Positions 1-64,000 of a stretch of DNA of 64,000 nucleotides are shown here, one piece after another. Each line of letters starts with the position of its first letter. Position 1 is the first letter of the stretch. The DNA is from Blastococcus sp. TF02A-30 (GTDB lineage Bacteria > Actinomycetota > Actinomycetes > Mycobacteriales > Geodermatophilaceae): the NCBI RefSeq assembly GCF_003319185.1, contig NZ_QOHJ01000007.1, forward strand, positions 186,001-250,000. Direction: 5' to 3'. The position numbers and the translations under genes were made by a program. Below the pieces are notes generated by a model. It worked only from the letters and a program-made list of their open reading frames with translations. It had not been told where the DNA came from and did no database searches.

Positions 1-809
1 CCGTCGGGCAGGGCGTGGACCCGGTGCTCGTCGGCGAGCGGGTGTGGATCTGGGAGGCCGCCTGGCAGCGCCGCTGGGGCACCGCCGCGGAGCACACCGT
101 CGTCCCCGCCCGGCACGTCGTGCTGCTCGGTACCGACCCGTCGTTCGAGCTGGGTGCGGCCCTCGGCATCCCCTTCCTGACCGCGCACCGCTGCCTGACC
201 GTCGCCGAGTCGCTGCCCGACCGGCTCGGCCCCGGTGCGCTCGACGGGCACACCGTCCTCGTCCAGGGTGGCGCCGGCGCGGTCGGCAACGCGGCCATCC
301 AGCTGGCCCGCTGGTCCGACGCCACCGTGATCGCCACGGTCAGCAGCCCGCGCAAGGCCCAGCTGGCCGCGGCCGCCGGCGCCGACCACGTCGTGAACTA
401 CCGCGACGAGGACGTCGTCGCCGAGGTCCGCAAGATCGCGCCGAAGGGCGTGGACGCGATCGTCGAGGTCTCCGCCGCGGTCAACGCCCCGGTCGACGCG
501 CAGGTCATCGGCATGCACGGCGCCGTCGCCATGTACGCCGACGACGGCGGCGCGGAGGTCACCGTCCCGGTGCGCGCGCAGATGGGCCCCAACGCCCGCT
601 GGCAGTTCGTGCTCGTCTACACCGAACCGGAGCGGGCCAAGGTCCTCGGCATCGAGGACGTCGCGACCGCTGTCGCCGACGGCGCGATCCGGGTCGGTGA
701 GGACGCCGGGCTGCCGCTGCACGTCTACCCGCTCGAGGAGACCGCGCAGGCGCACCGGGCGGTGCAGGAGGGCGCGGTGGGCAAGGTGCTGGTCGACGTC
801 ACCGCCTGA
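1..809 (+). CDS. Quinone oxidoreductase, MDR family (5' truncated by window edge)
   Basis: C-terminal three quarters of a medium-chain dehydrogenase/reductase of the zinc-independent quinone oxidoreductase type. The reading frame is open to base 3 (VGQG before VDPVLVG), so the true start lies outside the window. The nucleotide-binding core is clear: QGGAGAVGNAAIQLA is the Rossmann glycine motif, followed by an acidic turn region and a VDAIVEVSAAVN segment. The C-terminus (ETAQAHRAVQEGAVGKVLVDV) is the usual closing helix-strand of this family. It should use NADPH to reduce quinones or enones in the cytoplasm; the substrate cannot be read. No operon partner is visible, since the next gene starts 70 bases downstream with its own ribosome binding site. 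Confidence 0.85.
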   Translation, partial: VGQGVDPVLVGERVWIWEAAWQRRWGTAAEHTVVPARHVVLLGTDPSFELGAALGIPFLTAHRCLTVAESLPDRLGPGALDGHTVLVQGGAGAVGNAAIQLARWSDATVIATVSSPRKAQLAAAAGADHVVNYRDEDVVAEVRKIAPKGVDAIVEVSAAVNAPVDAQVIGMHGAVAMYADDGGAEVTVPVRAQMGPNARWQFVLVYTEPERAKVLGIEDVATAVADGAIRVGEDAGLPLHVYPLEETAQAHRAVQEGAVGKVLVDVTA

Positions 810-879
810 TCGCACCGTTCCCCGTTGACCGGGGCGGCCGGCCCCGGGGACCGTTTCCCCGAGACCGGGGAGGTGCCGG

Positions 880-1329
880 ATGGCGGTCGTCGGGCCGGGG
901 CAGGGCGCACGGATCACCGCGCTGGGCTCCACGTACACGACCAAGGCCGACGCGGCCACCACCCGCGGCGCCTACTGGCTGGTCGAGGAGGAGTTCCGGG
1001 CGGCGGCCACCCCGCTGCACGCGCACGTCACCGCCGACGAGGCCTTCTACGTGCTGTCCGGCCGCGCCGCGGTGTGGCTCGACGACGACGAGCACGAGGC
1101 CGGCCCGGGCGCGTTCGTGCTGGTCCACCGCGGCCGCCCGCACGCGCTGCGCCGGCTGTCCGACGAGCCCGTCCGGATGCTCACCCTGGTCTCGCCCGCC
1201 GGGATGGAGCAGTTCTTCCAGGCCGTCGCCGCCGTCGGCGAGGAAGCACTGCTCACGCACCCCGACCGGCTCGTCACGCTGGCGGCCGAGCACGGCACCG
1301 AGATCCTCGGCCCGCACCCCGGCGCGTGA
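880..1329 (+). CDS. Cupin-domain protein
   Basis: A 149-residue single-domain cupin. The first cupin motif is PLHAHVTADEAFYVLSGRA (HxH with a following Glu), giving the typical metal-binding His-His-Glu set. The second motif, PGAFVLVHRGRPHALRR, supplies the last His. Its length matches small stand-alone cupins, which act as isomerases, dioxygenases or ligand binders; the substrate is unknown. The ATG is preceded by GGGAGGTG at good spacing, which supports this start. It lies alone on the plus strand, 70 bases after the oxidoreductase, and may be co-transcribed with it. Confidence 0.75.
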   Translation: MAVVGPGQGARITALGSTYTTKADAATTRGAYWLVEEEFRAAATPLHAHVTADEAFYVLSGRAAVWLDDDEHEAGPGAFVLVHRGRPHALRRLSDEPVRMLTLVSPAGMEQFFQAVAAVGEEALLTHPDRLVTLAAEHGTEILGPHPGA

Positions 1330-1589
1330 CGTGCACGCGCCGGGGGCGCCCCTGCTCAGGCGCGGCGCGACCGGCTGCGCAGGAGGACGTAGCCGCCGAC
1401 GACCAGGGCGCGGAACAGCGTCCCGATGCCGGCCACCGCACCGGCCCGCGAGCCACAGCGGACTGTGGCGGAGCCGCGGCCGGAGCATGATCGACTTCGC
1501 CGGTGGCACACGGGACGATCGGGGACCGATTTCCCACCCGCCCCGCCCGACCCCTGCGACACCCGGCCGGCCCGTCCTAGGGTGCCCGC

Positions 1590-1949
1590 ATGAGCGGAGC
1601 CGACGACGTCCTCGACCTGTCCGCGCTCGCCGACGAGCTGGCGGCCACGAGCGCCGGGGAGCCCGCCGGCCGCGCCGCCCGTACGCTCCCGCACCCGGTC
1701 GACGGCCTGCGCCAGACCGTCGTCGCGCTGCGCGCCGGCACGGAGCTGAGCGAGCACGAGAGCCCCGGCCCCGCCAGCCTCCAGGTCCTCCGCGGCCGCG
1801 TGCGGCTGGTCGCCGGCGAACGGGAGGTGGCGCTCGCCGCGCACGCGATCGCGCCGGTGCCCGCCCGGCGGCACAGCCTGCACGCCGACGAGGACGCCGT
1901 CGTCCTGCTCAGCGTCGCCGTCCCCGCGCGCACCCCCGAGGCCGACTGA
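1590..1949 (+). CDS. Small cupin-like protein
   Basis: A 119-residue protein with a cupin barrel signature: ELSEHESPGPASLQVLRGRVRLVAG carries a single-His form of motif 1, and PVPARRHSLHADEDAVVLLSV forms motif 2. This reduced metal site is common in actinobacterial cupins that respond to small ligands or redox state, and function cannot be read from sequence. The 260 bases before it (1330-1589) show no convincing gene; they hold only a short minus-strand open stretch ending near 1356. The gene ends 4 bases before the convergent acyl-CoA dehydrogenase gene stops, so the two transcripts meet tail to tail. Confidence 0.7.
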   Translation: MSGADDVLDLSALADELAATSAGEPAGRAARTLPHPVDGLRQTVVALRAGTELSEHESPGPASLQVLRGRVRLVAGEREVALAAHAIAPVPARRHSLHADEDAVVLLSVAVPARTPEAD

Positions 1950-1953
1950 AGGG

Positions 1954-3108
1954 CTACCCCACGCCGAGGTCGCGGGCGATGAGCATCCGCTGCACCTCGC
2001 TGGTGCCCTCGCCGATCTCCAGGATCTTGGCGTCCCGGTAGAAGCGGCCGACCGGGAACTCGTTCATGAAGCCGTAGCCACCGTGCACCTGGGTGGCGTA
2101 GCGCGCGTTCTCCATCGCCATCTCCGAGCTGTACAGCTTGGCGATCGAGGCCTCGCGCTTGAACGGCTCGCCGCGCAGCATCTTCTCCGCCGCCCGGTAG
2201 TAGGCCAGCCGCGCGGTCGAGGCGCGCACCTCCATGTCGGCGATCATGAACTGGATCGCCTGGTTCCTCCCGATCGGCTGCCCGAACGCCTCGCGCTCGC
2301 GGGCGTACTTCACCGACTCGTCCACGCACCCCTGCGCCAGGCCGACCGAGAGCGCCGAGATCGCCACCCGGCCCTCGTCGAGGATCGAGAGGAACTGCGC
2401 GTAGCCGCGGCCCCGCTCCCCCACCAGGTTCTCCTCGGGCACCCGGACGTCGGTGAACGACAGCTCGCGGGTGTCCGAGGCGTTCCAGCCGACCTTCGAG
2501 TAGCGCTGGCCGACGACGAAGCCCTCCGTCCCGGACGGCACGAGGATCGCCGAGATCTCCTTGCCGCCGTCGGGGCGGGTGCCGGTGACCGCGGTGACGG
2601 TGACCAGGCCGGTGAGGTCGGTGCCCGCGTTGGTGATGAAGGCCTTGGAGCCGTTGATCACCCAGTGCCCGTCCTCGAGCCGCGCGGTGGTGCGCGTGGC
2701 GCCGGCATCCGAGCCGCCGCCGGGCTCGGTCAGGCCGAAGGCGCCGAGGACCTCCCCGGAGCACAGCCGGGGCAGCCACTCCTGCTTCTGCTCCTCGGAG
2801 CCGAAGCGGTAGATCGGCATCGCACCCAGCGACACCCCGGCCTCGAGGGTGATCGCGATCGAGCTGTCCACCCGGGCCAGCTCCTCGAGCGCGACGCACA
2901 GGTGGAAGTAGTCGCCGCCGGAGCCGCCGTACTCCTCGGGGAACGGCAGGCCGAACAGCCCGAGCTGGGCCATCTGGCGGACGATCCCGGTGGGGAACTC
3001 GTCGCGCTCGTAGAACTCGCCGATCTGCGGGGCGATCACGTCGTGCGCGAACTCCGCGACGGTCTTGCGCAGCGCGTCGGTCTCGGCGTCGAGCCGGTAG
3101 TCCAGCAT
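1954..3108 (-). CDS. Acyl-CoA dehydrogenase (isovaleryl-type candidate)
   Basis: A 384-residue FAD acyl-CoA dehydrogenase of standard length. Signatures are the N-terminal helical domain (TDALRKTVAEFAHDVI), the middle-domain substrate/FAD loop FGLTEPGGGSDAG, HWVINGSKAFITNAG, and the C-terminal VHGGYGFMNEFPVGRFYRDAK and IGEGTSEVQRMLIAR. The enzyme oxidises an acyl-CoA to the enoyl-CoA and passes electrons to ETF. Its ATG shares one base with the stop of the upstream carboxylase gene (TGATG), so it is translationally coupled and last in the operon. Next to a methylcrotonyl-type carboxylase, the best guess is the leucine-pathway enzyme (isovaleryl-CoA dehydrogenase, as proposed for mycobacterial FadE19); the specificity is inference. 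Confidence 0.85.
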   Translation of the reverse strand: MLDYRLDAETDALRKTVAEFAHDVIAPQIGEFYERDEFPTGIVRQMAQLGLFGLPFPEEYGGSGGDYFHLCVALEELARVDSSIAITLEAGVSLGAMPIYRFGSEEQKQEWLPRLCSGEVLGAFGLTEPGGGSDAGATRTTARLEDGHWVINGSKAFITNAGTDLTGLVTVTAVTGTRPDGGKEISAILVPSGTEGFVVGQRYSKVGWNASDTRELSFTDVRVPEENLVGERGRGYAQFLSILDEGRVAISALSVGLAQGCVDESVKYAREREAFGQPIGRNQAIQFMIADMEVRASTARLAYYRAAEKMLRGEPFKREASIAKLYSSEMAMENARYATQVHGGYGFMNEFPVGRFYRDAKILEIGEGTSEVQRMLIARDLGVG

Positions 3109-5111
3109 CACGTCTCCTGTTGCTCCGCGTCGGGGGACGCCGGGGTCACCAGCGCCACCCGCTCGTCCAGCGCGACCGTCCGGCCCGCCGTCACCGGGAG
3201 CTCGGCCACCACCCCGTCGACCGGGGCGGTGAGCACGTGCTCCATCTTCATCGCCTCGACGACGAGCAGCGGGGTTCCCGCCGTCACCTCGTCGCCGACG
3301 GCGACCCGCACCACCGTGACCGTCCCCGGCATGGGGGCGGTCACCACGCCGTCGGCGGCCGTCGAGCCCGCCGACGACGCCAGCCGTTCCTGCTCGCGGA
3401 ACACCGCGACGTGCCCGTCCGCGGCGAGCCACACCGCGCCGTCGGCGTGCACCAGCGCGTAGGAGCTGGTCAGGCCGTCGAGGGTGACGGTGAGCCGGTC
3501 GCCGGCGCGCACCGCGCGGGCCGGCACCGGCTCGCCCTCGCCCACGGCCACCTCGGCCGCGGCCGCCCGGCCGCGCACCCGCACGGCCACCGGCTCGCCG
3601 CCGGCCGCCTGCAGCCGGTGCACCGTCCAGGCCGGCTCGCCCAGCCGCCAGCCGTCGGGCAGCTCCCACGGGTCGACCAGCGGCCCGGCCGGCTCCCGCT
3701 CGGCCAGCAGCGCCAGCGCGGCGGCGGCGTGCACGTGCGGCGGCGGGGGCTCGGGCAGGGTGAGGTCCGCGCCGCGGCGCTCGATCAGCCCGGTGTCCAG
3801 CTTCCCGGCGACGACGTCGGGGTCGCTCAGCAGCGCGCGGAGGAACGCCGCGTTCGTGCTCACGCCGAGGACGGCGGTCCGCCCGAGCGCGGCGACCAGC
3901 CGGGCGCGGGCGGTCTCCCGGTCCGGCGCCCAGGCGACGACCTTCGCCAGCATCGGGTCGTAGTCGGTGCCGACGACGGTGCCCACGGCCAGCGAGCTGT
4001 CCACCCGGACGCCGGGCCCGTCGGCCTCCACCAGCCCGAGCACGGTGCCGGCCTGCGGGAGGAAGCCGCGCGCGGGGTCCTCGGCGTAGAGCCGCGCCTC
4101 GATGGCGTGCCCGTCGAGCGAGACGTCGCTCTGGTCGATCGGCAGCCGCTCCCCCGCCGCCACCCGCACCTGCAGCTCCACCAGGTCCAGCCCGGTGATC
4201 GCCTCGGTGACCGGGTGCTCGACCTGCAGCCGGGTGTTCATCTCCAGGAAGAAGAAGTCGCGCGGCCGGTCGGCGTCGACGATGAACTCGACGGTGCCGG
4301 CGCCGGTGTACCCGACGACCTTGGCGGCCTCCACCGCGGCGCGGCCCATCGACGCGCGCATCGCCGTGTCCAGCAGCGGCGAGGGCGCCTCCTCGATCAC
4401 CTTCTGGTGCCGGCGCTGCAGCGAGCACTCGCGCTCGCCGAGGTGGATGACGGTCCCGTGGGCGTCGCCGAGGACCTGCACCTCGATGTGCCGGGAGTTG
4501 CCGACGTACCGCTCGACCAGCAGCGTGTCGTCGCCGAAGGAGCCCCTCGCCTCGCGGCGGGCGCCGGCGATGGCGTCGGGCAGCTCGTCCTTGGTGCGCA
4601 CCACCCGCATGCCCTTGCCGCCGCCGCCCGCGCTGGGCTTGAGCAGCACCGGGAAGCCGACGGCGACGGCGGCGTCGATGACCTGGTCGTCGGTCATGCC
4701 GGGTTCTGTCCGCCCGGGGACGACGGGGACGCCGGCGGCCATCACGGTCTGCTTGGCCCGGATCTTGTCGGCCATGGCCTCGATCGCGGCGACCGGCGGG
4801 CCGATGAAGACCACGCCCGCGGCCTCGCAGGCGCGGGCGAACTCGACGTTCTCCGAGAGGAACCCGTAGCCGGGGTGGATCGCCTGCGCGCCGGTGCGGG
4901 CCGCGGCGTCGAGCACCCGCTCGATCGACAGGTAGCTCTGCGCCGCGGGGGCGGGGCCGATCGGCACGGCGACGTCGGCCAGGCGGGTGTGCAGCGCCCC
5001 GGCGTCGGCGTCGCTGTGCACGGCCACCGAGCGGATGCCCATGGCGCGCAGCGTGCGGATCACCCGGACGGCGATCTCGCCCCGGTTGGCGACGAGGACG
5101 GTGTCGAACAC
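3108..5111 (-). CDS. Acyl-CoA carboxylase alpha subunit (biotin carboxylase + biotin carrier)
   Basis: A 667-residue biotin-dependent carboxylase subunit. Residues 1-450 are biotin carboxylase: FDTVLVANRGEIAVRVIRT at the N-terminus, the ATP-grasp loop GGGGKGMRVV, and EMNTRLQVEHPVTE. The C-terminal biotinyl domain carries EAMKMEH with the biotinylated Lys near residue 622. It carboxylates its own biotin with ATP and bicarbonate for transfer by the beta subunit encoded upstream (5191-6804). With the beta subunit and dehydrogenase it forms an AccA1/AccD1/FadE19-like unit, a context linked in mycobacteria to methylcrotonyl-CoA carboxylation. Two strong palindromes lie directly upstream, between it and the beta gene. 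Confidence 0.88.
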   Translation of the reverse strand: MFDTVLVANRGEIAVRVIRTLRAMGIRSVAVHSDADAGALHTRLADVAVPIGPAPAAQSYLSIERVLDAAARTGAQAIHPGYGFLSENVEFARACEAAGVVFIGPPVAAIEAMADKIRAKQTVMAAGVPVVPGRTEPGMTDDQVIDAAVAVGFPVLLKPSAGGGGKGMRVVRTKDELPDAIAGARREARGSFGDDTLLVERYVGNSRHIEVQVLGDAHGTVIHLGERECSLQRRHQKVIEEAPSPLLDTAMRASMGRAAVEAAKVVGYTGAGTVEFIVDADRPRDFFFLEMNTRLQVEHPVTEAITGLDLVELQVRVAAGERLPIDQSDVSLDGHAIEARLYAEDPARGFLPQAGTVLGLVEADGPGVRVDSSLAVGTVVGTDYDPMLAKVVAWAPDRETARARLVAALGRTAVLGVSTNAAFLRALLSDPDVVAGKLDTGLIERRGADLTLPEPPPPHVHAAAALALLAEREPAGPLVDPWELPDGWRLGEPAWTVHRLQAAGGEPVAVRVRGRAAAAEVAVGEGEPVPARAVRAGDRLTVTLDGLTSSYALVHADGAVWLAADGHVAVFREQERLASSAGSTAADGVVTAPMPGTVTVVRVAVGDEVTAGTPLLVVEAMKMEHVLTAPVDGVVAELPVTAGRTVALDERVALVTPASPDAEQQET

Positions 5112-5132
5112 CTACGCCACCGCCCCTGCGGA

Positions 5133-5188
5133 GCTTTCGGTACCGAAAGCCGAAGTCCGAACTCCAGCTTTCGGTACCGAAAGCTGGA
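5133..5188. repeat. Pair of perfect palindromes centred on GGTACC
   Basis: Two copies of GCTTTCGGTACCGAAAGC lie 34 bases apart (5133-5150 and 5167-5184). The second extends to a 26-bp perfect palindrome (5163-5188, adding TCCA on the left and TGGA on the right). They fill the gap between the carboxylase beta stop (5191) and alpha start (5111), inside the presumed transcript. Each could fold into a strong hairpin in RNA, acting as attenuator, processing site or mRNA stabiliser. They could equally be an operator for a dimeric regulator or copies of a family-specific extragenic palindrome. Confidence 0.9.
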
Positions 5189-5190
5189 CG

Positions 5191-6804
5191 TCACATGCGG
5201 AAGACGCCATAGCCGACCTCCTCGAGGGGCGCGTTGGCGCAGGCGGACAGGGCCAGACCGAGCACCCGGCGGGTGTCGGCGGGAGCGATGACGCCGTCGT
5301 CCCACAAGCGGGCGGTCGCGTAGTACGGGTGGCCCTGCGACTCGTACTGCTCGCGGATCGGCGCCTTGAACGCCTCCTCCTCCTCGGCCGGCCACTCCTC
5401 GCCGCGGGCCTCCAGACCGTCGCGGCGGACGGTGGCCAGCACTGAGGCCGCCTGCTCCCCGCCCATCACCGAGATCCGCGAGTTGGGCCAGGTGAAGAGG
5501 AACCGGGGCGAGTAGGCCCGGCCGCACATCGAGTAGTTGCCCGCCCCGAAGGAGCCGCCGATGACCACGGTCAGCTTCGGCACCCGGGCGCAGGCCACCG
5601 CGGTCACCATCTTCGCGCCGTGCTTGGCGATGCCGCCGGCCTCGTAGTCGCGGCCGACCATGAACCCGGAGATGTTCTGCAGGAAGAGCAGCGGGATCTT
5701 CCGGCGGTCGCAGAGCTCGATGAAGTGCGCGCCCTTGAGAGCGGACTCGGCGAACAGCACGCCGTTGTTGGCCACGATCCCGACCGGGTGGCCGTGCAGC
5801 CGGGCGAAGCCGGTGACCAGCGTGTGCCCGTACAGCGGCTTGAACTCGGCGAACCGGGAGCCGTCGACCAGCCGGGCGATGACGTCGCGGACGTCGTAGG
5901 GGGTGCGCGGGTCCGGCGGCACGACCTCGACCACGGACGCCGGGTCGTGGGCGGGCTCCTCGACCGGCTCGACGTCCCACGGCCGCGGCTCGCGCGGGCC
6001 CAGCGTGGAGACGATCTGGCGGACGATCTGCAGCGCGTGCGCGTCGTCGTCGGCCAGGTGGTCGGTGACCCCGCTGGTGCGGCTGTGCAGCTCGCCGCCG
6101 CCGAGCTCCTCGGCGGTCACCACCTCGCCGGTCGCCGCCTTCACCAGCGGTGGGCCGCCCAGGAAGATCGTGCCCTGCTCGCGGACGATGACGCACTCGT
6201 CGCTCATGGCCGGCACGTAGGCCCCACCGGCGGTGCAGGACCCGAGGACGGCGGCGATCTGCGGGATGCCCGCCTTCGACATCGTCGCCTGGTTGAAGAA
6301 GATCCGGCCGAAGTGCTCCCGGTCGGGGAAGACGTCGTCCTGCATGGGCAGGAAGGCACCGCCGGAGTCGACCAGGTAGATGCAGGGCAGCCGGTTGTGC
6401 AGGGCCACCTCCTGCGCGCGCAGGTGCTTCTTCACCGTCATCGGGTAGTAGGTGCCGCCCTTGACGGTGGCGTCGTTGGCGACCACCACGCACTCGCGCC
6501 CGCTGACCCGGCCGATGCCGGTGATGATCCCGGCGGCCGGGGCCTCGCCGTCGTAGAGGCCGTGCGCGGCCAGCGGTGAGAGCTCGAGGAACGGGCTGCC
6601 CGGATCCAGGAGGGCGTCCACCCGCTCGCGGGGCAGCAGCTTGCCGCGGGCGACGTGCCGCTCGCGGGCGCGCTCGCCTCCACCCAGCGCGGCGGAGCGC
6701 AGCTGCTCGGCCAGGTCGGCGGCCAGCGCGGCGTGCGCCGCGGCGTTGCGCGCGGCGGCGTCGGGGTCGGCCGAGGCGGCTCGGGGGAGCACCGGTGCGT
6801 CCAC
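5191..6804 (-). CDS. Acyl-CoA carboxylase beta subunit, methylcrotonyl-CoA carboxylase type
   Basis: A 537-residue carboxyltransferase, the usual length for MccB/AccD1. The N-half holds [20 protein letters not shown] and the diagnostic [20 protein letters not shown] segment of methylcrotonyl-CoA carboxylases. [16 protein letters not shown] and the C-terminal block [18 protein letters not shown] plus [16 protein letters not shown] form the acyl-CoA and biotin sites. It transfers CO2 from biotin to the acyl-CoA. The start chosen is a GTG; there is no strong ribosome site, and a leaderless or slightly internal start is possible. It is first in a leftward operon and divergent from a TetR-type regulator. 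Confidence 0.88.
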
Positions 6805-6881
6805 GGGCAGAGGTTAACCACGGTTCACTCCTGCGGTCCATCTCCCACCCCGGACCGTCAACGACCGTTAACATCCCGCCC
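6805..6881. promoter_or_regulatory. Divergent promoter region with GTTAAC-containing repeats
   Basis: The 77 bases between the carboxylase operon and the tetR gene contain an imperfect inverted repeat TTAACCACGGTTCA (6814-6827) and a second GTTAAC core (6867-6872) within CCGTCAACGACCGTTAAC. This is the AT-richest spot locally and is a natural site for both promoters and for operators of the adjacent TetR protein. Assignment rests on position and symmetry only. Confidence 0.4.
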
Positions 6882-7487
6882 ATGACCACCACCGGCGCGG
6901 AGCAGGACACCGCCCTGCACGCGGACGCCGGGCGCCCGTCGCGGCGGGAGCAGATCCTGCAGGCGGCGGCGCGGCTGTTCGCCGAGCGCGGCGCGCGGGC
7001 GGTGGGCGTCGACGACGTCGGCGCGGCCGTCGGCGTCACCGGCCCGGCGATCTACCGGCACTTCGCGAGCAAGGACGCGATGCTCGCCGAGATCCTGGTG
7101 CGGATCAGCGAGCGGCTGCTGGCCGGCGGCAGCGAACGGGTGGCCGCCGCCGGCGCGGACCCGGCCGACCAGCTGCGCGCGCTGATCGCCTTCCAGGTCG
7201 ACTTCGCCCTGGACAACCCCGCCCTGATCGTCGTGCACGACCGCGACCTCGGCTCGCTGCCGGAGGCCGACGCCGCCCAGGTGCGCCGGCTGCAGCGCCG
7301 CTACGTCGAGGTGTGGGTGGCCGTGCTCGCCCGGCTGCACCCGACCGCGGAGGCCGCGGCCTGCCGGGCGCGCGCGCACGCGGTCTTCGGCCTGATCAAC
7401 TCCACCCCGCACAGCGCCGGTCGGGTCGACCGCGCGGCGATGGCCGGGCTGCTGGCCGACATGGCCTGGTCGGCCGCGACCAGCTGA
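6882..7487 (+). CDS. TetR/AcrR-family transcriptional regulator
   Basis: A 201-residue TetR regulator. Residues 17-65 form the DNA-binding domain (REQILQAAARLFAERG, then VGVTGPAIYRHFASKDAML). The remainder is the helical ligand/dimerisation domain. It is transcribed divergently from the carboxylase/dehydrogenase operon across a 77-base gap with symmetric sequences. By the usual logic it represses that operon until an acyl-CoA or leucine-derived ligand binds. The ATG at 6882 places the HTH at the canonical distance from the N-terminus. Ligand and operator are inferred, not seen. Confidence 0.85.
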   Translation: MTTTGAEQDTALHADAGRPSRREQILQAAARLFAERGARAVGVDDVGAAVGVTGPAIYRHFASKDAMLAEILVRISERLLAGGSERVAAAGADPADQLRALIAFQVDFALDNPALIVVHDRDLGSLPEADAAQVRRLQRRYVEVWVAVLARLHPTAEAAACRARAHAVFGLINSTPHSAGRVDRAAMAGLLADMAWSAATS

Positions 7488-7491
7488 GGGA

Positions 7492-9321
7492 TCAGTCGAG
7501 GGACGGCGTCGCCAGCTGCAGGCCGTTGCTCGCGATCAGGTCGATCTCCGCGGACGACCCACCGGCGGCCGGGTCGACCCACGCGCTCTCCACGACGGTC
7601 ACCGTCGGCCCGGACACCGCGCTGGCGTACTCGGCGTTGGCCAGCTTCGCCGGCGCCCCCTCGTAGGTGACCCCCTCGCGCAGCAGGTCACTGACGTTGC
7701 CGCTGCCGTTGGTGTCGGTGAGCGCGCGCAGCTCGCGGGCGGTGGCGGTGTCGGCCATGCGCACCCGCACGACGGAGACGACGACGGCGCGCCCGTCCAC
7801 CTCGGTCGAGTACAGGGCCCGGGCCAGGCCGGTGCAGTCCTGCGCCCCGAAGAACGCCTGCGTGTCGCCGTAGGCGTGGCCGATGCAGGTGTCGTCGATC
7901 GTCGCCGCCTCGACGGTGTACGGGACGCCGTCGATCTCCTGGACGCTGCCGACCGCCGGGCCCGAGTCGGAGCCGGCGGTCGGGACCGCCTCGCCGCTGC
8001 CGCCGCCGTCCGCGTCGTCCCCGCCGCGCGTCGCGGCGTAGGCACCGACGCCGAGCCCGACGACCAGGACGAGGACCGCGAGGAGCACGAGCAGACGCCG
8101 GGAGCGGCGCGGCGGCTGCTCCTCGTCGGCAGGAACGCCCGGCGGGTTCCAGAAGGTCGGCGGCGGCGCGGGCTGCGCCGCCTGGGCCGCCTGCTGGTGG
8201 GCCAGGCTCAGCGGCGGGACCGGCGGCCCGGCCGGGGGCTGCGGCGTGGCCAGGGTCTGCGCCGGGAGGACGGCGGTGCGCGGCGGCTGCGCAGCGACCG
8301 GGGTCTCCGGCGCCGCGTTCGCGAACAGGCCCCCGATGCCGGCGTCCGCGGTGTCCGTCGACCCCGCCTGCTCCGGCCCGTCGATGGCCACCGTGTCGCG
8401 CGCGGGCGGTGTCGTCGCCGTGGGGGCGGGTGCCTGCCGGCTCCCCGCGGGCACCGGGCTGGTGCCGGTGCTCCCCTGCTGCGGCACCTCGACGGCACCC
8501 GCGGCGTGCGCCGCCGCCACCGAGGCGGCGACCGCCTGGGCGATCGACTCCGGCGTCGGACCGGCCGGCGGGCCCGGCGGAGCGGCGGGCGGCGGAGCGG
8601 CCTCGACCGGCGCGGGGCTCCCGGGGCCGGCGTTCATCGTGGCCGGGGTGAGCAGCTGCGGGCGGCGCAGCACGTACGGCGAGTACGGGAACCCCTCGCC
8701 GTTGAGCTCCTCGACCGAAGGGCCACGACCCTGGAGGCCGAGCGCCTCGAGGGCGGCGCGCACGTCGGCCGTCGTCCAGAGGCGGGGGTTGTCCACGCCG
8801 GCGTAGCGGCTGGCGCGGGCGATGCCGAGCAGCAGCGACCGGGTGTCCAGCAGGGCGACCTGGTCGCCCTCGCCGAGGTCGCCGTCGGTCGGCAGCAGGC
8901 CGCTGATGTCGCCGACCAGCACGGTCAGCCGGGCGATCCGGCCCGGCTCCAGCCCGGCACGCCGCAGGCGGACGGCGGTCTCCATGCCGGCGCGCATCAG
9001 CCCGTCCAGCGGGGTGGACCCGCCACCGGAGAGCTGGAGGACGGCGCCGCCGGTGCCGGGCGGGCCGATCGTCCACGGCCCCTCGGGCGAGGCGGTCACC
9101 ACGCCGGTCTGCCGCTCCACCTCGGCGACGCGGACGACGGCGATGCCCTCGGGGACGATCAGGATCGCGTCGGAGAGCCGGCGCTGCAGCGGGCCGTCGG
9201 CGAACGGGATCGACGCGACGACCGCACCCCGGACCGCGTTGCCGGTGTCCCAGCGGACGAGCTCGGAGAAGAACGCCCGTTCCCCGTCCGTCTGCGGGGG
9301 CAGCGGGTTGAGGGGCAGCAC
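7492..9321 (-). CDS. Large single-pass membrane protein, unknown function
   Basis: About 609 residues from a GTG at 9321, chosen because GGAGG lies five bases upstream; a longer start at 9387 is open but its GGAGGGG touches the start codon. Three parts are visible. First is an N-terminal domain of roughly 240 residues (starting VLPLNPLPPQTDGERAFFSE) that could be a ligand or nuclease-related fold. Next is a long Pro/Ala-rich linker. Then one transmembrane helix (RLLVLLAVLVLVVGLGVGAYAA) is followed by a small acidic, probably extracellular domain with two Cys (DDTCIGHAY, GAQDCTGLA) that could form a disulfide. I do not recognise the family. It converges on tetR with a 4-base gap. Confidence 0.7.
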   Translation of the reverse strand: MLPLNPLPPQTDGERAFFSELVRWDTGNAVRGAVVASIPFADGPLQRRLSDAILIVPEGIAVVRVAEVERQTGVVTASPEGPWTIGPPGTGGAVLQLSGGGSTPLDGLMRAGMETAVRLRRAGLEPGRIARLTVLVGDISGLLPTDGDLGEGDQVALLDTRSLLLGIARASRYAGVDNPRLWTTADVRAALEALGLQGRGPSVEELNGEGFPYSPYVLRRPQLLTPATMNAGPGSPAPVEAAPPPAAPPGPPAGPTPESIAQAVAASVAAAHAAGAVEVPQQGSTGTSPVPAGSRQAPAPTATTPPARDTVAIDGPEQAGSTDTADAGIGGLFANAAPETPVAAQPPRTAVLPAQTLATPQPPAGPPVPPLSLAHQQAAQAAQPAPPPTFWNPPGVPADEEQPPRRSRRLLVLLAVLVLVVGLGVGAYAATRGGDDADGGGSGEAVPTAGSDSGPAVGSVQEIDGVPYTVEAATIDDTCIGHAYGDTQAFFGAQDCTGLARALYSTEVDGRAVVVSVVRVRMADTATARELRALTDTNGSGNVSDLLREGVTYEGAPAKLANAEYASAVSGPTVTVVESAWVDPAAGGSSAEIDLIASNGLQLATPSLD

Positions 9322-9501
9322 GTCGTCCTCCGCACGGTCGGCGTCGCCGGACCCCCGCGGTACCGGCAGGCGCCGGCCGTCCGGCACCCCCTCCGACGCT
9401 ACGTCATGTAACGGGTCGGTCTCAGCGACCGCGCCGAACCGGGCGCGAGATCACCGGCGCCTGCCGACCCGGGCGGCGGCCGTTGCGTACTGTCGGTCGC
9501 C

Positions 9502-10167
9502 GTGGCAGAGAGCGCAGGGCACCTGGTCTGGATCGACTGCGAGATGACCGGGCTGGACATCGTCAAGGACAAGCTCATCGAGGTCGCCGTCGTCGTGACC
9601 GACTCCGAGCTGAACGTGCTGGACCCGGGTCTGGACCTGATCATCGCGGCGGACGACGCCGACCTCGACGGCATGAACGAGGTCGTCGTGGAGATGCACC
9701 GCAAGTCCGGGCTCACCGACGCCGTCCGCGCCTCGACGCTCACCGTCGCCGAGGCCGAGCAGCAGCTGCTCGCCTACATCAAGCGCTTCGTGCCCGAGCG
9801 GCGCACGGCCCCGCTGTGCGGGAACTCGATCGGCACCGACCGCGGCTTCCTCGCCCGGGACATGCCGGAGCTCGACGACCACCTCCACTACCGGATGGTC
9901 GACGTCTCCTCGATCAAGGAGCTGGCCCGCCGCTGGTTCCCGCGCGTGTACTTCGCCCAGCCGGCCAAGGGCCTGGCGCACCGCGCGCTGGCCGACATCC
10001 TCGAGTCGATCCGGGAGCTGGCCTACTACCGGCGCACCCTGTTCGTCCCCGCCCCCGGCCCGAGCAGCGACCAGGCCAAGGGCGCGGCCGAGGAGGTCGT
10101 GGGCTCGTTCGCCGCGCTCCTCGAGGCGGGCGACCCCGGCGCGCAGCCGGCCGTCGGCGGGGCGTGA
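9502..10167 (+). CDS. orn: Oligoribonuclease
   Basis: A 221-residue DEDDh 3'-5' exoribonuclease that finishes RNA decay by degrading two- to five-nucleotide fragments. Motif I is [12 protein letters not shown], motif II is [19 protein letters not shown], and the [14 protein letters not shown] segment gives motif III with the catalytic His and Asp. The GTG start places motif I at the expected position. The C-terminal 30 residues after YYRRTLFVP are a variable tail. It is followed by a hairpin and then the tRNA-His gene. Confidence 0.95.
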
Positions 10168-10190
10168 CGCACCCCGCTCCCCCGGGCTGA

Positions 10191-10212
10191 CCGGAGCGCT
10201 CACCCGCTCCGG
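10191..10212 (+). terminator. Hairpin after orn
   Basis: CCGGAGCG and CGCTCCGG form an 8-bp perfect stem with a 6-base loop, 24 bases after the orn stop codon. There is no clear U-tract, as is usual in actinobacteria. A TATCGT just after the right arm could be the -10 of the tRNA promoter. Confidence 0.5.
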
Positions 10213-10261
10213 TATCGTTGCTCCGGTTCCCCTTCCGGTGCGCGCACCGGCGGGCGGGCAT

Positions 10262-10338
10262 GGTGGGTGTAGCTCAGCTGGTAGAGCACCAGGTTGTGAT
10301 CCTGGGTGTCGCGGGTTCGAGCCCCGTCACTCACCCCA
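10262..10338 (+). tRNA. tRNA-His (GTG anticodon)
   Basis: A complete cloverleaf can be drawn. The extra G-1 is at 10262, the acceptor 10263-10269 pairs with 10328-10334, the D-arm begins AGCTCAGCTGGTAGAG, the anticodon loop TTGTGAT carries GTG, and the T-arm is GCGGGTTCGAGCCCCGT. The discriminator is C73 and CCA is encoded. G-1 opposite C73 is the histidine identity element. This gene is the attachment target of the island that follows; its last 30 bases are repeated at 17998-18027. Confidence 0.95.
10309..10338 (+). repeat. Left attachment site (tRNA-His 3' end)
   Basis: Thirty bases from the anticodon-arm side through the T-arm to CCA (starting TCGCGGGTTC, ending ACTCACCCCA) are identical to 17998-18027 in direct orientation. 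Because the intact tRNA lies next to the integrase gene, this end carries the tRNA 3' half supplied by the element; the far copy is the displaced original. Confidence 0.92.
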
Positions 10339-10343
10339 GCGGT

Positions 10344-10377
10344 GAAGGCCCTGGTCAGTTCGCTGACCAGGGCCTTC
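10344..10377 (+). terminator. tRNA-His terminator (element-borne)
   Basis: A 15-bp perfect stem (10344-10358 with 10363-10377) closed by a TTCG tetraloop, 5 bases after CCA. The core GGTCAG/CTGACC is shared with the hairpin behind the displaced tRNA end at 18031-18068. It should end tRNA transcription and insulate the integrase gene. Confidence 0.85.
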
Positions 10378-10430
10378 GTCTGTTCCGGCGCCGCCGCTGG
10401 CGCCCCCGGAACGCCGCTGCCCCCTCGCCT

Positions 10431-10450
10431 GGGGGGCAGATCGGGGGGCA
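10431..10450 (+). repeat. Left arm-type repeat of the island
   Basis: GGGGGGCAGATCGGGGGGCA is matched at the other end of the island by AGGGGGCAGATTGGGGGGCA (17871-17890), 18 of 20 identical, in the same orientation. Each is itself a tandem of GGGGGCA. The position between attachment core and integrase start suggests arm-type integrase binding sites. Confidence 0.65.
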
Positions 10451-10531
10451 GTGACGGGGCGACTGCGCACCGCAGACAGCTCCCGACGGTGCGGCTGGTC
10501 CTAACCGACCAACCCCACGGAGCCACCCCCC

Positions 10532-11977
10532 ATGTCCCTCAAGCCCCCCAGCCTCTGGATCGAGAAGCGCGGCCACCAGCACCGCGTGTACTGGCGCAAC
10601 AGCCTCCCCGGCCTGCCGGCCCGGTCCTACCTGCCCTTCTACGGCCGCGCCGAGGCCGAGAAGTTCGTCGGCATGGCCGCCCTGCTCGGCCTCGACAGCT
10701 CGCGCCAGGTGCTCGACACCGACGACCCGCAGGCCGCCGCCGCGCTGCTGCAGGCAGCGCTCGCCACGCGAGGCCTCGCGCCCGCCGACCCGGCGCCGGC
10801 CCCTGCGCGGCTGGCACCAGCCGGACCGCCGCCGCTGTCCGCAGCGCCGTCCGACCCCCGGCTCACCGGTGTGCCGTTCCGCACGCTGTGGCAGACCTTC
10901 CTCGACCGCCAGCACCACGTGGAGGAGGGCACCCTCGAGGACTACACCAGCTACGGCACCTACCACCTGCTCCCCTTCTTCGGCGACACCGACATCGGCC
11001 TCATCCTCCGGACCAAGCCGCTGCGCGCCGCCGACGTCCCGGCCGGCGCCGTGTACATCGAGGACGGCTGGCTGAAGGAGATGCTGAAGAAGGAGCGACG
11101 CAACAACGTCGGCCGCCCGATCGCCGGCACCATCCTCAGCCACAAGTTCATCAACAACGTCCTCGACGTCCTCGGCCAGTGCTTCGACGTGGCGCTCGCC
11201 GAGCGGCCGCCGCTGCTGAGCGACAACCCCGCGCGCGGCATCCGGCTGCCCAAGCACGACCGCCGCGACATGCACTTCCTCAACGACGCCGCCGCCTACG
11301 CCGCGCTCCGCGCCGCCATGCACGGCCACTTCCAGGTCCTGCTCGACTTCCTCGTCGGAACCGGCGCCCGCTACGGCGAGGCCGCCGGCCTGCTGGTGCG
11401 CCACCTGCACCTGGACGCGGAGCGCCCCTACGTCGACATCCGGCTGGCGCTGAAGTGGCGCGGCAAGAAGTGGAAGCTCGGCCGGCCGAAGACCCGGTCG
11501 TCGATCCGCCGCATCCTGCTGCCCTCCCGCCTGGTCGAGGTGCTGCGCCCGCTGGTCGCCGGCAAGGGCACCGACGACCACGTGTTCACGATGGTCGAGG
11601 GCGGTCCGCTGCACCACGGCAACTTCTCCAACCGGTACTGGAAGAAGGCGGTCAAGGCAGCCGCCGGCGCACAGGTGCCCAAGGGGACCCGCGTACACGA
11701 CCTGCGGCACACGCACGCCGCCTGGCTCCTGTCAGCAGGAGTCGCCCCGCTGGTGGTCGCCGCCCGGCTCGGTCACAGCTCGGTCACCACCACGCAGAAC
11801 GTCTACGGCCACATCACCACCGAGGCCGACGACCGCGCCATCGACATCGTCGACGGCCGGTTGCCCGAGGTCCTCGCCCGCGACGACGAGGGCGCAACCC
11901 TGGTGGAGCTCACCGCGGCGGAGAAGCGGCTGCCGGTGTTCCAAGACATCGACGACGAGGACGACGTCGCCGCGTGA
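10532..11977 (+). CDS. Tyrosine recombinase / site-specific integrase
   Basis: A 481-residue phage-type integrase. The N-terminal 110 residues are an arm-binding-like region and a Pro/Ala linker; a SAM-like core-binding domain follows (FRTLWQTFLDRQHHVEEGTLEDY). The catalytic domain shows GTGARYGEA (Arg280), a beta-hairpin Lys near 320, HDLRHTHAAWLL (His389, Arg392), LGHSS (His415) and the nucleophile Tyr425 in TQNVYGH. All catalytic residues are present, so it looks functional. The ATG has GGAG upstream. It lies 190 bases after the intact tRNA-His that its element occupies, and it should catalyse integration and excision at the 30-bp repeat. Confidence 0.95.
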   Translation: MSLKPPSLWIEKRGHQHRVYWRNSLPGLPARSYLPFYGRAEAEKFVGMAALLGLDSSRQVLDTDDPQAAAALLQAALATRGLAPADPAPAPARLAPAGPPPLSAAPSDPRLTGVPFRTLWQTFLDRQHHVEEGTLEDYTSYGTYHLLPFFGDTDIGLILRTKPLRAADVPAGAVYIEDGWLKEMLKKERRNNVGRPIAGTILSHKFINNVLDVLGQCFDVALAERPPLLSDNPARGIRLPKHDRRDMHFLNDAAAYAALRAAMHGHFQVLLDFLVGTGARYGEAAGLLVRHLHLDAERPYVDIRLALKWRGKKWKLGRPKTRSSIRRILLPSRLVEVLRPLVAGKGTDDHVFTMVEGGPLHHGNFSNRYWKKAVKAAAGAQVPKGTRVHDLRHTHAAWLLSAGVAPLVVAARLGHSSVTTTQNVYGHITTEADDRAIDIVDGRLPEVLARDDEGATLVELTAAEKRLPVFQDIDDEDDVAA

Positions 11978-12205
11978 CGCCGGATCCGGCCGACTCCTGT
12001 GCCGCTCAGGTTTCACTCGTGACATCTCGCGAGCTGTCGCCTGCCCCGTCGGGGTGATGTCCACCGCGGGCACTCAAGTCTGGTTGGGACATCAGCCGAA
12101 CAACTCCATGTCAGCGCACCAGATGTCAGTCGACGGGTGACTGTGCTGACCACAGGCTGCGGCGGGGTGGCATTTCCACCCGGCCGCCGCACCCGCAAGG
12201 GTGCC

Positions 12206-12241
12206 GGCCCCGGGCCTCGTCCCCGCGACGAGCCCGGGGCC
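12206..12241. terminator. GC-rich hairpin between convergent genes
   Basis: A stem of about 15 bp (GGCCCCGGGCCTCGTC pairing with GACGAGCCCGGGGCC, one bulged C) with a 5-base loop, 230 bases after the integrase stop and 248 bases past the end of the leftward operon. It may terminate either transcript. Confidence 0.55.
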
Positions 12242-12396
12242 TCCATGCGTCGTCGACCCAGAAGGCAGTCGTGCCCGCCGACCGCGCTCAGGCGGGCTGC
12301 GCAGAGTCGGACCCGGGCATGGTCACGGTTCGATCGTGCTCCGCGAACCCGACCCCTTGAGCCAGCCTCTGGAACTGTCGGTGCCGAGCCCGGCGG

Positions 12397-12434
<38 letters not shown>

Positions 12435-13602
12435 CGAGCACCGCAGCACCTGAGCCCACCTGGGCCGGCCGCGACAGTCCAGACGCGCTCAGCCGGCCGT
12501 CCGGTCCGGCTGGTAGGTGTAGGCGGCGTCGCGCACGGCCTCGTCGGTCTCCAGGCCGGCGCCCAGCGCCCCGCCGACGGTGGCCAGGGAGCTGGTCAGC
12601 CAGGCCAGCTCCACGTAGTCCGACAGACCCACCGCATGCGCCAGCCCGTCGGCGAACAACGCCGACGGCACCAGCAGCAGGGCACCGGCCAGGGCCAGTA
12701 CGAACAGCGCCGCGTACAGCGCCAGCACGCCGAGGACGACCGTGGCGGTGGTCGCCAGGTTGAACAGCGCCACCTGCTTGCGCACGCGTCGCTCCGGGGC
12801 CCCCTCCCACAGCTGCGCGCCGACGATCAGGGTGACCGCGATGGCCACCACCGACCCGAGTGCCACCGCGGTCAACCGCGCCCAGCCGAACGCGTCGGCC
12901 AGCCGCCAGATGTCGGAGGTGACCAACGCGAACACGCCCGCGGCGATGGCCGCGGTGAGCGCCCGGGACAGGCCGGCGGCCAGCCGCCAGGGCCGGTTCG
13001 CGCGGACCATGCCCAGCAGCAGCCGTGCGTTGCCCGACAGCACCCGGGCGGTGAAACGGATGCCCTCGGCCGACTCGGCCGGCTCGGAAGCGAGCTCCCG
13101 CAGGCGCCGCCGGAGACCGACCGGATCGGAGCCCGCGCGGGGGCCGAGCAGCGCCCGGATGAGGTCGAGCGTGGTCTTCAGTGCCCGTCGGCGCAGCCCG
13201 ACCGCGCCGAGCGCCGGCAGCGACAGCACTGCCACCCCGTGCACCGGGCTGGCGTGCGCCACGACCGGGCGACGGTTCGCCGCCAGTGGCAGGTAGGTCA
13301 GGCAGACCGCCAGGTCCCAGCCCTCGGCCAGCAGCCGGGTGCGGGCGGCGGCGACGATCTCGGCGTCGTCGGCCGGTGGCTGCACCAGGCCGTCCTCGCT
13401 GCACCGGACGTCCCACCGGATCTCGGCGTGCTCGGCGGACAGCTGCCGGCTCAGCTCTCCGGTCAGCCAGCCGGCGAGCTCGGTCGCGGCTCCGGGTGCG
13501 GCCACCAGGCCGACGACGACGTCGGGCAGCGCACCGTCAGCCGGTGCCTCGTCCTCGTCGCCGGGCGGCTGGTCGCCTGGGTGGGGAACCGTCACCGGCG
13601 CC

Positions 13603-16317
<2,715 letters not shown>

Positions 16318-16435
16318 TGTGCCACTCCTGTACCGCTCGTGAATCCGTGGTGTCGGTCCTGCGGCGTCCTGCCGTCCCGGGCACCGCGATGTCGGGTCGT
16401 GCCGGGGAGGAGGCCGCGCACCCCGGGCACCGGGC

Positions 16436-16924
16436 TCAGCTGCCTTGCTGCCCGTCCCCGCCGGAGCTCTGTCCCTGCTCCTCGCCGCTGACGGGCAGCT
16501 GCTGCTGGCCGCCGCCGTGCTGAACCTCGATGCGGCGGGGCTGCGCCTGCTCCGACACCGGGACGGTCAGGTAGAGCACGCCGTCGTTGTAGGTGGCCTG
16601 CACCTTGCCGGTGTCCAGCCCGTCGCCGAGCTGAAGCTGCCGGGTGAACCGGCCCTGCGGTCGCTCGGCCAGCAGCACGTTGGCGCCCTGCTGGTACTCG
16701 GCGCCGCGCTCGGCCCGGATTGTGAGCATGTTCCGCTCGGTGGTGATCTCCACGCTGCCCGGGTCGACTCCGGGCAGGTCGAGTGCCACGTGGTATCCGT
16801 CCTCGGCCTGCCACACGTCCATCGGCATGCCCATCGGCGTTCGTGTGCCGCTCATCAGCTGACTGGTCAGCCGATCCAGGCTCCGGAACGGATCCCCGAA
16901 CGGGTCGAAACGCATCACACTCAC
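16436..16924 (-). CDS. Hsp20 / alpha-crystallin small heat-shock protein
   Basis: A small heat-shock holdase of about 162 residues. The alpha-crystallin domain runs from MDVWQAEDGYHVALDLPGVD to the hallmark YNDGVLYLTVPV; the C-terminal RRIEV resembles the I-x-I anchoring motif and is followed by a Gln/Gly-rich tail. The GTG at 16924 has GGGAG five bases upstream; an ATG three codons later is the alternative. It lies between the HdeD-like gene and the Clp ATPase gene on the same strand. sHsp plus Hsp100 is a natural pair: the first holds unfolded proteins and the second extracts them. Confidence 0.92.
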   Translation of the reverse strand: MSVMRFDPFGDPFRSLDRLTSQLMSGTRTPMGMPMDVWQAEDGYHVALDLPGVDPGSVEITTERNMLTIRAERGAEYQQGANVLLAERPQGRFTRQLQLGDGLDTGKVQATYNDGVLYLTVPVSEQAQPRRIEVQHGGGQQQLPVSGEEQGQSSGGDGQQGS

Positions 16925-17023
16925 CGCAACTCCCAAGGCAGTCGTCGATCACTCGAGCAGTCGCGCACCGTCGCGCTCGACTGGAGGGCCGCGGCTTGGC
17001 CCGTTCTCCCGGTCGCCTCCGTT

Positions 17024-17594
17024 TCAGATCCGCAGGACCATGACGTTCGCGCTGCGCAGGCGCCATCCGGCGACGAGCAGGAGCACGCCGGCGAGCAGGG
17101 GCGTAGACACCCAGCACCGTGGCCAGGGCCAGCGCGCCCACGTCCGGCCGTGCGAAGATCACGACTCCGGCGGCGATGGAAACGATGCCCAGCACGGCCA
17201 GCAGCCATTCACCGGTGATTTCCCGCCGCAGCCGCACTGCCGCGACCACTTCGAGCACCCCTGTGACCACCGCCCAGGCGCCGGCCAACAAGGTCAACCC
17301 CCGCGCAGTGACGCCCGGCCACAGTGCGGCGATCACCCCGGCAACCACACTGAGAGCGCCGGCCACCAGGTACAGCCACCGCCTGCGCGAGTCACCGTCG
17401 CGGTCCAGGCCGCTGGCGAACATCCCGACGCCATCGACAACCGCGTAGGCAGCGAACAGCAGCGCCAACGCCAGCACCGTCGCACCCGGCCACACCAGTG
17501 CCAGCACACCGAACAGCACCGCCAGCACCCCGCGCAGCAGCAGCACCTGGGACAGGCGGCGCGCGACGTTCACACCGCCCCGATTCCCCGTCAT
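17024..17594 (-). pseudogene. HdeD-like (DUF308) membrane protein, frameshifted near its end
   Basis: Six hydrophobic segments in HdeD pattern are readable: LLLRGVLAVLFGVLALVWPG, ATVLALALLFAAYAVVDG, a Trp/Pro repeat ALSVVAGVIAALWPG, then VLGIVSIAAGVVIFARPD. After VLGVYA the frame breaks. Shifting by one base restores the expected ending (LLAGVLLLVAGWRLR, then SANVMVLRI and stop at 17024). The shift lies at a run of four G on the plus strand (17098-17101), one base too many. It is either a true inactivating mutation, a phase-variable tract or a sequencing error. The start is ATG 17594 or GTG 17573. This is the first gene of the stress operon; HdeD proteins serve acid and envelope stress in enterobacteria. 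Confidence 0.8.
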
Positions 17595-17997
17595 CTGATC
17601 GTTATGCACGAAATGCTGCCGGTTCTCCACCGTCCCGCAACAGCGCCCCGCTACGGCCGCGCACTGCCCCGGCGCAGCGGTCCGGCCCGGCGCCGGGCGG
17701 GCTGCGGTGACCGTCGTTGCACCCCGTGGTCTCGCGGCCCAACGCGTCCAACCCCCATCGTGTCGCGCACGTCGGAGTGGGGGCGGCCTGTCCACGGGAG
17801 ACGCAGTTCCGTTTCCGCCCACCGGACACGTGCAGGCCAAGCGCGAAAGCGTCGGCTGGTTGTCGAACTTAGGGGGCAGATTGGGGGGCAACCGGACGCT
17901 CAGGATCGATCAGGAACGCTCAGGGACGATCGGGGATGTCGGAGAAGCCCGGTACCTTGCGGATTCACCGGGCCAACAGGCCCGGGACCGGCCTCAC
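17595..17997. other. Upstream region of the cargo operon and right end of the island
   Basis: The 400 bases before the HdeD-like gene contain no supported gene. They should hold the operon promoter, but no CIRCE or HAIR (CTTGAGT-N7-ACTCAAG) element was found. Toward the right end are the arm-type repeat (17871-17890) and a tandem of two similar 20-base units (17896-17915 and 17916-17935, both starting ACGCTCAGG). Confidence 0.5.
17871..17935 (+). repeat. Right arm-type repeat plus tandem 20-mers
   Basis: AGGGGGCAGATTGGGGGGCA (17871-17890) matches the left-end copy at 18 of 20 bases. Directly after it come ACGCTCAGGATCGATCAGGA and ACGCTCAGGGACGATCGGGG, 16 of 20 identical to each other. Such clusters beside an attachment core are typical of recombinase or directionality-factor binding. 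Confidence 0.6.
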
Positions 17998-18027
17998 TCG
18001 CGGGTTCGAGCCCCGTCACTCACCCCA
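17998..18027 (+). repeat. Right attachment site (displaced tRNA-His 3' end)
   Basis: An exact 30-base copy of 10309-10338. Only the T-arm/acceptor half is present, with no D-arm or anticodon upstream, so it is the original chromosomal 3' end displaced by integration rather than a second tRNA. Confidence 0.92.
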
Positions 18028-18030
18028 CGA

Positions 18031-18068
18031 GGAGAGGCCCCGGTCAGGCGACTGACCGGGGCCTCTCC
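18031..18068 (+). terminator. Original chromosomal tRNA-His terminator
   Basis: A 17-bp perfect stem (18031-18047 with 18052-18068) and GCGA loop, 3 bases after the displaced CCA. Spacing and core sequence parallel the element-borne terminator at 10344-10377, supporting the view that this was the tRNA terminator before integration. Confidence 0.85.
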
Positions 18069-18091
18069 GCATCTCGCCGTTCTCGGCCCGA

Positions 18092-18385
18092 TCACCGCGC
18101 CCGACGGGCGCGCAGGGCCAGACCGACCACGGTCACGGGCAGGGCCACTGCCGCGACGCCGCCGGCGAACGCACCGATCTGGACGGCGCCCGAACGATCA
18201 GCTGCCAGCTCGCCCGCGCCGATCGCTGCCGCCGCCACGGCGGCGCCGAGCAGCCCCAGCCCGGTGATCGCCCGCCGCACCCCCGCCTCCTCGGCTCCGC
18301 TCTCCTGGGGCCGCAGGACCACCAGGGCGCCCGCCGCCGCCAGTCCGGTCGCGACCGCCATCAGGAGGACCGCCGGCCACATCAC
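18092..18385 (-). CDS. Small membrane protein, unknown
   Basis: A 97-residue protein with three predicted membrane helices (MMWPAVLLMAVATGLAAAGA, AITGLGLLGAAVAAAAIGAG, AGGVAAVALPVTVVGLALRA) and short charged loops. No conserved motif is recognised. It is the first gene outside the island on its right side and reads toward the tRNA terminator hairpin. The ATG at 18385 is the only reasonable start. A GTCAC-type regulatory motif lies about 120 bases upstream. Confidence 0.55.
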   Translation of the reverse strand: MMWPAVLLMAVATGLAAAGALVVLRPQESGAEEAGVRRAITGLGLLGAAVAAAAIGAGELAADRSGAVQIGAFAGGVAAVALPVTVVGLALRARRAR

Positions 18386-18502
18386 GTCGCGATCTCCATG
18401 GCGACCTCTGCTCCTCGGCTCGTCGGTGCGCCGTCCGGCCCTGGTGGCGGTCCGGGGGCCCCTTCCCCGGTGCCGCCCCCACCGCTCTGCCGTGGACGAG
18501 TC

Positions 18503-18518
18503 GTCACGGGATCGTCAC
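18503..18518 (+). promoter_or_regulatory. GTCAC-N6-GTCAC direct repeat (candidate regulator box A)
   Basis: GTCACGGGATCGTCAC is two GTCAC words 11 bases apart, between two divergent small genes. It is the weakest match (11 of 16 on the reverse strand) to the box found at 21554, 30955 and 20096. The spacing equals one helical turn, as for OmpR-family regulators such as MtrA. Confidence 0.5.
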
Positions 18519-18611
18519 GGCAGCCGCACCGGTGTGGAGATCTCGTGACGACCGGCGGGACACTCCGGGGCCGGGGTTCCGTCCTCGGCGACCGCGTCGC
18601 ACGGTCGTCCC

Positions 18612-18860
18612 ATGCACGCGATCTGGGTCCAGACCCCGCACAACCTGCACTGCCCGCGGTGCGACCGGCGCCTGGTGCAGCAGGCCGGCGTCCACTTCCA
18701 CAGTCGCCTGCAGTCGCACGTGTACGTGGGTGAGGTCGGCACGCTCGCCTGCCCGAACGGGCACCGGCTGCCGGAGCGGAACGAGCTCTACACGCACCGG
18801 GAGCGCCGCGGGTACGCCCCCGTGGCCCCCGTGTCGCAGGTTCCGCCGCCGCACCGATGA
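18612..18860 (+). CDS. Small zinc-ribbon-like protein
   Basis: An 82-residue protein with two Cys/His knuckles: HCPRCDRRL near residue 13 and LACPNGHRL near residue 46. Together they could bind one zinc ion. The spacing suggests a rubredoxin/zinc-ribbon fold, and a C-terminal RRGYAPVAPV tail has no features. A candidate box A lies about 95 bases upstream. The ribosome site is weak, so expression is less certain than the motif. Confidence 0.55.
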   Translation: MHAIWVQTPHNLHCPRCDRRLVQQAGVHFHSRLQSHVYVGEVGTLACPNGHRLPERNELYTHRERRGYAPVAPVSQVPPPHR

Positions 18861-18926
18861 CCCTCACCGGGCACGGCCCGCGGTCGCCCGCCCCCGACCG
18901 GGACGGGCACCCAGCGGCTCGGGTGC

Positions 18927-19324
18927 TCACCATGCGCGTCTCCTCGATGTCGGGGGAAGGTCGGCGGCCGATGGGCCGCTGCCACGCTGACGTGAGGACA
19001 TTGCGATCACCATGACCGGGACCCGGCGATCCGATGACGGTTCGCCGGTCCCCGACCACCCGCTCCGCCGCCGGCCCCGGTCCGGGGTCGCGCAGCTCCG
19101 CGCCGCCACACCGGCGTCGCTGCAGAAGCCCGTGCGGCTGCGCGAGAGGCACACCAGACCCACGAGGCGGTTCGCGCCGTCGACGACGGCGAGACGGCGC
19201 ACTCCGGCGTCCCGCAACCGGCGAACACCGCTGGGACGTCCCCGGCCGACGCGTCGGCCGGCAGCACCTCCGGCCTCGTGATCATCACGTCGGCCGCGGT
19301 GACGGCGGTCAGCGTGCTCGTCAT
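18927..19324 (-). pseudogene. CBS-domain protein, frameshifted
   Basis: The first frame begins at ATG 19324 and reads TAADVMITRPEVLPADASAG, a standard CBS start. After DVPAVFAG the match moves to another frame as RDAGVRRLAVVDGANRLVGL, the second half of the same CBS motif. One missing T near 19215 would rejoin them as FAGLRDAGVRRL. Beyond RTGFCSDAGVAAR the similarity fades. The start overlaps the stop of the lipoprotein gene (ATGA), so the two were one transcript. It is either a decayed gene or a sequencing error; a single-CBS protein is all that could be restored. Confidence 0.65.
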
Positions 19325-19866
19325 TCCTCGGTCGGGTCCTCGGCGGGGTCCTCGAAGTCGAACGGCTGGTCCGGGGACTGCCCCTCGGCAGCGACCATCG
19401 CCTCGACCGTGACCTCCCCCGCCTCCTCGAAGACGAACGTCACCGGGATCGACTCGGAGGAACGCAGCTCGGTCTGCAGGTCCTCCAGCACGATCGACGG
19501 CGCGCCCTCGGCCCCGACGTAGACGTTGTCGTCCTCGGGGACGCGGATGACCCCCGGCTCGCCGTCGACCGTGAGCGTGGCGTCCAGGAAGTCGGGGCCC
19601 CGGACGTCGACCAGGTCGTCCTCCGGCTCGCCCGTGTTCGCGATGCCGAGGTACAGCGGCGCGTCCTCGCCGGCCTCGTAGACGCCGTCCTCCGGGTACG
19701 CCAGCTGCACCTGCAGGAGCTTCAGGTCCTCGTTCACGGCCTCGTCGGGTCCCACCGCGCCGCTGTCGTCGACGTCGGGGGTCTCGTCCCCGCAGGCCGC
19801 CACGGCGAGGGCGGCCGCGATCACCGCGACTCGTCGTGGGATCGGGGTCCGGTGCTGTGCAGACAT
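19321..19866 (-). CDS. Lipoprotein, PCu(A)C/LpqE-like
   Basis: A 181-residue secreted lipoprotein. A short signal peptide ends in a lipobox (ALAVAACGD). The mature part is acidic and beta-rich, with LLQVQLAYPED, APLYLGIANTGEPEDDL and SIPVTFVFEEAGEVTVEAMV, resembling the PCu(A)C-type copper-chaperone or LpqE fold. The Met/His copper ligands of true PCu(A)C proteins are not evident, so metal binding is doubtful. AAGGAAGGA precedes the ATG. A candidate regulator box lies 230 bases upstream (20096-20111); the 230-base leader has no gene. Confidence 0.75.
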   Translation of the reverse strand: MSAQHRTPIPRRVAVIAAALAVAACGDETPDVDDSGAVGPDEAVNEDLKLLQVQLAYPEDGVYEAGEDAPLYLGIANTGEPEDDLVDVRGPDFLDATLTVDGEPGVIRVPEDDNVYVGAEGAPSIVLEDLQTELRSSESIPVTFVFEEAGEVTVEAMVAAEGQSPDQPFDFEDPAEDPTEE

Positions 19867-20095
19867 GCGTCGTCCTTCCTTCACGGGTGGCGGGCCGGAG
19901 TGCATCTCCACCGTGCGCGGCCTCGCGCCCGGCACGCCCGCGTCGACGCGGCGGTGACGCAGCAGCGAGCCGGGGCACCCGTGCGAAGCGGCTGCGGGGA
20001 CCTGTCCCACCACGTCGGCCTTCCACTCGGACGGTTCCTGGGAGCACGTACGGGGTTCCCGGCGCCCGCTCCGGATAACGGCCCCGCGGCCTTCT

Positions 20096-20111
20096 GTCAC
20101 GGAACTGACAT
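20096..20111 (-). promoter_or_regulatory. Candidate regulator box D
   Basis: On the minus strand ATGTCAGTTCCGTGAC matches the box at 21554-21569 in 14 of 16 positions. It lies upstream of the lipoprotein gene, overlapping the last bases of the decayed channel frame. Confidence 0.5.
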
Positions 20112-20707
20112 GCAGCACAGCGGCCGTCCTCCGCCTCTGGACGGGCCCGCGGAGGCGCCGTGCCGATGCGGGCGGACCCCGGGCACGGTCACGACGACGG
20201 CCAGGACCAGCCCGCTCCGTGGGGGACGGCGGAGCCCGTCGGGCTCCCGCGACGCCGGCGTGCCACCGACGGTCTGGACGTACCGGGCGATCAGCCGACG
20301 CACCGGGCGGACGCCCAGCGGATCCGGCGCCGCTGACGGATCGCCGGCGGCGTCGAGCAGCAGCAGGTTGTCGTCCAGGGCGGCGATCGCCACCGGCACG
20401 GACTCGTCGGGTGCCCGGCTGCGGAAGCAGTGCAGGACCGGGTACGCGAGGTGCTGCTGCGCGACGGTGGCCAGCGGCCCGCTGAGCCCGATCAGCTGCT
20501 GGGCGAGGGCGGGGCCGAACGCGTCGCCGGTCCAGGCACCGGCCACCATGGCCCCGCCGGTCGGACCGAGCGCCCGGATCTGGGTAGCGAGGGCGCACCC
20601 GACGTGTGATCGGTCCGGCGCCCTCCCCCAGGGTCGACGTCGTCGCCAGGACGTCGACGAGCACCGCGACGACCAGCACCGCCCGTGGACGCGACGACGC
20701 CGAGCAC
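20097..20707 (-). pseudogene. Potassium channel-like membrane protein, core deleted
   Basis: Pieces of an actinobacterial two-pore-domain-type ion channel. The N-terminal helix (LVVAVLVDVLATTSTLGEG) is followed almost at once, in another frame, by the C-terminal cytosolic domain (ALATQIRALGPTGGAMVAGA, then QQHLAYPVLHCFRS and AIAALDDNLLLLDA). The pore helix and selectivity-filter region (normally TLGxGD) are missing, so there is an internal deletion near 20600. A second one-base shift near 20690 would be needed to begin at GTG 20707. The gene cannot make a channel. It begins 2 bases after the ZIP-like gene ends. Confidence 0.7.
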
Positions 20708-20709
20708 CC

Positions 20710-21483
20710 TCACTCCCCCAGCGCCGTCACCGCGCTCAGCAGCGCGGCGTAGAACCCGAGCCCGGTGAGGAACCAGCCGTAGCTCGACCGGCCGGTGGAC
20801 GGCAGCTCCTCCTTGAACACGTTGAGCAGGATGGATCCACCGAGCAGCGCGGTGAGGAGAGCGACGACCACCGTGCTCGTGGGTGCGAACAGGGCGTCCA
20901 GCCCCCACCCGAGCAGGAGGGCAGCGGCGAGGAGGGCCCGCCCGCTGCGTGGGAACCGGCGGGGGTAGTGCTCCTCGAGCGATCGGTCGGTGAGCACGAA
21001 GTGCAGGCCCATCGCGAGGGCGAACAGCACGGCGAAGGCGACGCCGGTCCGGAGCCGCAGGGCCATCGTGTAGGTGATCAGGGCGTTGTAGACCATGAAC
21101 GACCCGAGGTGCAGCCAGTAGACGCCGGCCGGCTCCCGTGCTCCCTGCCCCGTGGCTGCCCGCGTCCGGGCCAGCCGCTCCAGCCCGTAGAAGGCGGCGA
21201 ACCCGGCGAGCGCGACGAGGAAGATCCCGAGGTCCAGCAGCGGTGTCGGCTCGAGCACGTCGCTGAGGGCCTCACCGATCGCCTCGTTGCCCTCGGCGAG
21301 CTCCGGCAGCAGGTGCAGGAAGACGTACGCCACCGCCAGGCCGCCCGCGAAGGAACCGGTCACCCGCTCGGGGACCAGCGGCAGCCGGCGGATGCGTGAC
21401 GCCGCCACGTGCAGGGCGGCCAGCAGGAGGCTGATCACCAGCGCCCCCACCACCGACCCCGCCGTCGTGAGATCCCCGTCCAC
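20710..21483 (-). CDS. Multi-pass membrane protein, ZIP-like
   Basis: About 257 residues with seven or eight hydrophobic helices. The HLLPE in AYVFLHLLPELAEG resembles the metal-site helix of ZIP transporters, but the second ZIP histidine motif is not obvious, so the link is tentative. The GTG at 21483 has GGAGGG upstream and removes a non-hydrophobic extension, which supports this start. It is divergent from the response-regulator gene, with a candidate regulator box in the 137-base gap, and the decayed channel gene follows it directly. Confidence 0.65.
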   Translation of the reverse strand: MDGDLTTAGSVVGALVISLLLAALHVAASRIRRLPLVPERVTGSFAGGLAVAYVFLHLLPELAEGNEAIGEALSDVLEPTPLLDLGIFLVALAGFAAFYGLERLARTRAATGQGAREPAGVYWLHLGSFMVYNALITYTMALRLRTGVAFAVLFALAMGLHFVLTDRSLEEHYPRRFPRSGRALLAAALLLGWGLDALFAPTSTVVVALLTALLGGSILLNVFKEELPSTGRSSYGWFLTGLGFYAALLSAVTALGE

Positions 21484-21553
21484 CCATGCCCTCCCGCCGC
21501 CGGTTGCCGACGACGTGGCGTTCCCTGACCGTGCCGCGGTAGTCGGTGCGTCG

Positions 21554-21569
21554 ATGACAGATCCGTGAC
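21554..21569 (+). promoter_or_regulatory. Candidate regulator box B
   Basis: ATGACAGATCCGTGAC lies in the divergent promoter of the ZIP-like and response-regulator genes. Read on the minus strand it is GTCAC-N6-GTCAT. It is 15 of 16 identical to the site at 30955-30970. Position upstream of an OmpR-type regulator suggests autoregulation. Confidence 0.6.
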
Positions 21570-21620
21570 GATCCCCGCGCTCGGCCTTCCTCCCGCGCGC
21601 AGGAGACGCACAGTTCGGAC

Positions 21621-22340
21621 GTGGACCGTTCAGGCCGTGCGGACGCGGGCACACTGCCCGACGTGCCGCAGTCCGTACTGGTCATCGAGGACGATGCCCG
21701 CATCCGCCGCGTGGTCGAGATGACCCTGCAGCGGGAGGGGTTCGAGGTGTGCGAGGCGGCCTCCGGCGAGGAGGGGCTGGCGCGCCTTGGCGGACGGCCG
21801 TTCGACGTGGTGCTCCTGGACCTCCGCCTGCCCGGGATCGACGGCTTCCAGGTGTGCCGCGAGATCCGGAAGACCAGCACGACCCCGGTGATCATCCTGA
21901 CCGCCCGGTCGGACAGCGACGACGTCGTCGCCGGGCTGGAGGCCGGGGCCGACGACTACGTCACCAAGCCGTTCGTGCCCAAGGAGATCGTCGCGCGGGT
22001 CCGCGCCACCGCCCGGCGCACCCGCGGTGGCGGCGAGCCACCGACGATCGTCGTCAACGGCATCGAGGTGTCCCCGCTCGCCGGGACCGTCACCCGCGAC
22101 GGAGCTCCGATCGAGCTGACGAAGACGGAGCTGCGCCTCTTCGTCGAGCTGGTCGCCGACCGCGGCCGCGTCCTGAGCCGCGAGGACCTGCTCCAGCGCG
22201 TGTGGGGCTACGACTACTTCGGGGACTCCCGCCTCGTCGACGTCCACATCCGACGACTGCGGAAGAAGGTCGAGGCCGATCCGGCCCGACCGGAGGTCGT
22301 CACCACGGTGCGGGGCCTGGGGTACCGGGTGCCGGCATGA
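21621..22340 (+). CDS. OmpR/PhoB-family response regulator (MtrA-like)
   Basis: A 239-residue regulator. The receiver domain has the acidic pair in VLVIEDDA, phospho-acceptor Asp67 in VVLLDLRLPG, the conserved Thr in IILTARSD and Lys in VTKPFVP. The winged-helix domain ends with RLVDVHIRRLRKKVE and VRGLGYRVPA. A GTG at 21663, just before PQSVLVIEDD, would remove a 14-residue extension and is an equally good start. Its stop overlaps the ATG of the kinase gene (ATGA). The kinase and GerMN-lipoprotein partners resemble the MtrA-MtrB-LpqB arrangement. Confidence 0.93.
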   Translation: MDRSGRADAGTLPDVPQSVLVIEDDARIRRVVEMTLQREGFEVCEAASGEEGLARLGGRPFDVVLLDLRLPGIDGFQVCREIRKTSTTPVIILTARSDSDDVVAGLEAGADDYVTKPFVPKEIVARVRATARRTRGGGEPPTIVVNGIEVSPLAGTVTRDGAPIELTKTELRLFVELVADRGRVLSREDLLQRVWGYDYFGDSRLVDVHIRRLRKKVEADPARPEVVTTVRGLGYRVPA

Positions 22341-23731
22341 GAGCCGCCCGCTGGCCGGGCACCCTGCGCGGCCGCGCCACCCTGGCCTTCACCGCCGTGG
22401 CGGTGGCACTGAGCATCGTGCTCGCCGTCGGGGTGTGGCTGGGGGTGTCGCGGTACCTGCTCGTCGGCCGGGAGCGGGCCACGCTGGCGCAGACGACGGC
22501 CAACGCGGCGCAGGTGCAACGGGCATCCGGGGCTGCTGGCCTCTCCACCGAGCAGCTGCTGTCGCAGCTCCCGCGGGAGACCGGGTCCACGTCCCTGCTG
22601 GCCGACGGCGACCGCTGGATCACCACGTCGCTGACCGTGGGCCGCGCCGACATCCCGGCGGAACTCCGCCAGGCCGTCCTCGAGGGCACCCCCGCCCGCC
22701 AGCGGTTCGACGTGGACGGGCAGACCGTCCTCGGGATCGGGCTGCCGCTCGCGTCCGGCGGCGGCTACTTCGAGGTGTTCCCCCTCGACGAGCTGGACCA
22801 CACCTACCGGGTGCTCGCCGGCGTCCTGGCCGGCGCCACCCTGGCCGTGGTCCCCGCCTCCCTGCTCGTCGGCAGCTGGGCCACCCGACCCACGCTCCGC
22901 CCGCTGGACCGCGTGGCCGGGGCGGCCGCGGCGATCGCGGCCGGCGATCTGAGCGCGCGCATCGATCCGCAGGGCGATCCGTCCCTGGTCCCGATCGCCC
23001 GGTCGTTCAACGCCACCGTGGCCGCCCTGGAGGAGCGGGTCCGCAGCGATGCCCGGTTCGCCGCCGACGTCAGCCACGAGCTCCGCAGCCCGCTCACCAC
23101 GATCCTCGGGTCGCTGGCCCTGCTGGAGGCGTACGCAGACCACCTGCCCGCGGACGGGCGCGAAGGGCTCGAGCTGCTCCGCGCCGAGGTCTCCCGCTTC
23201 GAGCGGCTGGTGGCCGACCTGCTCGAGATCTCCCGCGCGGATGCCGGCGCGGAGGACGCCGTGCTCGAGGACGTCCGCCTGGCCGACCTGGTGACCGAGT
23301 CGCTGTCCCGGCGGCAGACCACCGGCGGGCCGGACGTCCCCCTCGTGGTCTCACCCGACGGGCGCGCGGTCGTGGTCCGCGCCGACAAGCGACGCCTGGA
23401 GCGGGTCGTCAGCAACCTGGTGGAGAACGCCGAGAAGCACGCCGGCGGCGCCACGGCGGTCCGGGTCGAGGCCGGCCCCGCCGAGGCCCGCGTGCTGGTC
23501 GACGACGCAGGCCCCGGCGTCCCCGAGGAGGAGCGGTCCCGCGTGTTCGAGCGATTCGCCCGCGGGCACGACACCAACCGGGCCCGGTCCGACGGCGCGG
23601 GGCTCGGGCTGTCGCTCGTCGCCCGGCACGTGCGGGCCATGGGCGGCAGCGTCGCGCTGTCCGAGAGCCCCGAGGGCGGCGCACGGCTGACCGTCACCCT
23701 GCCCCGCCAGGAGGTGCCGTGCGACGACTGA
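22337..23731 (+). CDS. Sensor histidine kinase (MtrB-like)
   Basis: A 464-residue membrane kinase. TM1 is about residues 14-37 (LAFTAVAVALSIVLAVGVWL), an extracytoplasmic sensor of about 115 residues follows, and TM2 is near 155-178 (VLAGVLAGATLAVVPASLL). HAMP and HisKA follow with DVSHELRSPLTT (His247). The ATPase has N-box NLVENAEKH, G1 DDAGPGVPEEE and G2 GAGLGLSLVARHV. It should phosphorylate the preceding regulator. Start and stop overlap both neighbours (ATGA before, 13 bases after), so the three genes form one tight operon. Confidence 0.93.
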   Translation: MRAARWPGTLRGRATLAFTAVAVALSIVLAVGVWLGVSRYLLVGRERATLAQTTANAAQVQRASGAAGLSTEQLLSQLPRETGSTSLLADGDRWITTSLTVGRADIPAELRQAVLEGTPARQRFDVDGQTVLGIGLPLASGGGYFEVFPLDELDHTYRVLAGVLAGATLAVVPASLLVGSWATRPTLRPLDRVAGAAAAIAAGDLSARIDPQGDPSLVPIARSFNATVAALEERVRSDARFAADVSHELRSPLTTILGSLALLEAYADHLPADGREGLELLRAEVSRFERLVADLLEISRADAGAEDAVLEDVRLADLVTESLSRRQTTGGPDVPLVVSPDGRAVVVRADKRRLERVVSNLVENAEKHAGGATAVRVEAGPAEARVLVDDAGPGVPEEERSRVFERFARGHDTNRARSDGAGLGLSLVARHVRAMGGSVALSESPEGGARLTVTLPRQEVPCDD

Positions 23732-24264
23732 TCCTCTGCTGCCTCGCCGCCGGCACGGCGCTCGCCGCGTGCGGCGTGCCGACGCAGGGCAGGCCCGAGG
23801 CGCTGGCCGTCGACACGCCGGCGCCAGCGCCCCTCGAAGAGCCGACGGTCGACGACGGCGTCGTCGAGCTGTGGTTCGTCCGCGGCCGTCAGCTGGAGGC
23901 GGTGTCCCGGCCGGTCGGCCCGGCCGACGTGCACGCCGCCCTCGACCTCCTCGTCGCCGGCCTGACCCCGGCCGAGGCCGCCGCCGGGCTCCGCACGGCA
24001 CTGGCACCGCAGACGCTGCGGCACAGCGGACCGGCGGCCGACGACGCCGTGGTCACCGTCGCGGTCACCCGTGAGTTCACCGGCCTGGTCGGGGGCAACC
24101 AGCAGCTCGCCGTCGCCCAGATCGTCTGGACGGTGACCGAGTTCCCCGGGGTGGACGGTGTCCGGTTCAGCGTCGAGGGCCGCCCCCTGGAGGTGCCCAC
24201 CGACGACGGGCTCACCGACGAGCCGGTCGACCGGGACGACCACCGATCGGTGGCTCCCCGGTGA
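23719..24264 (+). CDS. GerMN-domain lipoprotein (short LpqB-like)
   Basis: A 181-residue lipoprotein. Its signal peptide ends in LAACG, so lipidation at that Cys is expected. The mature region (VELWFVRGRQLEAVSRPV, ALDLLVAGLTPAEAAAGLRT, then REFTGLVGGNQQLAVAQIVW) is a GerMN domain. LpqB proteins encoded after mtrB have two such domains plus a propeller; this one has a single domain and no propeller. The GTG overlaps the kinase end by 13 bases with GAGG upstream. By analogy with LpqB it may tune the kinase at the outer membrane face. Confidence 0.82.
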   Translation: MRRLILCCLAAGTALAACGVPTQGRPEALAVDTPAPAPLEEPTVDDGVVELWFVRGRQLEAVSRPVGPADVHAALDLLVAGLTPAEAAAGLRTALAPQTLRHSGPAADDAVVTVAVTREFTGLVGGNQQLAVAQIVWTVTEFPGVDGVRFSVEGRPLEVPTDDGLTDEPVDRDDHRSVAPR

Positions 24265-24307
24265 GGGCGGGCTGCCACCGGTCCGCGTCAGCTCGCCGGT
24301 GCAGAGC

Positions 24308-25489
24308 GTGAGCGGGGACCCGGGCACACGGGTCGTGGCATCCCCCGGCCACCTGGCGGCGGCCGGCCTCACAGCGATCGCGGTGTCCTTCGCCTTCGCC
24401 CGCTACGGGTACGGGCTCTTCCTGCCGCAGTTCCGCGAGGCGTTCGCCCTGTCCACCGAGGCGGCGGGCCTGCTGGCCGCGGCCGGGTACGCCGCCTACC
24501 TGCTGGCGCTGGTGGTCACCGGAGCGGTGGTCTCCCGAACAGGCCCGCGGCTGCTCGTCGTGGTCGGCACCTCCGCCGCGACGCTGGGTACGGCGATGGT
24601 CGCCGCGGCGCCGAACGCGCTGGTGCTCGCGATCGGGGTCTGCGTCGCCGCGACGAGTCCGGGTGGGTGCTGGGCGCCCTTCTCCGACGCCGTCGCCCGG
24701 CAGGTGCCGCCGGATCGGCAGCACCGCACCCTGTCGGTGATCACGTCCGGCACGACGTTCGGCGTGCTGGTCTCGGCGCCGGTGGCTTGGCTGACCGGTG
24801 CGGCTTCCACCTGGCGGCTGGCGTGGGCCGGCTTCGCGGTCGTCGCCCTGATCTCGGCCGTCTGGAACGCGCTGCTGGTGGCCGGTGGCCCCGACCCGCG
24901 GCGCACGGACGCGCCGGCGGGCGCATCCCCGTGGCGCTGGCTGCGGCGCACGGGCAGCGCACCCCTCCTGCTGGGCAGCGCCGGGTTCGGTCTCACCAGC
25001 ACCGTGTACTGGACCTACGCGGTTGACCGCGTAGCGGGCGCACCGACCATGCCGGACGTCGCGGCGCCGGTGTTCTGGGTGCTCGTCGGCGGCAGCGGGA
25101 TCCTGGGTACCGCTACCGGGTCCCTGGTGGCCGCCGGCGGGCTGCGCCGGACGCTGGTCGTCACCTCGCTCGCTCTCGGCCTGGCTTCCGCGGTCATGGT
25201 CCTGCCCCCGTCCTGGGCGTCGGTGGCGTCGTCCGCGGTGCTCTTCGGCTCGAGCTTCATGGTCCTGTCCGCGCTGCTGGTGATCTGGTCCGGCGAGGTG
25301 TTCCCGGAACGACCGGCCACCGGCTTCAGCGCCGCGCTGTGCGCCCTGGCCCTCGGCGCCATCGCCGGGTTGCCCCTGCTCGGTGGCTATGCCGATGCCC
25401 GCGGGCTGCCGGCCATGTTCGCCGTCAACGCCGTGCTGGCCCTCCCGATGCTGCTGCTGCGGCCCCGGTTCGCCCGGCCGTCCCCGTGA
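24308..25489 (+). CDS. Major facilitator superfamily transporter
   Basis: About 393 residues with twelve hydrophobic segments. The beginning (VSFAFARYGYGLFLPQFREA) and the loop after TM2 (SRTGPRLLVVVGT) are those of YbfB/YjiJ-type MFS proteins. FGLTSTVYWTYAVDR marks the second half. Substrate is unknown; related exporters move sugars or drugs. The start at GTG 24308 is chosen because upstream sequence is low-complexity; no strong ribosome site is present. It follows the two-component operon by 44 bases and converges with the DUF421 gene. Confidence 0.8.
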   Translation: MSGDPGTRVVASPGHLAAAGLTAIAVSFAFARYGYGLFLPQFREAFALSTEAAGLLAAAGYAAYLLALVVTGAVVSRTGPRLLVVVGTSAATLGTAMVAAAPNALVLAIGVCVAATSPGGCWAPFSDAVARQVPPDRQHRTLSVITSGTTFGVLVSAPVAWLTGAASTWRLAWAGFAVVALISAVWNALLVAGGPDPRRTDAPAGASPWRWLRRTGSAPLLLGSAGFGLTSTVYWTYAVDRVAGAPTMPDVAAPVFWVLVGGSGILGTATGSLVAAGGLRRTLVVTSLALGLASAVMVLPPSWASVASSAVLFGSSFMVLSALLVIWSGEVFPERPATGFSAALCALALGAIAGLPLLGGYADARGLPAMFAVNAVLALPMLLLRPRFARPSP

Positions 25490-25539
25490 GGGGGGCGACG
25501 ACGTGCGCCGGGGCCCGGTCAGCGGAAGGGGGCGAGCGG

Positions 25540-26055
25540 TCAGGCATCGCGGGCCCGCACGCCCTCCAGGCTCGACCCGTTCCCGAGCTTGCCGGCCGGG
25601 ATGACGCTCAGCGAGCCGTCGCTCTCCAGCACCACGGCCGCGATCGACGTGAGGTCACCGGAACCCGTCGACCGCACGGCCTGCCGGATCTCGTCCATCG
25701 ACACGCGCTCGGCTGCGAGCGCCCCCGGCAGGGCGCACCCGTCGCGGAGCAGCAGGGTGGGCCGCGCGGTCACCACCGCCCGCCCGCCCGGCCAGCGGAC
25801 GGTCCCCCACGCGACCAGTGACTGCAGCAGCGCCAGCACGGCCAGGGCGAGCGCACCCTCGGACCAGGAGACGTCGCTGTTGAGCAGGATCGTCGCCAGG
25901 GTCGAACCCAGCGCGACAGTGACGACCAGGTCGAAGGCGTTGAGCTTGGCCAGCGTCCGTTTCCCGGACAGCCGCAGCACCACCACCACGGTCAGGTAGG
26001 CAGTGGCCCCGATGACGGCCACCCGCACCAGGTCGGACCACGAGTCGAACCACAC
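25540..26055 (-). CDS. DUF421 (YetF-like) membrane protein
   Basis: A 171-residue protein with three N-terminal membrane helices and a cytoplasmic DUF421 domain. The signature LRLSGKRTLAKLNAFDLVVTVALGS is typical (RLxGKRxLxxLxxFDLVVxxxLG). The C-terminal part (VSMDEIRQAVRSTGSGDLTS, then VVLESDGSLSVI) matches the YetF/YcaP fold. Function in the cell is unknown. The GTG start has GGGGAG upstream and lies 2 bases after the antiporter stop, so it is the last gene of the leftward operon. Confidence 0.88.
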   Translation of the reverse strand: MWFDSWSDLVRVAVIGATAYLTVVVVLRLSGKRTLAKLNAFDLVVTVALGSTLATILLNSDVSWSEGALALAVLALLQSLVAWGTVRWPGGRAVVTARPTLLLRDGCALPGALAAERVSMDEIRQAVRSTGSGDLTSIAAVVLESDGSLSVIPAGKLGNGSSLEGVRARDA

Positions 26056-26057
26056 GG

Positions 26058-27266
26058 CTACTCCCCTCTCCCAGCCCGCCGGTAGAGCACCCGGCCCGGC
26101 GCCGACGTCGTTCCGTGCACCACGGTGCTCGCGGCGACGACCAGGCTGCCGGCCGCCAGGACGACCGGGTCCACGGCGAGCCGTTCGGCCTCCATGGCCA
26201 GGTAGAAGAGGGCGGAGACGCCGATGGGGCCGAACCAGCCGAGGAAGACGGCATCGGGCCGGCCGAGGCCGAGCGGTCGGCGCAGCGCCCACAGCACGGG
26301 CAGCCGGCGCAGGAGCAGCACGCCGACGACCAGTGCCGGCCCCCGCCACCCCAGCTCGGTCCACGCCGACCACGGCAGCACCGCCCCGAACCCGACGAAC
26401 AGCGGGAGCACCAGGAACCGGTTGACCGCCTCGTCGATCGGCACGTCGTCGGTCCGGTCGGAACCGGTCGCCACGTGGTTGAAGGCCAGCCCGGCGACGA
26501 ACACGGCGAGGATGCCGTCCACGTGCACGAGCCCGGCGGCGCCCAGGACGGCGAAGGCGAGCACCGCGGTGAACAGCAGGCGCGGACCCGGGCTGGTGGA
26601 TCCGTGCTCCTCACCCGCGCGCAGCGCCCGCCCCCCGAGCCAGCCGGCCGGCACGCCCAGCAGCACCGCGCCGGCGACCTGCCACACGGATTCGGCGACC
26701 GCCGCCCCGAGGCTGTCGGCACCCGCCACGGCGAGCGCGAGCAGGACGAGGGGCAGTGCCAGACCGTCGTTGGCGCCCGACTCCAGCGAGAGGATCTGCC
26801 GGTCACGGGCCGGCAGGTCCTCCTCGGCGGGTCCGCCGGTCACGACGCTGGAGGCCAGCACCGGGTCGGTGGGGCACAGCGCGGCACCGATCAGCACCGC
26901 GGCACCCAGGCCGACGCCCAGCAGCCAGGCGGCCAGTCCCGCGGTGACACCGGCCATGACCGGCATGGCGACCGCCAGCAGGAGCAGCACCGGGCGGAGC
27001 TGGTCCCGTGCGGCGGCGACCGGGTAGCGCAAGGCCACCGCCATCACCGAGACGGCCAGCAGCAGCCGCGTGGTGGTGTGCAGCCAGGTGCTGTCCTCGG
27101 TCATCGGCGGCACGTCCAGGAGCCCCAGCAGCTCGGGCCCGAGCAGCACGCCGGCGGCCAGCGCCAGCACCGGCTCGGACACCGGCAGCCGGCGCAACCG
27201 CTCGGACAGGGCGGCCACGGCCAGGCCGAGTGCGCCCGCGGCGACGAGCAGGACGTCGATCAGCAC
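26058..27266 (-). CDS. Cation:proton antiporter (CPA1-like)
   Basis: About 402 residues with roughly twelve membrane helices. The CPA transport core is visible: GAALCPTDPVLASSVVTG (the paired Thr-Asp unwound helix) and LSLESGANDGLALPLVLLA (the ND motif). GFGAVLPWSAW, and the closing WFGPIGVSALFYLAMEAE, also fit Na+/H+ exchangers. The start is GTG 27266 with GGGG upstream; GTG 27275 is possible. It follows the YaaH-like gene by 16 bases in the same operon and would exchange Na+ or K+ for protons across the membrane. Confidence 0.88.
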   Translation of the reverse strand: MLIDVLLVAAGALGLAVAALSERLRRLPVSEPVLALAAGVLLGPELLGLLDVPPMTEDSTWLHTTTRLLLAVSVMAVALRYPVAAARDQLRPVLLLLAVAMPVMAGVTAGLAAWLLGVGLGAAVLIGAALCPTDPVLASSVVTGGPAEEDLPARDRQILSLESGANDGLALPLVLLALAVAGADSLGAAVAESVWQVAGAVLLGVPAGWLGGRALRAGEEHGSTSPGPRLLFTAVLAFAVLGAAGLVHVDGILAVFVAGLAFNHVATGSDRTDDVPIDEAVNRFLVLPLFVGFGAVLPWSAWTELGWRGPALVVGVLLLRRLPVLWALRRPLGLGRPDAVFLGWFGPIGVSALFYLAMEAERLAVDPVVLAAGSLVVAASTVVHGTTSAPGRVLYRRAGRGE

Positions 27267-27282
27267 GTGGCCCACCCCGCCG

Positions 27283-27948
27283 TCACAGCTGCGGGCGGAC
27301 GCCGGCTTCGCCGCGGAGGTCCGATGGCTGCAGCGGCCCGTCGCCGTCCACGGCCGCCCGCCCCGGGCCGCGCCGCCCCAGCGGGAGCACGGTCCGCTGC
27401 CGGGCACCCTCGAGCTCCAGGGCGAGGGCCGCGTAGAAGGCGACGCCGGCCAGGACCAGGCCGACCCAGCCGGCCGCCGCCTTCCACCCGGCCGAGCCGG
27501 TGAGCTCGTAGCCGCCGGTGACGAGGAAGCGGGTACCGGCCAGAGCCATGACCAGCGCGGGGACGAGCTTGCTGCCCGCTGCTGAGGCCGCCGGGATGAA
27601 CATGGCCGCGCCCGCCGTCAGCAGGAAGACGCCGAGACCGTCGCTGACCGCTCCGGGCGGGGACGTCAGCGTGGTGAACCCGACGACCGCCCAGGTGCCG
27701 GACAGCACCCCCATGCCGGTGGCCGCCACCGGGTCGCGGGCGAGGAAGCCGACGACCGACGACAGCAGCTGCAGCGGCACGGTGGCGGCCAGGGCCGTGA
27801 GAGCGGCGATCCGGCCCTCGGTGGGGGCGATCCACTCCAGCTGGACGGCGGCGAACAGCACGGTCGAGACGGCCAGCGCCAGGAAACCGAGGGGTAGCGG
27901 GGTGGCGATGGGCCGGAGGACGACGCGGGTGCCCACGGGTTCGGACAT
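27283..27948 (-). CDS. GPR1/FUN34/YaaH-like membrane protein
   Basis: A 221-residue protein with six membrane helices. ATPLPLGFLALAVSTVLFA resembles the N-PxPLG entry motif of acetate/succinate permeases, and ALAGTRFLVTGGYELTGSA plus LVLAGVAFYAALALELEG is the characteristic C-terminal pair. The first Asn of the permease motif is replaced by Thr, so transport of acetate is uncertain. About 35 residues of polar tail follow the last helix. Its ATG overlaps the upstream stop by one base (TGATG). Confidence 0.7.
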   Translation of the reverse strand: MSEPVGTRVVLRPIATPLPLGFLALAVSTVLFAAVQLEWIAPTEGRIAALTALAATVPLQLLSSVVGFLARDPVAATGMGVLSGTWAVVGFTTLTSPPGAVSDGLGVFLLTAGAAMFIPAASAAGSKLVPALVMALAGTRFLVTGGYELTGSAGWKAAAGWVGLVLAGVAFYAALALELEGARQRTVLPLGRRGPGRAAVDGDGPLQPSDLRGEAGVRPQL

Positions 27949-28430
27949 CAGCTCACCAGCGCCTGGGTCGCGGACTCCTTGAGCTTGGCGTTGGCCCAGC
28001 GCATCTGCCGCAGCGTGTCGGGGTGGCAGCGCTCGGCCAGCGCGAGCAGCTCCCGCTTGCGCGCGCCCTGCGCCGCCTGCGCCAGCAGCTCCCAGTCCAG
28101 CGACACCCCGGCTGCCTCCCGGTGCACGTGGCGGAGGTCGGCGAGCAGCAGCAGGCCGGGTTCTGGGCGGCGGCCCAGCAGGTCCGACGTCGCCTGCTGG
28201 ATCCGCTCCAGGATCCCCGGCTCGCCCTCGGGCTCGGGATCGAGGTCGACGCCGAAGTCGGCCCCGATCCGGGCCAGCTCCGTGACGTGCCGCTGCGACC
28301 AGCCCGCGATGTCGCGGGCGACGTAGAAGACCTCGTGGTCGGCCTTGTGCCGGTCGGACACGGCCAGCAGCACGCGGGCCAGGTGGTTCTCCGACCGGTG
28401 CAGCTCCTCGATCGCCAGGCCCAGCTTCAC
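27948..28430 (-). CDS. Helical protein of the molybdoenzyme operon, unknown
   Basis: A 160-residue soluble, all-helical protein rich in His and Glu: IEELHRSENHLARVLLAVS, then KADHEVFYVARDIAGWSQRH and LADLRHVHREAAGVS. The pattern recalls ferritin-like bundles but no EXXH metal pair is certain. The GTG start forms a GTGA overlap with the oxidoreductase stop, and the gene is coupled to the YaaH-like gene after it. The context suggests an accessory role for the molybdoenzyme or ion transport; this is inference. Confidence 0.65.
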   Translation of the reverse strand: MKLGLAIEELHRSENHLARVLLAVSDRHKADHEVFYVARDIAGWSQRHVTELARIGADFGVDLDPEPEGEPGILERIQQATSDLLGRRPEPGLLLLADLRHVHREAAGVSLDWELLAQAAQGARKRELLALAERCHPDTLRQMRWANAKLKESATQALVS

Positions 28431-30877
28431 CGTGCACCTCCCTGCTCCAGCGCCAGCGCGTCGTCGCCGCCCCGGGTGGGTGGCACGTCCGCCGACACCG
28501 GCCGCGAGCCGGTGGTCGTCGGCGCGAGCGACGGACCGTCGCCGGCAGCCAGCCGGGTGACGGCGGCCGCGGCGGTCTTGAAGATCGGCTGCTTGGAGCA
28601 GGCGTCCCAGTCGGTGAGGGTCAGCTCGTTCGCCGCCCGGTCGTGGCCGTCGGGCTCGTGGCCGGCTGGTTGGTCCCAGTAGCCGTAGTGGAACGGCAGG
28701 AACAGCACCCCCGGTCGGATGCCGCTGACCCGCACCTTCGCCTCCACCCGCCCGCGCGGGGTCCGCACCTCCAGCAGGTCACCTTCGGCCCATCCGTGGT
28801 CGGCGGCGTCGGAGGCCGACATCTCCACCCACACCTCCGGCGCGGCAGCCTGCAGCTGCGGGGCGCGGGCGGTCTTCGTGCGGGTGTGGAAGTGGTACAG
28901 CGTGCGGCCGGTGATCAGCTGGAACGGGAAATCCTCACCGACGAGCTCGTGCGGCGGCAGGTACTCCGCGGCCTTGAGCACCGCCCGGCCGGTCGGGTTG
29001 AGCGCCCTGTACTCGGTCTCGTCCAGCGGGGCGCCGGTGACCAGGTCGCGGCCGTAGCTCTCGCAGTAGTCCGGCTGCGCCCAGAACTGCCCGTCGACGT
29101 AGATGTGCTCGGTGCCGTCGGGGTGCTCCTCGGTGACCGGCCACTGGATGCCGCTGCCGCCGCGGAGCTTGTCGTAGGACAGGCCGCTGTAGTCGCACGG
29201 CCGCCCCTTCGAGCACTGCTTCCACCCCTCGAACGCACCCTCGGGGTCCGACCACTTCACCAGCGGGGCGCCGTCCTTGTCCCGCAGGTCGAGCCGTCGG
29301 GCGAAGTCGATCAGGATGTCCAGATCCGGCCGCGCCTCCCCCGGCGGGTCGACCGCCTTCTCCGACAGGTGCACGGTGCGGTCGACGTTGGTGAAGGTGC
29401 CGGTCTTCTCGCCCCACGTGGCCGCGGGGAGGACGACGTCGGCGAGCTGCGCGGTCTCGGACAGGAAGATGTCCTGCACGACGAGGAACAGCCGGTCCTG
29501 CGACAGCAGCGACCGGATCCGCGCGAGCTCCGGCAGGGAGACCGCGGGGTTGGTCGCGGTGACGTAGAAGAACCGGATGGATCCCTCTTCGATGTAGCGC
29601 AGCTGCTGCATGATGTGCGTCGGCGGCGAGTAGTGCGGGATGTCCATCGGGTCGACGTTCCAGACCTTCGCCAGGTCCTGGATGTGGCTGTCGTTCGACC
29701 AGTTGCGGAAGGCCGGCAGGTCGCCGTCGGCGCCGGCCTCGCGGGTGTTCTGCGCGGTGGGCTGGCCGTTCATCTGGAGGATCCCGCAGCCCGGCCTGCC
29801 GAGCATGCCGCGCACGACGTTGACGTTGTTGACCTGGACGGCGGCCGCGGTCGCCTGGTGCGACTGGTAGAAGCCCTGGAGCACCGTGGAGAGCAGCCGC
29901 TGGGCGTGCCCGATGATCCGGGCGGCGCGGCGGATGTCCTCGGCCGGGACGTCGCACACCTCGGCGGCCACCTCGGGCGGGTAGTCCTGCACCCGCTTCG
30001 CCAGCTCCTCGAAGCCGACGGTGTGCGCCTCGACGTACTCGGAGTCGACCCAACCGTTGCCGATGATCTCGTGCAGCAGCGCGTTCATCAGCATCACGTT
30101 CGTGCCGGGGCGCGGGGCGAGGTGCACCGTGGCCGCGCGGGCCACCGGGGTCTCGCGGGGGTCGACGCAGATCACCTGGGGCGGGTTGGGGCCGGCCAGC
30201 CGGTCCAGCACCCGGCTCCACAGCACGGTCTGGGTCTCGGCCATGTTGTGCCCGTAGAGGCAGATGACGTCTGCGGAGTCGATGTCGGTGTAGGAGCCGG
30301 GTTGCCCGTCGGAGGCGAAGGTCTCCTTGAGCGCCGCCGCCGCGGTGGCGGTGCACAGTCGCGTGTTGCCGTCGACGTGGTTGGTGCCGATCCCGCCGTG
30401 CGCGATCAGGCCGAGCGTGTAGTACTCCTCCAGGAACAGCTGCCCGGTCGTGTAGAAGGCGATCGAGCTCGGCCCGCGCTCGTCCAGCAGCTCCCGGCAC
30501 CGTCCGGCGACGGCGTCCATGGCGGTGTCCCAGTCGGTCTCCACCAGCTCGCCGTCCCGGCGGATCAGCGGCCTGGTCAGCCGGTGGGGCGAGTTGTTGG
30601 CCTGCCAGCCGTAGAGGTCCTTGGGGCCCAGCCGGCCGTGGTTGACGCGGTCCACCGCGCGGCCCCGGACGCCGACGATCCGGTCGTCCTTCACGGCGAT
30701 GTCCAGACCGTCGCCGTTGGAGTGCAGGATCGTCGCCGACTGCACCCAGCGGTCGACGTCGTCCTCGGTCAGCCCGTCGGCGAGGAAGGAGTCGACGCGG
30801 GTCGGCCAGGTCTCCCCCGGCCCGTACGGGGTGCGCGTCCCCCACGGCTCGCCGATCCGGTCGATCCGCCCCATCAC
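28427..30877 (-). CDS. Molybdopterin oxidoreductase without N-terminal Fe-S cysteines
   Basis: An 816-residue DMSO-reductase-family enzyme. Family features: RDGELVETDWDTAMDAVAGR, GNTRLCTATAAAALKE, ICVDPRETPVARAA, VVLPAATWGEKTGTFTNVDR and the C-terminal dinucleotide domain from FPFQLITGRTLYHFHT. The N-terminal [4Fe-4S] site expected at SATILHSNGDGLDIAVKD has no cysteine, and no Cys occurs before about residue 170. Thus the usual electron relay is absent, unlike nitrate reductases and formate dehydrogenases. No Tat signal is seen, so it is cytoplasmic. GGAGGAGGA precedes the start. It heads a five-gene leftward operon ending in an antiporter and DUF421. Confidence 0.88.
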   Translation of the reverse strand: MMGRIDRIGEPWGTRTPYGPGETWPTRVDSFLADGLTEDDVDRWVQSATILHSNGDGLDIAVKDDRIVGVRGRAVDRVNHGRLGPKDLYGWQANNSPHRLTRPLIRRDGELVETDWDTAMDAVAGRCRELLDERGPSSIAFYTTGQLFLEEYYTLGLIAHGGIGTNHVDGNTRLCTATAAAALKETFASDGQPGSYTDIDSADVICLYGHNMAETQTVLWSRVLDRLAGPNPPQVICVDPRETPVARAATVHLAPRPGTNVMLMNALLHEIIGNGWVDSEYVEAHTVGFEELAKRVQDYPPEVAAEVCDVPAEDIRRAARIIGHAQRLLSTVLQGFYQSHQATAAAVQVNNVNVVRGMLGRPGCGILQMNGQPTAQNTREAGADGDLPAFRNWSNDSHIQDLAKVWNVDPMDIPHYSPPTHIMQQLRYIEEGSIRFFYVTATNPAVSLPELARIRSLLSQDRLFLVVQDIFLSETAQLADVVLPAATWGEKTGTFTNVDRTVHLSEKAVDPPGEARPDLDILIDFARRLDLRDKDGAPLVKWSDPEGAFEGWKQCSKGRPCDYSGLSYDKLRGGSGIQWPVTEEHPDGTEHIYVDGQFWAQPDYCESYGRDLVTGAPLDETEYRALNPTGRAVLKAAEYLPPHELVGEDFPFQLITGRTLYHFHTRTKTARAPQLQAAAPEVWVEMSASDAADHGWAEGDLLEVRTPRGRVEAKVRVSGIRPGVLFLPFHYGYWDQPAGHEPDGHDRAANELTLTDWDACSKQPIFKTAAAAVTRLAAGDGPSLAPTTTGSRPVSADVPPTRGGDDALALEQGGAR

Positions 30878-30954
30878 GTCCTCCTCCGATCACGAACGGC
30901 CCGGTCGAGCCGACCGACCCCTACCCGTGCCGGCTACCCCGCTGCTCGCGGCAC

Positions 30955-30970
30955 ATGACAGATCTGTGAC
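30955..30970 (+). promoter_or_regulatory. Candidate regulator box C
   Basis: ATGACAGATCTGTGAC differs at one base from the box before the response-regulator gene (21554-21569). It lies between the molybdoenzyme operon (start 30877) and the Cys-rich protein gene (start 31071), placed to control either or both. Its inner ACAGATCTGT is a perfect palindrome. Confidence 0.6.
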
Positions 30971-31070
30971 ATCGGGGCGGTTCGCGCGCGAGCCGGGGTA
31001 GGCCACGGGTCCCGGTGGGATGCGCAGGCGTCGAGGGGACGCCCGCCGCCGGCGCATGGAGGAGGATCCC

Positions 31071-31478
31071 GTGACCGTTGCCAGCCAGATGCTCGAGACC
31101 TACCCGAAGGACCTCGGCGGTGTGGACCGCGACAAGCTGCGGGAGTGCATCGAGGCCTGCATCGAGTGCGCCCAGGCCTGCACCGCCTGCGCCGACGCGT
31201 GCCTGTCCGAGGACATGGTCGCGGAGCTGAGGAAGTGCATCCGCACCAACCTCGACTGCGCGGACGTCTGCGACACCACCGGCCGGGTGCTGTCCCGCCA
31301 CACCGGCTACGACGCGAACCTGACCCGCGCGGTGCTGGAGGCGTGCGCCGCTGCCTGCAAGGCGTGCGGCGACGAGTGCGCGGAGCACGCCTCGATGCAC
31401 GAGCACTGCCGCGTGTGCGCGGAGGCGTGCCGGCGCTGCGAGCAGGCCTGCCGGGAGCTCATCGCGTCGCTGGGCTGA
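31071..31478 (+). CDS. Four-helix-bundle Cys-rich copper-storage-like protein (DUF326/Csp)
   Basis: A 135-residue all-helical protein with 18 cysteines arranged mostly as C-x3-C and C-x2-C along helices: RECIEACIECAQACTACADA, KCIRTNLDCADVC, EACAAACKACGDEC, EHCRVCAEACRRCEQAC. This is the pattern of cytosolic Csp3-type proteins, which bind many Cu(I) ions inside the bundle. No signal peptide is present. The GTG at 31071 has GGAGGA upstream, so the earlier ATG at 31056 is less likely. It precedes a DUF305 gene, which also fits metal handling. Confidence 0.9.
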   Translation: MTVASQMLETYPKDLGGVDRDKLRECIEACIECAQACTACADACLSEDMVAELRKCIRTNLDCADVCDTTGRVLSRHTGYDANLTRAVLEACAAACKACGDECAEHASMHEHCRVCAEACRRCEQACRELIASLG

Positions 31479-31581
31479 CCAGCCCGTCCCTGCCCCCACG
31501 CCTCGCGCCGCACGACCCGGTGGACGCGTCCGCGTCGCGCGGGGCGGCGGGGCACCCCCGACCCGAGATCGGAGCCCACCC

Positions 31582-32184
31582 ATGCCCTCGAAGGCGCAGC
31601 ACGACGACCAGCAGCACCGGGACGACCGGAGCGGCAGCAGCCCGATGGACAGGAAGATGTACCTGCGCTTCGGCGCGATGATCCTCACCGCGATGGTCGT
31701 CATGTACGCGGCCATGTTCGCCGGCACCTACGAGTGGGGCCACGTCCGGTTCAGCGAGAGCCGGGTGTTCATGGCGCTCACGATGGGCGGGACCATGGGC
31801 CTGGTGATGCTCGGCTGGATGCTGAACATGTACCGCAGCACCAAGGCCAACGTCGCGATCGTGGTGGCGAGCCTGGTCCTGCTCGGGGTCGGGGTGTTCC
31901 TCGACCGCAGTCAGACCACCGTCCAGGACGAGTCCTGGATGAGCTCGATGATCCCGCACCACTCGCTGGCCATCACCCGGTCCGAGCGCGCCGAGATCTC
32001 CGACGCCCGGGTCTGCGAGCTCGCCGTCTCGATCAGCGAGGCGCAGCGGCGGGAGATCATGGAGATGGACTGGCTGCTCGACGACATCGACGAGAACGGG
32101 GTGGCCGCGACGCCCGAGGAGGCAGCGGCCCGCCCCGTCCCCGAGTTCGACGTCTCCGCGCTTCGCAGCTGTGCGACGGACTGA
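31582..32184 (+). CDS. DUF305 membrane-anchored protein
   Basis: A 200-residue protein. A polar N-terminus is followed by three helices (MILTAMVVMYAAMFAGTYE, FMALTMGGTMGLVMLGWML, VAIVVASLVLLGVGVFL) and an extracytoplasmic DUF305 domain. The domain has the hallmark WMSSMIPHHSLAITRSERA and a second region EAQRREIMEMDWLLDDI, rich in Met/His as in proteins linked to copper resistance. It lies 103 bases after the Cys-rich protein gene on the same strand and is probably co-transcribed. Confidence 0.85.
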   Translation: MPSKAQHDDQQHRDDRSGSSPMDRKMYLRFGAMILTAMVVMYAAMFAGTYEWGHVRFSESRVFMALTMGGTMGLVMLGWMLNMYRSTKANVAIVVASLVLLGVGVFLDRSQTTVQDESWMSSMIPHHSLAITRSERAEISDARVCELAVSISEAQRREIMEMDWLLDDIDENGVAATPEEAAARPVPEFDVSALRSCATD

Positions 32185-32304
32185 CGGCGGGCGCACCGGT
32201 TGGACCAGGACCGCCCGGGTAGCCCTCGCGCTCCGCGAGCGCCTGCCGGAGAGAGGTCCCCCGATGACGAGGAACACCGCGCGCCACCGCGGCCGGTCGC
32301 GCGG

Positions 32305-33642
32305 ATGAGCAGCCGCGTCGGACAGGGCAGCGCCGAGCGGTCACGGGGCCCGTTGTGGGTCTGGCCCGCGACATCCGGAGCGATCGCGGCGGCGGCCGCC
32401 TGGGCGTTGGGGCAGGTGCGACCGCGCAGCGGCGTCCTGGCCTCGCTCTGGCCGAGCGACAGCAGTGCACCCGGGGCGCTGCTGCAGGTCGTGGCCACCG
32501 GCTCGGTGACGATCACCACCCTGACGCTCAGCCTCACCGTGGTGGCGCTGCAGATGGCATCGCAGCAGTTCTCGCCCCGGCTGCTGCGCGACTTCGCACG
32601 GGACCGGGTCACCAAGCAGGTCCTGTCGGTGTTCGCCGCCACCTTCGTCTTCGCCGTCACGGGTCTGCGCGGGGTCGACTCGGCCACGCCGGTCGCCACC
32701 CTGGTCTGCGTCGGGGCCGCCGTCCTCGGCATCGCGTCCTTCGCCGCGCTGCTCGCCTTCATCACGCACATCTCCGCGCTGCTCCGGGTGGACACGATGA
32801 TGAAGCGGCTCCACGACGAGACCGATCGCGCCATCGACGGCTTCTACGCCCCCTACGGGGACCGGTCCCTCCGTTCCCCCGACGAGCTGCGGCTCGACGC
32901 GGACGGCGGGTGGTCGGTCCGGGCGGCCACCAGCGGCTTCGTGCGCGTGATCGACGTGGCGACGGCGGCTGGTGCCGCCCAGGAGCACGACGCCGTGGTG
33001 CGGATCGAGGTCCGACCCGGGGACCACGTGACGCGAGGAGCCCCGGTGGCCACGGTGTGGTCCTCGGGTCGCGGGTCCCCGGCGGAGGAGCTGCACGAGG
33101 CCGTCCGCCGGGCGATCGACCTCTCGTACGAGCGGACCATCGACCAGGACGCCGCCTTCGGCATCCGGCAGCTCGAGGACATCGCCATCAAGGCGATGTC
33201 CCCCGCCATCAACGACCCGACGACCGCCGACGCCGCGGTCGGGCACATGGCCGACCTGCTCGTGCGGCTGACCGGACGCCGACTCGGCGCCGCGCTGCAC
33301 GAGGACCAGGAGGGCGTGGGCCGGGTGGTCGTGCCCGACCGGGACCTGGAGTACTACCTGGAGCTGGCCTGCGGCCAGCTGCGCCGGTTCGGCGCGGACG
33401 AGCCCACGGTGCTGATCTCGCTCCTGCGGATGCTCCGCGACGTCGCGGTGGCCTGCCGGGACGACCACCAGCGGCCCGACGTCGCCGACGCGGCGGACCG
33501 GGTCCTGGCCCAGCTCTCCCCCCGGGACGGCGACTCCGACACCGGCGGCGTGCACGACATGCACCGCCGAGTCGGCCAGGCGCTGCGCGGGCGGGTCGAG
33601 GAGGCGTTCGCCGACCGCGCCGGTGAGACGCGGTCGATGTGA
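32305..33642 (+). CDS. DUF2254 integral membrane protein
   Basis: About 445 residues. The N-terminal half has four membrane helices with DUF2254 markers: VTITTLTLSLTVVALQMASQ, then QFSPRLLRDFARDRVTKQVL and FAALLAFITHISALLRVD. The C-terminal half is cytoplasmic with ALAIKAMSPAINDPTTA-like sequence (DIAIKAMSPAINDPTTADAA), diagnostic of the family. Function is unknown. The ATG at 32305 is preferred since upstream codons read as low-complexity. It stops 6 bases before the convergent cobN gene ends. Confidence 0.85.
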   Translation: MSSRVGQGSAERSRGPLWVWPATSGAIAAAAAWALGQVRPRSGVLASLWPSDSSAPGALLQVVATGSVTITTLTLSLTVVALQMASQQFSPRLLRDFARDRVTKQVLSVFAATFVFAVTGLRGVDSATPVATLVCVGAAVLGIASFAALLAFITHISALLRVDTMMKRLHDETDRAIDGFYAPYGDRSLRSPDELRLDADGGWSVRAATSGFVRVIDVATAAGAAQEHDAVVRIEVRPGDHVTRGAPVATVWSSGRGSPAEELHEAVRRAIDLSYERTIDQDAAFGIRQLEDIAIKAMSPAINDPTTADAAVGHMADLLVRLTGRRLGAALHEDQEGVGRVVVPDRDLEYYLELACGQLRRFGADEPTVLISLLRMLRDVAVACRDDHQRPDVADAADRVLAQLSPRDGDSDTGGVHDMHRRVGQALRGRVEEAFADRAGETRSM

Positions 33643-33648
33643 CCGTGC

Positions 33649-36600
33649 TCAGCGACCGACCTGGGCCGGCGACTCACCGCCCTCCAGGTCGCCCTCCGTG
33701 TCGAGGTAGGCCTGCTGCAGCTCCGCGAGCAGCGAGGGATCCGGCTCGGCCCACATCTTCCGGTCGACCGCCTCGAGCAGCCGCTCGGCGATGCCGTGCA
33801 GCGCCCACGGGTTCGACTTCTCCATGAACTCGCGGTTCTCCGGGTCGAGCACGTAGGTCTGCGCGAGCTTCTCGTACATCCAGTCGGCGACCACGCCGGT
33901 GGTGGCGTCGTAGCCGAACAGGTAGTCGACGGTGGCGGCCAGCTCGAAGGCGCCCTTGTAGCCGTGCCGGCGCATCGCGGCCAGCCACTTGGGGTTGACC
34001 ACCCGCGCCCGGAACACCCGGGCGGTCTCCTCGGTCAGCGAGCGGGTGCGCACCTGCTCCGGCCGGGTCGAGTCGCCGATGTAGGCCGCCGGGGCGCGGC
34101 CGGTCAGCGCGCGGACGGTCGCGACCATCCCGCCGTGGTACTGGAAGTAGTCGTCGGAGTCGGCGATGTCGTGCTCGCGGGTGTCGACGTTCTTGGCGGC
34201 GACGGCGATCCGCCGGTACGCCGCCTCCATGTCCGGCCGGGCCTGCACGCCGTCGAGGTCGCGGCCGTAGGCGTAGCCACCCCACACCGCGTACACCTCG
34301 GCGAGATCGGCGTCGCCGCGCCAGTCGCGGGAGTCGATCAGCGAGAGCAGCCCCGCCCCGTAGGCACCCGGCTTGGAGCCGAACACACGGGTGGTGGCCC
34401 GGCGGCGGTCGCCGTGCCCGGCCAGGTCGGCGTCGACGTGGGCGCGCACGTAGTTCTGCTCCGCCGGCTCGTCGAGGCCGGCGACCAGGGTCACCGCGTC
34501 GTCGAGCATGGTCACCACGTGCGGGAAGGCGTCCCGGAAGAAGCCGCTGATCCGCACGGTCACGTCGATCCGCGGCCGGCCGAGCTCCTCCAGCGGCACC
34601 GGCTCCAGCGCGGTGACCCGGCGGGAGGCCTCGTCCCACACCGGGCGCACGCCGAGCAGGGCCAGCACCTCGGCGACGTCGTCGCCGGAGGTCCGCATCG
34701 CCGACGTCCCCCACACCGAGAGCCCGACCGAGCGCGGGTGCTCGCCGGTGTCGGCCACGTACCGCTCGACCAGGGACTCGGCCATCGCCTGCCCGGTCTC
34801 CCACGCCAGGCGGGACGGGATCGCGCGCGGGTCGACGGAGTAGAAGTTGCGGCCGGTCGGCAGCACGTTGACCAGCCCGCGCAGCGGCGAGCCCGACGGC
34901 CCGGCCGGCACGTAGCCGCCCTCCAGCGCGTGCAGCGTGGCGTCGAGCTCGTCGGTGGTCCGCTCCAGGCGGGGCACCACCTCGGCCACGGCGAACCGCA
35001 GCACCGCCGCGACGCCGTCGTCGTCCCGGCCGAGCACCTCGCGGACGACCTCGTCGACCGCCGCCTCGACCCACCCGCGGGCCTCCATGCCGCCGACCAG
35101 GGCGGCCGCGGTGGCCTCGACCTCGTCGGTGGCCTTGAGCCCCGCGGATCCGTCCTCGGTCAGGCCCAGCGCCTCGCGCAGGCCGGGCAGCGCGACCGAG
35201 CCGCCCCAGATCTGCCGCGCGCGCAGCATCGCCAGCACCAGGTCGACCCGGTCCTGACCGGCCGGGGGCGAACCCAGCACGTGCAGGCCGTCGCGGATCT
35301 GGGAGTCCTTGATCTCGCAGAGCCAGCCGTCGACGTGCAGGATCATCTCGTCGAAGTGGTCGTCCTCCGGCCGCTCGTTCAGGCCCAGGTCGGAGTCGAG
35401 CTTGGCCGCCTGCAGCAGCGTCCAGATCTGCGCGCGGACGGCGGGGAGCTTCGCCGGGTCCATCGCGGCCACGTTGGCGTGCTCGTCGAGCAGCTGCTCC
35501 AGCCGGGCGATGTCGCCGTAGGTCTCCGCGCGCGCCATCGGCGGCACCATATGGTCGACCAGCGTGGCGTGCGCGCGGCGCTTCGCCTGGCTGCCCTCGC
35601 CGGGGTCGTTGACGAGGAACGGGTAGACCAGCGGCAGGTCGCCGATCGCGGCGTCCGGGCCGCACGAGGCCGACAGCCCGACGGTCTTGCCCGGCAGCCA
35701 CTCCATGTTGCCGTGCTTGCCGACGTGCACCAGCGCGTGCGCGCCGAACTCCGAGCGCAGCCACCAGTACGCGGCCAGGTAGTGGTGCGACGGCGGCAGG
35801 TCGGGGTCGTGGTAGATCGCGATGGGGTTCTCGCCGAAGCCGCGCGGCGGCTGCACCATGACGACGACGTTGCCGGCGCGGAGGGCGGCGAAGACGATGT
35901 CGTCGCCGTCCACGAACAGCGCGCCCGGCGGCTGCCCCCAGTGCTCGACCATCGCGTCGCGCAGGTCCTCGGGCAGCGTGTCGAAGAAGGCGCGGTAGCG
36001 CTCCGCCGGGATGCGCACCGGGTTGCCCGACAGCTGCTCCTCGGTGAGCCAGTCGGCGTCCTGGCCGCCGGCGGCGATCAGCGCGTGGAACAGCGCGTCG
36101 CCGTCGAGGCCGGCCACGCCGGGCAGCGCGTCGGGCCCGTCGAACGGACCGATGTCGTAGCCCTGCCCCTGCATCGCGGCGAGCAGCCGGACGACCGACG
36201 CCGGGGTGTCCAGGCCGACGGCGTTGCCGATGCGGGCGTGCTTGGTCGGGTAGGCCGACAGCATGACCACGATGCGGCGCTCCGCCGGCGGGGTGTGCCG
36301 CAGCCGGGCGTGCGCCACCGCGGTGCCGGCCACACGCGCGGCCCGCTCGGGGTCCGGGACGTAGGAGGTCAGCCCGTCCTCGTCGGTCTCCTTGAACGAG
36401 AACGGGACGCTGATCAGCCGGCCGTCGAACTCCGGGATCGCGACCTGGTTGCCGACGTCCAGCGGCGAGAGCCCGTCGTCGTCGGCCAGCCACTCCTCGC
36501 GCGAGCGGGTCAGGCACAGGCCCTGGATCACCGGCACGTCGAGCTCGGCGAGCTGGCCGACGTCCCAGGCGCCGTCGTCCCCACCCGCCTGCGCGGTGGC

Positions 36601-37266
36601 CGGGCGGGAGCCCCCGGCCGCCAGCACGGTGACCACCAGCGCGTCGGCGGTGCGCAGCGTGGCGAGCAGCTCGTCGGGCACCGTGCGCAGCGACGAGGTG
36701 AACACCGGCAGCGCCCGGCCGCCGGCGTCCTCGACCGCGGCGCAGAGGGCCTCGACGAAGGCGGTGTTCCCGGCCAGGTGGTGCGCCCGGTAGTAGAGGA
36801 CGGCGACGACGGGGCCGCTGCCGCGCGACTCGCGCTCGAGGACGCCCCAGTCGGGTGCGACCGACGGCGGCTCGAACCCCTCGCCGGTGAGCAGCACGGT
36901 GTCGGACAGGAAGCGGTGCAGCTGGACCAGGTTGCCCGGCCCGCCCTGGGCCAGGTAGCCGTGCGCGGCGGTGGCCACGCCCATGGGGACGGTGGACAGC
37001 TCCATCAGCTCGGCGTCGGGCGCCTGCTCACCGCCGAGGACGACGACCGGCGCGGGACCGGCCAGCAGCGGGGCCAGCATCTCCTCGTACTGCCGCCGGA
37101 CACCGAGGATGCGGACGACGACCAGCGGGCTGCCGTCGACGAGCGCGGCGATCCCCGCGTCGTCCAGCCGGGCCGGGTTGCCCAGCCGCCAGCCGGCGCC
37201 CGAGGCGCGGGCGGACAGCAGGTCGGTGTCGCTGGTGGACAGCAGGGTGAAAGCGGGGTCGCTCAC
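33649..37266 (-). CDS. cobN: Cobaltochelatase subunit CobN
   Basis: A 1205-residue large subunit of the aerobic cobaltochelatase, typical length. CobN/Mg-chelatase H-type blocks are visible: VVMLSAYPTKHARIGNAVGL, HLAGNTAFVEAL, HALVHVGKHGNMEWLPGK, LVYPFLVNDPGEGSQAKRRA, and near the end MYEKLAQTYVLDPENREFME. It inserts Co2+ into hydrogenobyrinate a,c-diamide, using an ATPase partner which here is probably the ChlI/ChlD fusion at 48617. The GTG start follows a B12 riboswitch (37309-37398), so it should be shut down by adenosylcobalamin. It is monocistronic on the minus strand. Confidence 0.97.
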   Translation of the reverse strand: MSDPAFTLLSTSDTDLLSARASGAGWRLGNPARLDDAGIAALVDGSPLVVVRILGVRRQYEEMLAPLLAGPAPVVVLGGEQAPDAELMELSTVPMGVATAAHGYLAQGGPGNLVQLHRFLSDTVLLTGEGFEPPSVAPDWGVLERESRGSGPVVAVLYYRAHHLAGNTAFVEALCAAVEDAGGRALPVFTSSLRTVPDELLATLRTADALVVTVLAAGGSRPATAQAGGDDGAWDVGQLAELDVPVIQGLCLTRSREEWLADDDGLSPLDVGNQVAIPEFDGRLISVPFSFKETDEDGLTSYVPDPERAARVAGTAVAHARLRHTPPAERRIVVMLSAYPTKHARIGNAVGLDTPASVVRLLAAMQGQGYDIGPFDGPDALPGVAGLDGDALFHALIAAGGQDADWLTEEQLSGNPVRIPAERYRAFFDTLPEDLRDAMVEHWGQPPGALFVDGDDIVFAALRAGNVVVMVQPPRGFGENPIAIYHDPDLPPSHHYLAAYWWLRSEFGAHALVHVGKHGNMEWLPGKTVGLSASCGPDAAIGDLPLVYPFLVNDPGEGSQAKRRAHATLVDHMVPPMARAETYGDIARLEQLLDEHANVAAMDPAKLPAVRAQIWTLLQAAKLDSDLGLNERPEDDHFDEMILHVDGWLCEIKDSQIRDGLHVLGSPPAGQDRVDLVLAMLRARQIWGGSVALPGLREALGLTEDGSAGLKATDEVEATAAALVGGMEARGWVEAAVDEVVREVLGRDDDGVAAVLRFAVAEVVPRLERTTDELDATLHALEGGYVPAGPSGSPLRGLVNVLPTGRNFYSVDPRAIPSRLAWETGQAMAESLVERYVADTGEHPRSVGLSVWGTSAMRTSGDDVAEVLALLGVRPVWDEASRRVTALEPVPLEELGRPRIDVTVRISGFFRDAFPHVVTMLDDAVTLVAGLDEPAEQNYVRAHVDADLAGHGDRRRATTRVFGSKPGAYGAGLLSLIDSRDWRGDADLAEVYAVWGGYAYGRDLDGVQARPDMEAAYRRIAVAAKNVDTREHDIADSDDYFQYHGGMVATVRALTGRAPAAYIGDSTRPEQVRTRSLTEETARVFRARVVNPKWLAAMRRHGYKGAFELAATVDYLFGYDATTGVVADWMYEKLAQTYVLDPENREFMEKSNPWALHGIAERLLEAVDRKMWAEPDPSLLAELQQAYLDTEGDLEGGESPAQVGR

Positions 37267-37308
37267 GGCGCGTTCCTCACTCGGGGTCCGCGCCCCGGGT
37301 CGTCGGGC

Positions 37309-37398
37309 ACGGCAGCCGGAGTGTCTGGCTCACCCGTCTCCGGGCTCACAGTGGCGGGACCGCGTCGGAGTTGCACCGACTTCCTCGCTGACTGCCGT
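37309..37398 (-). promoter_or_regulatory. Cobalamin riboswitch upstream of cobN
   Basis: Read on the minus strand, P1 is ACGGCAG (37392-37398) pairing with CTGCCGT (37309-37315). Between them are GGTGCAACTCCGACGCGGTC and the B12 box GCCACTGTGAGC, then GGTGAGCCAGACACTC, which are the conserved parts of the AdoCbl aptamer. A GC-rich hairpin (CGGGG/CCCCG) lies between the aptamer and the GAGG ribosome site, suiting control of translation. Confidence 0.93.
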
Positions 37399-37443
37399 GA
37401 TGCGGGGACCGTACCTGGCGCCCCCAGTAGCCTCGCCAGCGCC

Positions 37444-38595
37444 ATGACCGCCGCTCCCCCGCCCCGCGACCGGCCCGACGCCTGCCCCGGAGCGCTGCAG
37501 ACCCACGCCGCCGCCGACGGCGGGCTCGCGCGTGTGCGCGTCCCCGGTGGGGCGCTCACCGTCGCCCAGCTGCGGGTGCTGGCCACCGCCGCGCACGAGC
37601 TCGGCGACGGCGCGCTGGAGCTGACCAGCCGGGGCAACGTGCAGCTGCGCGGCGTGCGGCCGGGTGCGGAGCCCGAGCTCGGCGATCGGCTGGCCACCGC
37701 GAGGCTGCTGCCCAGCGCCACCCACGAAACGGCCCGCAACGTGCTGGCCAGCGTGCTCAGCGGCCGCGCGGGCGGGCTGCTCGACGTGCGCCCCTGGGTG
37801 ACCGCCTTCGACGCCGGGATGTGCGCCGACCCGTCGCTCGCCGCGCTGCCCGGGCGCTTCCTCGCCGCGTTCGACGACGGCCGCGGCGACGTCGCCGGCA
37901 TGGGTGCCGACGTCGGTCTGCTCGCGCTGGACGGCGGCGCCGTCGCGCTGCTGCTGGCGGGGGCCGACAGCGGGGTGCGCGCGGCACCGGAGGAGGCGGT
38001 CGCGCTGGCCCTGGCCGCCACGCGGGCGTTCCTCGCTGTGCGGGCCGGCCAGGGCGGCACCGCCTGGCGCCTCGCCGAGCTGGCCGACGGTCGGGCGCGG
38101 ATCGCCGGTGCGCTGGGCGGGCCGCGCGCCGAGCCGGTGCCGGCACCGGCGTCCCCGCCGACCGGCCCGGCCGGTGCGGTGGACCAGCACGACGGGCGCA
38201 CCGCGCTGGTCGCCGTCGTCCCGCTGGGCCGGCTCACCGCCGGGCAGGCCGAGCTGCTGGCCGCCACCGCCGGGCACGACCTGCAGCTCACGCCCTGGCG
38301 CAGCGTGGTCGTCCCCGACCTGCCCGACGCGTCCGCGGCCGGGGAGCTCGCCGCCTCCGGCCTGGTGCTCGACCCGGGCAGCGCCTGGCTGCGGGTCACC
38401 GCCTGCGCCGGCCGGCCCGGGTGCGCGAAGTCGCTGGCCGACGTCCGGGGCGACGTCGTCCGGGCGGTCTCGAGCGGCACCCTCCCGGCCGGCGGCGCCC
38501 GGCAGCACTGGGTCGGCTGCGGGCGCCGCTGCGGCCGGCCCACCGGCGACGTCGTCGACGTGGTCGCCACCGGCGCCGGCTACCGGGTCGGCTGA
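37444..38595 (+). CDS. cobG: Precorrin-3B synthase CobG
   Basis: A 383-residue protein of the nitrite/sulfite-reductase fold. CobG uses O2 to make precorrin-3B, so it marks an aerobic route. Markers are [17 protein letters not shown] in the first ferredoxin-like repeat and the C-terminal siroheme/4Fe-4S site with [10 protein letters not shown] and CGRRCGRP supplying four Cys. It is divergent from cobN across 177 bases that contain the minus-strand riboswitch; no plus-strand riboswitch is seen. The ATG starts a few bases after a probable promoter region. Confidence 0.9.
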
Positions 38596-38599
38596 ACGC

Positions 38600-39244
38600 C
38601 TACTTCCGCCAGAACAGGTGGTGGGTCACGCCGCTCGGGCTGGGCACGACGTCGCAGTGGAAGCGGTCAAGGAGCTCGTCGGGCTTCTCCCAGAGCCGCA
38701 CACCGGCCCCGAGCTCCACCGGTGCCACGGCCACGTGCAGCGTGTCGACGAGGTCGGCGTCGAGGAACTCCCGGATGGTCGTCGCCCCGCCACCGAGCCG
38801 CACGTCCTTGCCGTCGGCCGCCTGCCGCGCCTGCTCCAGGACCGCGGCCGGTTCGCCGCCCACGAAGTGGAACGTGGTGTCCGACAGCGTGAACGACGGG
38901 CGCTCGTGGTGGGTCATGACGAACACCGGGGTGCGGAACGGCGGCTCCTCGCCCCACCAGCCCTGCCACGCGTGGTCCTGCCACGGGCCGCGCTGGGGGC
39001 CGAACTTGTTGCGGCCCATGATCTCGGCGCCGATGTTGTGCGTGAAGTCGCGGGTGAAGTAGTCGTCCAGGCCGCGGGTGCCCCCGGGATCGGTGCGGTT
39101 CGGCCAGCTCGCCGTGGCCCCGGCCCACGACATCAGGGCTGCCGGGTCGGCGTGCCCGAACGGCCGTTCCAGGCTCTGGCCCTCGCCGGCGCCGAAGCCG
39201 TCGCTGGACACGGCGAAGTTCTGCACTCGCAGCAGCTGCGTCAC
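38600..39244 (-). CDS. RibD C-terminal / dihydrofolate reductase-fold protein
   Basis: A 214-residue protein of the dihydrofolate-reductase-like family often called deaminase-reductase. It begins [20 protein letters not shown], holds [13 protein letters not shown] and [15 protein letters not shown], and ends with [20 protein letters not shown] and [19 protein letters not shown], the NADPH-binding and closing strands. Substrate is unknown. It sits on the opposite strand between cobG and cobH and interrupts the cobalamin run, with no evident role there. Confidence 0.88.
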
Positions 39245-39334
39245 GGCTCTCCCTCGGGTGCGTGTGGTCGACGACGGGAGGACCGTCGCGGCCAGCGGAA
39301 GTCATCGGTCGTGCGGGACGTAGCCTCCTCGCCG

Positions 39335-39967
39335 ATGTCCGAGCAGAGCTACGAGTACGAGAAGGACGGCGCCGAGATCTACCGGCAGTCGTTCGCCACC
39401 ATCCGGGCCGAGGCGGACCTGGCGGGTCTGCCCGAGGACGTCGCCCGGGTCGCGGTCCGCATGATCCACGCCTGCGGGCAGGTGGACCTGGTGGCCGACG
39501 TGGCGTGGTCCGACGGCGTCGTGGCCCGGGCCCGCGCCGCCCTGGACGCCGGCGCCCCGGTGCTCTGCGACGCCCAGATGGTCGCCTCCGGCATCACCCG
39601 CCGGCGGCTGCCGAAGGACAACGACGTCGTCTGCACCCTGAACGATCCGCGCACCCCGGGGCTGGCCGCGGAGCTGGGCACCACCCGCACCGCCGCCGCG
39701 CTGGAGCTGTGGCGCGACCGCCTCGACGGCGCCGTCGTCGCCATCGGCAACGCACCCACCGCGCTGTTCCACCTGCTGGAGATGGTCGCCGCGGGCGCAC
39801 CCCGGCCGGCCGCCGTGCTGGGCATCCCGGTCGGCTTCATCGGTGCCGCGGAGTCGAAGGAGGCGCTGGCCGCGTCCGACCTCGACTTCCTGGTCGTGCG
39901 GGGCCGCCGCGGCGGCAGCGCGATCACGGCGGCGGCCGTGAACGCGATCGCGAGCGACGTCGAGTGA
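39335..39967 (+). CDS. cobH: Precorrin-8X methylmutase CobH
   Basis: A 210-residue enzyme moving the C11 methyl to C12 to give hydrogenobyrinate. It starts [20 protein letters not shown], has the catalytic-His helix [15 protein letters not shown], and [33 protein letters not shown] and [14 protein letters not shown]. Length is standard. Its TGA overlaps the GTG of cobIJ (GTGA), giving tight coupling. Confidence 0.96.
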
Positions 39968-41457
39968 GCGGGCGGCTGTACGGGGTCGGGCTCGGCCCCG
40001 GGGACCCCGAGCTGGTGACGGTCAAGGCGGCCCGGCTGATCGGTGCCGCCGACGTCGTCGCCTTCCACGCCGCCCGGCACGGCCGGTCGGTGGCCCGTGG
40101 CATCGCCGAGCCGTACCTGCGCGAGGGCCAGGTCGAGGAGCTGCTGGTCTACCCGGTGACCACCGAGACCACCGACCACCCCGGCGGCTACCAGGGCGCC
40201 ATCGACGAGTTCTACGAGGCGGCGGCCGCCCGGCTGGCCGCGCACCTGGACGCCGGCCGCGACGTCGTCGTCCTCGCCGAGGGCGACCCGTTCTTCTACG
40301 GCTCGTACATGCACATGCACAAGCGGCTGGCGCACCGGTACCCGACCGAGGTGGTCCCCGGCGTGACCAGCGTCAGCGGCGCCGCCGCGGCCGTCGGCCG
40401 CCCCCTCGTGGAGCGGGACGAGGTGCTCACCGTGCTGCCCGGCACGCTGCCCGCCGACGAGCTCGCCGAGCGGCTGGCCGGCACCGACTCCGCGGCGGTG
40501 ATGAAGCTCGGCCGCACGTTCCCGCAGGTCCGCGAGGCCTTCGCCCGCGCCGGCGTGCTCGACCGCGCCCTCTACGTGGAGCGGGCGACCACCGACCGGC
40601 AGCGCACGGCGCCGCTGGCCGACGTCGACCCGGCGAGCGTCCCGTACTTCTCGCTCGCGCTGCTGCCCAGCCCGCTGACCGGCGAGCTACCGGTGGCGGA
40701 CCGGGCAGCCGACGAGGACCGGCCCGCCGGCGAGGTCGTCGTCGTCGGGCTCGGCCCCGGCGCGCGCTGGTGGACCACGCCCGAGGCGGCCGACGCGCTG
40801 GCCGGTGCCGAGGTGCTGATCGGCTACGGCCCCTACCTGGACCGGGTGCCGGCCAACCCCCGCCAGGAGCGGTTCCCGACCGACAACCGGGTCGAGGCCG
40901 AGCGGGCCGCGCACGCCCTGGAGCTGGCCCGCTCGGGTCGGCGGGTCGCCGTCGTCTCCAGCGGCGATCCCGGCGTGTTCGCCATGGCCACCGCCGTCCT
41001 CGAGGTCGCCGAGCGGGCCGAGTTCGCCGGCGTCCCGGTGCGCGTGGTGCCGGGGCTCACCGCCGCGCAGGCCGTCGCCTCCCGGGCCGGCGCCCCCCTC
41101 GGCCACGACTTCTGCGTGCTGTCGCTCTCCGACGTCCTCAAGCCGTGGGACGTCGTGCTCGACCGGCTCCGGCACGCGGCCGCCGCCGACCTGGTGATCG
41201 CCCTCTACAACCCGCGGTCGAAGCACCGCCCGCACCAGCTCGGCGAGGCGCGGGCGGCGCTGCTGGAGATCCGGTCGCCGGACACCGTGGTCGTGGTCGG
41301 CCGCGACGTCGGTGGGCCCGAGGAGCGGCTCACCGTGACGACGCTGGGCGACCTCGACCCGGGGACCGTCGACATGCGCTGCCTGCTGATCGTCGGCTCG
41401 TCGCGGACCCGCGTGACGCCGGCGGGCAGCGTCGTGACCCCCCGGACCTACCCGTAG
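39964..41457 (+). CDS. cobIJ: Fused precorrin-2 C20- / precorrin-3B C17-methyltransferase CobIJ
   Basis: A 497-residue two-domain SAM-dependent methyltransferase. Residues 1-240 are CobI ([40 protein letters not shown]). Residues 250-497 are CobJ ([51 protein letters not shown]). The fusion is common in actinobacteria, including Mycobacterium. It performs two non-consecutive steps flanking CobG. The GTG overlaps the cobH stop. Confidence 0.96.
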
Positions 41458-41464
41458 GCCGGGC

Positions 41465-42082
41465 TCACCGCCCGGGGTAGGGCGCGGCCCTCAGCGCCCG
41501 GGCGAGGTGGGCGGCGTTCTCGGCCAGGGTCGCCGTCGTGGACGCCACCGCCTCGGGGGTCTCCTCCAGCTCCCGGTAGTCGGTGCCGCCCATGGCCTGG
41601 TCGTTCCAGTAGGTCGAACCCTGGGCCGGGATGGTGAACCCGATGTCGTCCAGCGCCTGGAAGGCATCGGCGACGATCTTGTGGGCGCCGTCCTCGTTCC
41701 CGACGACGGCGACGACGGCGACCTTGCCGGTCACCAGCGGCCGGCCGCTGTCGTCGGTCTCGCTCAGCTCGCCGTCGAGCCGCTCCAGCACCCGCTGGGC
41801 CACGCTGCTCATGTGCCCGACCCAGGTGGGGGTCGAGAACACCAGGATGTCGGCGGCCATCATCCGCTCGCGGATCGCCGGCCAGGCGTCGCCGTCCCCC
41901 ATGTCCACCTCGACGCCGGGCCGGACGTCGTGGTCGACCACGCGGACGACGTCGCCGGTCACGCCGTGCTTCCCCAGCTCGTCGAGGACCTGGCGCGCCA
42001 TGAGGTCGCTGCTGGACGGAGCGGGCGAGGGCTTGAGGCTGCACACGAGGGCAAGGGCACGGAGCGACGCGGTCTCGGTCAT
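41465..42082 (-). CDS. NADPH-dependent FMN reductase / flavodoxin-like protein
   Basis: About 205 residues of flavodoxin fold. ALALVCSLKPSPAPSSSDLM is the phosphate-binding loop for FMN, ADILVFSTPTWVGHMSSVAQ the isoalloxazine loop, and VAVVAVVGNEDGAHKIVADA the central strand. It is probably an NAD(P)H:FMN or quinone reductase. An ATG at 42082 with AGG upstream is preferred to the GTG at 42091. It converges on cobIJ with a 7-base gap. A role in cobalt reduction before adenosylation is possible but speculative. Confidence 0.85.
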   Translation of the reverse strand: MTETASLRALALVCSLKPSPAPSSSDLMARQVLDELGKHGVTGDVVRVVDHDVRPGVEVDMGDGDAWPAIRERMMAADILVFSTPTWVGHMSSVAQRVLERLDGELSETDDSGRPLVTGKVAVVAVVGNEDGAHKIVADAFQALDDIGFTIPAQGSTYWNDQAMGGTDYRELEETPEAVASTTATLAENAAHLARALRAAPYPGR

Positions 42083-42112
42083 GCCCGGCACCTGCCCAGC
42101 CGACCTGGGCGT

Positions 42113-42853
42113 TCACACATGCCGGAGCACCCAGGCCGTCGCCTCCTCGACCGTCGCCACGGTCGGGACCCCCGGCGGCAGCGGCGGGCGGCGGACGAGC
42201 ACGACCGGCACCCCGAGCTCCCGGGCGGCGGTCAGCTTGGCCTCCGTCAAGTGCCCGCCCGAGTCCTTGGTGACGACGACGTCGACCCGGTGCTCGCGCA
42301 GCAGCGCCAGCTCGTCGGCGACACTGAACGGCCCCCGCTCCAGCACGACCGTGGTCCGCGCCGGCAACGGCGGTTCCGGCGGGTCGACGGAGCGCACCAG
42401 CACCTCCTGGGTCAGCCCGGCGAACGCGGCCAGCCCGGAGCGACCGGTGGTGAGGAAGACGCGGGCGAACCCGGCGACGGCCTCGGCCGCCTCCTCGAGC
42501 GAGCCGACCCAGCGCCAGTCGTCCCCGGGTTGCGCCCTCCACCCCGGGCGCTGCAGGCGCAGCAGCGGGACGCCGGTGACCTCGGCCGCCCGCGCCGCCG
42601 AGGCGGTCATGACTGCGGCGAACGGGTGCGTCGCGTCGACCACGGCGCGGACCGGGTTCGCCCGCAGCCACGCGACCAGCCCGTCGGCCCCGCCGAAGCC
42701 GCCGATGCGCACCCCGCCCGGCGGCAGCGCCGGATCGGCGACCCGGCCGGCCAGCGAGGACAGCACGTCGACCCCCTCGGCGTCCAGGCCCGTGGCCAGC
42801 CGCCGGGCCTCCCCGGTGCCCCCGAGGACGAGCACCCGTCCGGTCACGCGCAC
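42113..42853 (-). CDS. cobK: Precorrin-6A reductase CobK
   Basis: A 246-residue NADPH-dependent enzyme reducing the macrocycle of precorrin-6A. It begins VLVLGGTGEARRLATGLDA, has VVDATHPFAAVMTASAARAA, FLTTGRSGLAAFAGL and the diagnostic VVVTKDSGGHLTEAKLTAAR near the end. Length is normal. It is transcribed opposite to cbiD from a very short (20-base) divergent gap. Confidence 0.95.
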   Translation of the reverse strand: MRVTGRVLVLGGTGEARRLATGLDAEGVDVLSSLAGRVADPALPPGGVRIGGFGGADGLVAWLRANPVRAVVDATHPFAAVMTASAARAAEVTGVPLLRLQRPGWRAQPGDDWRWVGSLEEAAEAVAGFARVFLTTGRSGLAAFAGLTQEVLVRSVDPPEPPLPARTTVVLERGPFSVADELALLREHRVDVVVTKDSGGHLTEAKLTAARELGVPVVLVRRPPLPPGVPTVATVEEATAWVLRHV

Positions 42854-42873
42854 CGGCCAGGCATGCTGACCAC

Positions 42874-43956
42874 GTGAGCAGGGACGGCGCCACGGGGCTG
42901 CGCTACGGGTGGACGACGGGCGCCTGCGCGACCGCCGCCACCACCGCGGCCTACACCGCCCTGCTCACCGGCGAGTTCCCCGACCCGGTGCGGATCGACC
43001 TGCCGAACGACAGGCACCCCTCGTTCGCGCTGGCCACCGAGCAGCTGGCGGCCGACGCCGCCTCCGCGGGCGTCGTCAAGGACGCCGGCGACGACCCGGA
43101 CGTCACGCACGGCGCGCTCGTCTCGGCCCGGGTCACCCACGGCGAGCCCGGCACCGGCGTCACCTTCCGCGCCGGGGAGGGCGTCGGCACGGTGACCAAG
43201 CCCGGCCTGCCCCTGCCGGTCGGCGAGCCGGCCATCAACCCGGTGCCGCGGCAGTTCATCCGCGAGCACGTCGCCGCGGTCGCCGCCCGCCACGGCGGCA
43301 CCGGCGACGTCGTCGTCGAGATCTCGGTCGAGCACGGCGAGGAGCTGGCGCGCAGGACCTGGAACCCGCGGCTGGGCATCCTGGGCGGGCTGTCGATCCT
43401 CGGCACGACCGGCGTCGTCGTCCCGTACTCGTGCTCGTCCTGGATCGACTCGATCCGGCGCGGCATCGACGTCGCCCGTGCGGCCGGCCACCGGCACGTG
43501 GCCGGGTGCACCGGCTCGACCAGCGAGCGGGTGGTCACCGAGCTCTACGGGCTGCCCGAGGACGCGCTGCTGGACATGGGTGACTTCGCCGGCGCGGTGC
43601 TCAAGTACCTGCGCCGCCACCCCGTCCCGCGGCTGACGGTCGCCGGCGGCATCGGGAAGCTGGCCAAGCTCGCCGACGGTCATCTCGACCTCCACTCGGG
43701 CCGCTCCCAGGTGTCCACGGAGTCGCTGGCCGCCATGGTGCTCGGAGCCGGGGGTTCCCCGGAACTGGCCGACGGCGTGCGCGCGGCCAACACCGCGCTC
43801 GACGCGCTGCAGCAGTGCCAGGCCGCGGGTCTGCCGCTGGGCGACCTGGTCGCGGCCGGCGCCCGCGACACCGCGCTCGGGGTGCTGCGCGGCGCCCCGG
43901 TCGAGGTGGACGTCGTGGTCATCGACCGCGGCGGCACCGTCGTGGGGCGCGCCTAG
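42874..43956 (+). CDS. cbiD: Cobalt-precorrin-5B C1-methyltransferase CbiD
   Basis: A 360-residue protein. CbiD hallmarks: LRYGWTTGACATAATTAAY at the start, VVVEISVEHGEELARRTWNPR-type core, GILGGLSILGTTGVVVPYSC, and RLTVAGGIGKLAKLADGHLD. CbiD belongs to the anaerobic pathway, where it methylates C1; the aerobic counterpart CobF is not seen in this window. Its presence beside CobG and CobN makes a hybrid route. It ends overlapping the convergent cobM stop by 4 bases. Confidence 0.95.
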   Translation: MSRDGATGLRYGWTTGACATAATTAAYTALLTGEFPDPVRIDLPNDRHPSFALATEQLAADAASAGVVKDAGDDPDVTHGALVSARVTHGEPGTGVTFRAGEGVGTVTKPGLPLPVGEPAINPVPRQFIREHVAAVAARHGGTGDVVVEISVEHGEELARRTWNPRLGILGGLSILGTTGVVVPYSCSSWIDSIRRGIDVARAAGHRHVAGCTGSTSERVVTELYGLPEDALLDMGDFAGAVLKYLRRHPVPRLTVAGGIGKLAKLADGHLDLHSGRSQVSTESLAAMVLGAGGSPELADGVRAANTALDALQQCQAAGLPLGDLVAAGARDTALGVLRGAPVEVDVVVIDRGGTVVGRA

Positions 43957-44693
43957 CGGCATCTCGTGGTCGAGTACAGGTGGCTGTCGGGGAACTCCCC
44001 CGCGGTCAGCACCGCCCCCACGACCACCACCGCCGTCCGCTTCACGCCGGCGGTCTCCACCTGCTCGGCGATGTCGGCGAGGGTGCCGCGGAGGATCAGC
44101 TCGTCGTCCCGGCTGGCCCGCGCGACCACCGCCACGGGGCAGTCGGCGCCGTAGTGCGGCAGCAGCTCGGGCACCAGCTCGGTGATCCGCTGCACGGCCA
44201 GGTGCAGCACCAGCGTCGCCCGGGAGGCGCCCAGCGTGGCGAGGTCCTCGCCCGGCGGCATCGGCGTGGAGCGGGCCGACGTGCGGGTGAGGATGACCGT
44301 CTGCCCGACCCCCGGCACGGTCAGCTCCCGCTTGAGCGACGCCGCCGCCGCGGCGAACGCGGGCACCCCGGGGACGACGTCGTAGGGCACGCCGTGCGCG
44401 TCGAGGCGGCGCATCTGCTCGGCCATCGCGCTGTAGACCGACGGGTCGCCGGAGTGCAGCCGGGCGACGTCCAGCCCCGCCTCGTGCGCGGCCACCAGCT
44501 CGGCGGTGATCTGGTCGAGGTCGAGGTCGGCGGTGTCGACGAGGCGGGCGCCGGGCGGGGCCGTGTCCAGCAGCTCCCGCGGCACCAGCGCGCCGGCGTA
44601 GAGGCAGACCGGCGCGGCGGCGATGATCCGCGCCGCGCGCAGCGTGACCAGGTCGGCGGCCCCGGGCCCCGCTCCGATGAAGTGCACGGTCAT
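43953..44693 (-). CDS. cobM: Precorrin-4 C11-methyltransferase CobM
   Basis: A 246-residue SAM methyltransferase. VHFIGAGPGAADLVTLRAAR is the first SAM loop, VARLHSGDPSVYSAMAEQMR the second, and PYDVVPGVPAFAAAAASLKR and ATLVLHLAVQRITEL follow, all typical of CobM/CbiF. The ATG at 44693 lies 4 bases after the cobL stop, so cobL and cobM form a leftward pair. Confidence 0.95.
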   Translation of the reverse strand: MTVHFIGAGPGAADLVTLRAARIIAAAPVCLYAGALVPRELLDTAPPGARLVDTADLDLDQITAELVAAHEAGLDVARLHSGDPSVYSAMAEQMRRLDAHGVPYDVVPGVPAFAAAAASLKRELTVPGVGQTVILTRTSARSTPMPPGEDLATLGASRATLVLHLAVQRITELVPELLPHYGADCPVAVVARASRDDELILRGTLADIAEQVETAGVKRTAVVVVGAVLTAGEFPDSHLYSTTRCR

Positions 44694-44697
44694 GGCG

Positions 44698-45927
44698 CTA
44701 CCGAACCACGGAGAAGATCGTGACCGGCATCGCCGGCTTCCAGCCGGTGTAGGAGCCGACCGGCCGGGCCCGCTGGACGCCGATCCGCACCAGCTCGCCA
44801 CCGACCCGGGCGAACCAGCCGGCGAGCACCGCCTCGCTCTCGACGGTGACCGCGTTGGCGACCAGCCGGCCACCCGTCGGCAGCGCCGCCCAGCAGGTCT
44901 CGAGCAGCTCCGGCGTCGTGGCCCCGCCGCCGACGAAGACGGCGTCGGGCGCCGGCAGCCCGGCGAGCGCGCCGGGCGCCCGGCCCTCGACGACGCGCAG
45001 CCCCGGCACCCCGAGGTGGGTGGCGTTGCGGGCGATCCGGGCGGCCCGCTCCGGGTGCGCCTCCACCGCGACCGCCCGGCAGGAGGGGTGCGCCCGCATC
45101 CACTCGATGCCGATCGACCCGGCACCAGCACCGACGTCCCAGAGCAGCTGACCGGGCAGCGGCGCGAGGTGCGCCAGGGTCACGGCCCGGACCTCGCGCT
45201 TGGTCAGCTGGCCGTCGTCCTCGAACGCGGCGTCGGGCAGGCCGGGGACCGTGGGCAGCGGCACGGTGCCGGGATCGGCGGCCACCTCGACGGCGGTCAC
45301 GACCAGCGGGTCCACGACCCCGTGCGGCCACTGGGCGGCCGCGCCGGTCAGCGCGTGCTCGTCCGGTCCCCCCAGCCGGGCCAGCGCGGTCACCCGGCTG
45401 GCGCCGTAGCCGAGCCGGGCGCACAGCCCGGCCACCTCGGCCGGGGTCCCGCCGTCGGACCCGAGCACGAGCAGCCGCCGTCCCGGGGTCACGTGCGACG
45501 TCACCAGCTCCAGGGCGCGGCCGACGACGGTCACGACGGCGATGTCCTCCACCGCCCACCCGAGCCGCGCGCACGCCAGGCTCACCGAGGAGGGGTGCGG
45601 GACGACGTCCACGGCCTCCGGCCCGAGCAGGCGGACCAGCGAGCTGCCGACGCCGGAGAGCATCGGGTCGCCGCTGGCCAGCACCACCACCCGGCGCTCC
45701 GGGTGCTCGTCGAGCAGGCCGGTCAGCGCGGGTCCCATCGGCGAGGGCCAGGGCAGGCGCTCGGCCGGCACGTGGTCGGGCACCAGGCCCAGCTGCCGGG
45801 TGCTGCCGCGCAGCACGTCGGCGGCCTCGATCGCGCGGCGGGCGGCCGGCGACAGGCCGTCCCACCCGTCGGCGCCGATGCCCACGACGGTCACCGGCGC
45901 GGGTCCGTCCCGCTGGTCAGCACGCAC
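44698..45927 (-). CDS. cobL: Precorrin-6Y C5,15-methyltransferase (decarboxylating) CobL
   Basis: A 409-residue fusion of CbiE-like (residues 10-215, [40 protein letters not shown]) and CbiT-like methyltransferases (residues 240-409, [46 protein letters not shown]). It adds methyls at C5 and C15 and removes the C12 acetate carboxyl. The GTG at 45927 is the start that keeps the first SAM loop intact. It is divergent from cobD by 54 bases. Confidence 0.95.
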
Positions 45928-45981
45928 GACGGGCGATCCTAGGCACCGGCCCCGCGGAGCCGGTTGACACGATGAGCGGCG

Positions 45982-46920
45982 ATGGACACCCCGATCGCGA
46001 CCGGTCTGGCGCTGGGCGCCGCCGCCGACCTGCTGCTCGCCGACCCCCGCCGGTACCACCCGGTGGCCGGGTTCGGCGCCGTCGCCGACCGGCTGGAGCG
46101 TCGCGTCTGGCGCGACTCCCGGGCGGTCGGCAGCGGCTACGCGCTGGGGCTGGTGACGGCCGCCGCCGGCCTGGGCGCGCTGCTGGACCGGGGCACCCGC
46201 CGCCGCCCGGCCGCCCGGACCGTGGTCACCGCCGCGGCCACCTGGGCGGTGCTCGGCGGCACGTCGCTGGGCCGGGCGGCCGGGCGCATGCGCACCGCGC
46301 TGGAGGCCGGCGACGTCGAGGCCGGTCGCGCGGCGCTGCCGGCGCTGGCCGGCCGCGACCCGAGCGTCCTCGGGGTGGACGGGCTGGCCCGGGCGACCGT
46401 CGAATCGGTCGCGGAGAACACCTCCGACGCCGCCGTCGCCCCGCTGTTCTGGGGTGCGGTGGCCGGCCTGCCCGGGCTGCTCGGCTACCGGGCGGTGAAC
46501 ACGCTCGACGCGATGGTCGGCCACCGGTCGCCGCGGTACGAGCGCTTCGGCTGGGCGGCGGCCCGCCTCGACGACGTCGCCAACTGGGTGCCTGCACGGC
46601 TCACGGCGGCGCTGACCGTGGCCTGCGCGAGGGCGTGCGGCGGCTCGGCCGGAGGGGCGCTGCGCACCTGGCTCCGGGACGGCGCGTCCCACCCGAGCCC
46701 CAACTCCGGGCGGTGCGAGGCAGCGGCCGCCGGCGCCCTCGGGGTCCGGCTCGGCGGACGCAACGTGTACGGGTCCCGGGTGGAGGTCCGCCCGGCCCTC
46801 GGGTCGGGTCGCCCGCCCGCACCCGCCGACATCGGACCGGCGATCCGGCTCTCCCGCGCCGTCTGGCTGGGTGCCGCGGTGCTCGCGGTGGCCGCCCGGC
46901 TCGGACGGGGGCGGGCGTGA
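45982..46920 (+). CDS. cobD: Adenosylcobinamide-phosphate synthase CobD/CbiB
   Basis: A 312-residue membrane protein that joins the aminopropanol arm to cobyric acid. Markers: [58 protein letters not shown] and [20 protein letters not shown]. Several hydrophobic stretches agree with the membrane location of CbiB. The stop overlaps the GTG of cobQ (GTGA). Confidence 0.95.
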
Positions 46921-48431
46921 GCGGCGCGCTGCTGGTCGCCGGCACCACGTCGGACGCCGGCAAGTCGGTCGTCACCGCCGGCATCTGCCGGTGGCTGGTG
47001 CGCCAGGGCGTCTCGGTGGCGCCGTTCAAGGCGCAGAACATGAGCAACAACTCGATGGTCACGCCCGACGGCGCCGAGATCGGCCGGGCGCAGGTCATGC
47101 AGGCGGCCGCCGCGCGGGTCGAGCCCGAGGCGGCCATGAACCCGGTGCTGCTCAAGCCCGGCGGTGACAACGCCAGCCAGGTCGTCGTCCTCGGTCGGGC
47201 GGTCGCCGACGTCACCGCGCTGTCCTACCGGCCGATGAAGGCCGCGCTGCTCGAGCAGGTCCTCAGCAGCCTGGCCGACCTCCGCGCCCGCTTCGACGTG
47301 GTGGTCTGCGAGGGCGCGGGCTCCCCCACCGAGATCAACCTGCGCGCCGACGACATCGCCAACATGGGGTTGGCCACCGCGGCCGACCTCCCGGTGCTCG
47401 TGGTCGGCGACATCGACCGGGGCGGGCTGTTCCCCGCGCTCTACGGCACGGTCGCGCTGATGCCGCCGGCCGACCAGCGGCTGGTCGCCGGGTTCCTGGT
47501 CAACAAGTTCCGCGGCGACGTCCGCCTGCTCGAGCCCGGGCTGGTCGAGCTGGAGCGGCTCACCGGCCGCCCGACGCTCGGCGTCCTGCCCTGGCTCGGC
47601 GGCCTGGAGCTCGACGTCGAGGACTCCCTCGGCATCCCGGCCGGTGGCACCCTGACCGCGCCGCCGCACGGCGAGGACGTGCTCCGCGTGGCGGTCGCCC
47701 GGCTGCCCCGGCTGTCGAACTTCACCGACCTCGACGCCCTCGCCGCCGAGCCCGGCGTCCTCGTCCGCTACGTCACCCGGCCCGAGGAGCTCGCCGACGC
47801 CGACCTGGTGGTGCTCCCCGGCACGCGGTCGACGGTCGCGGACCTGGGCTGGCTGCGGGCGACCGGGCTGGCCGAGGCGGTGCACCGGCACGCCGCGGCC
47901 GGCGGGCCGGTGCTGGGCATCTGCGGCGGGCACCAGATGCTGGCCCGCACCATCACCGACGACGTGGAGTCCCGGTCCGGCACCGTCGATGGGTTGGGGC
48001 TGCTGCCCACCGAGGTGCGCTTCGCGCCGGAGAAGACACTGGGGCGCCCCTCCGGGTCGGCGCTCGGTCACCCGGTGCGCGGCTACGAGATCCACCACGG
48101 GGTGGTCACCGTCGACTGGGACTCGGCCGCACCGGCCGCCGAGCCGTTCCTGGACGGCGCCCGGGCGGGGTCGGTCGCCGGCACCACCTGGCACGGGGCG
48201 CTGGAGAACGACGGGTTCCGGCGCGCGTTCCTCGCCGAGGTCGCCCGGACCACCGGGCGCCGGTTCGTCCCCGCCCCGGGCACCGACTTCGCCGCCGTCC
48301 GGGAGGCCCGGCTCGACCGGCTCGGGGACCTGGTCGCCGAGCACGCCGACACCGCGGCGCTGTGGCGGCTGGTCGAGTCCGGTCCCCCGGCCGGGCTGCC
48401 GCTGCTGCCGCCCGGGTCCGCCGCCCGCTGA
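46917..48431 (+). CDS. cobQ: Cobyric acid synthase CobQ
   Basis: A 504-residue ATP- and glutamine-dependent amidotransferase that amidates four carboxyls. The dethiobiotin-synthetase-like half starts [20 protein letters not shown] and has [20 protein letters not shown]. The glutaminase half has [15 protein letters not shown] with the nucleophile Cys, and the catalytic His in [11 protein letters not shown]12 riboswitch begins 53 bases after its stop, for the next operon. Confidence 0.96.
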
Positions 48432-48483
48432 CCCCGGGGCTGTCGGCCCGCGAAGCGGTTGTGGTTCCATGACGCCGCCACAC

Positions 48484-48574
48484 GCGACGGCAGTGGAGGA
48501 AGCCCGGTGAGATTCCGGCGCGGTCCCGCCACTGTGAGCCGGTTCTCCGGTTAGTCAGGAACTCCCGCCGTCGC
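48484..48574 (+). promoter_or_regulatory. Cobalamin riboswitch upstream of the chelatase/cobO/cbiMNQO operon
   Basis: P1 GCGACGGC (48484-48491) pairs with GCCGTCGC (48567-48574). Within are GGAAGCCCGGTGAGATTCCG, GCGGTCCCGCCACTGTGAGC (B12 box) and TAGTCAGGAACTC, which are the AdoCbl aptamer consensus parts. Behind it a CCGGG/CCCGG hairpin sits directly before the GGGGAGAGG ribosome site of the next gene, a likely translational switch. It should couple chelatase and cobalt import to B12 supply. Confidence 0.95.
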
Positions 48575-48616
48575 GCTCCTGCCACCTCCGGGCGTGGACA
48601 CCCGGGGAGAGGACGC

Positions 48617-50692
48617 GTGACCCGTGCGCCGTGCTCGCGCATGACCTACCCCTTCAGCGCCGTCGTCGGCATGGACGACATGCGGCTGGCCCTGCTGCTC
48701 AACGCCGTCTCCCCCGCCGTCGGCGGTGTGCTGGTGCGCGGCGAGAAGGGCACCGCGAAGTCGACGACGGTCCGGGCCCTGGCCGCGGTGCTGCCGCCGG
48801 TCGCCGTCGTGCCCGGCTGCCGCTTCGCCTGCGACCCCGCCGCGCCTGACCCGGCCTGCCCCGACGGTCCGCACGAGCCGACCGCCGGCGGTCCGGTCCG
48901 CCCCGCGCGGCTGGTCGAGCTTCCCGTCGGCGCCTCCGAGGACCGGGTCGTCGGCTCGCTGGACCTCGAGCGCGCGCTCACCGAGGGCGTGAAGGCGTTC
49001 GAGCCCGGCCTGCTGGCCGCCGCCCACCGCGGCGTGCTCTACGTGGACGAGGTCAACCTGCTGCACGACCACCTGGTCGACCTGCTGCTGGACGCCGCCG
49101 CCATGGGCACCGCCTACGTCGAGCGGGAGGGCGTCTCGGTCCGGCACGCCGCCCGCTTCCTGCTCGTCGGCACCATGAACCCGGAGGAGGGCGAGCTGCG
49201 GCCGCAGCTGCTCGACCGCTTCGGGCTCACCGTCGAGGTGGCCGCGCCGCGCGACCCCGCCGAGCGGGCCGAGGTGGTGCGCCGCCGGTTCGCCTCCGAC
49301 GCCGATCCAGCCGGGTTCGCCGCCGCGTGGTCGGCGCAGGAGTCCGCGCTCGCCGACCGCATCGCCGACGCCCGCGCCCGGCTGCCGCACGTCGTCCTCT
49401 CCGACGCCGCGCTGCGGCAGGTGACCGCGGTGTGCGCCGCCTTCGACGTCGACGGCCTGCGCGCCGACCTGGTCACCGCCCGCGCGGCCATCGCGCACGC
49501 CGCCTGGTCCGGCCGCGACGAGGTGACCGAGGACGACGTCCGGGTGGCCGCCCGCCTGGCGCTGCCGCACCGCCGCCGGCGCAACCCCTTCGACGCCCCG
49601 GGTCTGGACGAGGACACCCTCGACCAGGCGCTGGCCGACAGCCGCCCCGAGGACGACGGCCCGCACGACGACGACCCGCACGACGACGGCCCCGACGGCG
49701 GCCCCGACGGCGGCCCCGGCGACGGTGGGAGCACGCCTCCCCCGCCGCCGGCCGGCGCCCGCGAGGGCCAGAACGGCCGTCCCGGCCCCGAGGAGCCGGG
49801 CGGGCCGACGACGGCGCCGCGGGGCGAGGGCGGTGGCTCGACCTCGGCCGCGCCGGCGCCCGACCAGGCCGCCGTCGCACCGTCCGACCCGTTCCGCGCG
49901 CGGCGGCTGGAGGTGCCCGGCCTCGGCGCCGGTGCCGCCGGCCGGCGCTCGCGCGCCCGCTCCGAGCGCGGCCGGGTCGTCGGCTCCACCCGGCCCACCG
50001 GAGCCGTCACCCGGCTGCACCTGACCGGCACCGTGCTCGCCGCCGCGCCGCACCAGCGGGCGCGCGGGCGCAGCGGCCCGGGCCTGCGGATCGTCCGCGA
50101 GGACCTGCGCCAGGCCACGCTGGAGGGCCGCGAGGGCAACCTGGTCCTCTTCGTGGTCGACGCCAGCGGCTCGATGGGCTCGCGGGCGCGGATGGCCGCG
50201 GTCAAGGGCGCCGTGCTGTCGCTGCTGCTGGACGCCTACCAGCGCCGGGACAAGGTCGGCCTGGTCACCTTCCGCGGGGCCGCGGCCGAGGTCGCGCTGC
50301 CGCCCACCTGGTCGGTGGACGCGGCGGCCGCCCGGCTGGCCGAGCTGCCCACGGGCGGGCGGACCCCGCTGGCCGCGGGGCTGCTCAAGGCGCACGACGT
50401 CCTCCGGCTGGAGCGGATCCGGGATCCGCAGCGCCGCCCGCTGCTCGTCGTCGTCACCGACGGCCGGGCCACCGGGGCGCGCGGGAGCGCCTCCCTGGCC
50501 GACGCCTCCGCGGCCGCGGCGCTGCTGGCGGCCACGGGCACGCCCGCGGTCGTCGTCGACTGCGAGTCCGGCCCCGTCCGGCTGGGCCTGGCCGCGACGC
50601 TCGGGACGGCGCTGGGCGGCCAGACCCTCCGGCTGGAGGAGCTGGCCGCCGACGCGCTGGCCGCCACCGTGCGCAGCGCGAGGGCCGCCTGA
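48617..50692 (+). CDS. Cobaltochelatase small subunit, ChlI/ChlD fusion (VWA-domain ATPase)
   Basis: A 691-residue protein. Residues 10-330 are an AAA+ BchI-like domain (Walker [11 protein letters not shown], sensor [20 protein letters not shown]). A Pro/Gly/Asp-rich linker (about 345-430) follows, then a VWA domain with [21 protein letters not shown] and TDGRATGA. It should drive CobN-dependent cobalt insertion, replacing the CobS/CobT pair, as is usual in actinobacteria. A zinc-like Cys set ([15 protein letters not shown]) is inserted in the ATPase. GGGGAGAGG supports the GTG start; ATG 48641 is possible. Confidence 0.9.
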
Positions 50693-51306
50693 TGCCGCAA
50701 GGGCAGGTCACCGCCGTCCCCCAGGACGGGCTCACCACGAAGCAGCGCCGCAACCGGCCGCTCCTGGTGGTGCACACCGGCGAGATGAAGGGCAAGTCCA
50801 CCGCCGCCTTCGGCATGGCGATGCGCGCCTGGAACCAGGGCTGGTCGGTCGCGGTCTACCAGTTCGTCAAGAGCGCCAAGTGGAAGGTCGGCGAGGAGAA
50901 CGCGCTGACCGCGCTCGGCCGGCTGCACGAGCAGACCGGCGAGGGCGGGCCCGTGGTCTGGCACAAGATGGGCAGCGGCTGGAGCTGGTCGCGCCGGCAG
51001 GGCACCGAGACCGACCACGCGGCCGACGCCGCCGAGGGCTGGGCGCAGATCAAACGGGATCTCGGCGCGCAACGACACAGGTTCTACGTGCTGGACGAGT
51101 TCACCTACCCGATGACGTGGGGCTGGGTCGACGTGGACGACGTCGTCGAGACCCTCACGAACCGTCCCGGCACCCAGCACGTCGTCGTCACCGGCCGGAA
51201 CGCGCACCCGGCGCTGGTCGAGGCCGCCGACCTGGTGGTCGAGATGACCAAGGTCAAGCACCCGATGGACGCGGGCCAGAAGGGCCAGCGAGGCATCGAG
51301 TGGTGA
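50692..51306 (+). CDS. cobO: Cob(I)yrinic acid a,c-diamide adenosyltransferase CobO
   Basis: A 204-residue corrinoid adenosyltransferase of the CobA/CobO type. The P-loop variant is VVHTGEMKGKSTAAFGMAMR; GWSVAVYQFVKSAKWKVGEE, FYVLDEFTYPMTWGWVDVDD and VVVTGRNAHPALVEAADLV complete the family pattern. It attaches the adenosyl group to reduced cobalt. The ATG overlaps the chelatase stop (TGATG), and the stop overlaps cobB (GTGA). Confidence 0.96.
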   Translation: MPQGQVTAVPQDGLTTKQRRNRPLLVVHTGEMKGKSTAAFGMAMRAWNQGWSVAVYQFVKSAKWKVGEENALTALGRLHEQTGEGGPVVWHKMGSGWSWSRRQGTETDHAADAAEGWAQIKRDLGAQRHRFYVLDEFTYPMTWGWVDVDDVVETLTNRPGTQHVVVTGRNAHPALVEAADLVVEMTKVKHPMDAGQKGQRGIEW

Positions 51307-52697
51307 GCCGGGTGCCGCGGGTCGTCGTGGCGGCGCCGAGCAGCAACGCGGGCAAGACCTCGATCGCCACCGGCCTCATCGCCGCGCTCACCGCCCGCGG
51401 GCTCACCGTCTCGCCGCACAAGGTCGGCCCCGACTACATCGATCCGGGCTACCACGGTCTCGCGGCCGGCCGCCCGGGCCGCAACCTCGACCCGTGGCTG
51501 GTCGGCGAGGAGCGGATCGCGCCGCTGTTCCTGCGTGGCGCGCTGCACCCGCGCCCGGCCGACGTCGCCGTCGTCGAGGGCGTGATGGGGCTGTTCGACG
51601 GCGCCACGCACCCGTCGGTCGAGCCGGGCTTCGCGTCCACCGCGCACGTCGCCGGCCTGCTCCGCGCGCCGGTTCTCCTGGTCGTCGACGCGTCGTCCCA
51701 GGCGCGGTCGGTGGCGGCGCTCGTGCACGGGTTCGCCACCTACGACCCCTCGGTGCGGCTCGGCGGCGTCGTCCTCAACCGGGTCGGCAGCGACCGGCAC
51801 GAGGCGATCCTGCGCGAGGCGCTGGGCGCCGCCGGCGTCCCGGTGCTCGGTGCCGTGCGCCGCATGGACCAGCTGCACACCCCGTCCCGGCACCTGGGCC
51901 TGATCCCCGCCGCCGAGCGCTCGGACGCCGCGCTCGCGACCGTCCGCCGCCTCGGCGAGGTCGTGGCCGCCTCGGTCGACCTGGACGCCGTGCTGGCGCT
52001 GGCGCGGTCCGCTCCCCCGCTCGGGGCCCGTCCCTGGGATCCCGCGGCGGAGGTGGCGGCCACGCCGGGCCGGCCCCGGATCGCGGTCGCCGGGGGGCCC
52101 GCCTTCACCTTCGGCTACGCGGAGAACGCCGAGCTGCTCGAGGCCGCCGGGGCCGAGGTCGTCCCGGTCGACCCGCTGCGCGACGAGGCGCTGCCCGACG
52201 GCACCGCCGGCCTGGTCGTCGGCGGCGGGTTCCCCGAGGTGCACGCGGCCGAGCTGTCGGCCAACGAGACGCTCCGCGCCGACGTCGCGGCGCTCGCCGC
52301 TGCCGGCGCACCCGTCGCCGCGGAGTGCGCGGGGCTGCTCTACCTCGCCCGCGAGCTCGACGGCGTGCCGATGTGCGGGGTGCTCGACGTGGCGACGGCG
52401 ATGTCACCCCGGCTCACCCTCGGCTACCGCGCCGCCGTCGCCGTCACCGGGTCGGTGCTCGCGCCGGCCGGCACCCGGGTGCGCGGCCACGAGTTCCACC
52501 GCACGCATGCCGACCCGTCCGCCGGTTCCGCCCCGGCCTGGCGGTGGTCGGCCACCGGAGCCGAGGGCTTCGTGGCCGGTGGCGTGCACGCCTCCTACCT
52601 CCACCTGAACTGGGCCGGCAGCCCCCGGCTGGCCCAGCACCTCGTCACCGCCTGCGCCGCGACCCGCCGATCGGAGAACGTCCGTGCACATCGCTGA
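51303..52697 (+). CDS. cobB: Cobyrinic/hydrogenobyrinic acid a,c-diamide synthase CobB
   Basis: A 464-residue glutamine amidotransferase. The ATPase half begins [20 protein letters not shown] and has [10 protein letters not shown] and [10 protein letters not shown]. The glutaminase half has [20 protein letters not shown] and [20 protein letters not shown], with the Cys nucleophile, and [10 protein letters not shown]. It amidates side chains a and c before cobalt insertion in the aerobic route. Its last 14 bases overlap cbiM. Confidence 0.96.
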
Positions 52698-53373
52698 AGG
52701 TTTCCTCCCGGCCGAGCACGCGCTCGGGTGGACGATCGCCGCCGCGCCGTTCGTCGTGCACGGTGCCCGCGCCGTCGTGAAGGAGGTGCGGGAGAACCCG
52801 GAGTCGACGCTGCTGCTCGGCGCGGCCGGGGCGTTCACCTTCGTGCTGAGCGCCATCAAGCTCCCCAGCGTCACCGGCAGCTCCAGCCACCCGACCGGCA
52901 CCGGCCCCGGGGCGATCCTGTTCCGGCCGCCGGTGATGGCGCTGCTGGGCACCGTCGTCCTGCTCTTCCAGGCGCTGCTGCTGGCGCACGGCGGGCTGAC
53001 GACGCTGGGGGCCAACGCGTTCGCCTTCGCCGTGGTCGGGCCGTGGGCCGGGTACGCCGCCTACCGGCTCACCCGCGGGGCGGGCGCCGGGCTGCTGCCG
53101 GCGGTCTTCGCCGGCGTCGCGCTGGCCGACCTCGCCACCTACGTCACCACCTCGCTGCAGCTGGCGCTCGCCTTCCCCGACGCGGAGAGCGGGCTGGCCG
53201 GCGCGCTGCTGAAGTTCCTCGGCGTCTTCGCGGTCACCCAGGTCCCGCTGGCCATCGGCGAGGGGCTGCTCGGCGTCCTGCTGTTCCGCGTGCTCACCGT
53301 CAACGCCCGTCCCGAGCTCGAGCGGCTCGGTCTGCTGAAGCCCGTTCCCGTCGCCGCCGGAGGTGCCGCATGA
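52684..53373 (+). CDS. cbiM: Cobalt ECF transporter substrate-binding membrane protein CbiM
   Basis: A 229-residue membrane protein. The N-terminal MHIAEGFLP is the CbiM hallmark; its amino group and His2 bind the metal inside the membrane. [20 protein letters not shown] and [17 protein letters not shown] are also conserved. It forms the cobalt-specific S-component with CbiN. The GTG start within the cobB end is fixed by the MHIAEG requirement. Confidence 0.96.
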
Positions 53374-53678
53374 CCCGCCGCACGCTCGTCACCGCGCTGC
53401 TCGTCCTCGCCGTCGTCGCGCTGTTCGCCGTCCCGCTCCTGCTCGACGGCGGCACCTCGGAGTACGGCGGCACCGACGCCGCGGTCACCGAGGAGCTCGA
53501 GGCCGACGGCTACACCCCGTGGGTCGACTCGCTGTTCAGCCCGGCCGGCGAGGTCGAGTCCGGGCTGTTCGCGCTGCAGGCCGCCCTCGGCGCCGGGGTC
53601 CTCGGCTACGTGCTGGGCCTGCTGCGCGGCCGGCGGTCCGCGACCCCGGCGGTCGCCGCGGGGGCCGGCGACCGGTGA
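53370..53678 (+). CDS. cbiN: Cobalt transporter accessory protein CbiN
   Basis: A 102-residue protein with two membrane helices ([20 protein letters not shown] and [20 protein letters not shown]) and a short extracellular loop holding [20 protein letters not shown] and WVDSLFSP, typical of CbiN. Together with CbiM it allows cobalt capture. ATGA and GTGA overlaps tie it to cbiM and cbiQ. Confidence 0.92.
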
Positions 53679-54412
53679 CCGGGCTGGCCGTCGACGACGC
53701 GGCGTGGGCCAGCGCGTGGCGCCGGCGCGCGCCCGGCGACAAGCTGCTGCTCTGCGGCGGCCTGGTCGTCACCGCCCTCGTGCTGCCGGCCTGGCCGGGC
53801 AGCGTGCTGGTCGGCGTCGTCGCGGTCGGGCTGGCCCTCGGCCCGGCGCGGGTGCCCGCGCGCACCTTCGCGCGCGCCGTGCGCTGGCCGCTGGTCTTCG
53901 TCGCGGTCGGCGCGCTGACCGCCGTCGTCACCGTGGACGGCGGCGGTCCCGGGTGGGCGCCGGACGCGGCCGCCCGTGCCGGCTCGCTGGTCGGGCACGC
54001 GCTGGCCGGCAGCGCCGCCGTGCTGCTGCTCGCCACGACGACGCCGATGTCGGACCTGCTGCCCGCGCTGCGCCGCGCGCGGGTGCCGGCCGCTGTCGTG
54101 GAGGTCGCCTCGGTCGTCTACCGGCTGCTCTTCGTGCTGCTGGACAGCCTGCACACCGTCCGCGAGGCCCAGGCGGCCCGGATGGGCTACTCGTCGCTGC
54201 GCCGGTCCTACCGCTCCTGCGGTGCCCTGGCCGCCGCCGTCCTGGTCCGGTCCTGGGACCGCGCCCGCCGGATGCAGGACGGGCTGGCCGGCCGCGGTCT
54301 GGAGACCGGGCTGCGGGTGCTGCCCGAGACGCTGCCGTCGTCCGCCGCCTTCCTCGCCGCCGCGGGAGCCGGGATCGCCGGCATCGTGGCGGCCTCGCTG
54401 GTGCTCGCGTGA
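53675..54412 (+). CDS. cbiQ: Cobalt ECF transporter transmembrane protein CbiQ
   Basis: A 245-residue T-component. It starts [20 protein letters not shown], has about five helices, and the coupling motifs [20 protein letters not shown] with ARMGY and a later [12 protein letters not shown] (Ala-Arg-Gly type) that contact the ATPase. It links CbiO to CbiM/N. Confidence 0.95.
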
Positions 54413-55245
54413 GCCACCGCGCGCTGGCCGCCCAGGGGGTGGTCGCCGGCTACGCCCCGGGCGACCGGGTGCTCGACGGCGCCGCGCTGTCGGTGCCCGC
54501 CGGCCGGCGGCTGGCCCTGCTCGGCGCGAACGGCTCGGGCAAGACCACCCTGCTGCGCTGCCTCTCCGGGGCGCTGCGCCCGACGGCCGGCGCGGTCACC
54601 GTCGACGGGGTCCCGGTGGCGTACTCCCGGGCGGGCCTGCGCGCGCACCGCCAGACCGTCCAGCTCGTGCTGCAGGACCCCGACGACCAGCTGTTCAGCG
54701 CCTCTGTCGCGCAGGACGTCTCCTTCGGCCCGCTCAACCTGGGCCTGGCCGAGGACGAGGTCCGCGCCCGGGTGGCCGAGGCGCTGCAGCTGCTCGCCGT
54801 CGAGCCCCTCGCCGGCCGGCCCACCCACCAGCTCTCCTACGGCGAGCGCAAGCGGGTGGCGATCGCCGGTGCGGTCGCGATGCGCCCCTGCGTGCTGCTG
54901 CTCGACGAGCCCACCGCCGGCCTCGACCCGTCCGCGGTCGCCGAGACCCTCGCCGCGCTGGCCCGGCTGCAGGAGAACGACTCCACCGTGGTCATGAGCA
55001 CCCACGACGTCGACCTCGCGCTGCGCTGGGCCGACGAGGTGGCCGTGGTGGTGGACCGCGTCGTCGTCCAGGGGCGCCCCGACGAGGTCCTCGGCGCTCC
55101 CGCCCTGCTGGAACGGGCCCGGCTCGACCGGCCGTGGGCGCTGACCGTGGGGGCGCGGCTGCGCGCGCTCGGCCTCCTGCCCGAGGGCTCGCTCCCGCGC
55201 ACCACCGAGGACCTGCTCGACGCGCTCCCGGCGGTGCACCCGTGA
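54409..55245 (+). CDS. cbiO: Cobalt ECF transporter ATPase CbiO
   Basis: A 278-residue ABC ATPase. Walker A is [16 protein letters not shown], the Q-loop [11 protein letters not shown], the signature [17 protein letters not shown], Walker [14 protein letters not shown] and the H-loop STHDVDLAL. The Q-loop DPDDQLF is typical of CbiO-type ECF ATPases. It forms the last component of the cobalt importer in this riboswitch-controlled operon. Confidence 0.96.
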
Positions 55246-55664
55246 TCACCGTGGGCCTGGGGACGGCGAGCGGGGTGAGCGCCGAGGAGGTGCTGGCCGC
55301 CGTCGACGCGGTGCTGCCGCCCGGGGCCACCGCCGTCCGCCTGGCGACCCTCGACGCGCGGCTGCGCGAACCGGGCCTGCGGGAGGCGGCGGTGCTCCGC
55401 GGGTGGCGGCTGGTCGGTCACCCGGCCGCCGCGCTGGCCGGGGTCGCGGTGCCGACGCCGTCCGAGCGGGTGGCTGCGGCCGTCGGCACCCCGTCGGTCG
55501 CCGAGGCCGCGGCGCTGCTGGACGGCGGCTCGCTCACCGTGCCGAAGACCGTGGTCGGGCGGGTCACCGTGGCGGTGGCTGTGAGCGGACAGGTGGGTGA
55601 GCATCGCAGCGAGGAACGAGCGAGGAGCGGAGCCCACCGCGGGAGCGAACGGTGGGTGCAGTGA
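55242..55664 (+). CDS. cobE: CobE / CbiG C-terminal-like cobalamin biosynthesis protein
   Basis: About 117 residues of CobE/CbiG_C domain: [59 protein letters not shown] and [13 protein letters not shown]. CobE of the aerobic pathway is an enigmatic carrier-like protein. The last 25 residues ([18 protein letters not shown]) are out of character and encoded by a repeat-like stretch (55601-55656), so the ORF was probably extended by that element. GTGA overlaps occur at both ends. Confidence 0.82.
55601..55656 (+). repeat. SEER-type repeat-like stretch at the end of the cobE-like gene
   Basis: The stretch GCGAGGAACGAGCGAGGAGC and its surroundings is purine-rich on the plus strand, unlike its neighbours. 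It ends in a 7-bp stem (CCCACCG 55633-55639 with CGGTGGG 55650-55656). It encodes an Arg/Ser/Glu-rich tail. It looks like an inserted interspersed repeat that left the reading frame open to the next start codon. Family membership cannot be tested here. Confidence 0.5.
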
Positions 55665-56704
55665 CCGACCTCCGCCACCACGGCGACGCCGAGCTGGCCC
55701 CCGGCCTGGTCGACCTGGCCGTCAACGTGCGGGAGGGCGCGCCGCCGCCGTGGCTGCGCGCCGTCCTGCACGCCTCGATCGACGCCGCGGCGTCCTACCC
55801 GGACCCTGCCCCCGCCCGGGCCGCGGTCGCCGCCGCGCACGGCCGCCCGGTCGAGGAGGTGCTCCTCGCCGCCGGTGCGGCCGAGGTGTTCGTCCTCCTC
55901 GCCCGGGCGGTGCGCCCCCGGCTCGCCGCCGTCGTGCACCCCTCCTTCACCGAACCCGAGGCAGCGCTGCGGGCGGCCGGTCACCCGGTCACCCGCGTGC
56001 AGCTGCGCGCCGACGACGGCTGGCGGCTCGACCCGGCGGCCGTGCCGGAGGACGCCGACCTCGTCGTGCTGGGCAACCCGACGAACCCGACCTCGGTGCT
56101 GCACCCGGCCGCGGGGATCGCGGCCCTCGCCCGGCCCGGCCGGGTGCTCGTGGTCGACGAGGCCTTCGCCGACACGGTGCCCGGTGAGCCGGAGTCGCTC
56201 GCCGCCCGGCGGGACCTGCCCGGGCTGCTGGTCGTGCGCAGCCTCACCAAGACCTGGGGGCTGGCCGGCCTGCGCGTGGGCTACGCGCTCGGGCCGGCAC
56301 CGCTGATCGCCCGGCTGGCCGAGCAGCAGCCGCACTGGCCGGTGTCCACGCCGGCGCTCGCCGCGCTGGTCGCCTGCAGCACGCCGGGGGCCAGCGCCGA
56401 GGCCGGCGCCGCGGCCCGCGAGCTCGCCGAGCGGCGGGAGGTCCTCCTCCGGGAGCTGCCGCCGTCCGTCGCCGTCGAGGGCGACCCGCGCTCCTCGTTC
56501 GTCCTGCTCCGCGTCCCCGACGGGGCGCGGGTGCGGGAGGAGCTCCGGCAGCGGGGGTGGGCGGTGCGCCGCGGCGACACCTTCCCCGGGCTCACCCGGG
56601 ACCACCTCCGCGTCGCCGTGCGCGCGCCGGCCGTCTCGCGCGCGTTCGCCACAGCCCTCACCGACGTCCTCCGATCCGCCCCGACCCCCGAGGAGGTGCC
56701 ATGA
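55661..56704 (+). CDS. cobC: CobC-type PLP-dependent threonine-phosphate decarboxylase-like enzyme
   Basis: A 347-residue class I/II aminotransferase-fold protein. DLRHHGDAELAPGLVDLAVN is a CobC/CobD N-terminus, VVLGNPTNPTSVL the PLP-ring region, VVDEAFADTVPGE the Asp region and VRSLTKTWGLAGLRVGYALG carries the Schiff-base Lys. It should supply the aminopropanol phosphate arm. GTG 55661 is chosen since it makes the same GTGA overlap seen throughout this operon; GTG 55652 is the alternative. Confidence 0.88.
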   Translation: MTDLRHHGDAELAPGLVDLAVNVREGAPPPWLRAVLHASIDAAASYPDPAPARAAVAAAHGRPVEEVLLAAGAAEVFVLLARAVRPRLAAVVHPSFTEPEAALRAAGHPVTRVQLRADDGWRLDPAAVPEDADLVVLGNPTNPTSVLHPAAGIAALARPGRVLVVDEAFADTVPGEPESLAARRDLPGLLVVRSLTKTWGLAGLRVGYALGPAPLIARLAEQQPHWPVSTPALAALVACSTPGASAEAGAAARELAERREVLLRELPPSVAVEGDPRSSFVLLRVPDGARVREELRQRGWAVRRGDTFPGLTRDHLRVAVRAPAVSRAFATALTDVLRSAPTPEEVP

Positions 56705-57831
56705 GCACCACGTCGCTCCCGGTACCGCTCCACCCGGTCGCCCTGCACCTGCACGGCCGGCGGGTGGTCGTCGTCGGTGGGGGTACCGGCGCCTACCGCG
56801 CGACGGTGGGGTTGCTGGACGCCGGCGCGCTGGTGACGGTGGTGAGCCCGGTCGTGGTCCCGGCGCTGCAGGCGCTCGCCGAGTCGGGCTCGCTGGCGTG
56901 GGTCCGGCGCCGGTATGCGCCCGGCGACCTGGACGGCGCCTGGTACGCCGTCGCGGCGACGCAGGACCCCGCGGTCGACGGGGCCGTCGCCGCGGACGCC
57001 GAGCACGCCCGGGTGTTCTGCACCCGCGCCGACGACCCCGGGGCATCCAGCGCCCGCCCCACCCTGGCCGAGCCCGGGGCCACGCTCCCCCGCGACCGCC
57101 GGCGCGGCCGGGTGGTGCTCGTCGGGGGCGGGCCGGGCGACCCGGGGCTGATCACGGTTCGCGGCCGGGACGCGCTGGCGCAGGCCGACGTCGTGGTCGT
57201 CGACCACCTGGGCCCCCGCTCGCTGCTGGCCGGGCTGCGGCCCGACGTCGAGATCGTGGACGCGTCGAAGCTGCCGCGCGGACGGGCGATGCCGCAGGAG
57301 GAGATCAACGCCCTGCTGGTGCAGCACGCGCGAGCCGGCGCGCTCGTCGTGCGGCTCAAGGGCGGGGACCCGTTCGTGTTCGGCCGCGGGATGGAGGAGC
57401 TCCTCGCCTGCGCGGCCGCCGACGTCCCCGTCGAGGTCGTCCCCGGCGTGACCAGCGCGGTGGCGGTCCCGGCGGTCGCCGGGGTCCCGGTCACCCACCG
57501 CGGGCTCACCCACGAGTTCGTCGTCGTCTCCGGCCACCTGCCGCCGGACCACCCGCAGTCGCTCGTGGACTGGTCCGCGATCGGCCGGCTGCGCGGCACC
57601 GTGGTCGTGCTCATGGGGGTGGAGACCGCGCCGGCGATCGCGGCCGCGCTCGTCCGGCACGGCCGGCGGCCGGACACCCCGGTCGCCGTCGTGGCCGACG
57701 GCACGACCGGCGACCAGCGGACGGTCCGGACGACGCTGGCCGAGCTCGGGACGGCGATCGCCGCGGAGTCGGTCCGCCCGCCGGCGGTGTGGGTCGTCGG
57801 CGAGGTCGTCGACGTGGCGCGGGGGCGCTGA
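56701..57831 (+). CDS. cobA: Uroporphyrinogen-III C-methyltransferase with siroheme-synthase-like N-domain
   Basis: A 376-residue protein. Residues 10-125 resemble the NAD-binding domain of CysG (LHLHGRRVVVVGGGTGAYRA, then YAVAATQDPAVDGAVAADAE) but lack the dimerisation/ferrochelatase part. Residues 135-376 are the SAM methyltransferase: VVLVGGGPGDPGLITVRGRD, VVRLKGGDPFVFGRGMEEL and VPVTHRGLTHEFVVVSGH. It makes precorrin-2, the entry to cobalamin and siroheme. It is last in the riboswitch operon, ATGA-coupled to cobC. Confidence 0.93.
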   Translation: MSTTSLPVPLHPVALHLHGRRVVVVGGGTGAYRATVGLLDAGALVTVVSPVVVPALQALAESGSLAWVRRRYAPGDLDGAWYAVAATQDPAVDGAVAADAEHARVFCTRADDPGASSARPTLAEPGATLPRDRRRGRVVLVGGGPGDPGLITVRGRDALAQADVVVVDHLGPRSLLAGLRPDVEIVDASKLPRGRAMPQEEINALLVQHARAGALVVRLKGGDPFVFGRGMEELLACAAADVPVEVVPGVTSAVAVPAVAGVPVTHRGLTHEFVVVSGHLPPDHPQSLVDWSAIGRLRGTVVVLMGVETAPAIAAALVRHGRRPDTPVAVVADGTTGDQRTVRTTLAELGTAIAAESVRPPAVWVVGEVVDVARGR

Positions 57832-57867
57832 CCGCTGGAGCACGGGGTGCCCGACGTCGGGTGCGCC

Positions 57868-57881
57868 TACCCCCGGGGGTA
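57868..57881. promoter_or_regulatory. CsoR/CstR-type operator palindrome
   Basis: TACCCCCGGGGGTA is a perfect 14-bp palindrome of the form bound by CsoR-family repressors (copper CsoR, persulfide CstR). It lies 6 bases before a rhodanese remnant and 220 bases before a persulfide dioxygenase gene, so CstR-like sulfur control is the better fit. No CsoR-family gene is present in the window. Confidence 0.6.
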
Positions 57882-57887
57882 TGTACG

Positions 57888-58051
57888 GTGGACGACGTGG
57901 ACATCCCCCGGGGCGAGCTCGCCGACGTCGTCGCCGACGGCCGCATCGCAGCGGCCGGGCCGCGCAGTTCCTCGGCGGGAAGGGCTTCGACGTCGCCGAC
58001 CTCGACGGCGGCATGACCAGGTGGATCGCCGAGGGCCGCCCGACGGCCTGA
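57888..58051 (+). pseudogene. Rhodanese remnant
   Basis: The first frame reads VDDVDIPRGELADVVADGR, the normal N-terminus of a small rhodanese. A second frame then reads RAAQFLGGKGFDVADLDGGM and TRWIAEGRPTA, the normal C-terminus. The middle, including the active-site Cys loop (CRSGxR), is missing and the halves are out of frame. The gene is therefore inactive, though its operator and downstream sulfur genes remain. Confidence 0.7.
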
Positions 58052-58101
58052 GTCCGCATCTCACCCGCTGACACCCCAGCCCCGTACCGTGAGGAGACAT
58101 C

Positions 58102-59481
58102 GTGCAGATCGACGTCATCGAGACCACCGGGCTCGGCGACCGCAGCTACCTCGTCAGCGCCGAGGGCGTGGCGGCCGTCATCGACCCGCAGCGCGACATC
58201 GACCGGGTGCTCGCCCTCGCCGAGAAGCGGGGGGTCCGCATCGCGGTGGTGCTGGAGACCCACCTGCACAACGACTACCTGACCGGGGGCCTGGAGCTGG
58301 CCCGGGCGGTCGGCGCGCGCTACGTCGTGCCGGCCGGCGACAGCGTCGCCTACGAGCGGGTGCCGGCCGCCGACGGTGACGTCCTCGAGGCCGGCCCGCT
58401 GCGGCTTCGGGTGCTGCACACCCCCGGGCACACCCACCACCACGTCAGCTACGTGCTCGCCGACGCCTCGGGCGCGGTGCAGGCCGTGTTCACCGGCGGC
58501 TCCATGCTGTACGGCTCGACCGGGCGGACCGACCTCGTCGGGCCCGAGCACACCGACGAGCTCACCCACGCCCAGTACCGCTCGGTGCGCCGGCTGGCCG
58601 ACGAGCTGCCGGCCGGGACCCCGGTGTTCCCCACCCACGGCTTCGGCAGCTTCTGCTCGGCCACCCCGACCAGCGGCGACTCCTCCACGGTGGGCGAGCA
58701 GCTCCGGGTGAACCCGGCGCTCACCCAGGACGAGCAGACCTTCGTCGACCAGCTGATCGCCGGGCTCACCGCGATCCCCGCCTGGTACAGCCACATGGGC
58801 CCGGGCAACGCCGCCGGGCCGGCGCCGGTGGACCTGTCGGCGCCGCGCCCGGTCGACCCCGCCGAGCTGGCCGAGCGCCTGGCGGCCGGCGAGTGGGTCG
58901 TCGACCTGCGGACCCGCACCGCCTTCGCCGCCGGGCACCTGCCGGGCGCGCTGAACTTCGAGCTGGCGATCGCCAACTTCGTCACCTACGTCGGCTGGCT
59001 CGTGCCCTGGGGCGCGCCGCTGACCCTGATCGGGGAGACCGAGCAGCAGGTGGCCGAGGCCCGCCGCGAGCTGGTGCGCATCGGCATCGACCGGCTCGCC
59101 GGCGCCGCGATCGGCAGCCCCGAGGAGCTGGCCGCCGGCCGCGACCTCGCCGCGTACCCCGTCAGCGACTTCGCGGGCCTGGCCACGGCCATGGCCGCCG
59201 ATCCGGAGCTGGCCGTCGTCGACGCCCGTCGTGCCGACGAGCGAGCCGGTGGCGGCGTGCGCGGTTCGCGGCACATCCCGATCCACGAGCTGGTCGACCG
59301 CGTCGACGAGGTCCCCGACGGCGACGTGTGGGTGTACTGCGGCTCCGGTTACCGCGCCTCGATCGCCGCCTCCCTGCTCGCCCGCACCGGCCGCCGCCCG
59401 GTCCTGGTGAACGGCAGCTACGGCGACCCGGACACCGGTGCGGCCGCCGTCGGCCTGCACGACGACTCCACCACCCGCTGA
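58102..59481 (+). CDS. Persulfide dioxygenase-like MBL-fold protein fused to rhodanese domains
   Basis: A 459-residue protein. Residues 1-240 are a metallo-beta-lactamase fold of the ETHE1/Blh type: VVLETHLHNDYLTGG (metal His, Asp), LHTPGHTHHHVSYVL, and FPTHGFGSFC. Residues 255-350 are an inactive rhodanese (DLRTRTAFAAGHLPGALNFE). Residues 365-445 form an active-type rhodanese with VYCGSGYRASIAAS (Cys nucleophile). It should oxidise glutathione or low-molecular thiol persulfide to sulfite. The GTG has GAGGAG upstream. Regulation by the CsoR/CstR-type palindrome is likely. Confidence 0.9.
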   Translation: MQIDVIETTGLGDRSYLVSAEGVAAVIDPQRDIDRVLALAEKRGVRIAVVLETHLHNDYLTGGLELARAVGARYVVPAGDSVAYERVPAADGDVLEAGPLRLRVLHTPGHTHHHVSYVLADASGAVQAVFTGGSMLYGSTGRTDLVGPEHTDELTHAQYRSVRRLADELPAGTPVFPTHGFGSFCSATPTSGDSSTVGEQLRVNPALTQDEQTFVDQLIAGLTAIPAWYSHMGPGNAAGPAPVDLSAPRPVDPAELAERLAAGEWVVDLRTRTAFAAGHLPGALNFELAIANFVTYVGWLVPWGAPLTLIGETEQQVAEARRELVRIGIDRLAGAAIGSPEELAAGRDLAAYPVSDFAGLATAMAADPELAVVDARRADERAGGGVRGSRHIPIHELVDRVDEVPDGDVWVYCGSGYRASIAASLLARTGRRPVLVNGSYGDPDTGAAAVGLHDDSTTR

Positions 59482-59501
59482 ACCCTGAGGAGATCCCCAC
59501 C

Positions 59502-59669
59502 ATGTGCCGAGCGGTTGCCTGCAGCACCTGCGGCAAGACCACCTGGGCCGGCTGCGGCCAGCACGTCGACCAGGTGATGGCCCGCGTGCCCAGCGCCCAG
59601 CGGTGCCCCGGCCACCCACGCCCCGAGCGGTCCGGCGGCTGGCTGACCCGGCTCACCCGCCGCCGCTGA
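59502..59669 (+). CDS. Small Cys-rich protein of the sulfur module
   Basis: A 55-residue protein starting CRAVACSTCGKTTWAGCGQH, with Cys-x4-Cys-x2-Cys and a later Cys-x-Gly-His (RCPGH). This could bind zinc or react with persulfide. It is 20 bases after the dioxygenase gene with its own TGAGGAG ribosome site, so it is certainly translated in the same operon. I know no function. A short hydrophobic open stretch at 59735-59810 follows but has no start. Confidence 0.7.
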   Translation: MCRAVACSTCGKTTWAGCGQHVDQVMARVPSAQRCPGHPRPERSGGWLTRLTRRR

Positions 59670-59849
59670 CGCCGGCCCCCCTCGCCGTGCCGGCGCTGGT
59701 CCACCTCGCCGGCCAGGACCTCCAGCAGGCGGCGGCCACCCCCTGGTGGTCGTCGGCACCACCGCCGTCGCCGGGTGGATCGCCGTCCAGCTGGTGGTCG
59801 ACGCCCTGACCTGCGCAGATCCCGGGCCCCCGCGCCGTAGCGTCGCGCC

Positions 59850-60413
59850 GTGAGCTACGACGCGCTGGCCGAGAGCCTGCGGCTGCTCGACGGCGCCCCT
59901 CCGGCCGCGGACGCCCGGCTGAGCCGGCGGGTGCGCCACCTGCCGCTCGCGGTGGACCGGGTCGACGACGTCGCCGCGACGATGTTCCTGCGGCGGGGCG
60001 TGAACGGCGCGCCCGAGATCGACGTGCACGTGCTCGAGCGGGTCGACGGCCGCTGGGTGCTGCTCGGCGGCGGAGGCGGTCCCGGCGAGGAGGCGGTCCG
60101 GCCACGGCCGGCGCTCGCCGCGCTGGGCGGTCCGGCGGTCAGCTCCGGCGGCGGCTCGACGGCGCGCCGGCACAGCGGGTGGTGGCCGCGCATCCGCGAC
60201 AGCTCCGTGCACCACGCGGAGGTGTTCGCGGCGCGCGAGGTGGCCGCCCTGCGCGTCGACGACCGGGTCGTGCCGGTCGCCGCCCACGGGTGCGCCGTCG
60301 TCGTCTGGACCCGCCGGGCACCGGCCATCACGGCGCTGGACCGCGACGGGGAGGAGCTCGGCACCGTCGTCCCCCTGCGGCTGGACCAGTGCGCCATGCC
60401 CCCCTGGTACTGA
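59850..60413 (+). CDS. Hypothetical protein
   Basis: A 187-residue soluble protein of unknown family. YDALAESLRLLDGAPPA is a helical start; APEIDVHVLERVDGRWVLLG and DRVVPVAAHGCAVVVWTRRA are beta-strand pairs resembling small sensor or immunoglobulin-like folds, and it ends CAMPPWY. A GTG start without strong ribosome site follows 180 bases of gene-free sequence. It converges on the GMC oxidoreductase gene, the two stop codons lying inside one palindrome. Confidence 0.6.
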   Translation: MSYDALAESLRLLDGAPPAADARLSRRVRHLPLAVDRVDDVAATMFLRRGVNGAPEIDVHVLERVDGRWVLLGGGGGPGEEAVRPRPALAALGGPAVSSGGGSTARRHSGWWPRIRDSSVHHAEVFAAREVAALRVDDRVVPVAAHGCAVVVWTRRAPAITALDRDGEELGTVVPLRLDQCAMPPWY

Positions 60414-60425
60414 CCGGCCGGTCAG
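60410..60425. terminator. Palindrome containing both convergent stop codons
   Basis: CTGACCGGCCGGTCAG is a perfect 16-bp palindrome. It contains the TGA of the hypothetical gene (60411-60413) and, on the other strand, the TGA of the GMC oxidoreductase (60424-60422). It may act as a compact bidirectional transcript end, although the stem is short. Confidence 0.5.
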
Positions 60426-62143
60426 GCCCCGGTGCGCTCCCGCCGGACCACGGTCAGCGGCAGGCGCAGCGCCCCGGGTGCGGACGGCGGCACGACCGGC
60501 CGGCGCGGCGGCACCGGGTCCACCGGCCGGTAGCGCTCCCCCGGCGCCGGGCGCCGATCCGGCTCGCCCTTGTTCGGCCACAGCGCCACGGCCCGCTCGG
60601 CCTGCGCGGTGATGGTCAGCGAGGGGTTGACGCCGAGGTTGGCCGACACCGCCGAGCCGTCGACCACCGAGAGCCCCGGGTAGCCGTGCACCCGGTGGTA
60701 CGGGTCGACGACGCCGTCGGCCGCCGTCGCGCCGATCGCGCACCCACCGAGGAAGTGCGTGGTCATCGGGATGTTGACCAGCTCGGTCATCGCCCCGCCC
60801 GGGTCGCCGCCGATCTTGGCCGCGATCCGCCGCACCGCCTCGTGCCCGCCGGGGATCCAGGTGGGCACCGGGTCACCCGGGCCGGGCCGGCTGGTGAGCT
60901 TGCGGCCGAACCGCCGCTTGGCCCCGGACACCACGATGCTGTTGTCCAGGCTCTGCATCACCAGCGCGATGACCGTGCGCTCGGACCACCCGCGCACCGA
61001 CAGGCTGCGCGCGAAGGCCGCCGGGTTGCGCGCCACGACGCCGAGCGCCTTGAGCCAGCGGGGCAGCCGGCCGCCACCGTCCACGAGCACCGTCTGCAGC
61101 AGGCCGATGGCGTTGCTGCCCTTGCCGTAGCGCACCGGCTCCAGGTGGGTGTGCTCGTCGAGGTGGAACGACGAGGTGATCGCGACGCCCCGGCTGTAGT
61201 CGGTGGGCCCGCCGCGCCGGCCGGTCGCCGCGAGGACCGCCTCGGAGTTGGTGCGGGTCTGGTGGCCCAGCCGCGGCGAGAGCGCGGGGAGCGTGCCGCC
61301 GTCCTTCATCGCGTGCAGCAGCCGCTGGGTGCCGTAGGTGCCGGCGGCCAGCACGACCTGGTCGCAGGTCCAGCGCCGCACCGTGCGCGTCGCGAACCAG
61401 GCACCGCTGCGCACCGCCTCCACGACCCAGCCGCCGCCGGGCCGCGGCCGCACGCTGGTGACCGTGGTCAGCGGGTGCACCACCGCGCCGGCCCTCTCGG
61501 CCAGGTACAGGTAGTTCTTCACCAGCGTGTTCTTGCCACCGACCGCGCACCCGGTCATGCACGACCCGCACTCGGTGCAGCCGGTGCGCTCCGGCCCGAC
61601 GCCGCCGAAGAACGGGTCGGGCACGGTCTTCCCGGGCTCGCCGTAGAAGACGCCGACCGGGGTGGCCACGAACGTCTCGCCCACCCCCATCTCCTCGGCG
61701 ACCTCGCGGAAGATCTCGTCGGCGGCCGTCGTCGTCGGGTTGGTGGTGACGCCGAGCATCCGCGAGGCCTGCTCGTAGTAGGGCGCGAGCTCGCTCTCCC
61801 AGTCGGTGATCCCGGCCCACTGCGGATCGCGGAAGAACGCCGACGGCGGCTTGTAGAGGGTGTTCGCGTAGTTCAGCGACCCGCCGCCCACCCCGGCGCC
61901 GGCCATGACCAGCACGTCGGGCAGCAGGTGGATCCGCTGCACCCCGTAGCAGCCGAGCTGCGGGGCCCACAGGTAGCGGCGGAGGTCCCAGGAGGTCTTC
62001 GGCAGCTCGTCGTCGGCGAACCGGCGGCCGGCCTCGAGCACCTCGACCCGGTAGCCCTTCTCGCTCAGCCGCAGCGCGGCGGTGCTGCCGCCGAAACCGC
62101 TGCCGACGACGACGACGTCGGTGTGGCGCTCAGACGTGCGCAA
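60422..62143 (-). CDS. GMC-family oxidoreductase, cholesterol-oxidase-like
   Basis: A 573-residue FAD enzyme resembling mycobacterial ChoD. VVVVGSGFGGSTAALRLSEK is the FAD loop, MAGAGVGGGSLNYANTLYKP the substrate/FAD region, GCTECGSCMTGCAVGGKNTL a four-Cys insert seen in ChoD-like proteins, and THFLGGCAIG plus VDGSAVSANLGVNPSLTITA the C-terminal catalytic block. It probably oxidises a sterol or other alcohol; the substrate is unproven. The start is a TTG, supported by AAGGAG six bases upstream, and overlaps the monooxygenase end by 14 bases. Confidence 0.87.
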   Translation of the reverse strand: MRTSERHTDVVVVGSGFGGSTAALRLSEKGYRVEVLEAGRRFADDELPKTSWDLRRYLWAPQLGCYGVQRIHLLPDVLVMAGAGVGGGSLNYANTLYKPPSAFFRDPQWAGITDWESELAPYYEQASRMLGVTTNPTTTAADEIFREVAEEMGVGETFVATPVGVFYGEPGKTVPDPFFGGVGPERTGCTECGSCMTGCAVGGKNTLVKNYLYLAERAGAVVHPLTTVTSVRPRPGGGWVVEAVRSGAWFATRTVRRWTCDQVVLAAGTYGTQRLLHAMKDGGTLPALSPRLGHQTRTNSEAVLAATGRRGGPTDYSRGVAITSSFHLDEHTHLEPVRYGKGSNAIGLLQTVLVDGGGRLPRWLKALGVVARNPAAFARSLSVRGWSERTVIALVMQSLDNSIVVSGAKRRFGRKLTSRPGPGDPVPTWIPGGHEAVRRIAAKIGGDPGGAMTELVNIPMTTHFLGGCAIGATAADGVVDPYHRVHGYPGLSVVDGSAVSANLGVNPSLTITAQAERAVALWPNKGEPDRRPAPGERYRPVDPVPPRRPVVPPSAPGALRLPLTVVRRERTGA

Positions 62144-63614
62144 CGGGGGCTCCTTCGTGCCGCGGCGCGGGCGCGAAGTCCGCGAGGTCGAGCCGGCGCA
62201 GGCGGCGCCGGAAGGTGAGCGTCGACGCCGGCCAGTTCGTGGTGTTGCGGCCGCTCTCGGTGAGGTACCAGCTGCGGCAGCCGCCGGCGAACACCGTGCC
62301 GCCCACCCGGCGCTGCACCCACGCGTCGAAGGCGGCGGCGACCTCGGGGCGGACCTCCAGCCAGCGCCGCCGGCCGCGGGCCAGCTCCTGCACCGCCTGG
62401 ACGACGTAGCCGACCTGCGCCTCGAGCATCACGATGATCGAGTTGTGCCCGAGGTTGGTGTTCGGGCCGTAGAGGACGAACAGGTTCGGGAAGCCCGGCA
62501 CGGTGGTGCCCAGGTAGGCGCTGGCGCCGTCGGCCCACTGCGCGTGCAGGTCGCGGCCGCCGCGACCGGTGAACCGGACCGGCGCCAGGAACTCGGTCGC
62601 GGCGAACCCGGTGCCCAGGACGATCGTGTCGACCTCGCGCTCGGCGCCGTCGGCGGTGACCACCGAGTGCTCGCGCACCTCGGTGATCCGGTCGGTGACC
62701 ACCTCGACCTGCGGCAGCTGCAGCGCCGGGTACCACTCGTTGGACATCAGGATCCGCTTGCAGCCCATCGGGTCCGTCGGCGTCACCTTGGCCCGCAGCT
62801 CCGGGTCCGGCACGGCCTTCCGCAGGTGGGCGAAGAACCGCTTGCGGTGGGCGAACAGCAGCCGCGGTTCGGTGTTGAAGCCGAGGGTCCGCAGCTCGTT
62901 GGAGAAGTAGTTGGCCTCCCGGGACAACCGCAGCAGCCCGGGCACCCGCGCGAACGCCCGCTTGGCCCTCTCCCGGTAGGCCCGGTCGGGCTTGGGCAGC
63001 ACGTAGGGGGCCGAGCGCTGGAAGACGCTGAGCTTCGCGGTCCGGCCCGCCACCGCGGGCACGAACTGGATGGCGCTGGCGCCGGTGCCGAGGACCGCGA
63101 CCCGCTCGCCGGTGACGTCGTGGTCGTGCCGCCACTGCGCGGAGTGGAACAGCGTGCCCCGGAACCGGTCCAGGCCGGGGACGTCCGGGGTGCTGGGCCG
63201 GCTCAGCTGCCCGAGCGCGGTGATCAGGACATCGGCCTCGTGCGTGCCGCCGTCGGCGAACCGCAGCCGCCAGGTGGCGGTGCCCTCGTCGAAGGCGGCC
63301 TCGGTCACCTCGGTGCCGAACCGGATGAGCGGCAGCAGCCCGAAGTCGCGGGCCACGTCGCGCAGGTACTGGTGGATCTCGGCCTGCGGGGCGAACCGCC
63401 GCGACCAGTCGGCCTTGGGCGCGAACGACAGCGAGTAGAGGTGGGAGGGCACGTCGCAGGCCGCACCGGGATAGGTGTTCTCCCGCCACACCCCGCCCAC
63501 GTCGTGGCTCTTCTCGAACAGGAAGACGTCGGTGAGGCCGGCCTGCCGGAGCCGCACCGCCATGGCCAGCCCGCCGAAGCCGGTGCCGACGATCGCGACC
63601 CGCGGGCCGGCCAT
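62130..63614 (-). CDS. Flavin-dependent (Baeyer-Villiger-type) monooxygenase
   Basis: A 494-residue FAD/NADPH monooxygenase. RVAIVGTGFGGLAMAVRLRQ binds FAD, FRGTLFHSAQW fits the type I Baeyer-Villiger fingerprint FxGxxxHxxxW, and VAVLGTGASAIQFVPAVAG binds NADPH. PNLFVLYGPNTNLGHNSIIV is also typical. It inserts oxygen into a ketone or hydroxylates a nucleophile. The ATG shares a base with the stop of the enoyl-CoA hydratase gene (TGATG). With a cholesterol-oxidase-like partner, steroid or terpenoid breakdown is a fair guess. Confidence 0.9.
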   Translation of the reverse strand: MAGPRVAIVGTGFGGLAMAVRLRQAGLTDVFLFEKSHDVGGVWRENTYPGAACDVPSHLYSLSFAPKADWSRRFAPQAEIHQYLRDVARDFGLLPLIRFGTEVTEAAFDEGTATWRLRFADGGTHEADVLITALGQLSRPSTPDVPGLDRFRGTLFHSAQWRHDHDVTGERVAVLGTGASAIQFVPAVAGRTAKLSVFQRSAPYVLPKPDRAYRERAKRAFARVPGLLRLSREANYFSNELRTLGFNTEPRLLFAHRKRFFAHLRKAVPDPELRAKVTPTDPMGCKRILMSNEWYPALQLPQVEVVTDRITEVREHSVVTADGAEREVDTIVLGTGFAATEFLAPVRFTGRGGRDLHAQWADGASAYLGTTVPGFPNLFVLYGPNTNLGHNSIIVMLEAQVGYVVQAVQELARGRRRWLEVRPEVAAAFDAWVQRRVGGTVFAGGCRSWYLTESGRNTTNWPASTLTFRRRLRRLDLADFAPAPRHEGAPVAHV

Positions 63615-64000
63615 CAGCGGGCCGTCCAGTTCGGGGCCCGGCGCTCGACGAACGCGGCGATCCCCTCGGCCGCGTCGGCGCTCCGGATGACCGCCGCCAT
63701 CTCGGCGTCGTTGCGCTCCCACGCCGCCGCCTCGTGCGGCAGGTCGCCGTTCACGACGCCCAGCGCGAGCCGCTTGCTGGCCTGCACCGCCAACGGCGCG
63801 TTGGCCGCGACCTCGTCCGCCAGCCGCAGCGCCGCCGGCAGCACCTCGGCCGCGGGGACCACCTCGTTGACCAGCCCCCACCGCAGCGCGTCGTCCGCGC
63901 CCATCGGCCGGCCGGTGAGGATCAGCCGCATCGCCACCTTGCGGGGCAGCTGCTCGGGCAGCCGGAGGACACCGCCGGCCGCGGCGAAGATGCCGCGGGA
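63614..64000 (-). CDS. Enoyl-CoA hydratase/isomerase (crotonase), 5' end outside window
   Basis: C-terminal 128 residues of a crotonase. RGIFAAAGGVLRLPEQLPRK is the family oxyanion-hole/helix region, followed by VAMRLILTGRPMGADDALRW, GLVNEVVPAAEVL and IAAFVERRAPNWTAR at the end. The frame remains open to base 64000, so the start is beyond the window. It is the first visible gene of the leftward operon with the monooxygenase and the GMC oxidoreductase. Confidence 0.9.
   Translation of the reverse strand, partial: SRGIFAAAGGVLRLPEQLPRKVAMRLILTGRPMGADDALRWGLVNEVVPAAEVLPAALRLADEVAANAPLAVQASKRLALGVVNGDLPHEAAAWERNDAEMAAVIRSADAAEGIAAFVERRAPNWTAR

What the first reader, a model, noticed from the sequence alone, without database searches (positions are those of the whole stretch)
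10309..18027. A compact tRNA-His island carrying an HdeD / Hsp20 / Hsp100 heat-stress operon
The sequence directly shows a 30-bp tRNA-His repeat at both ends, an intact integrase, and a single operon of HdeD-like protein, Hsp20, Clp ATPase and an unknown membrane protein. In proteobacteria the transmissible locus of stress tolerance (locus of heat resistance) also joins sHsp20, a ClpG/ClpK disaggregase and HdeD on mobile islands. An actinobacterial, integrase-borne 7.7-kb counterpart would be a convergent or shared mobile stress system. That it confers heat tolerance is inference.
Basis: partly seen in the sequence, partly recalled or inferred. Interest (0 to 1): 0.82.

Follow-up and report, generated by a model that had tools for sequence, protein, structure and literature searches.

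The report
Mobile heat-shock island in tRNA-His
A soil actinobacterium carries a small integrase-borne DNA island in a tRNA gene, whose cargo is a set of protein-rescue genes laid out like the transferable heat-resistance islands of other bacteria but assembled from different parts.

Summary
In a Blastococcus genome a 7.7-kb element sits in the 3' end of tRNA-His: exact 30-bp repeat (67 bp at 82% with both terminators), full-length tyrosine integrase, and a minus-strand array of hdeD, hsp20, a 904-aa Hsp100/Clp and an unknown membrane protein. Correction: hdeD has a 1-nt frameshift. The element belongs to a family: four other Blastococcus and two Geodermatophilus-group genomes hold elements at orn/tRNA-His with the same right end (2-6 mismatches in 32; controls 9-12, shuffles 8-12) but other cargo. 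None of 22 other Blastococcus has this cargo there. Hsp20 and membrane protein are nearest to Geodermatophilus copies. The Clp groups with other actinobacterial Hsp100s, not with ClpG/ClpK, ClpB or ClpC; it lacks the ClpC-type ClpP loop and has a Phe-rich N-terminal extension, suggesting a stand-alone disaggregase. The same hdeD-hsp20 pair heads larger DnaK-ClpB clusters in relatives. It fails tLST membership (no ClpG; none of the tLST's other modules among its five genes) but looks like a convergent, compact counterpart of the tLST core. Excision, disaggregation and heat tolerance are untested.

The parts
10263..10338 (+). tRNA-His (GTG), intact; its last 30 bp are attL
   Evidence: ARAGORN; repeat
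10309..10338 (+). attL core, 30 bp
   Evidence: exact repeat, 0 in shuffles
10339..10380 (+). hairpin (terminator-like) after tRNA-His; by eye a hairpin stands behind each of the 23 Blastococcus tRNA-His copies
10432..10450 (+). left arm repeat GGGGGCAGATCGGGGGGCA, candidate integrase arm site
   Evidence: 2 matches in window, mean 0.05 in shuffles; versions in several sibling elements
10532..11977 (+). tyrosine integrase, 481 aa
   Evidence: PF00589 E 9e-19; catalytic motifs
12489..13634 (-). membrane protein of unknown function, 368-381 aa by start chosen (membrane character by eye)
   Evidence: no Pfam/NCBIfam match; trees
13603..16317 (-). Hsp100/Clp ATPase, 904 aa, no G-F (ClpP) loop, Phe-rich N-terminal extension
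16436..16936 (-). Hsp20 small heat-shock protein, 166 aa
   Evidence: PF00011 E 2e-24; 90% to Geodermatophilus sp. TF02-6
17024..17594 (-). hdeD (DUF308) with a 1-nt frameshift near 17105
   Evidence: PF03729 E 1e-30; 571 nt
17872..17890 (+). right arm repeat GGGGGCAGATTGGGGGGCA
17896..17934 (+). two tandem copies of ACGCTCAGGrwCGATCrGG
   Evidence: similar repeats in siblings by eye
17966..17997 (+). conserved 32-bp right-end block with inverted repeat, directly before attR
   Evidence: 2-6 mismatches in six sibling elements, 9-12 in 16 control loci, 8-12 in 20 shuffles
17998..18027 (+). attR core, 30 bp
18028..18068 (+). second hairpin, read as the chromosomal tRNA-His terminator displaced by the insertion

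Best explanation
A site-specific integrative element of a Geodermatophilaceae family that inserts into the 3' end of tRNA-His next to orn. Its integrase joins attP (30-bp tRNA end plus its own terminator) to the tRNA gene, so the tRNA stays intact and the old terminator ends up at the right border (the sequence shows the result; the recombination is inferred). Its cargo is a compact, independently assembled protein-rescue module. Hsp20 holds unfolding proteins in a re-foldable state. The Clp, which lacks the loop that docks ClpC to ClpP and has an aromatic N-terminal extension, pulls proteins out of aggregates without DnaK and without degrading them. HdeD (now frame-shifted) and the second membrane protein would act at the membrane. 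The expected effect is better survival of heat, drying or oxidants (inference).
For: Borders; joining the flanks leaves an intact tRNA-His. Family: elements with the same right end and related integrases or remnants behind orn/tRNA-His, with other cargo. Patchy: island-type Clp (E 0, 62-65%) in 7 of 59 relatives, 1 of 22 in the genus, none beside orn in the seven 19-kb stretches read; island-type Hsp20 (73-87%) in 8 of 111 other family genomes. Foreign: the membrane protein stands apart from the 13 Blastococcus copies, among them the host's own second copy. Clp: no G-F loop; Phe 7 of residues 1-30 against 16 of the other 874. ClpL shares with ClpG the lack of a ClpP motif and binds aggregates by aromatic N-terminal residues (PMC11006417: abstract and passages). 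The hdeD-hsp20 pair also heads DnaK-ClpB clusters. Hsp20, HdeD and Clp lie together in 5 of 8 ClpG-clade plasmid loci viewed.
Against: hdeD is frame-shifted, so the module may be decaying. The excisionase-like protein of three siblings is not in the window. No near-identical strain without the island and no base-exact empty site was found. Five Geodermatophilaceae relatives of the Clp do carry LGF in the loop, so ClpP independence is not general in this group. No HAIR or CIRCE site (consensus recalled) in the island. Of 11 actinobacterial Clps in the group only this one was seen with Hsp20 and HdeD beside it. The Clp may be commoner than the 59-genome sample shows: one search lists further family genomes with unplaced Clp-type frames that I did not follow.
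Confidence: 0.6

Rival explanations
1. It is a true but reduced tLST (locus of heat resistance) that reached an actinobacterium from Proteobacteria or Deinococcus.
For: Same three protein families; HdeD 37-50% and Hsp20 31-36% to tLST-type loci.
Against: Clp falls outside the 8-row ClpG/ClpK clade (100/100), with a 96/99 branch between; NCBIfam ClpK 894 and ClpG 897 bits, cut-offs 1900. Hsp20 90% to Geodermatophilus. The gene list of 10309-18027 leaves no room for YfdX, FtsH, Trx, KefB or DegP (not searched by model).
Confidence: 0.04
2. The island is mobile but the Clp is a ClpC-like unfoldase that works with ClpP or in regulated proteolysis, and the array is a general proteolysis module.
For: UVR motif and short middle domain as in ClpC; five near relatives have LGF and one VGF in the loop.
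Against: The window Clp has no G-F motif there; a ClpC of the ClpC clade already lies on C9; Hsp20 as neighbour fits aggregation.
Confidence: 0.2
3. A decaying or passenger cargo: genes swept in by the element with no present benefit.
For: hdeD frameshift; remnant or split integrases and varied cargo in siblings.
Against: Clp, Hsp20 and the membrane protein are open reading frames picked by a coding-bias caller of my own.
Confidence: 0.16

Closest known systems
Transmissible locus of stress tolerance / locus of heat resistance (tLST, LHR)
   Same: Mobile island joining sHsp20, an Hsp100 without a ClpP motif, and HdeD
   Different: Hsp100 from another clade than ClpG/ClpK; none of YfdX1/2, FtsH, Trx, KefB, DegP, cls among the five genes; tRNA-His tyrosine integrase; actinobacterial host
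ClpL, plasmid-borne stand-alone disaggregase of Gram-positives
   Same: Hsp100 with no ClpP motif and an aromatic N-terminus, carried on mobile DNA
   Different: 46% identity over the AAA core; N-terminal domain of another kind (recalled); no Hsp20 or HdeD annotated in the 5.8 kb viewed
Geodermatophilaceae HdeD-Hsp20-DnaK-GrpE-DnaJ-ClpB-Trx clusters (L084, L085, L089; L083 without hdeD found)
   Same: Same hdeD-hsp20 pair (HdeD 43-62%, Hsp20 72-76%) followed by an Hsp100
   Different: DnaK with a true ClpB; not at tRNA-His; no tRNA in 19 kb on either side of two of them
tRNA-targeted integrative elements / genomic islands with tyrosine integrase
   Same: Integrase beside the tRNA 3' end, direct repeat, conserved end sequences, exchangeable cargo
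   Different: This family was seen only at orn/tRNA-His of Geodermatophilaceae; 6.2-18.3 kb; conjugation genes were not searched for, none noticed by eye

Membership tests
tLST / LHR | ClpG/ClpK disaggregase | tested here: not met
   NCBIfam 894-897 bits against cut-offs of 1900; tree
tLST / LHR | sHsp20 and HdeD genes | tested here: met
   Pfam; but hdeD is frame-shifted
tLST / LHR | YfdX, FtsH, Trx, KefB, DegP modules | tested here: not met
   gene inventory of 10309-18027 holds only the integrase and four cargo genes; no model search for each family
tLST / LHR | over 80% DNA conservation across hosts (PMC8290217 section 11) | tested here: not met
   inferred from 52% protein identity of the Clp to Klebsiella ClpK
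tLST / LHR | raises survival of lethal heat | not testable with these tools
   needs a bench assay
tRNA integrative element | direct repeat of the tRNA 3' end at both ends | tested here: met
tRNA integrative element | full-length site-specific recombinase next to the tRNA | tested here: met
tRNA integrative element | site differently occupied, or without a second tRNA end, in relatives | tested here: met
   second tRNA end in 5 of 22 other Blastococcus, other cargo; no base-exact empty site
tRNA integrative element | excision and circular form | not testable with these tools
   junction PCR needed
Stand-alone disaggregase (ClpG/ClpL type) | no ClpP-docking motif | tested here: met
   alignment of 33 Clps
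Stand-alone disaggregase (ClpG/ClpL type) | aggregate-binding N-terminal extension | tested here: inconclusive
   Phe-rich extension present; binding untested
ClpB | long coiled-coil M-domain and equivalog score | tested here: not met
   1022.7 bits against 1232.1; short middle domain; outside the ClpB clade
ClpC | G-F ClpP loop and place in the ClpC clade | tested here: not met

The most novel reading that the evidence does not exclude
Actinobacteria have their own transferable stress-tolerance islands, built independently of the proteobacterial tLST: a tRNA-His element family of Geodermatophilaceae took up the hdeD-hsp20 pair that elsewhere heads DnaK-ClpB heat-shock clusters and joined it to a new lineage of stand-alone Hsp100 disaggregase that needs neither DnaK nor ClpP.
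Probability: 0.42. Interest if true: 0.78.

Novelty: new variant of a known kind. Interest (0 to 1): 0.6.

Why it matters
The tLST review read here (PMC8290217, sections 3, 8, 11) reports such loci in Proteobacteria and Deinococcus; the word 'actinobacter' does not occur in its text. An independently assembled counterpart would show that sHsp20 + Hsp100 + HdeD is a unit selected repeatedly for transfer. It would also give a new Hsp100 lineage in which presence and absence of the ClpP loop can be compared within one group, and a small tRNA-His-specific integrase system for high-GC actinobacteria.

Tried and rejected
Membership in the tLST by Clp family was rejected. HAIR and CIRCE operators (consensus recalled) were sought in the island with up to 3 and 5 mismatches: none. 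Sigma-70 promoters and terminators: no excess. The excisionase-like protein of three siblings is not in the window. Folding the membrane protein alone gave pLDDT 47.6 and was not used. The exact right-end pattern was not found in viral contigs, nor a relative of the integrase by back-translated patterns.

Trees: a first membrane-protein tree had 25 of 32 intended rows, and a first Hsp20 tree held wrong segments for some rows; both were redone from tblastn segments (of 17 Hsp20 loci given, L083 was dropped for a stop in its segment). The first membrane-protein tree put the window row with seven Geodermatophilus-label rows at 99/95. In the redone one, with a very long outgroup row (L036), the window row is in no starred group; it stays outside the 13 Blastococcus copies (92/90). 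The Hsp20 tree is weakly supported near the window row. ClpL falls on the same side as the actinobacterial Clps, on a branch of 2.98, so nothing is made of it.

Literature: seven searches; by listed titles and abstract starts none showed an actinobacterial tLST-like island. Only openly licensed papers are held. Read: PMC8290217 sections 3, 8 and 11 and passages; PMC11006417 passages.

Full report
WHAT IS THERE. The window lies in a 4.13-Mb, 38-contig genome. tRNA-His is at 10263-10338. Its last 30 bp recur exactly at 17998-18027; 100 shuffles give none. Each copy is followed by a strong hairpin, so that 67 bp repeat at 82%. By eye a hairpin follows each of the 23 Blastococcus tRNA-His genes printed, so the right-hand one is read as the displaced native terminator. 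Joining the flanks leaves an intact tRNA-His. Island GC is 72.5% against 75.5% for the rest of the window, a small difference.

GENES. The integrase 10532-11977 is a full-length tyrosine recombinase (PF00589) with R, K, HxxR and GH...Y. On the minus strand follow hdeD, hsp20, clp and a membrane protein with gaps of 87, 118 and 7 nt, the last a 32-nt overlap if the upstream start is used. hdeD is 571 nt long and changes frame near 17105: a pseudogene or an assembly error.

A FAMILY OF ELEMENTS. The orn-tRNA-His stretch is found over its full length in 23 of 23 Blastococcus. Five of the 22 others show a second tRNA end downstream on the same contig: G004 (8.2 kb), G005 (8.1 kb), G007 (11 kb), G020 (18 kb), and a gapped match in G008 26 kb away that I did not confirm. 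Integrase relatives in G432 (66%), G417, G420, G413 and G234, and remnants in G004 and G007, lie just behind orn/tRNA-His. Right end: a 32-bp block directly before attR has 2, 2, 2, 4, 5 and 6 mismatches in G004, G005, G417, G420, G007 and G020; 16 control loci give 9-12 and 20 shuffled blocks 8-12. For G413, G234 and G432 the right end was not in the stretch fetched, and G008 was not tested. Arms: GGGGGCAGATyGGGGGGCA stands at both ends of the window element (0.05 expected). In siblings it is at both ends in G417, G420 and, weakly on the left, G004; at one end in G007, G432, G413 and G234; it is not found in G005 and not convincingly in G020. From hits 6014-12213 (G420) to 750-19041 (G020) the elements measure 6.2-18.3 kb. 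Cargo, judged by eye from start sequences of predicted genes, differs: metal-type genes (G004, G007, G020), oxidoreductases and regulators (G005), universal stress protein and ATPase types (G432), regulators and others (G417, G420). cobN begins about 200 bp after attR in G020, 1.4 kb after attR in G004 and 2.6 kb after the tRNA in G008, three of the 20 site stretches compared, so orn/tRNA-His/cobN may be the old order.

WHERE THE CARGO COMES FROM. Hsp20: 73-87% in 8 of 111 other family genomes; all other listed matches are 56% or less. Three of the eight are Blastococcus (G015, G017, G022), none at tRNA-His. A pattern scan of the named genome collection gave 14 loci; in 394 genomes of the class 20 pass E 1e-45, the window's own included. 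The best is 90% to Geodermatophilus sp. TF02-6; the host's other Hsp20 is 44%. Membrane protein: family present in 140 of 397 genomes of the order; 29 of 29 loci looked at have no Clp or Hsp20 within 1.5 kb. The host has a second copy on C23 that groups with 12 other Blastococcus copies; the island copy does not. Clp: 62-65% relatives in 7 of 59 genomes, none with Hsp20 nearby, one (G024) with a 44% relative of the membrane protein 3.5 kb away. The Clp type may be commoner: one search lists more family genomes with Clp-type frames I did not place.

THE CLP. NCBIfam puts it under the cut-offs of ClpB (1022.7 against 1232.1), ClpG (896.9 against 1900) and ClpK (893.9 against 1900). In a tree of 33 Clps a 96/99 branch separates 11 actinobacterial rows plus ClpL (very long branch) from 21 rows that hold ClpG/ClpK (8 rows, 100/100), ClpB and ClpC. 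The AAA core is 68-73% identical to the ten other rows of that group and 46-64% to the rest. In the loop where ClpC binds ClpP (role recalled; the ClpC rows show G-F) the window Clp has none; five Geodermatophilaceae relatives have LGF and one further row VGF, while Nonomuraea, Streptomyces, Tsukamurella and G052 have none. The middle domain is short. Residues 1-30 hold 7 Phe against 16 in the other 874. ClpL and ClpG act without DnaK and lack a ClpP motif, and ClpL binds aggregates through aromatic N-terminal residues (PMC11006417, abstract and passages); ClpG binds aggregates through an extension of its N-terminal domain (PMC8290217 section 8). A stand-alone disaggregase is therefore the most likely activity; this is inference from anatomy.

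COMPARISON. The tLST joins sHsp20s, ClpG, cls, FtsH, YfdX1/2, HdeD, Trx, KefB and DegP (PMC8290217). Of 2275 plasmid records with a Clp match I fetched fifteen loci, twelve of them with 6-8 kb flanks, picked from the top of the list and not at random. Eight of the twelve fall in the ClpG clade; five of these have both Hsp20 and HdeD nearby (Klebsiella, Deinococcus with a partial Hsp20 match, two Paraburkholderia, Paracoccus), one has Hsp20 only, two neither. Paraburkholderia dioscoreae pI has HdeD-Hsp20-(gene)-Clp, the window's order. Of the 11 actinobacterial Clps only the window's was seen with both. In relatives the same hdeD-hsp20 pair heads a cluster read by eye as zinc-ribbon gene, DnaK, GrpE, DnaJ, regulator, ClpB and Trx (L084, L085, L089). 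In L083, where no hdeD was found, Pfam confirms FtsH, M48 protease, trypsin-PDZ protease, a second Hsp20, AhpC/TSA, glutaredoxin, DUF2267 and thioredoxin; the regulator had no match. That cluster's ClpB is patchy too: 92-100% in three genomes and 76-78% in nine more of 108 searched, three of the nine as fragments (G421 was not in that draw).

VERDICT. A real, site-specific integrative element with a compact proteostasis cargo. It probably works like the core of the tLST but fails its membership tests, so it is filed as a new, convergent variant. Mobility today, disaggregation and heat tolerance are inferred, not shown.

Noticed in passing
L083 (G017), L084 (G015), L085 (G022), L089 (G421): Large heat-shock clusters with HdeD (not found in L083), Hsp20, DnaK, GrpE, DnaJ, a regulator, a second ClpB and thioredoxin; L083 adds FtsH, M48 protease, trypsin-PDZ protease, second Hsp20, AhpC/TSA, glutaredoxin and DUF2267. 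Content parallels the tLST but with DnaK/ClpB.
   Followed up: partly
window 18028-33640: A further 15.6 kb lies between the island and cobN, which is close to the tRNA-His site in G004, G008 and G020; two genes at 31056-31478 and 31582-32184 match (86%, 69%) cargo of G004's island. Perhaps an older accretion; no second right end found in the window.
   Followed up: partly
L159, L170, L171: A small excisionase-like protein (about 102-112 aa, named by eye) near the right end of three sibling elements, absent from the window.
   Followed up: partly
L083, L084, L085, L089 upstream of hdeD or hsp20: A shared stretch resembling ATCTATGTTTGCGG...TAGGTTTGGGGAAG, a possible common regulatory site; not seen by eye in the island.
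   Followed up: no
L181 7086-10472 (Tsukamurella plasmid): An actinobacterial Clp of the same group sits directly behind a DyP-type peroxidase and an encapsulin shell gene.
   Followed up: no
L036-L042, L179-L181: The LGF/VGF loop motif is present in some and absent in other members of one Clp group, a natural experiment on ClpP dependence.
   Followed up: partly
window 12489-13634; L092: A membrane protein family without any Pfam or NCBIfam match for the window member, in 140 of 397 genomes of the order.
   Followed up: partly
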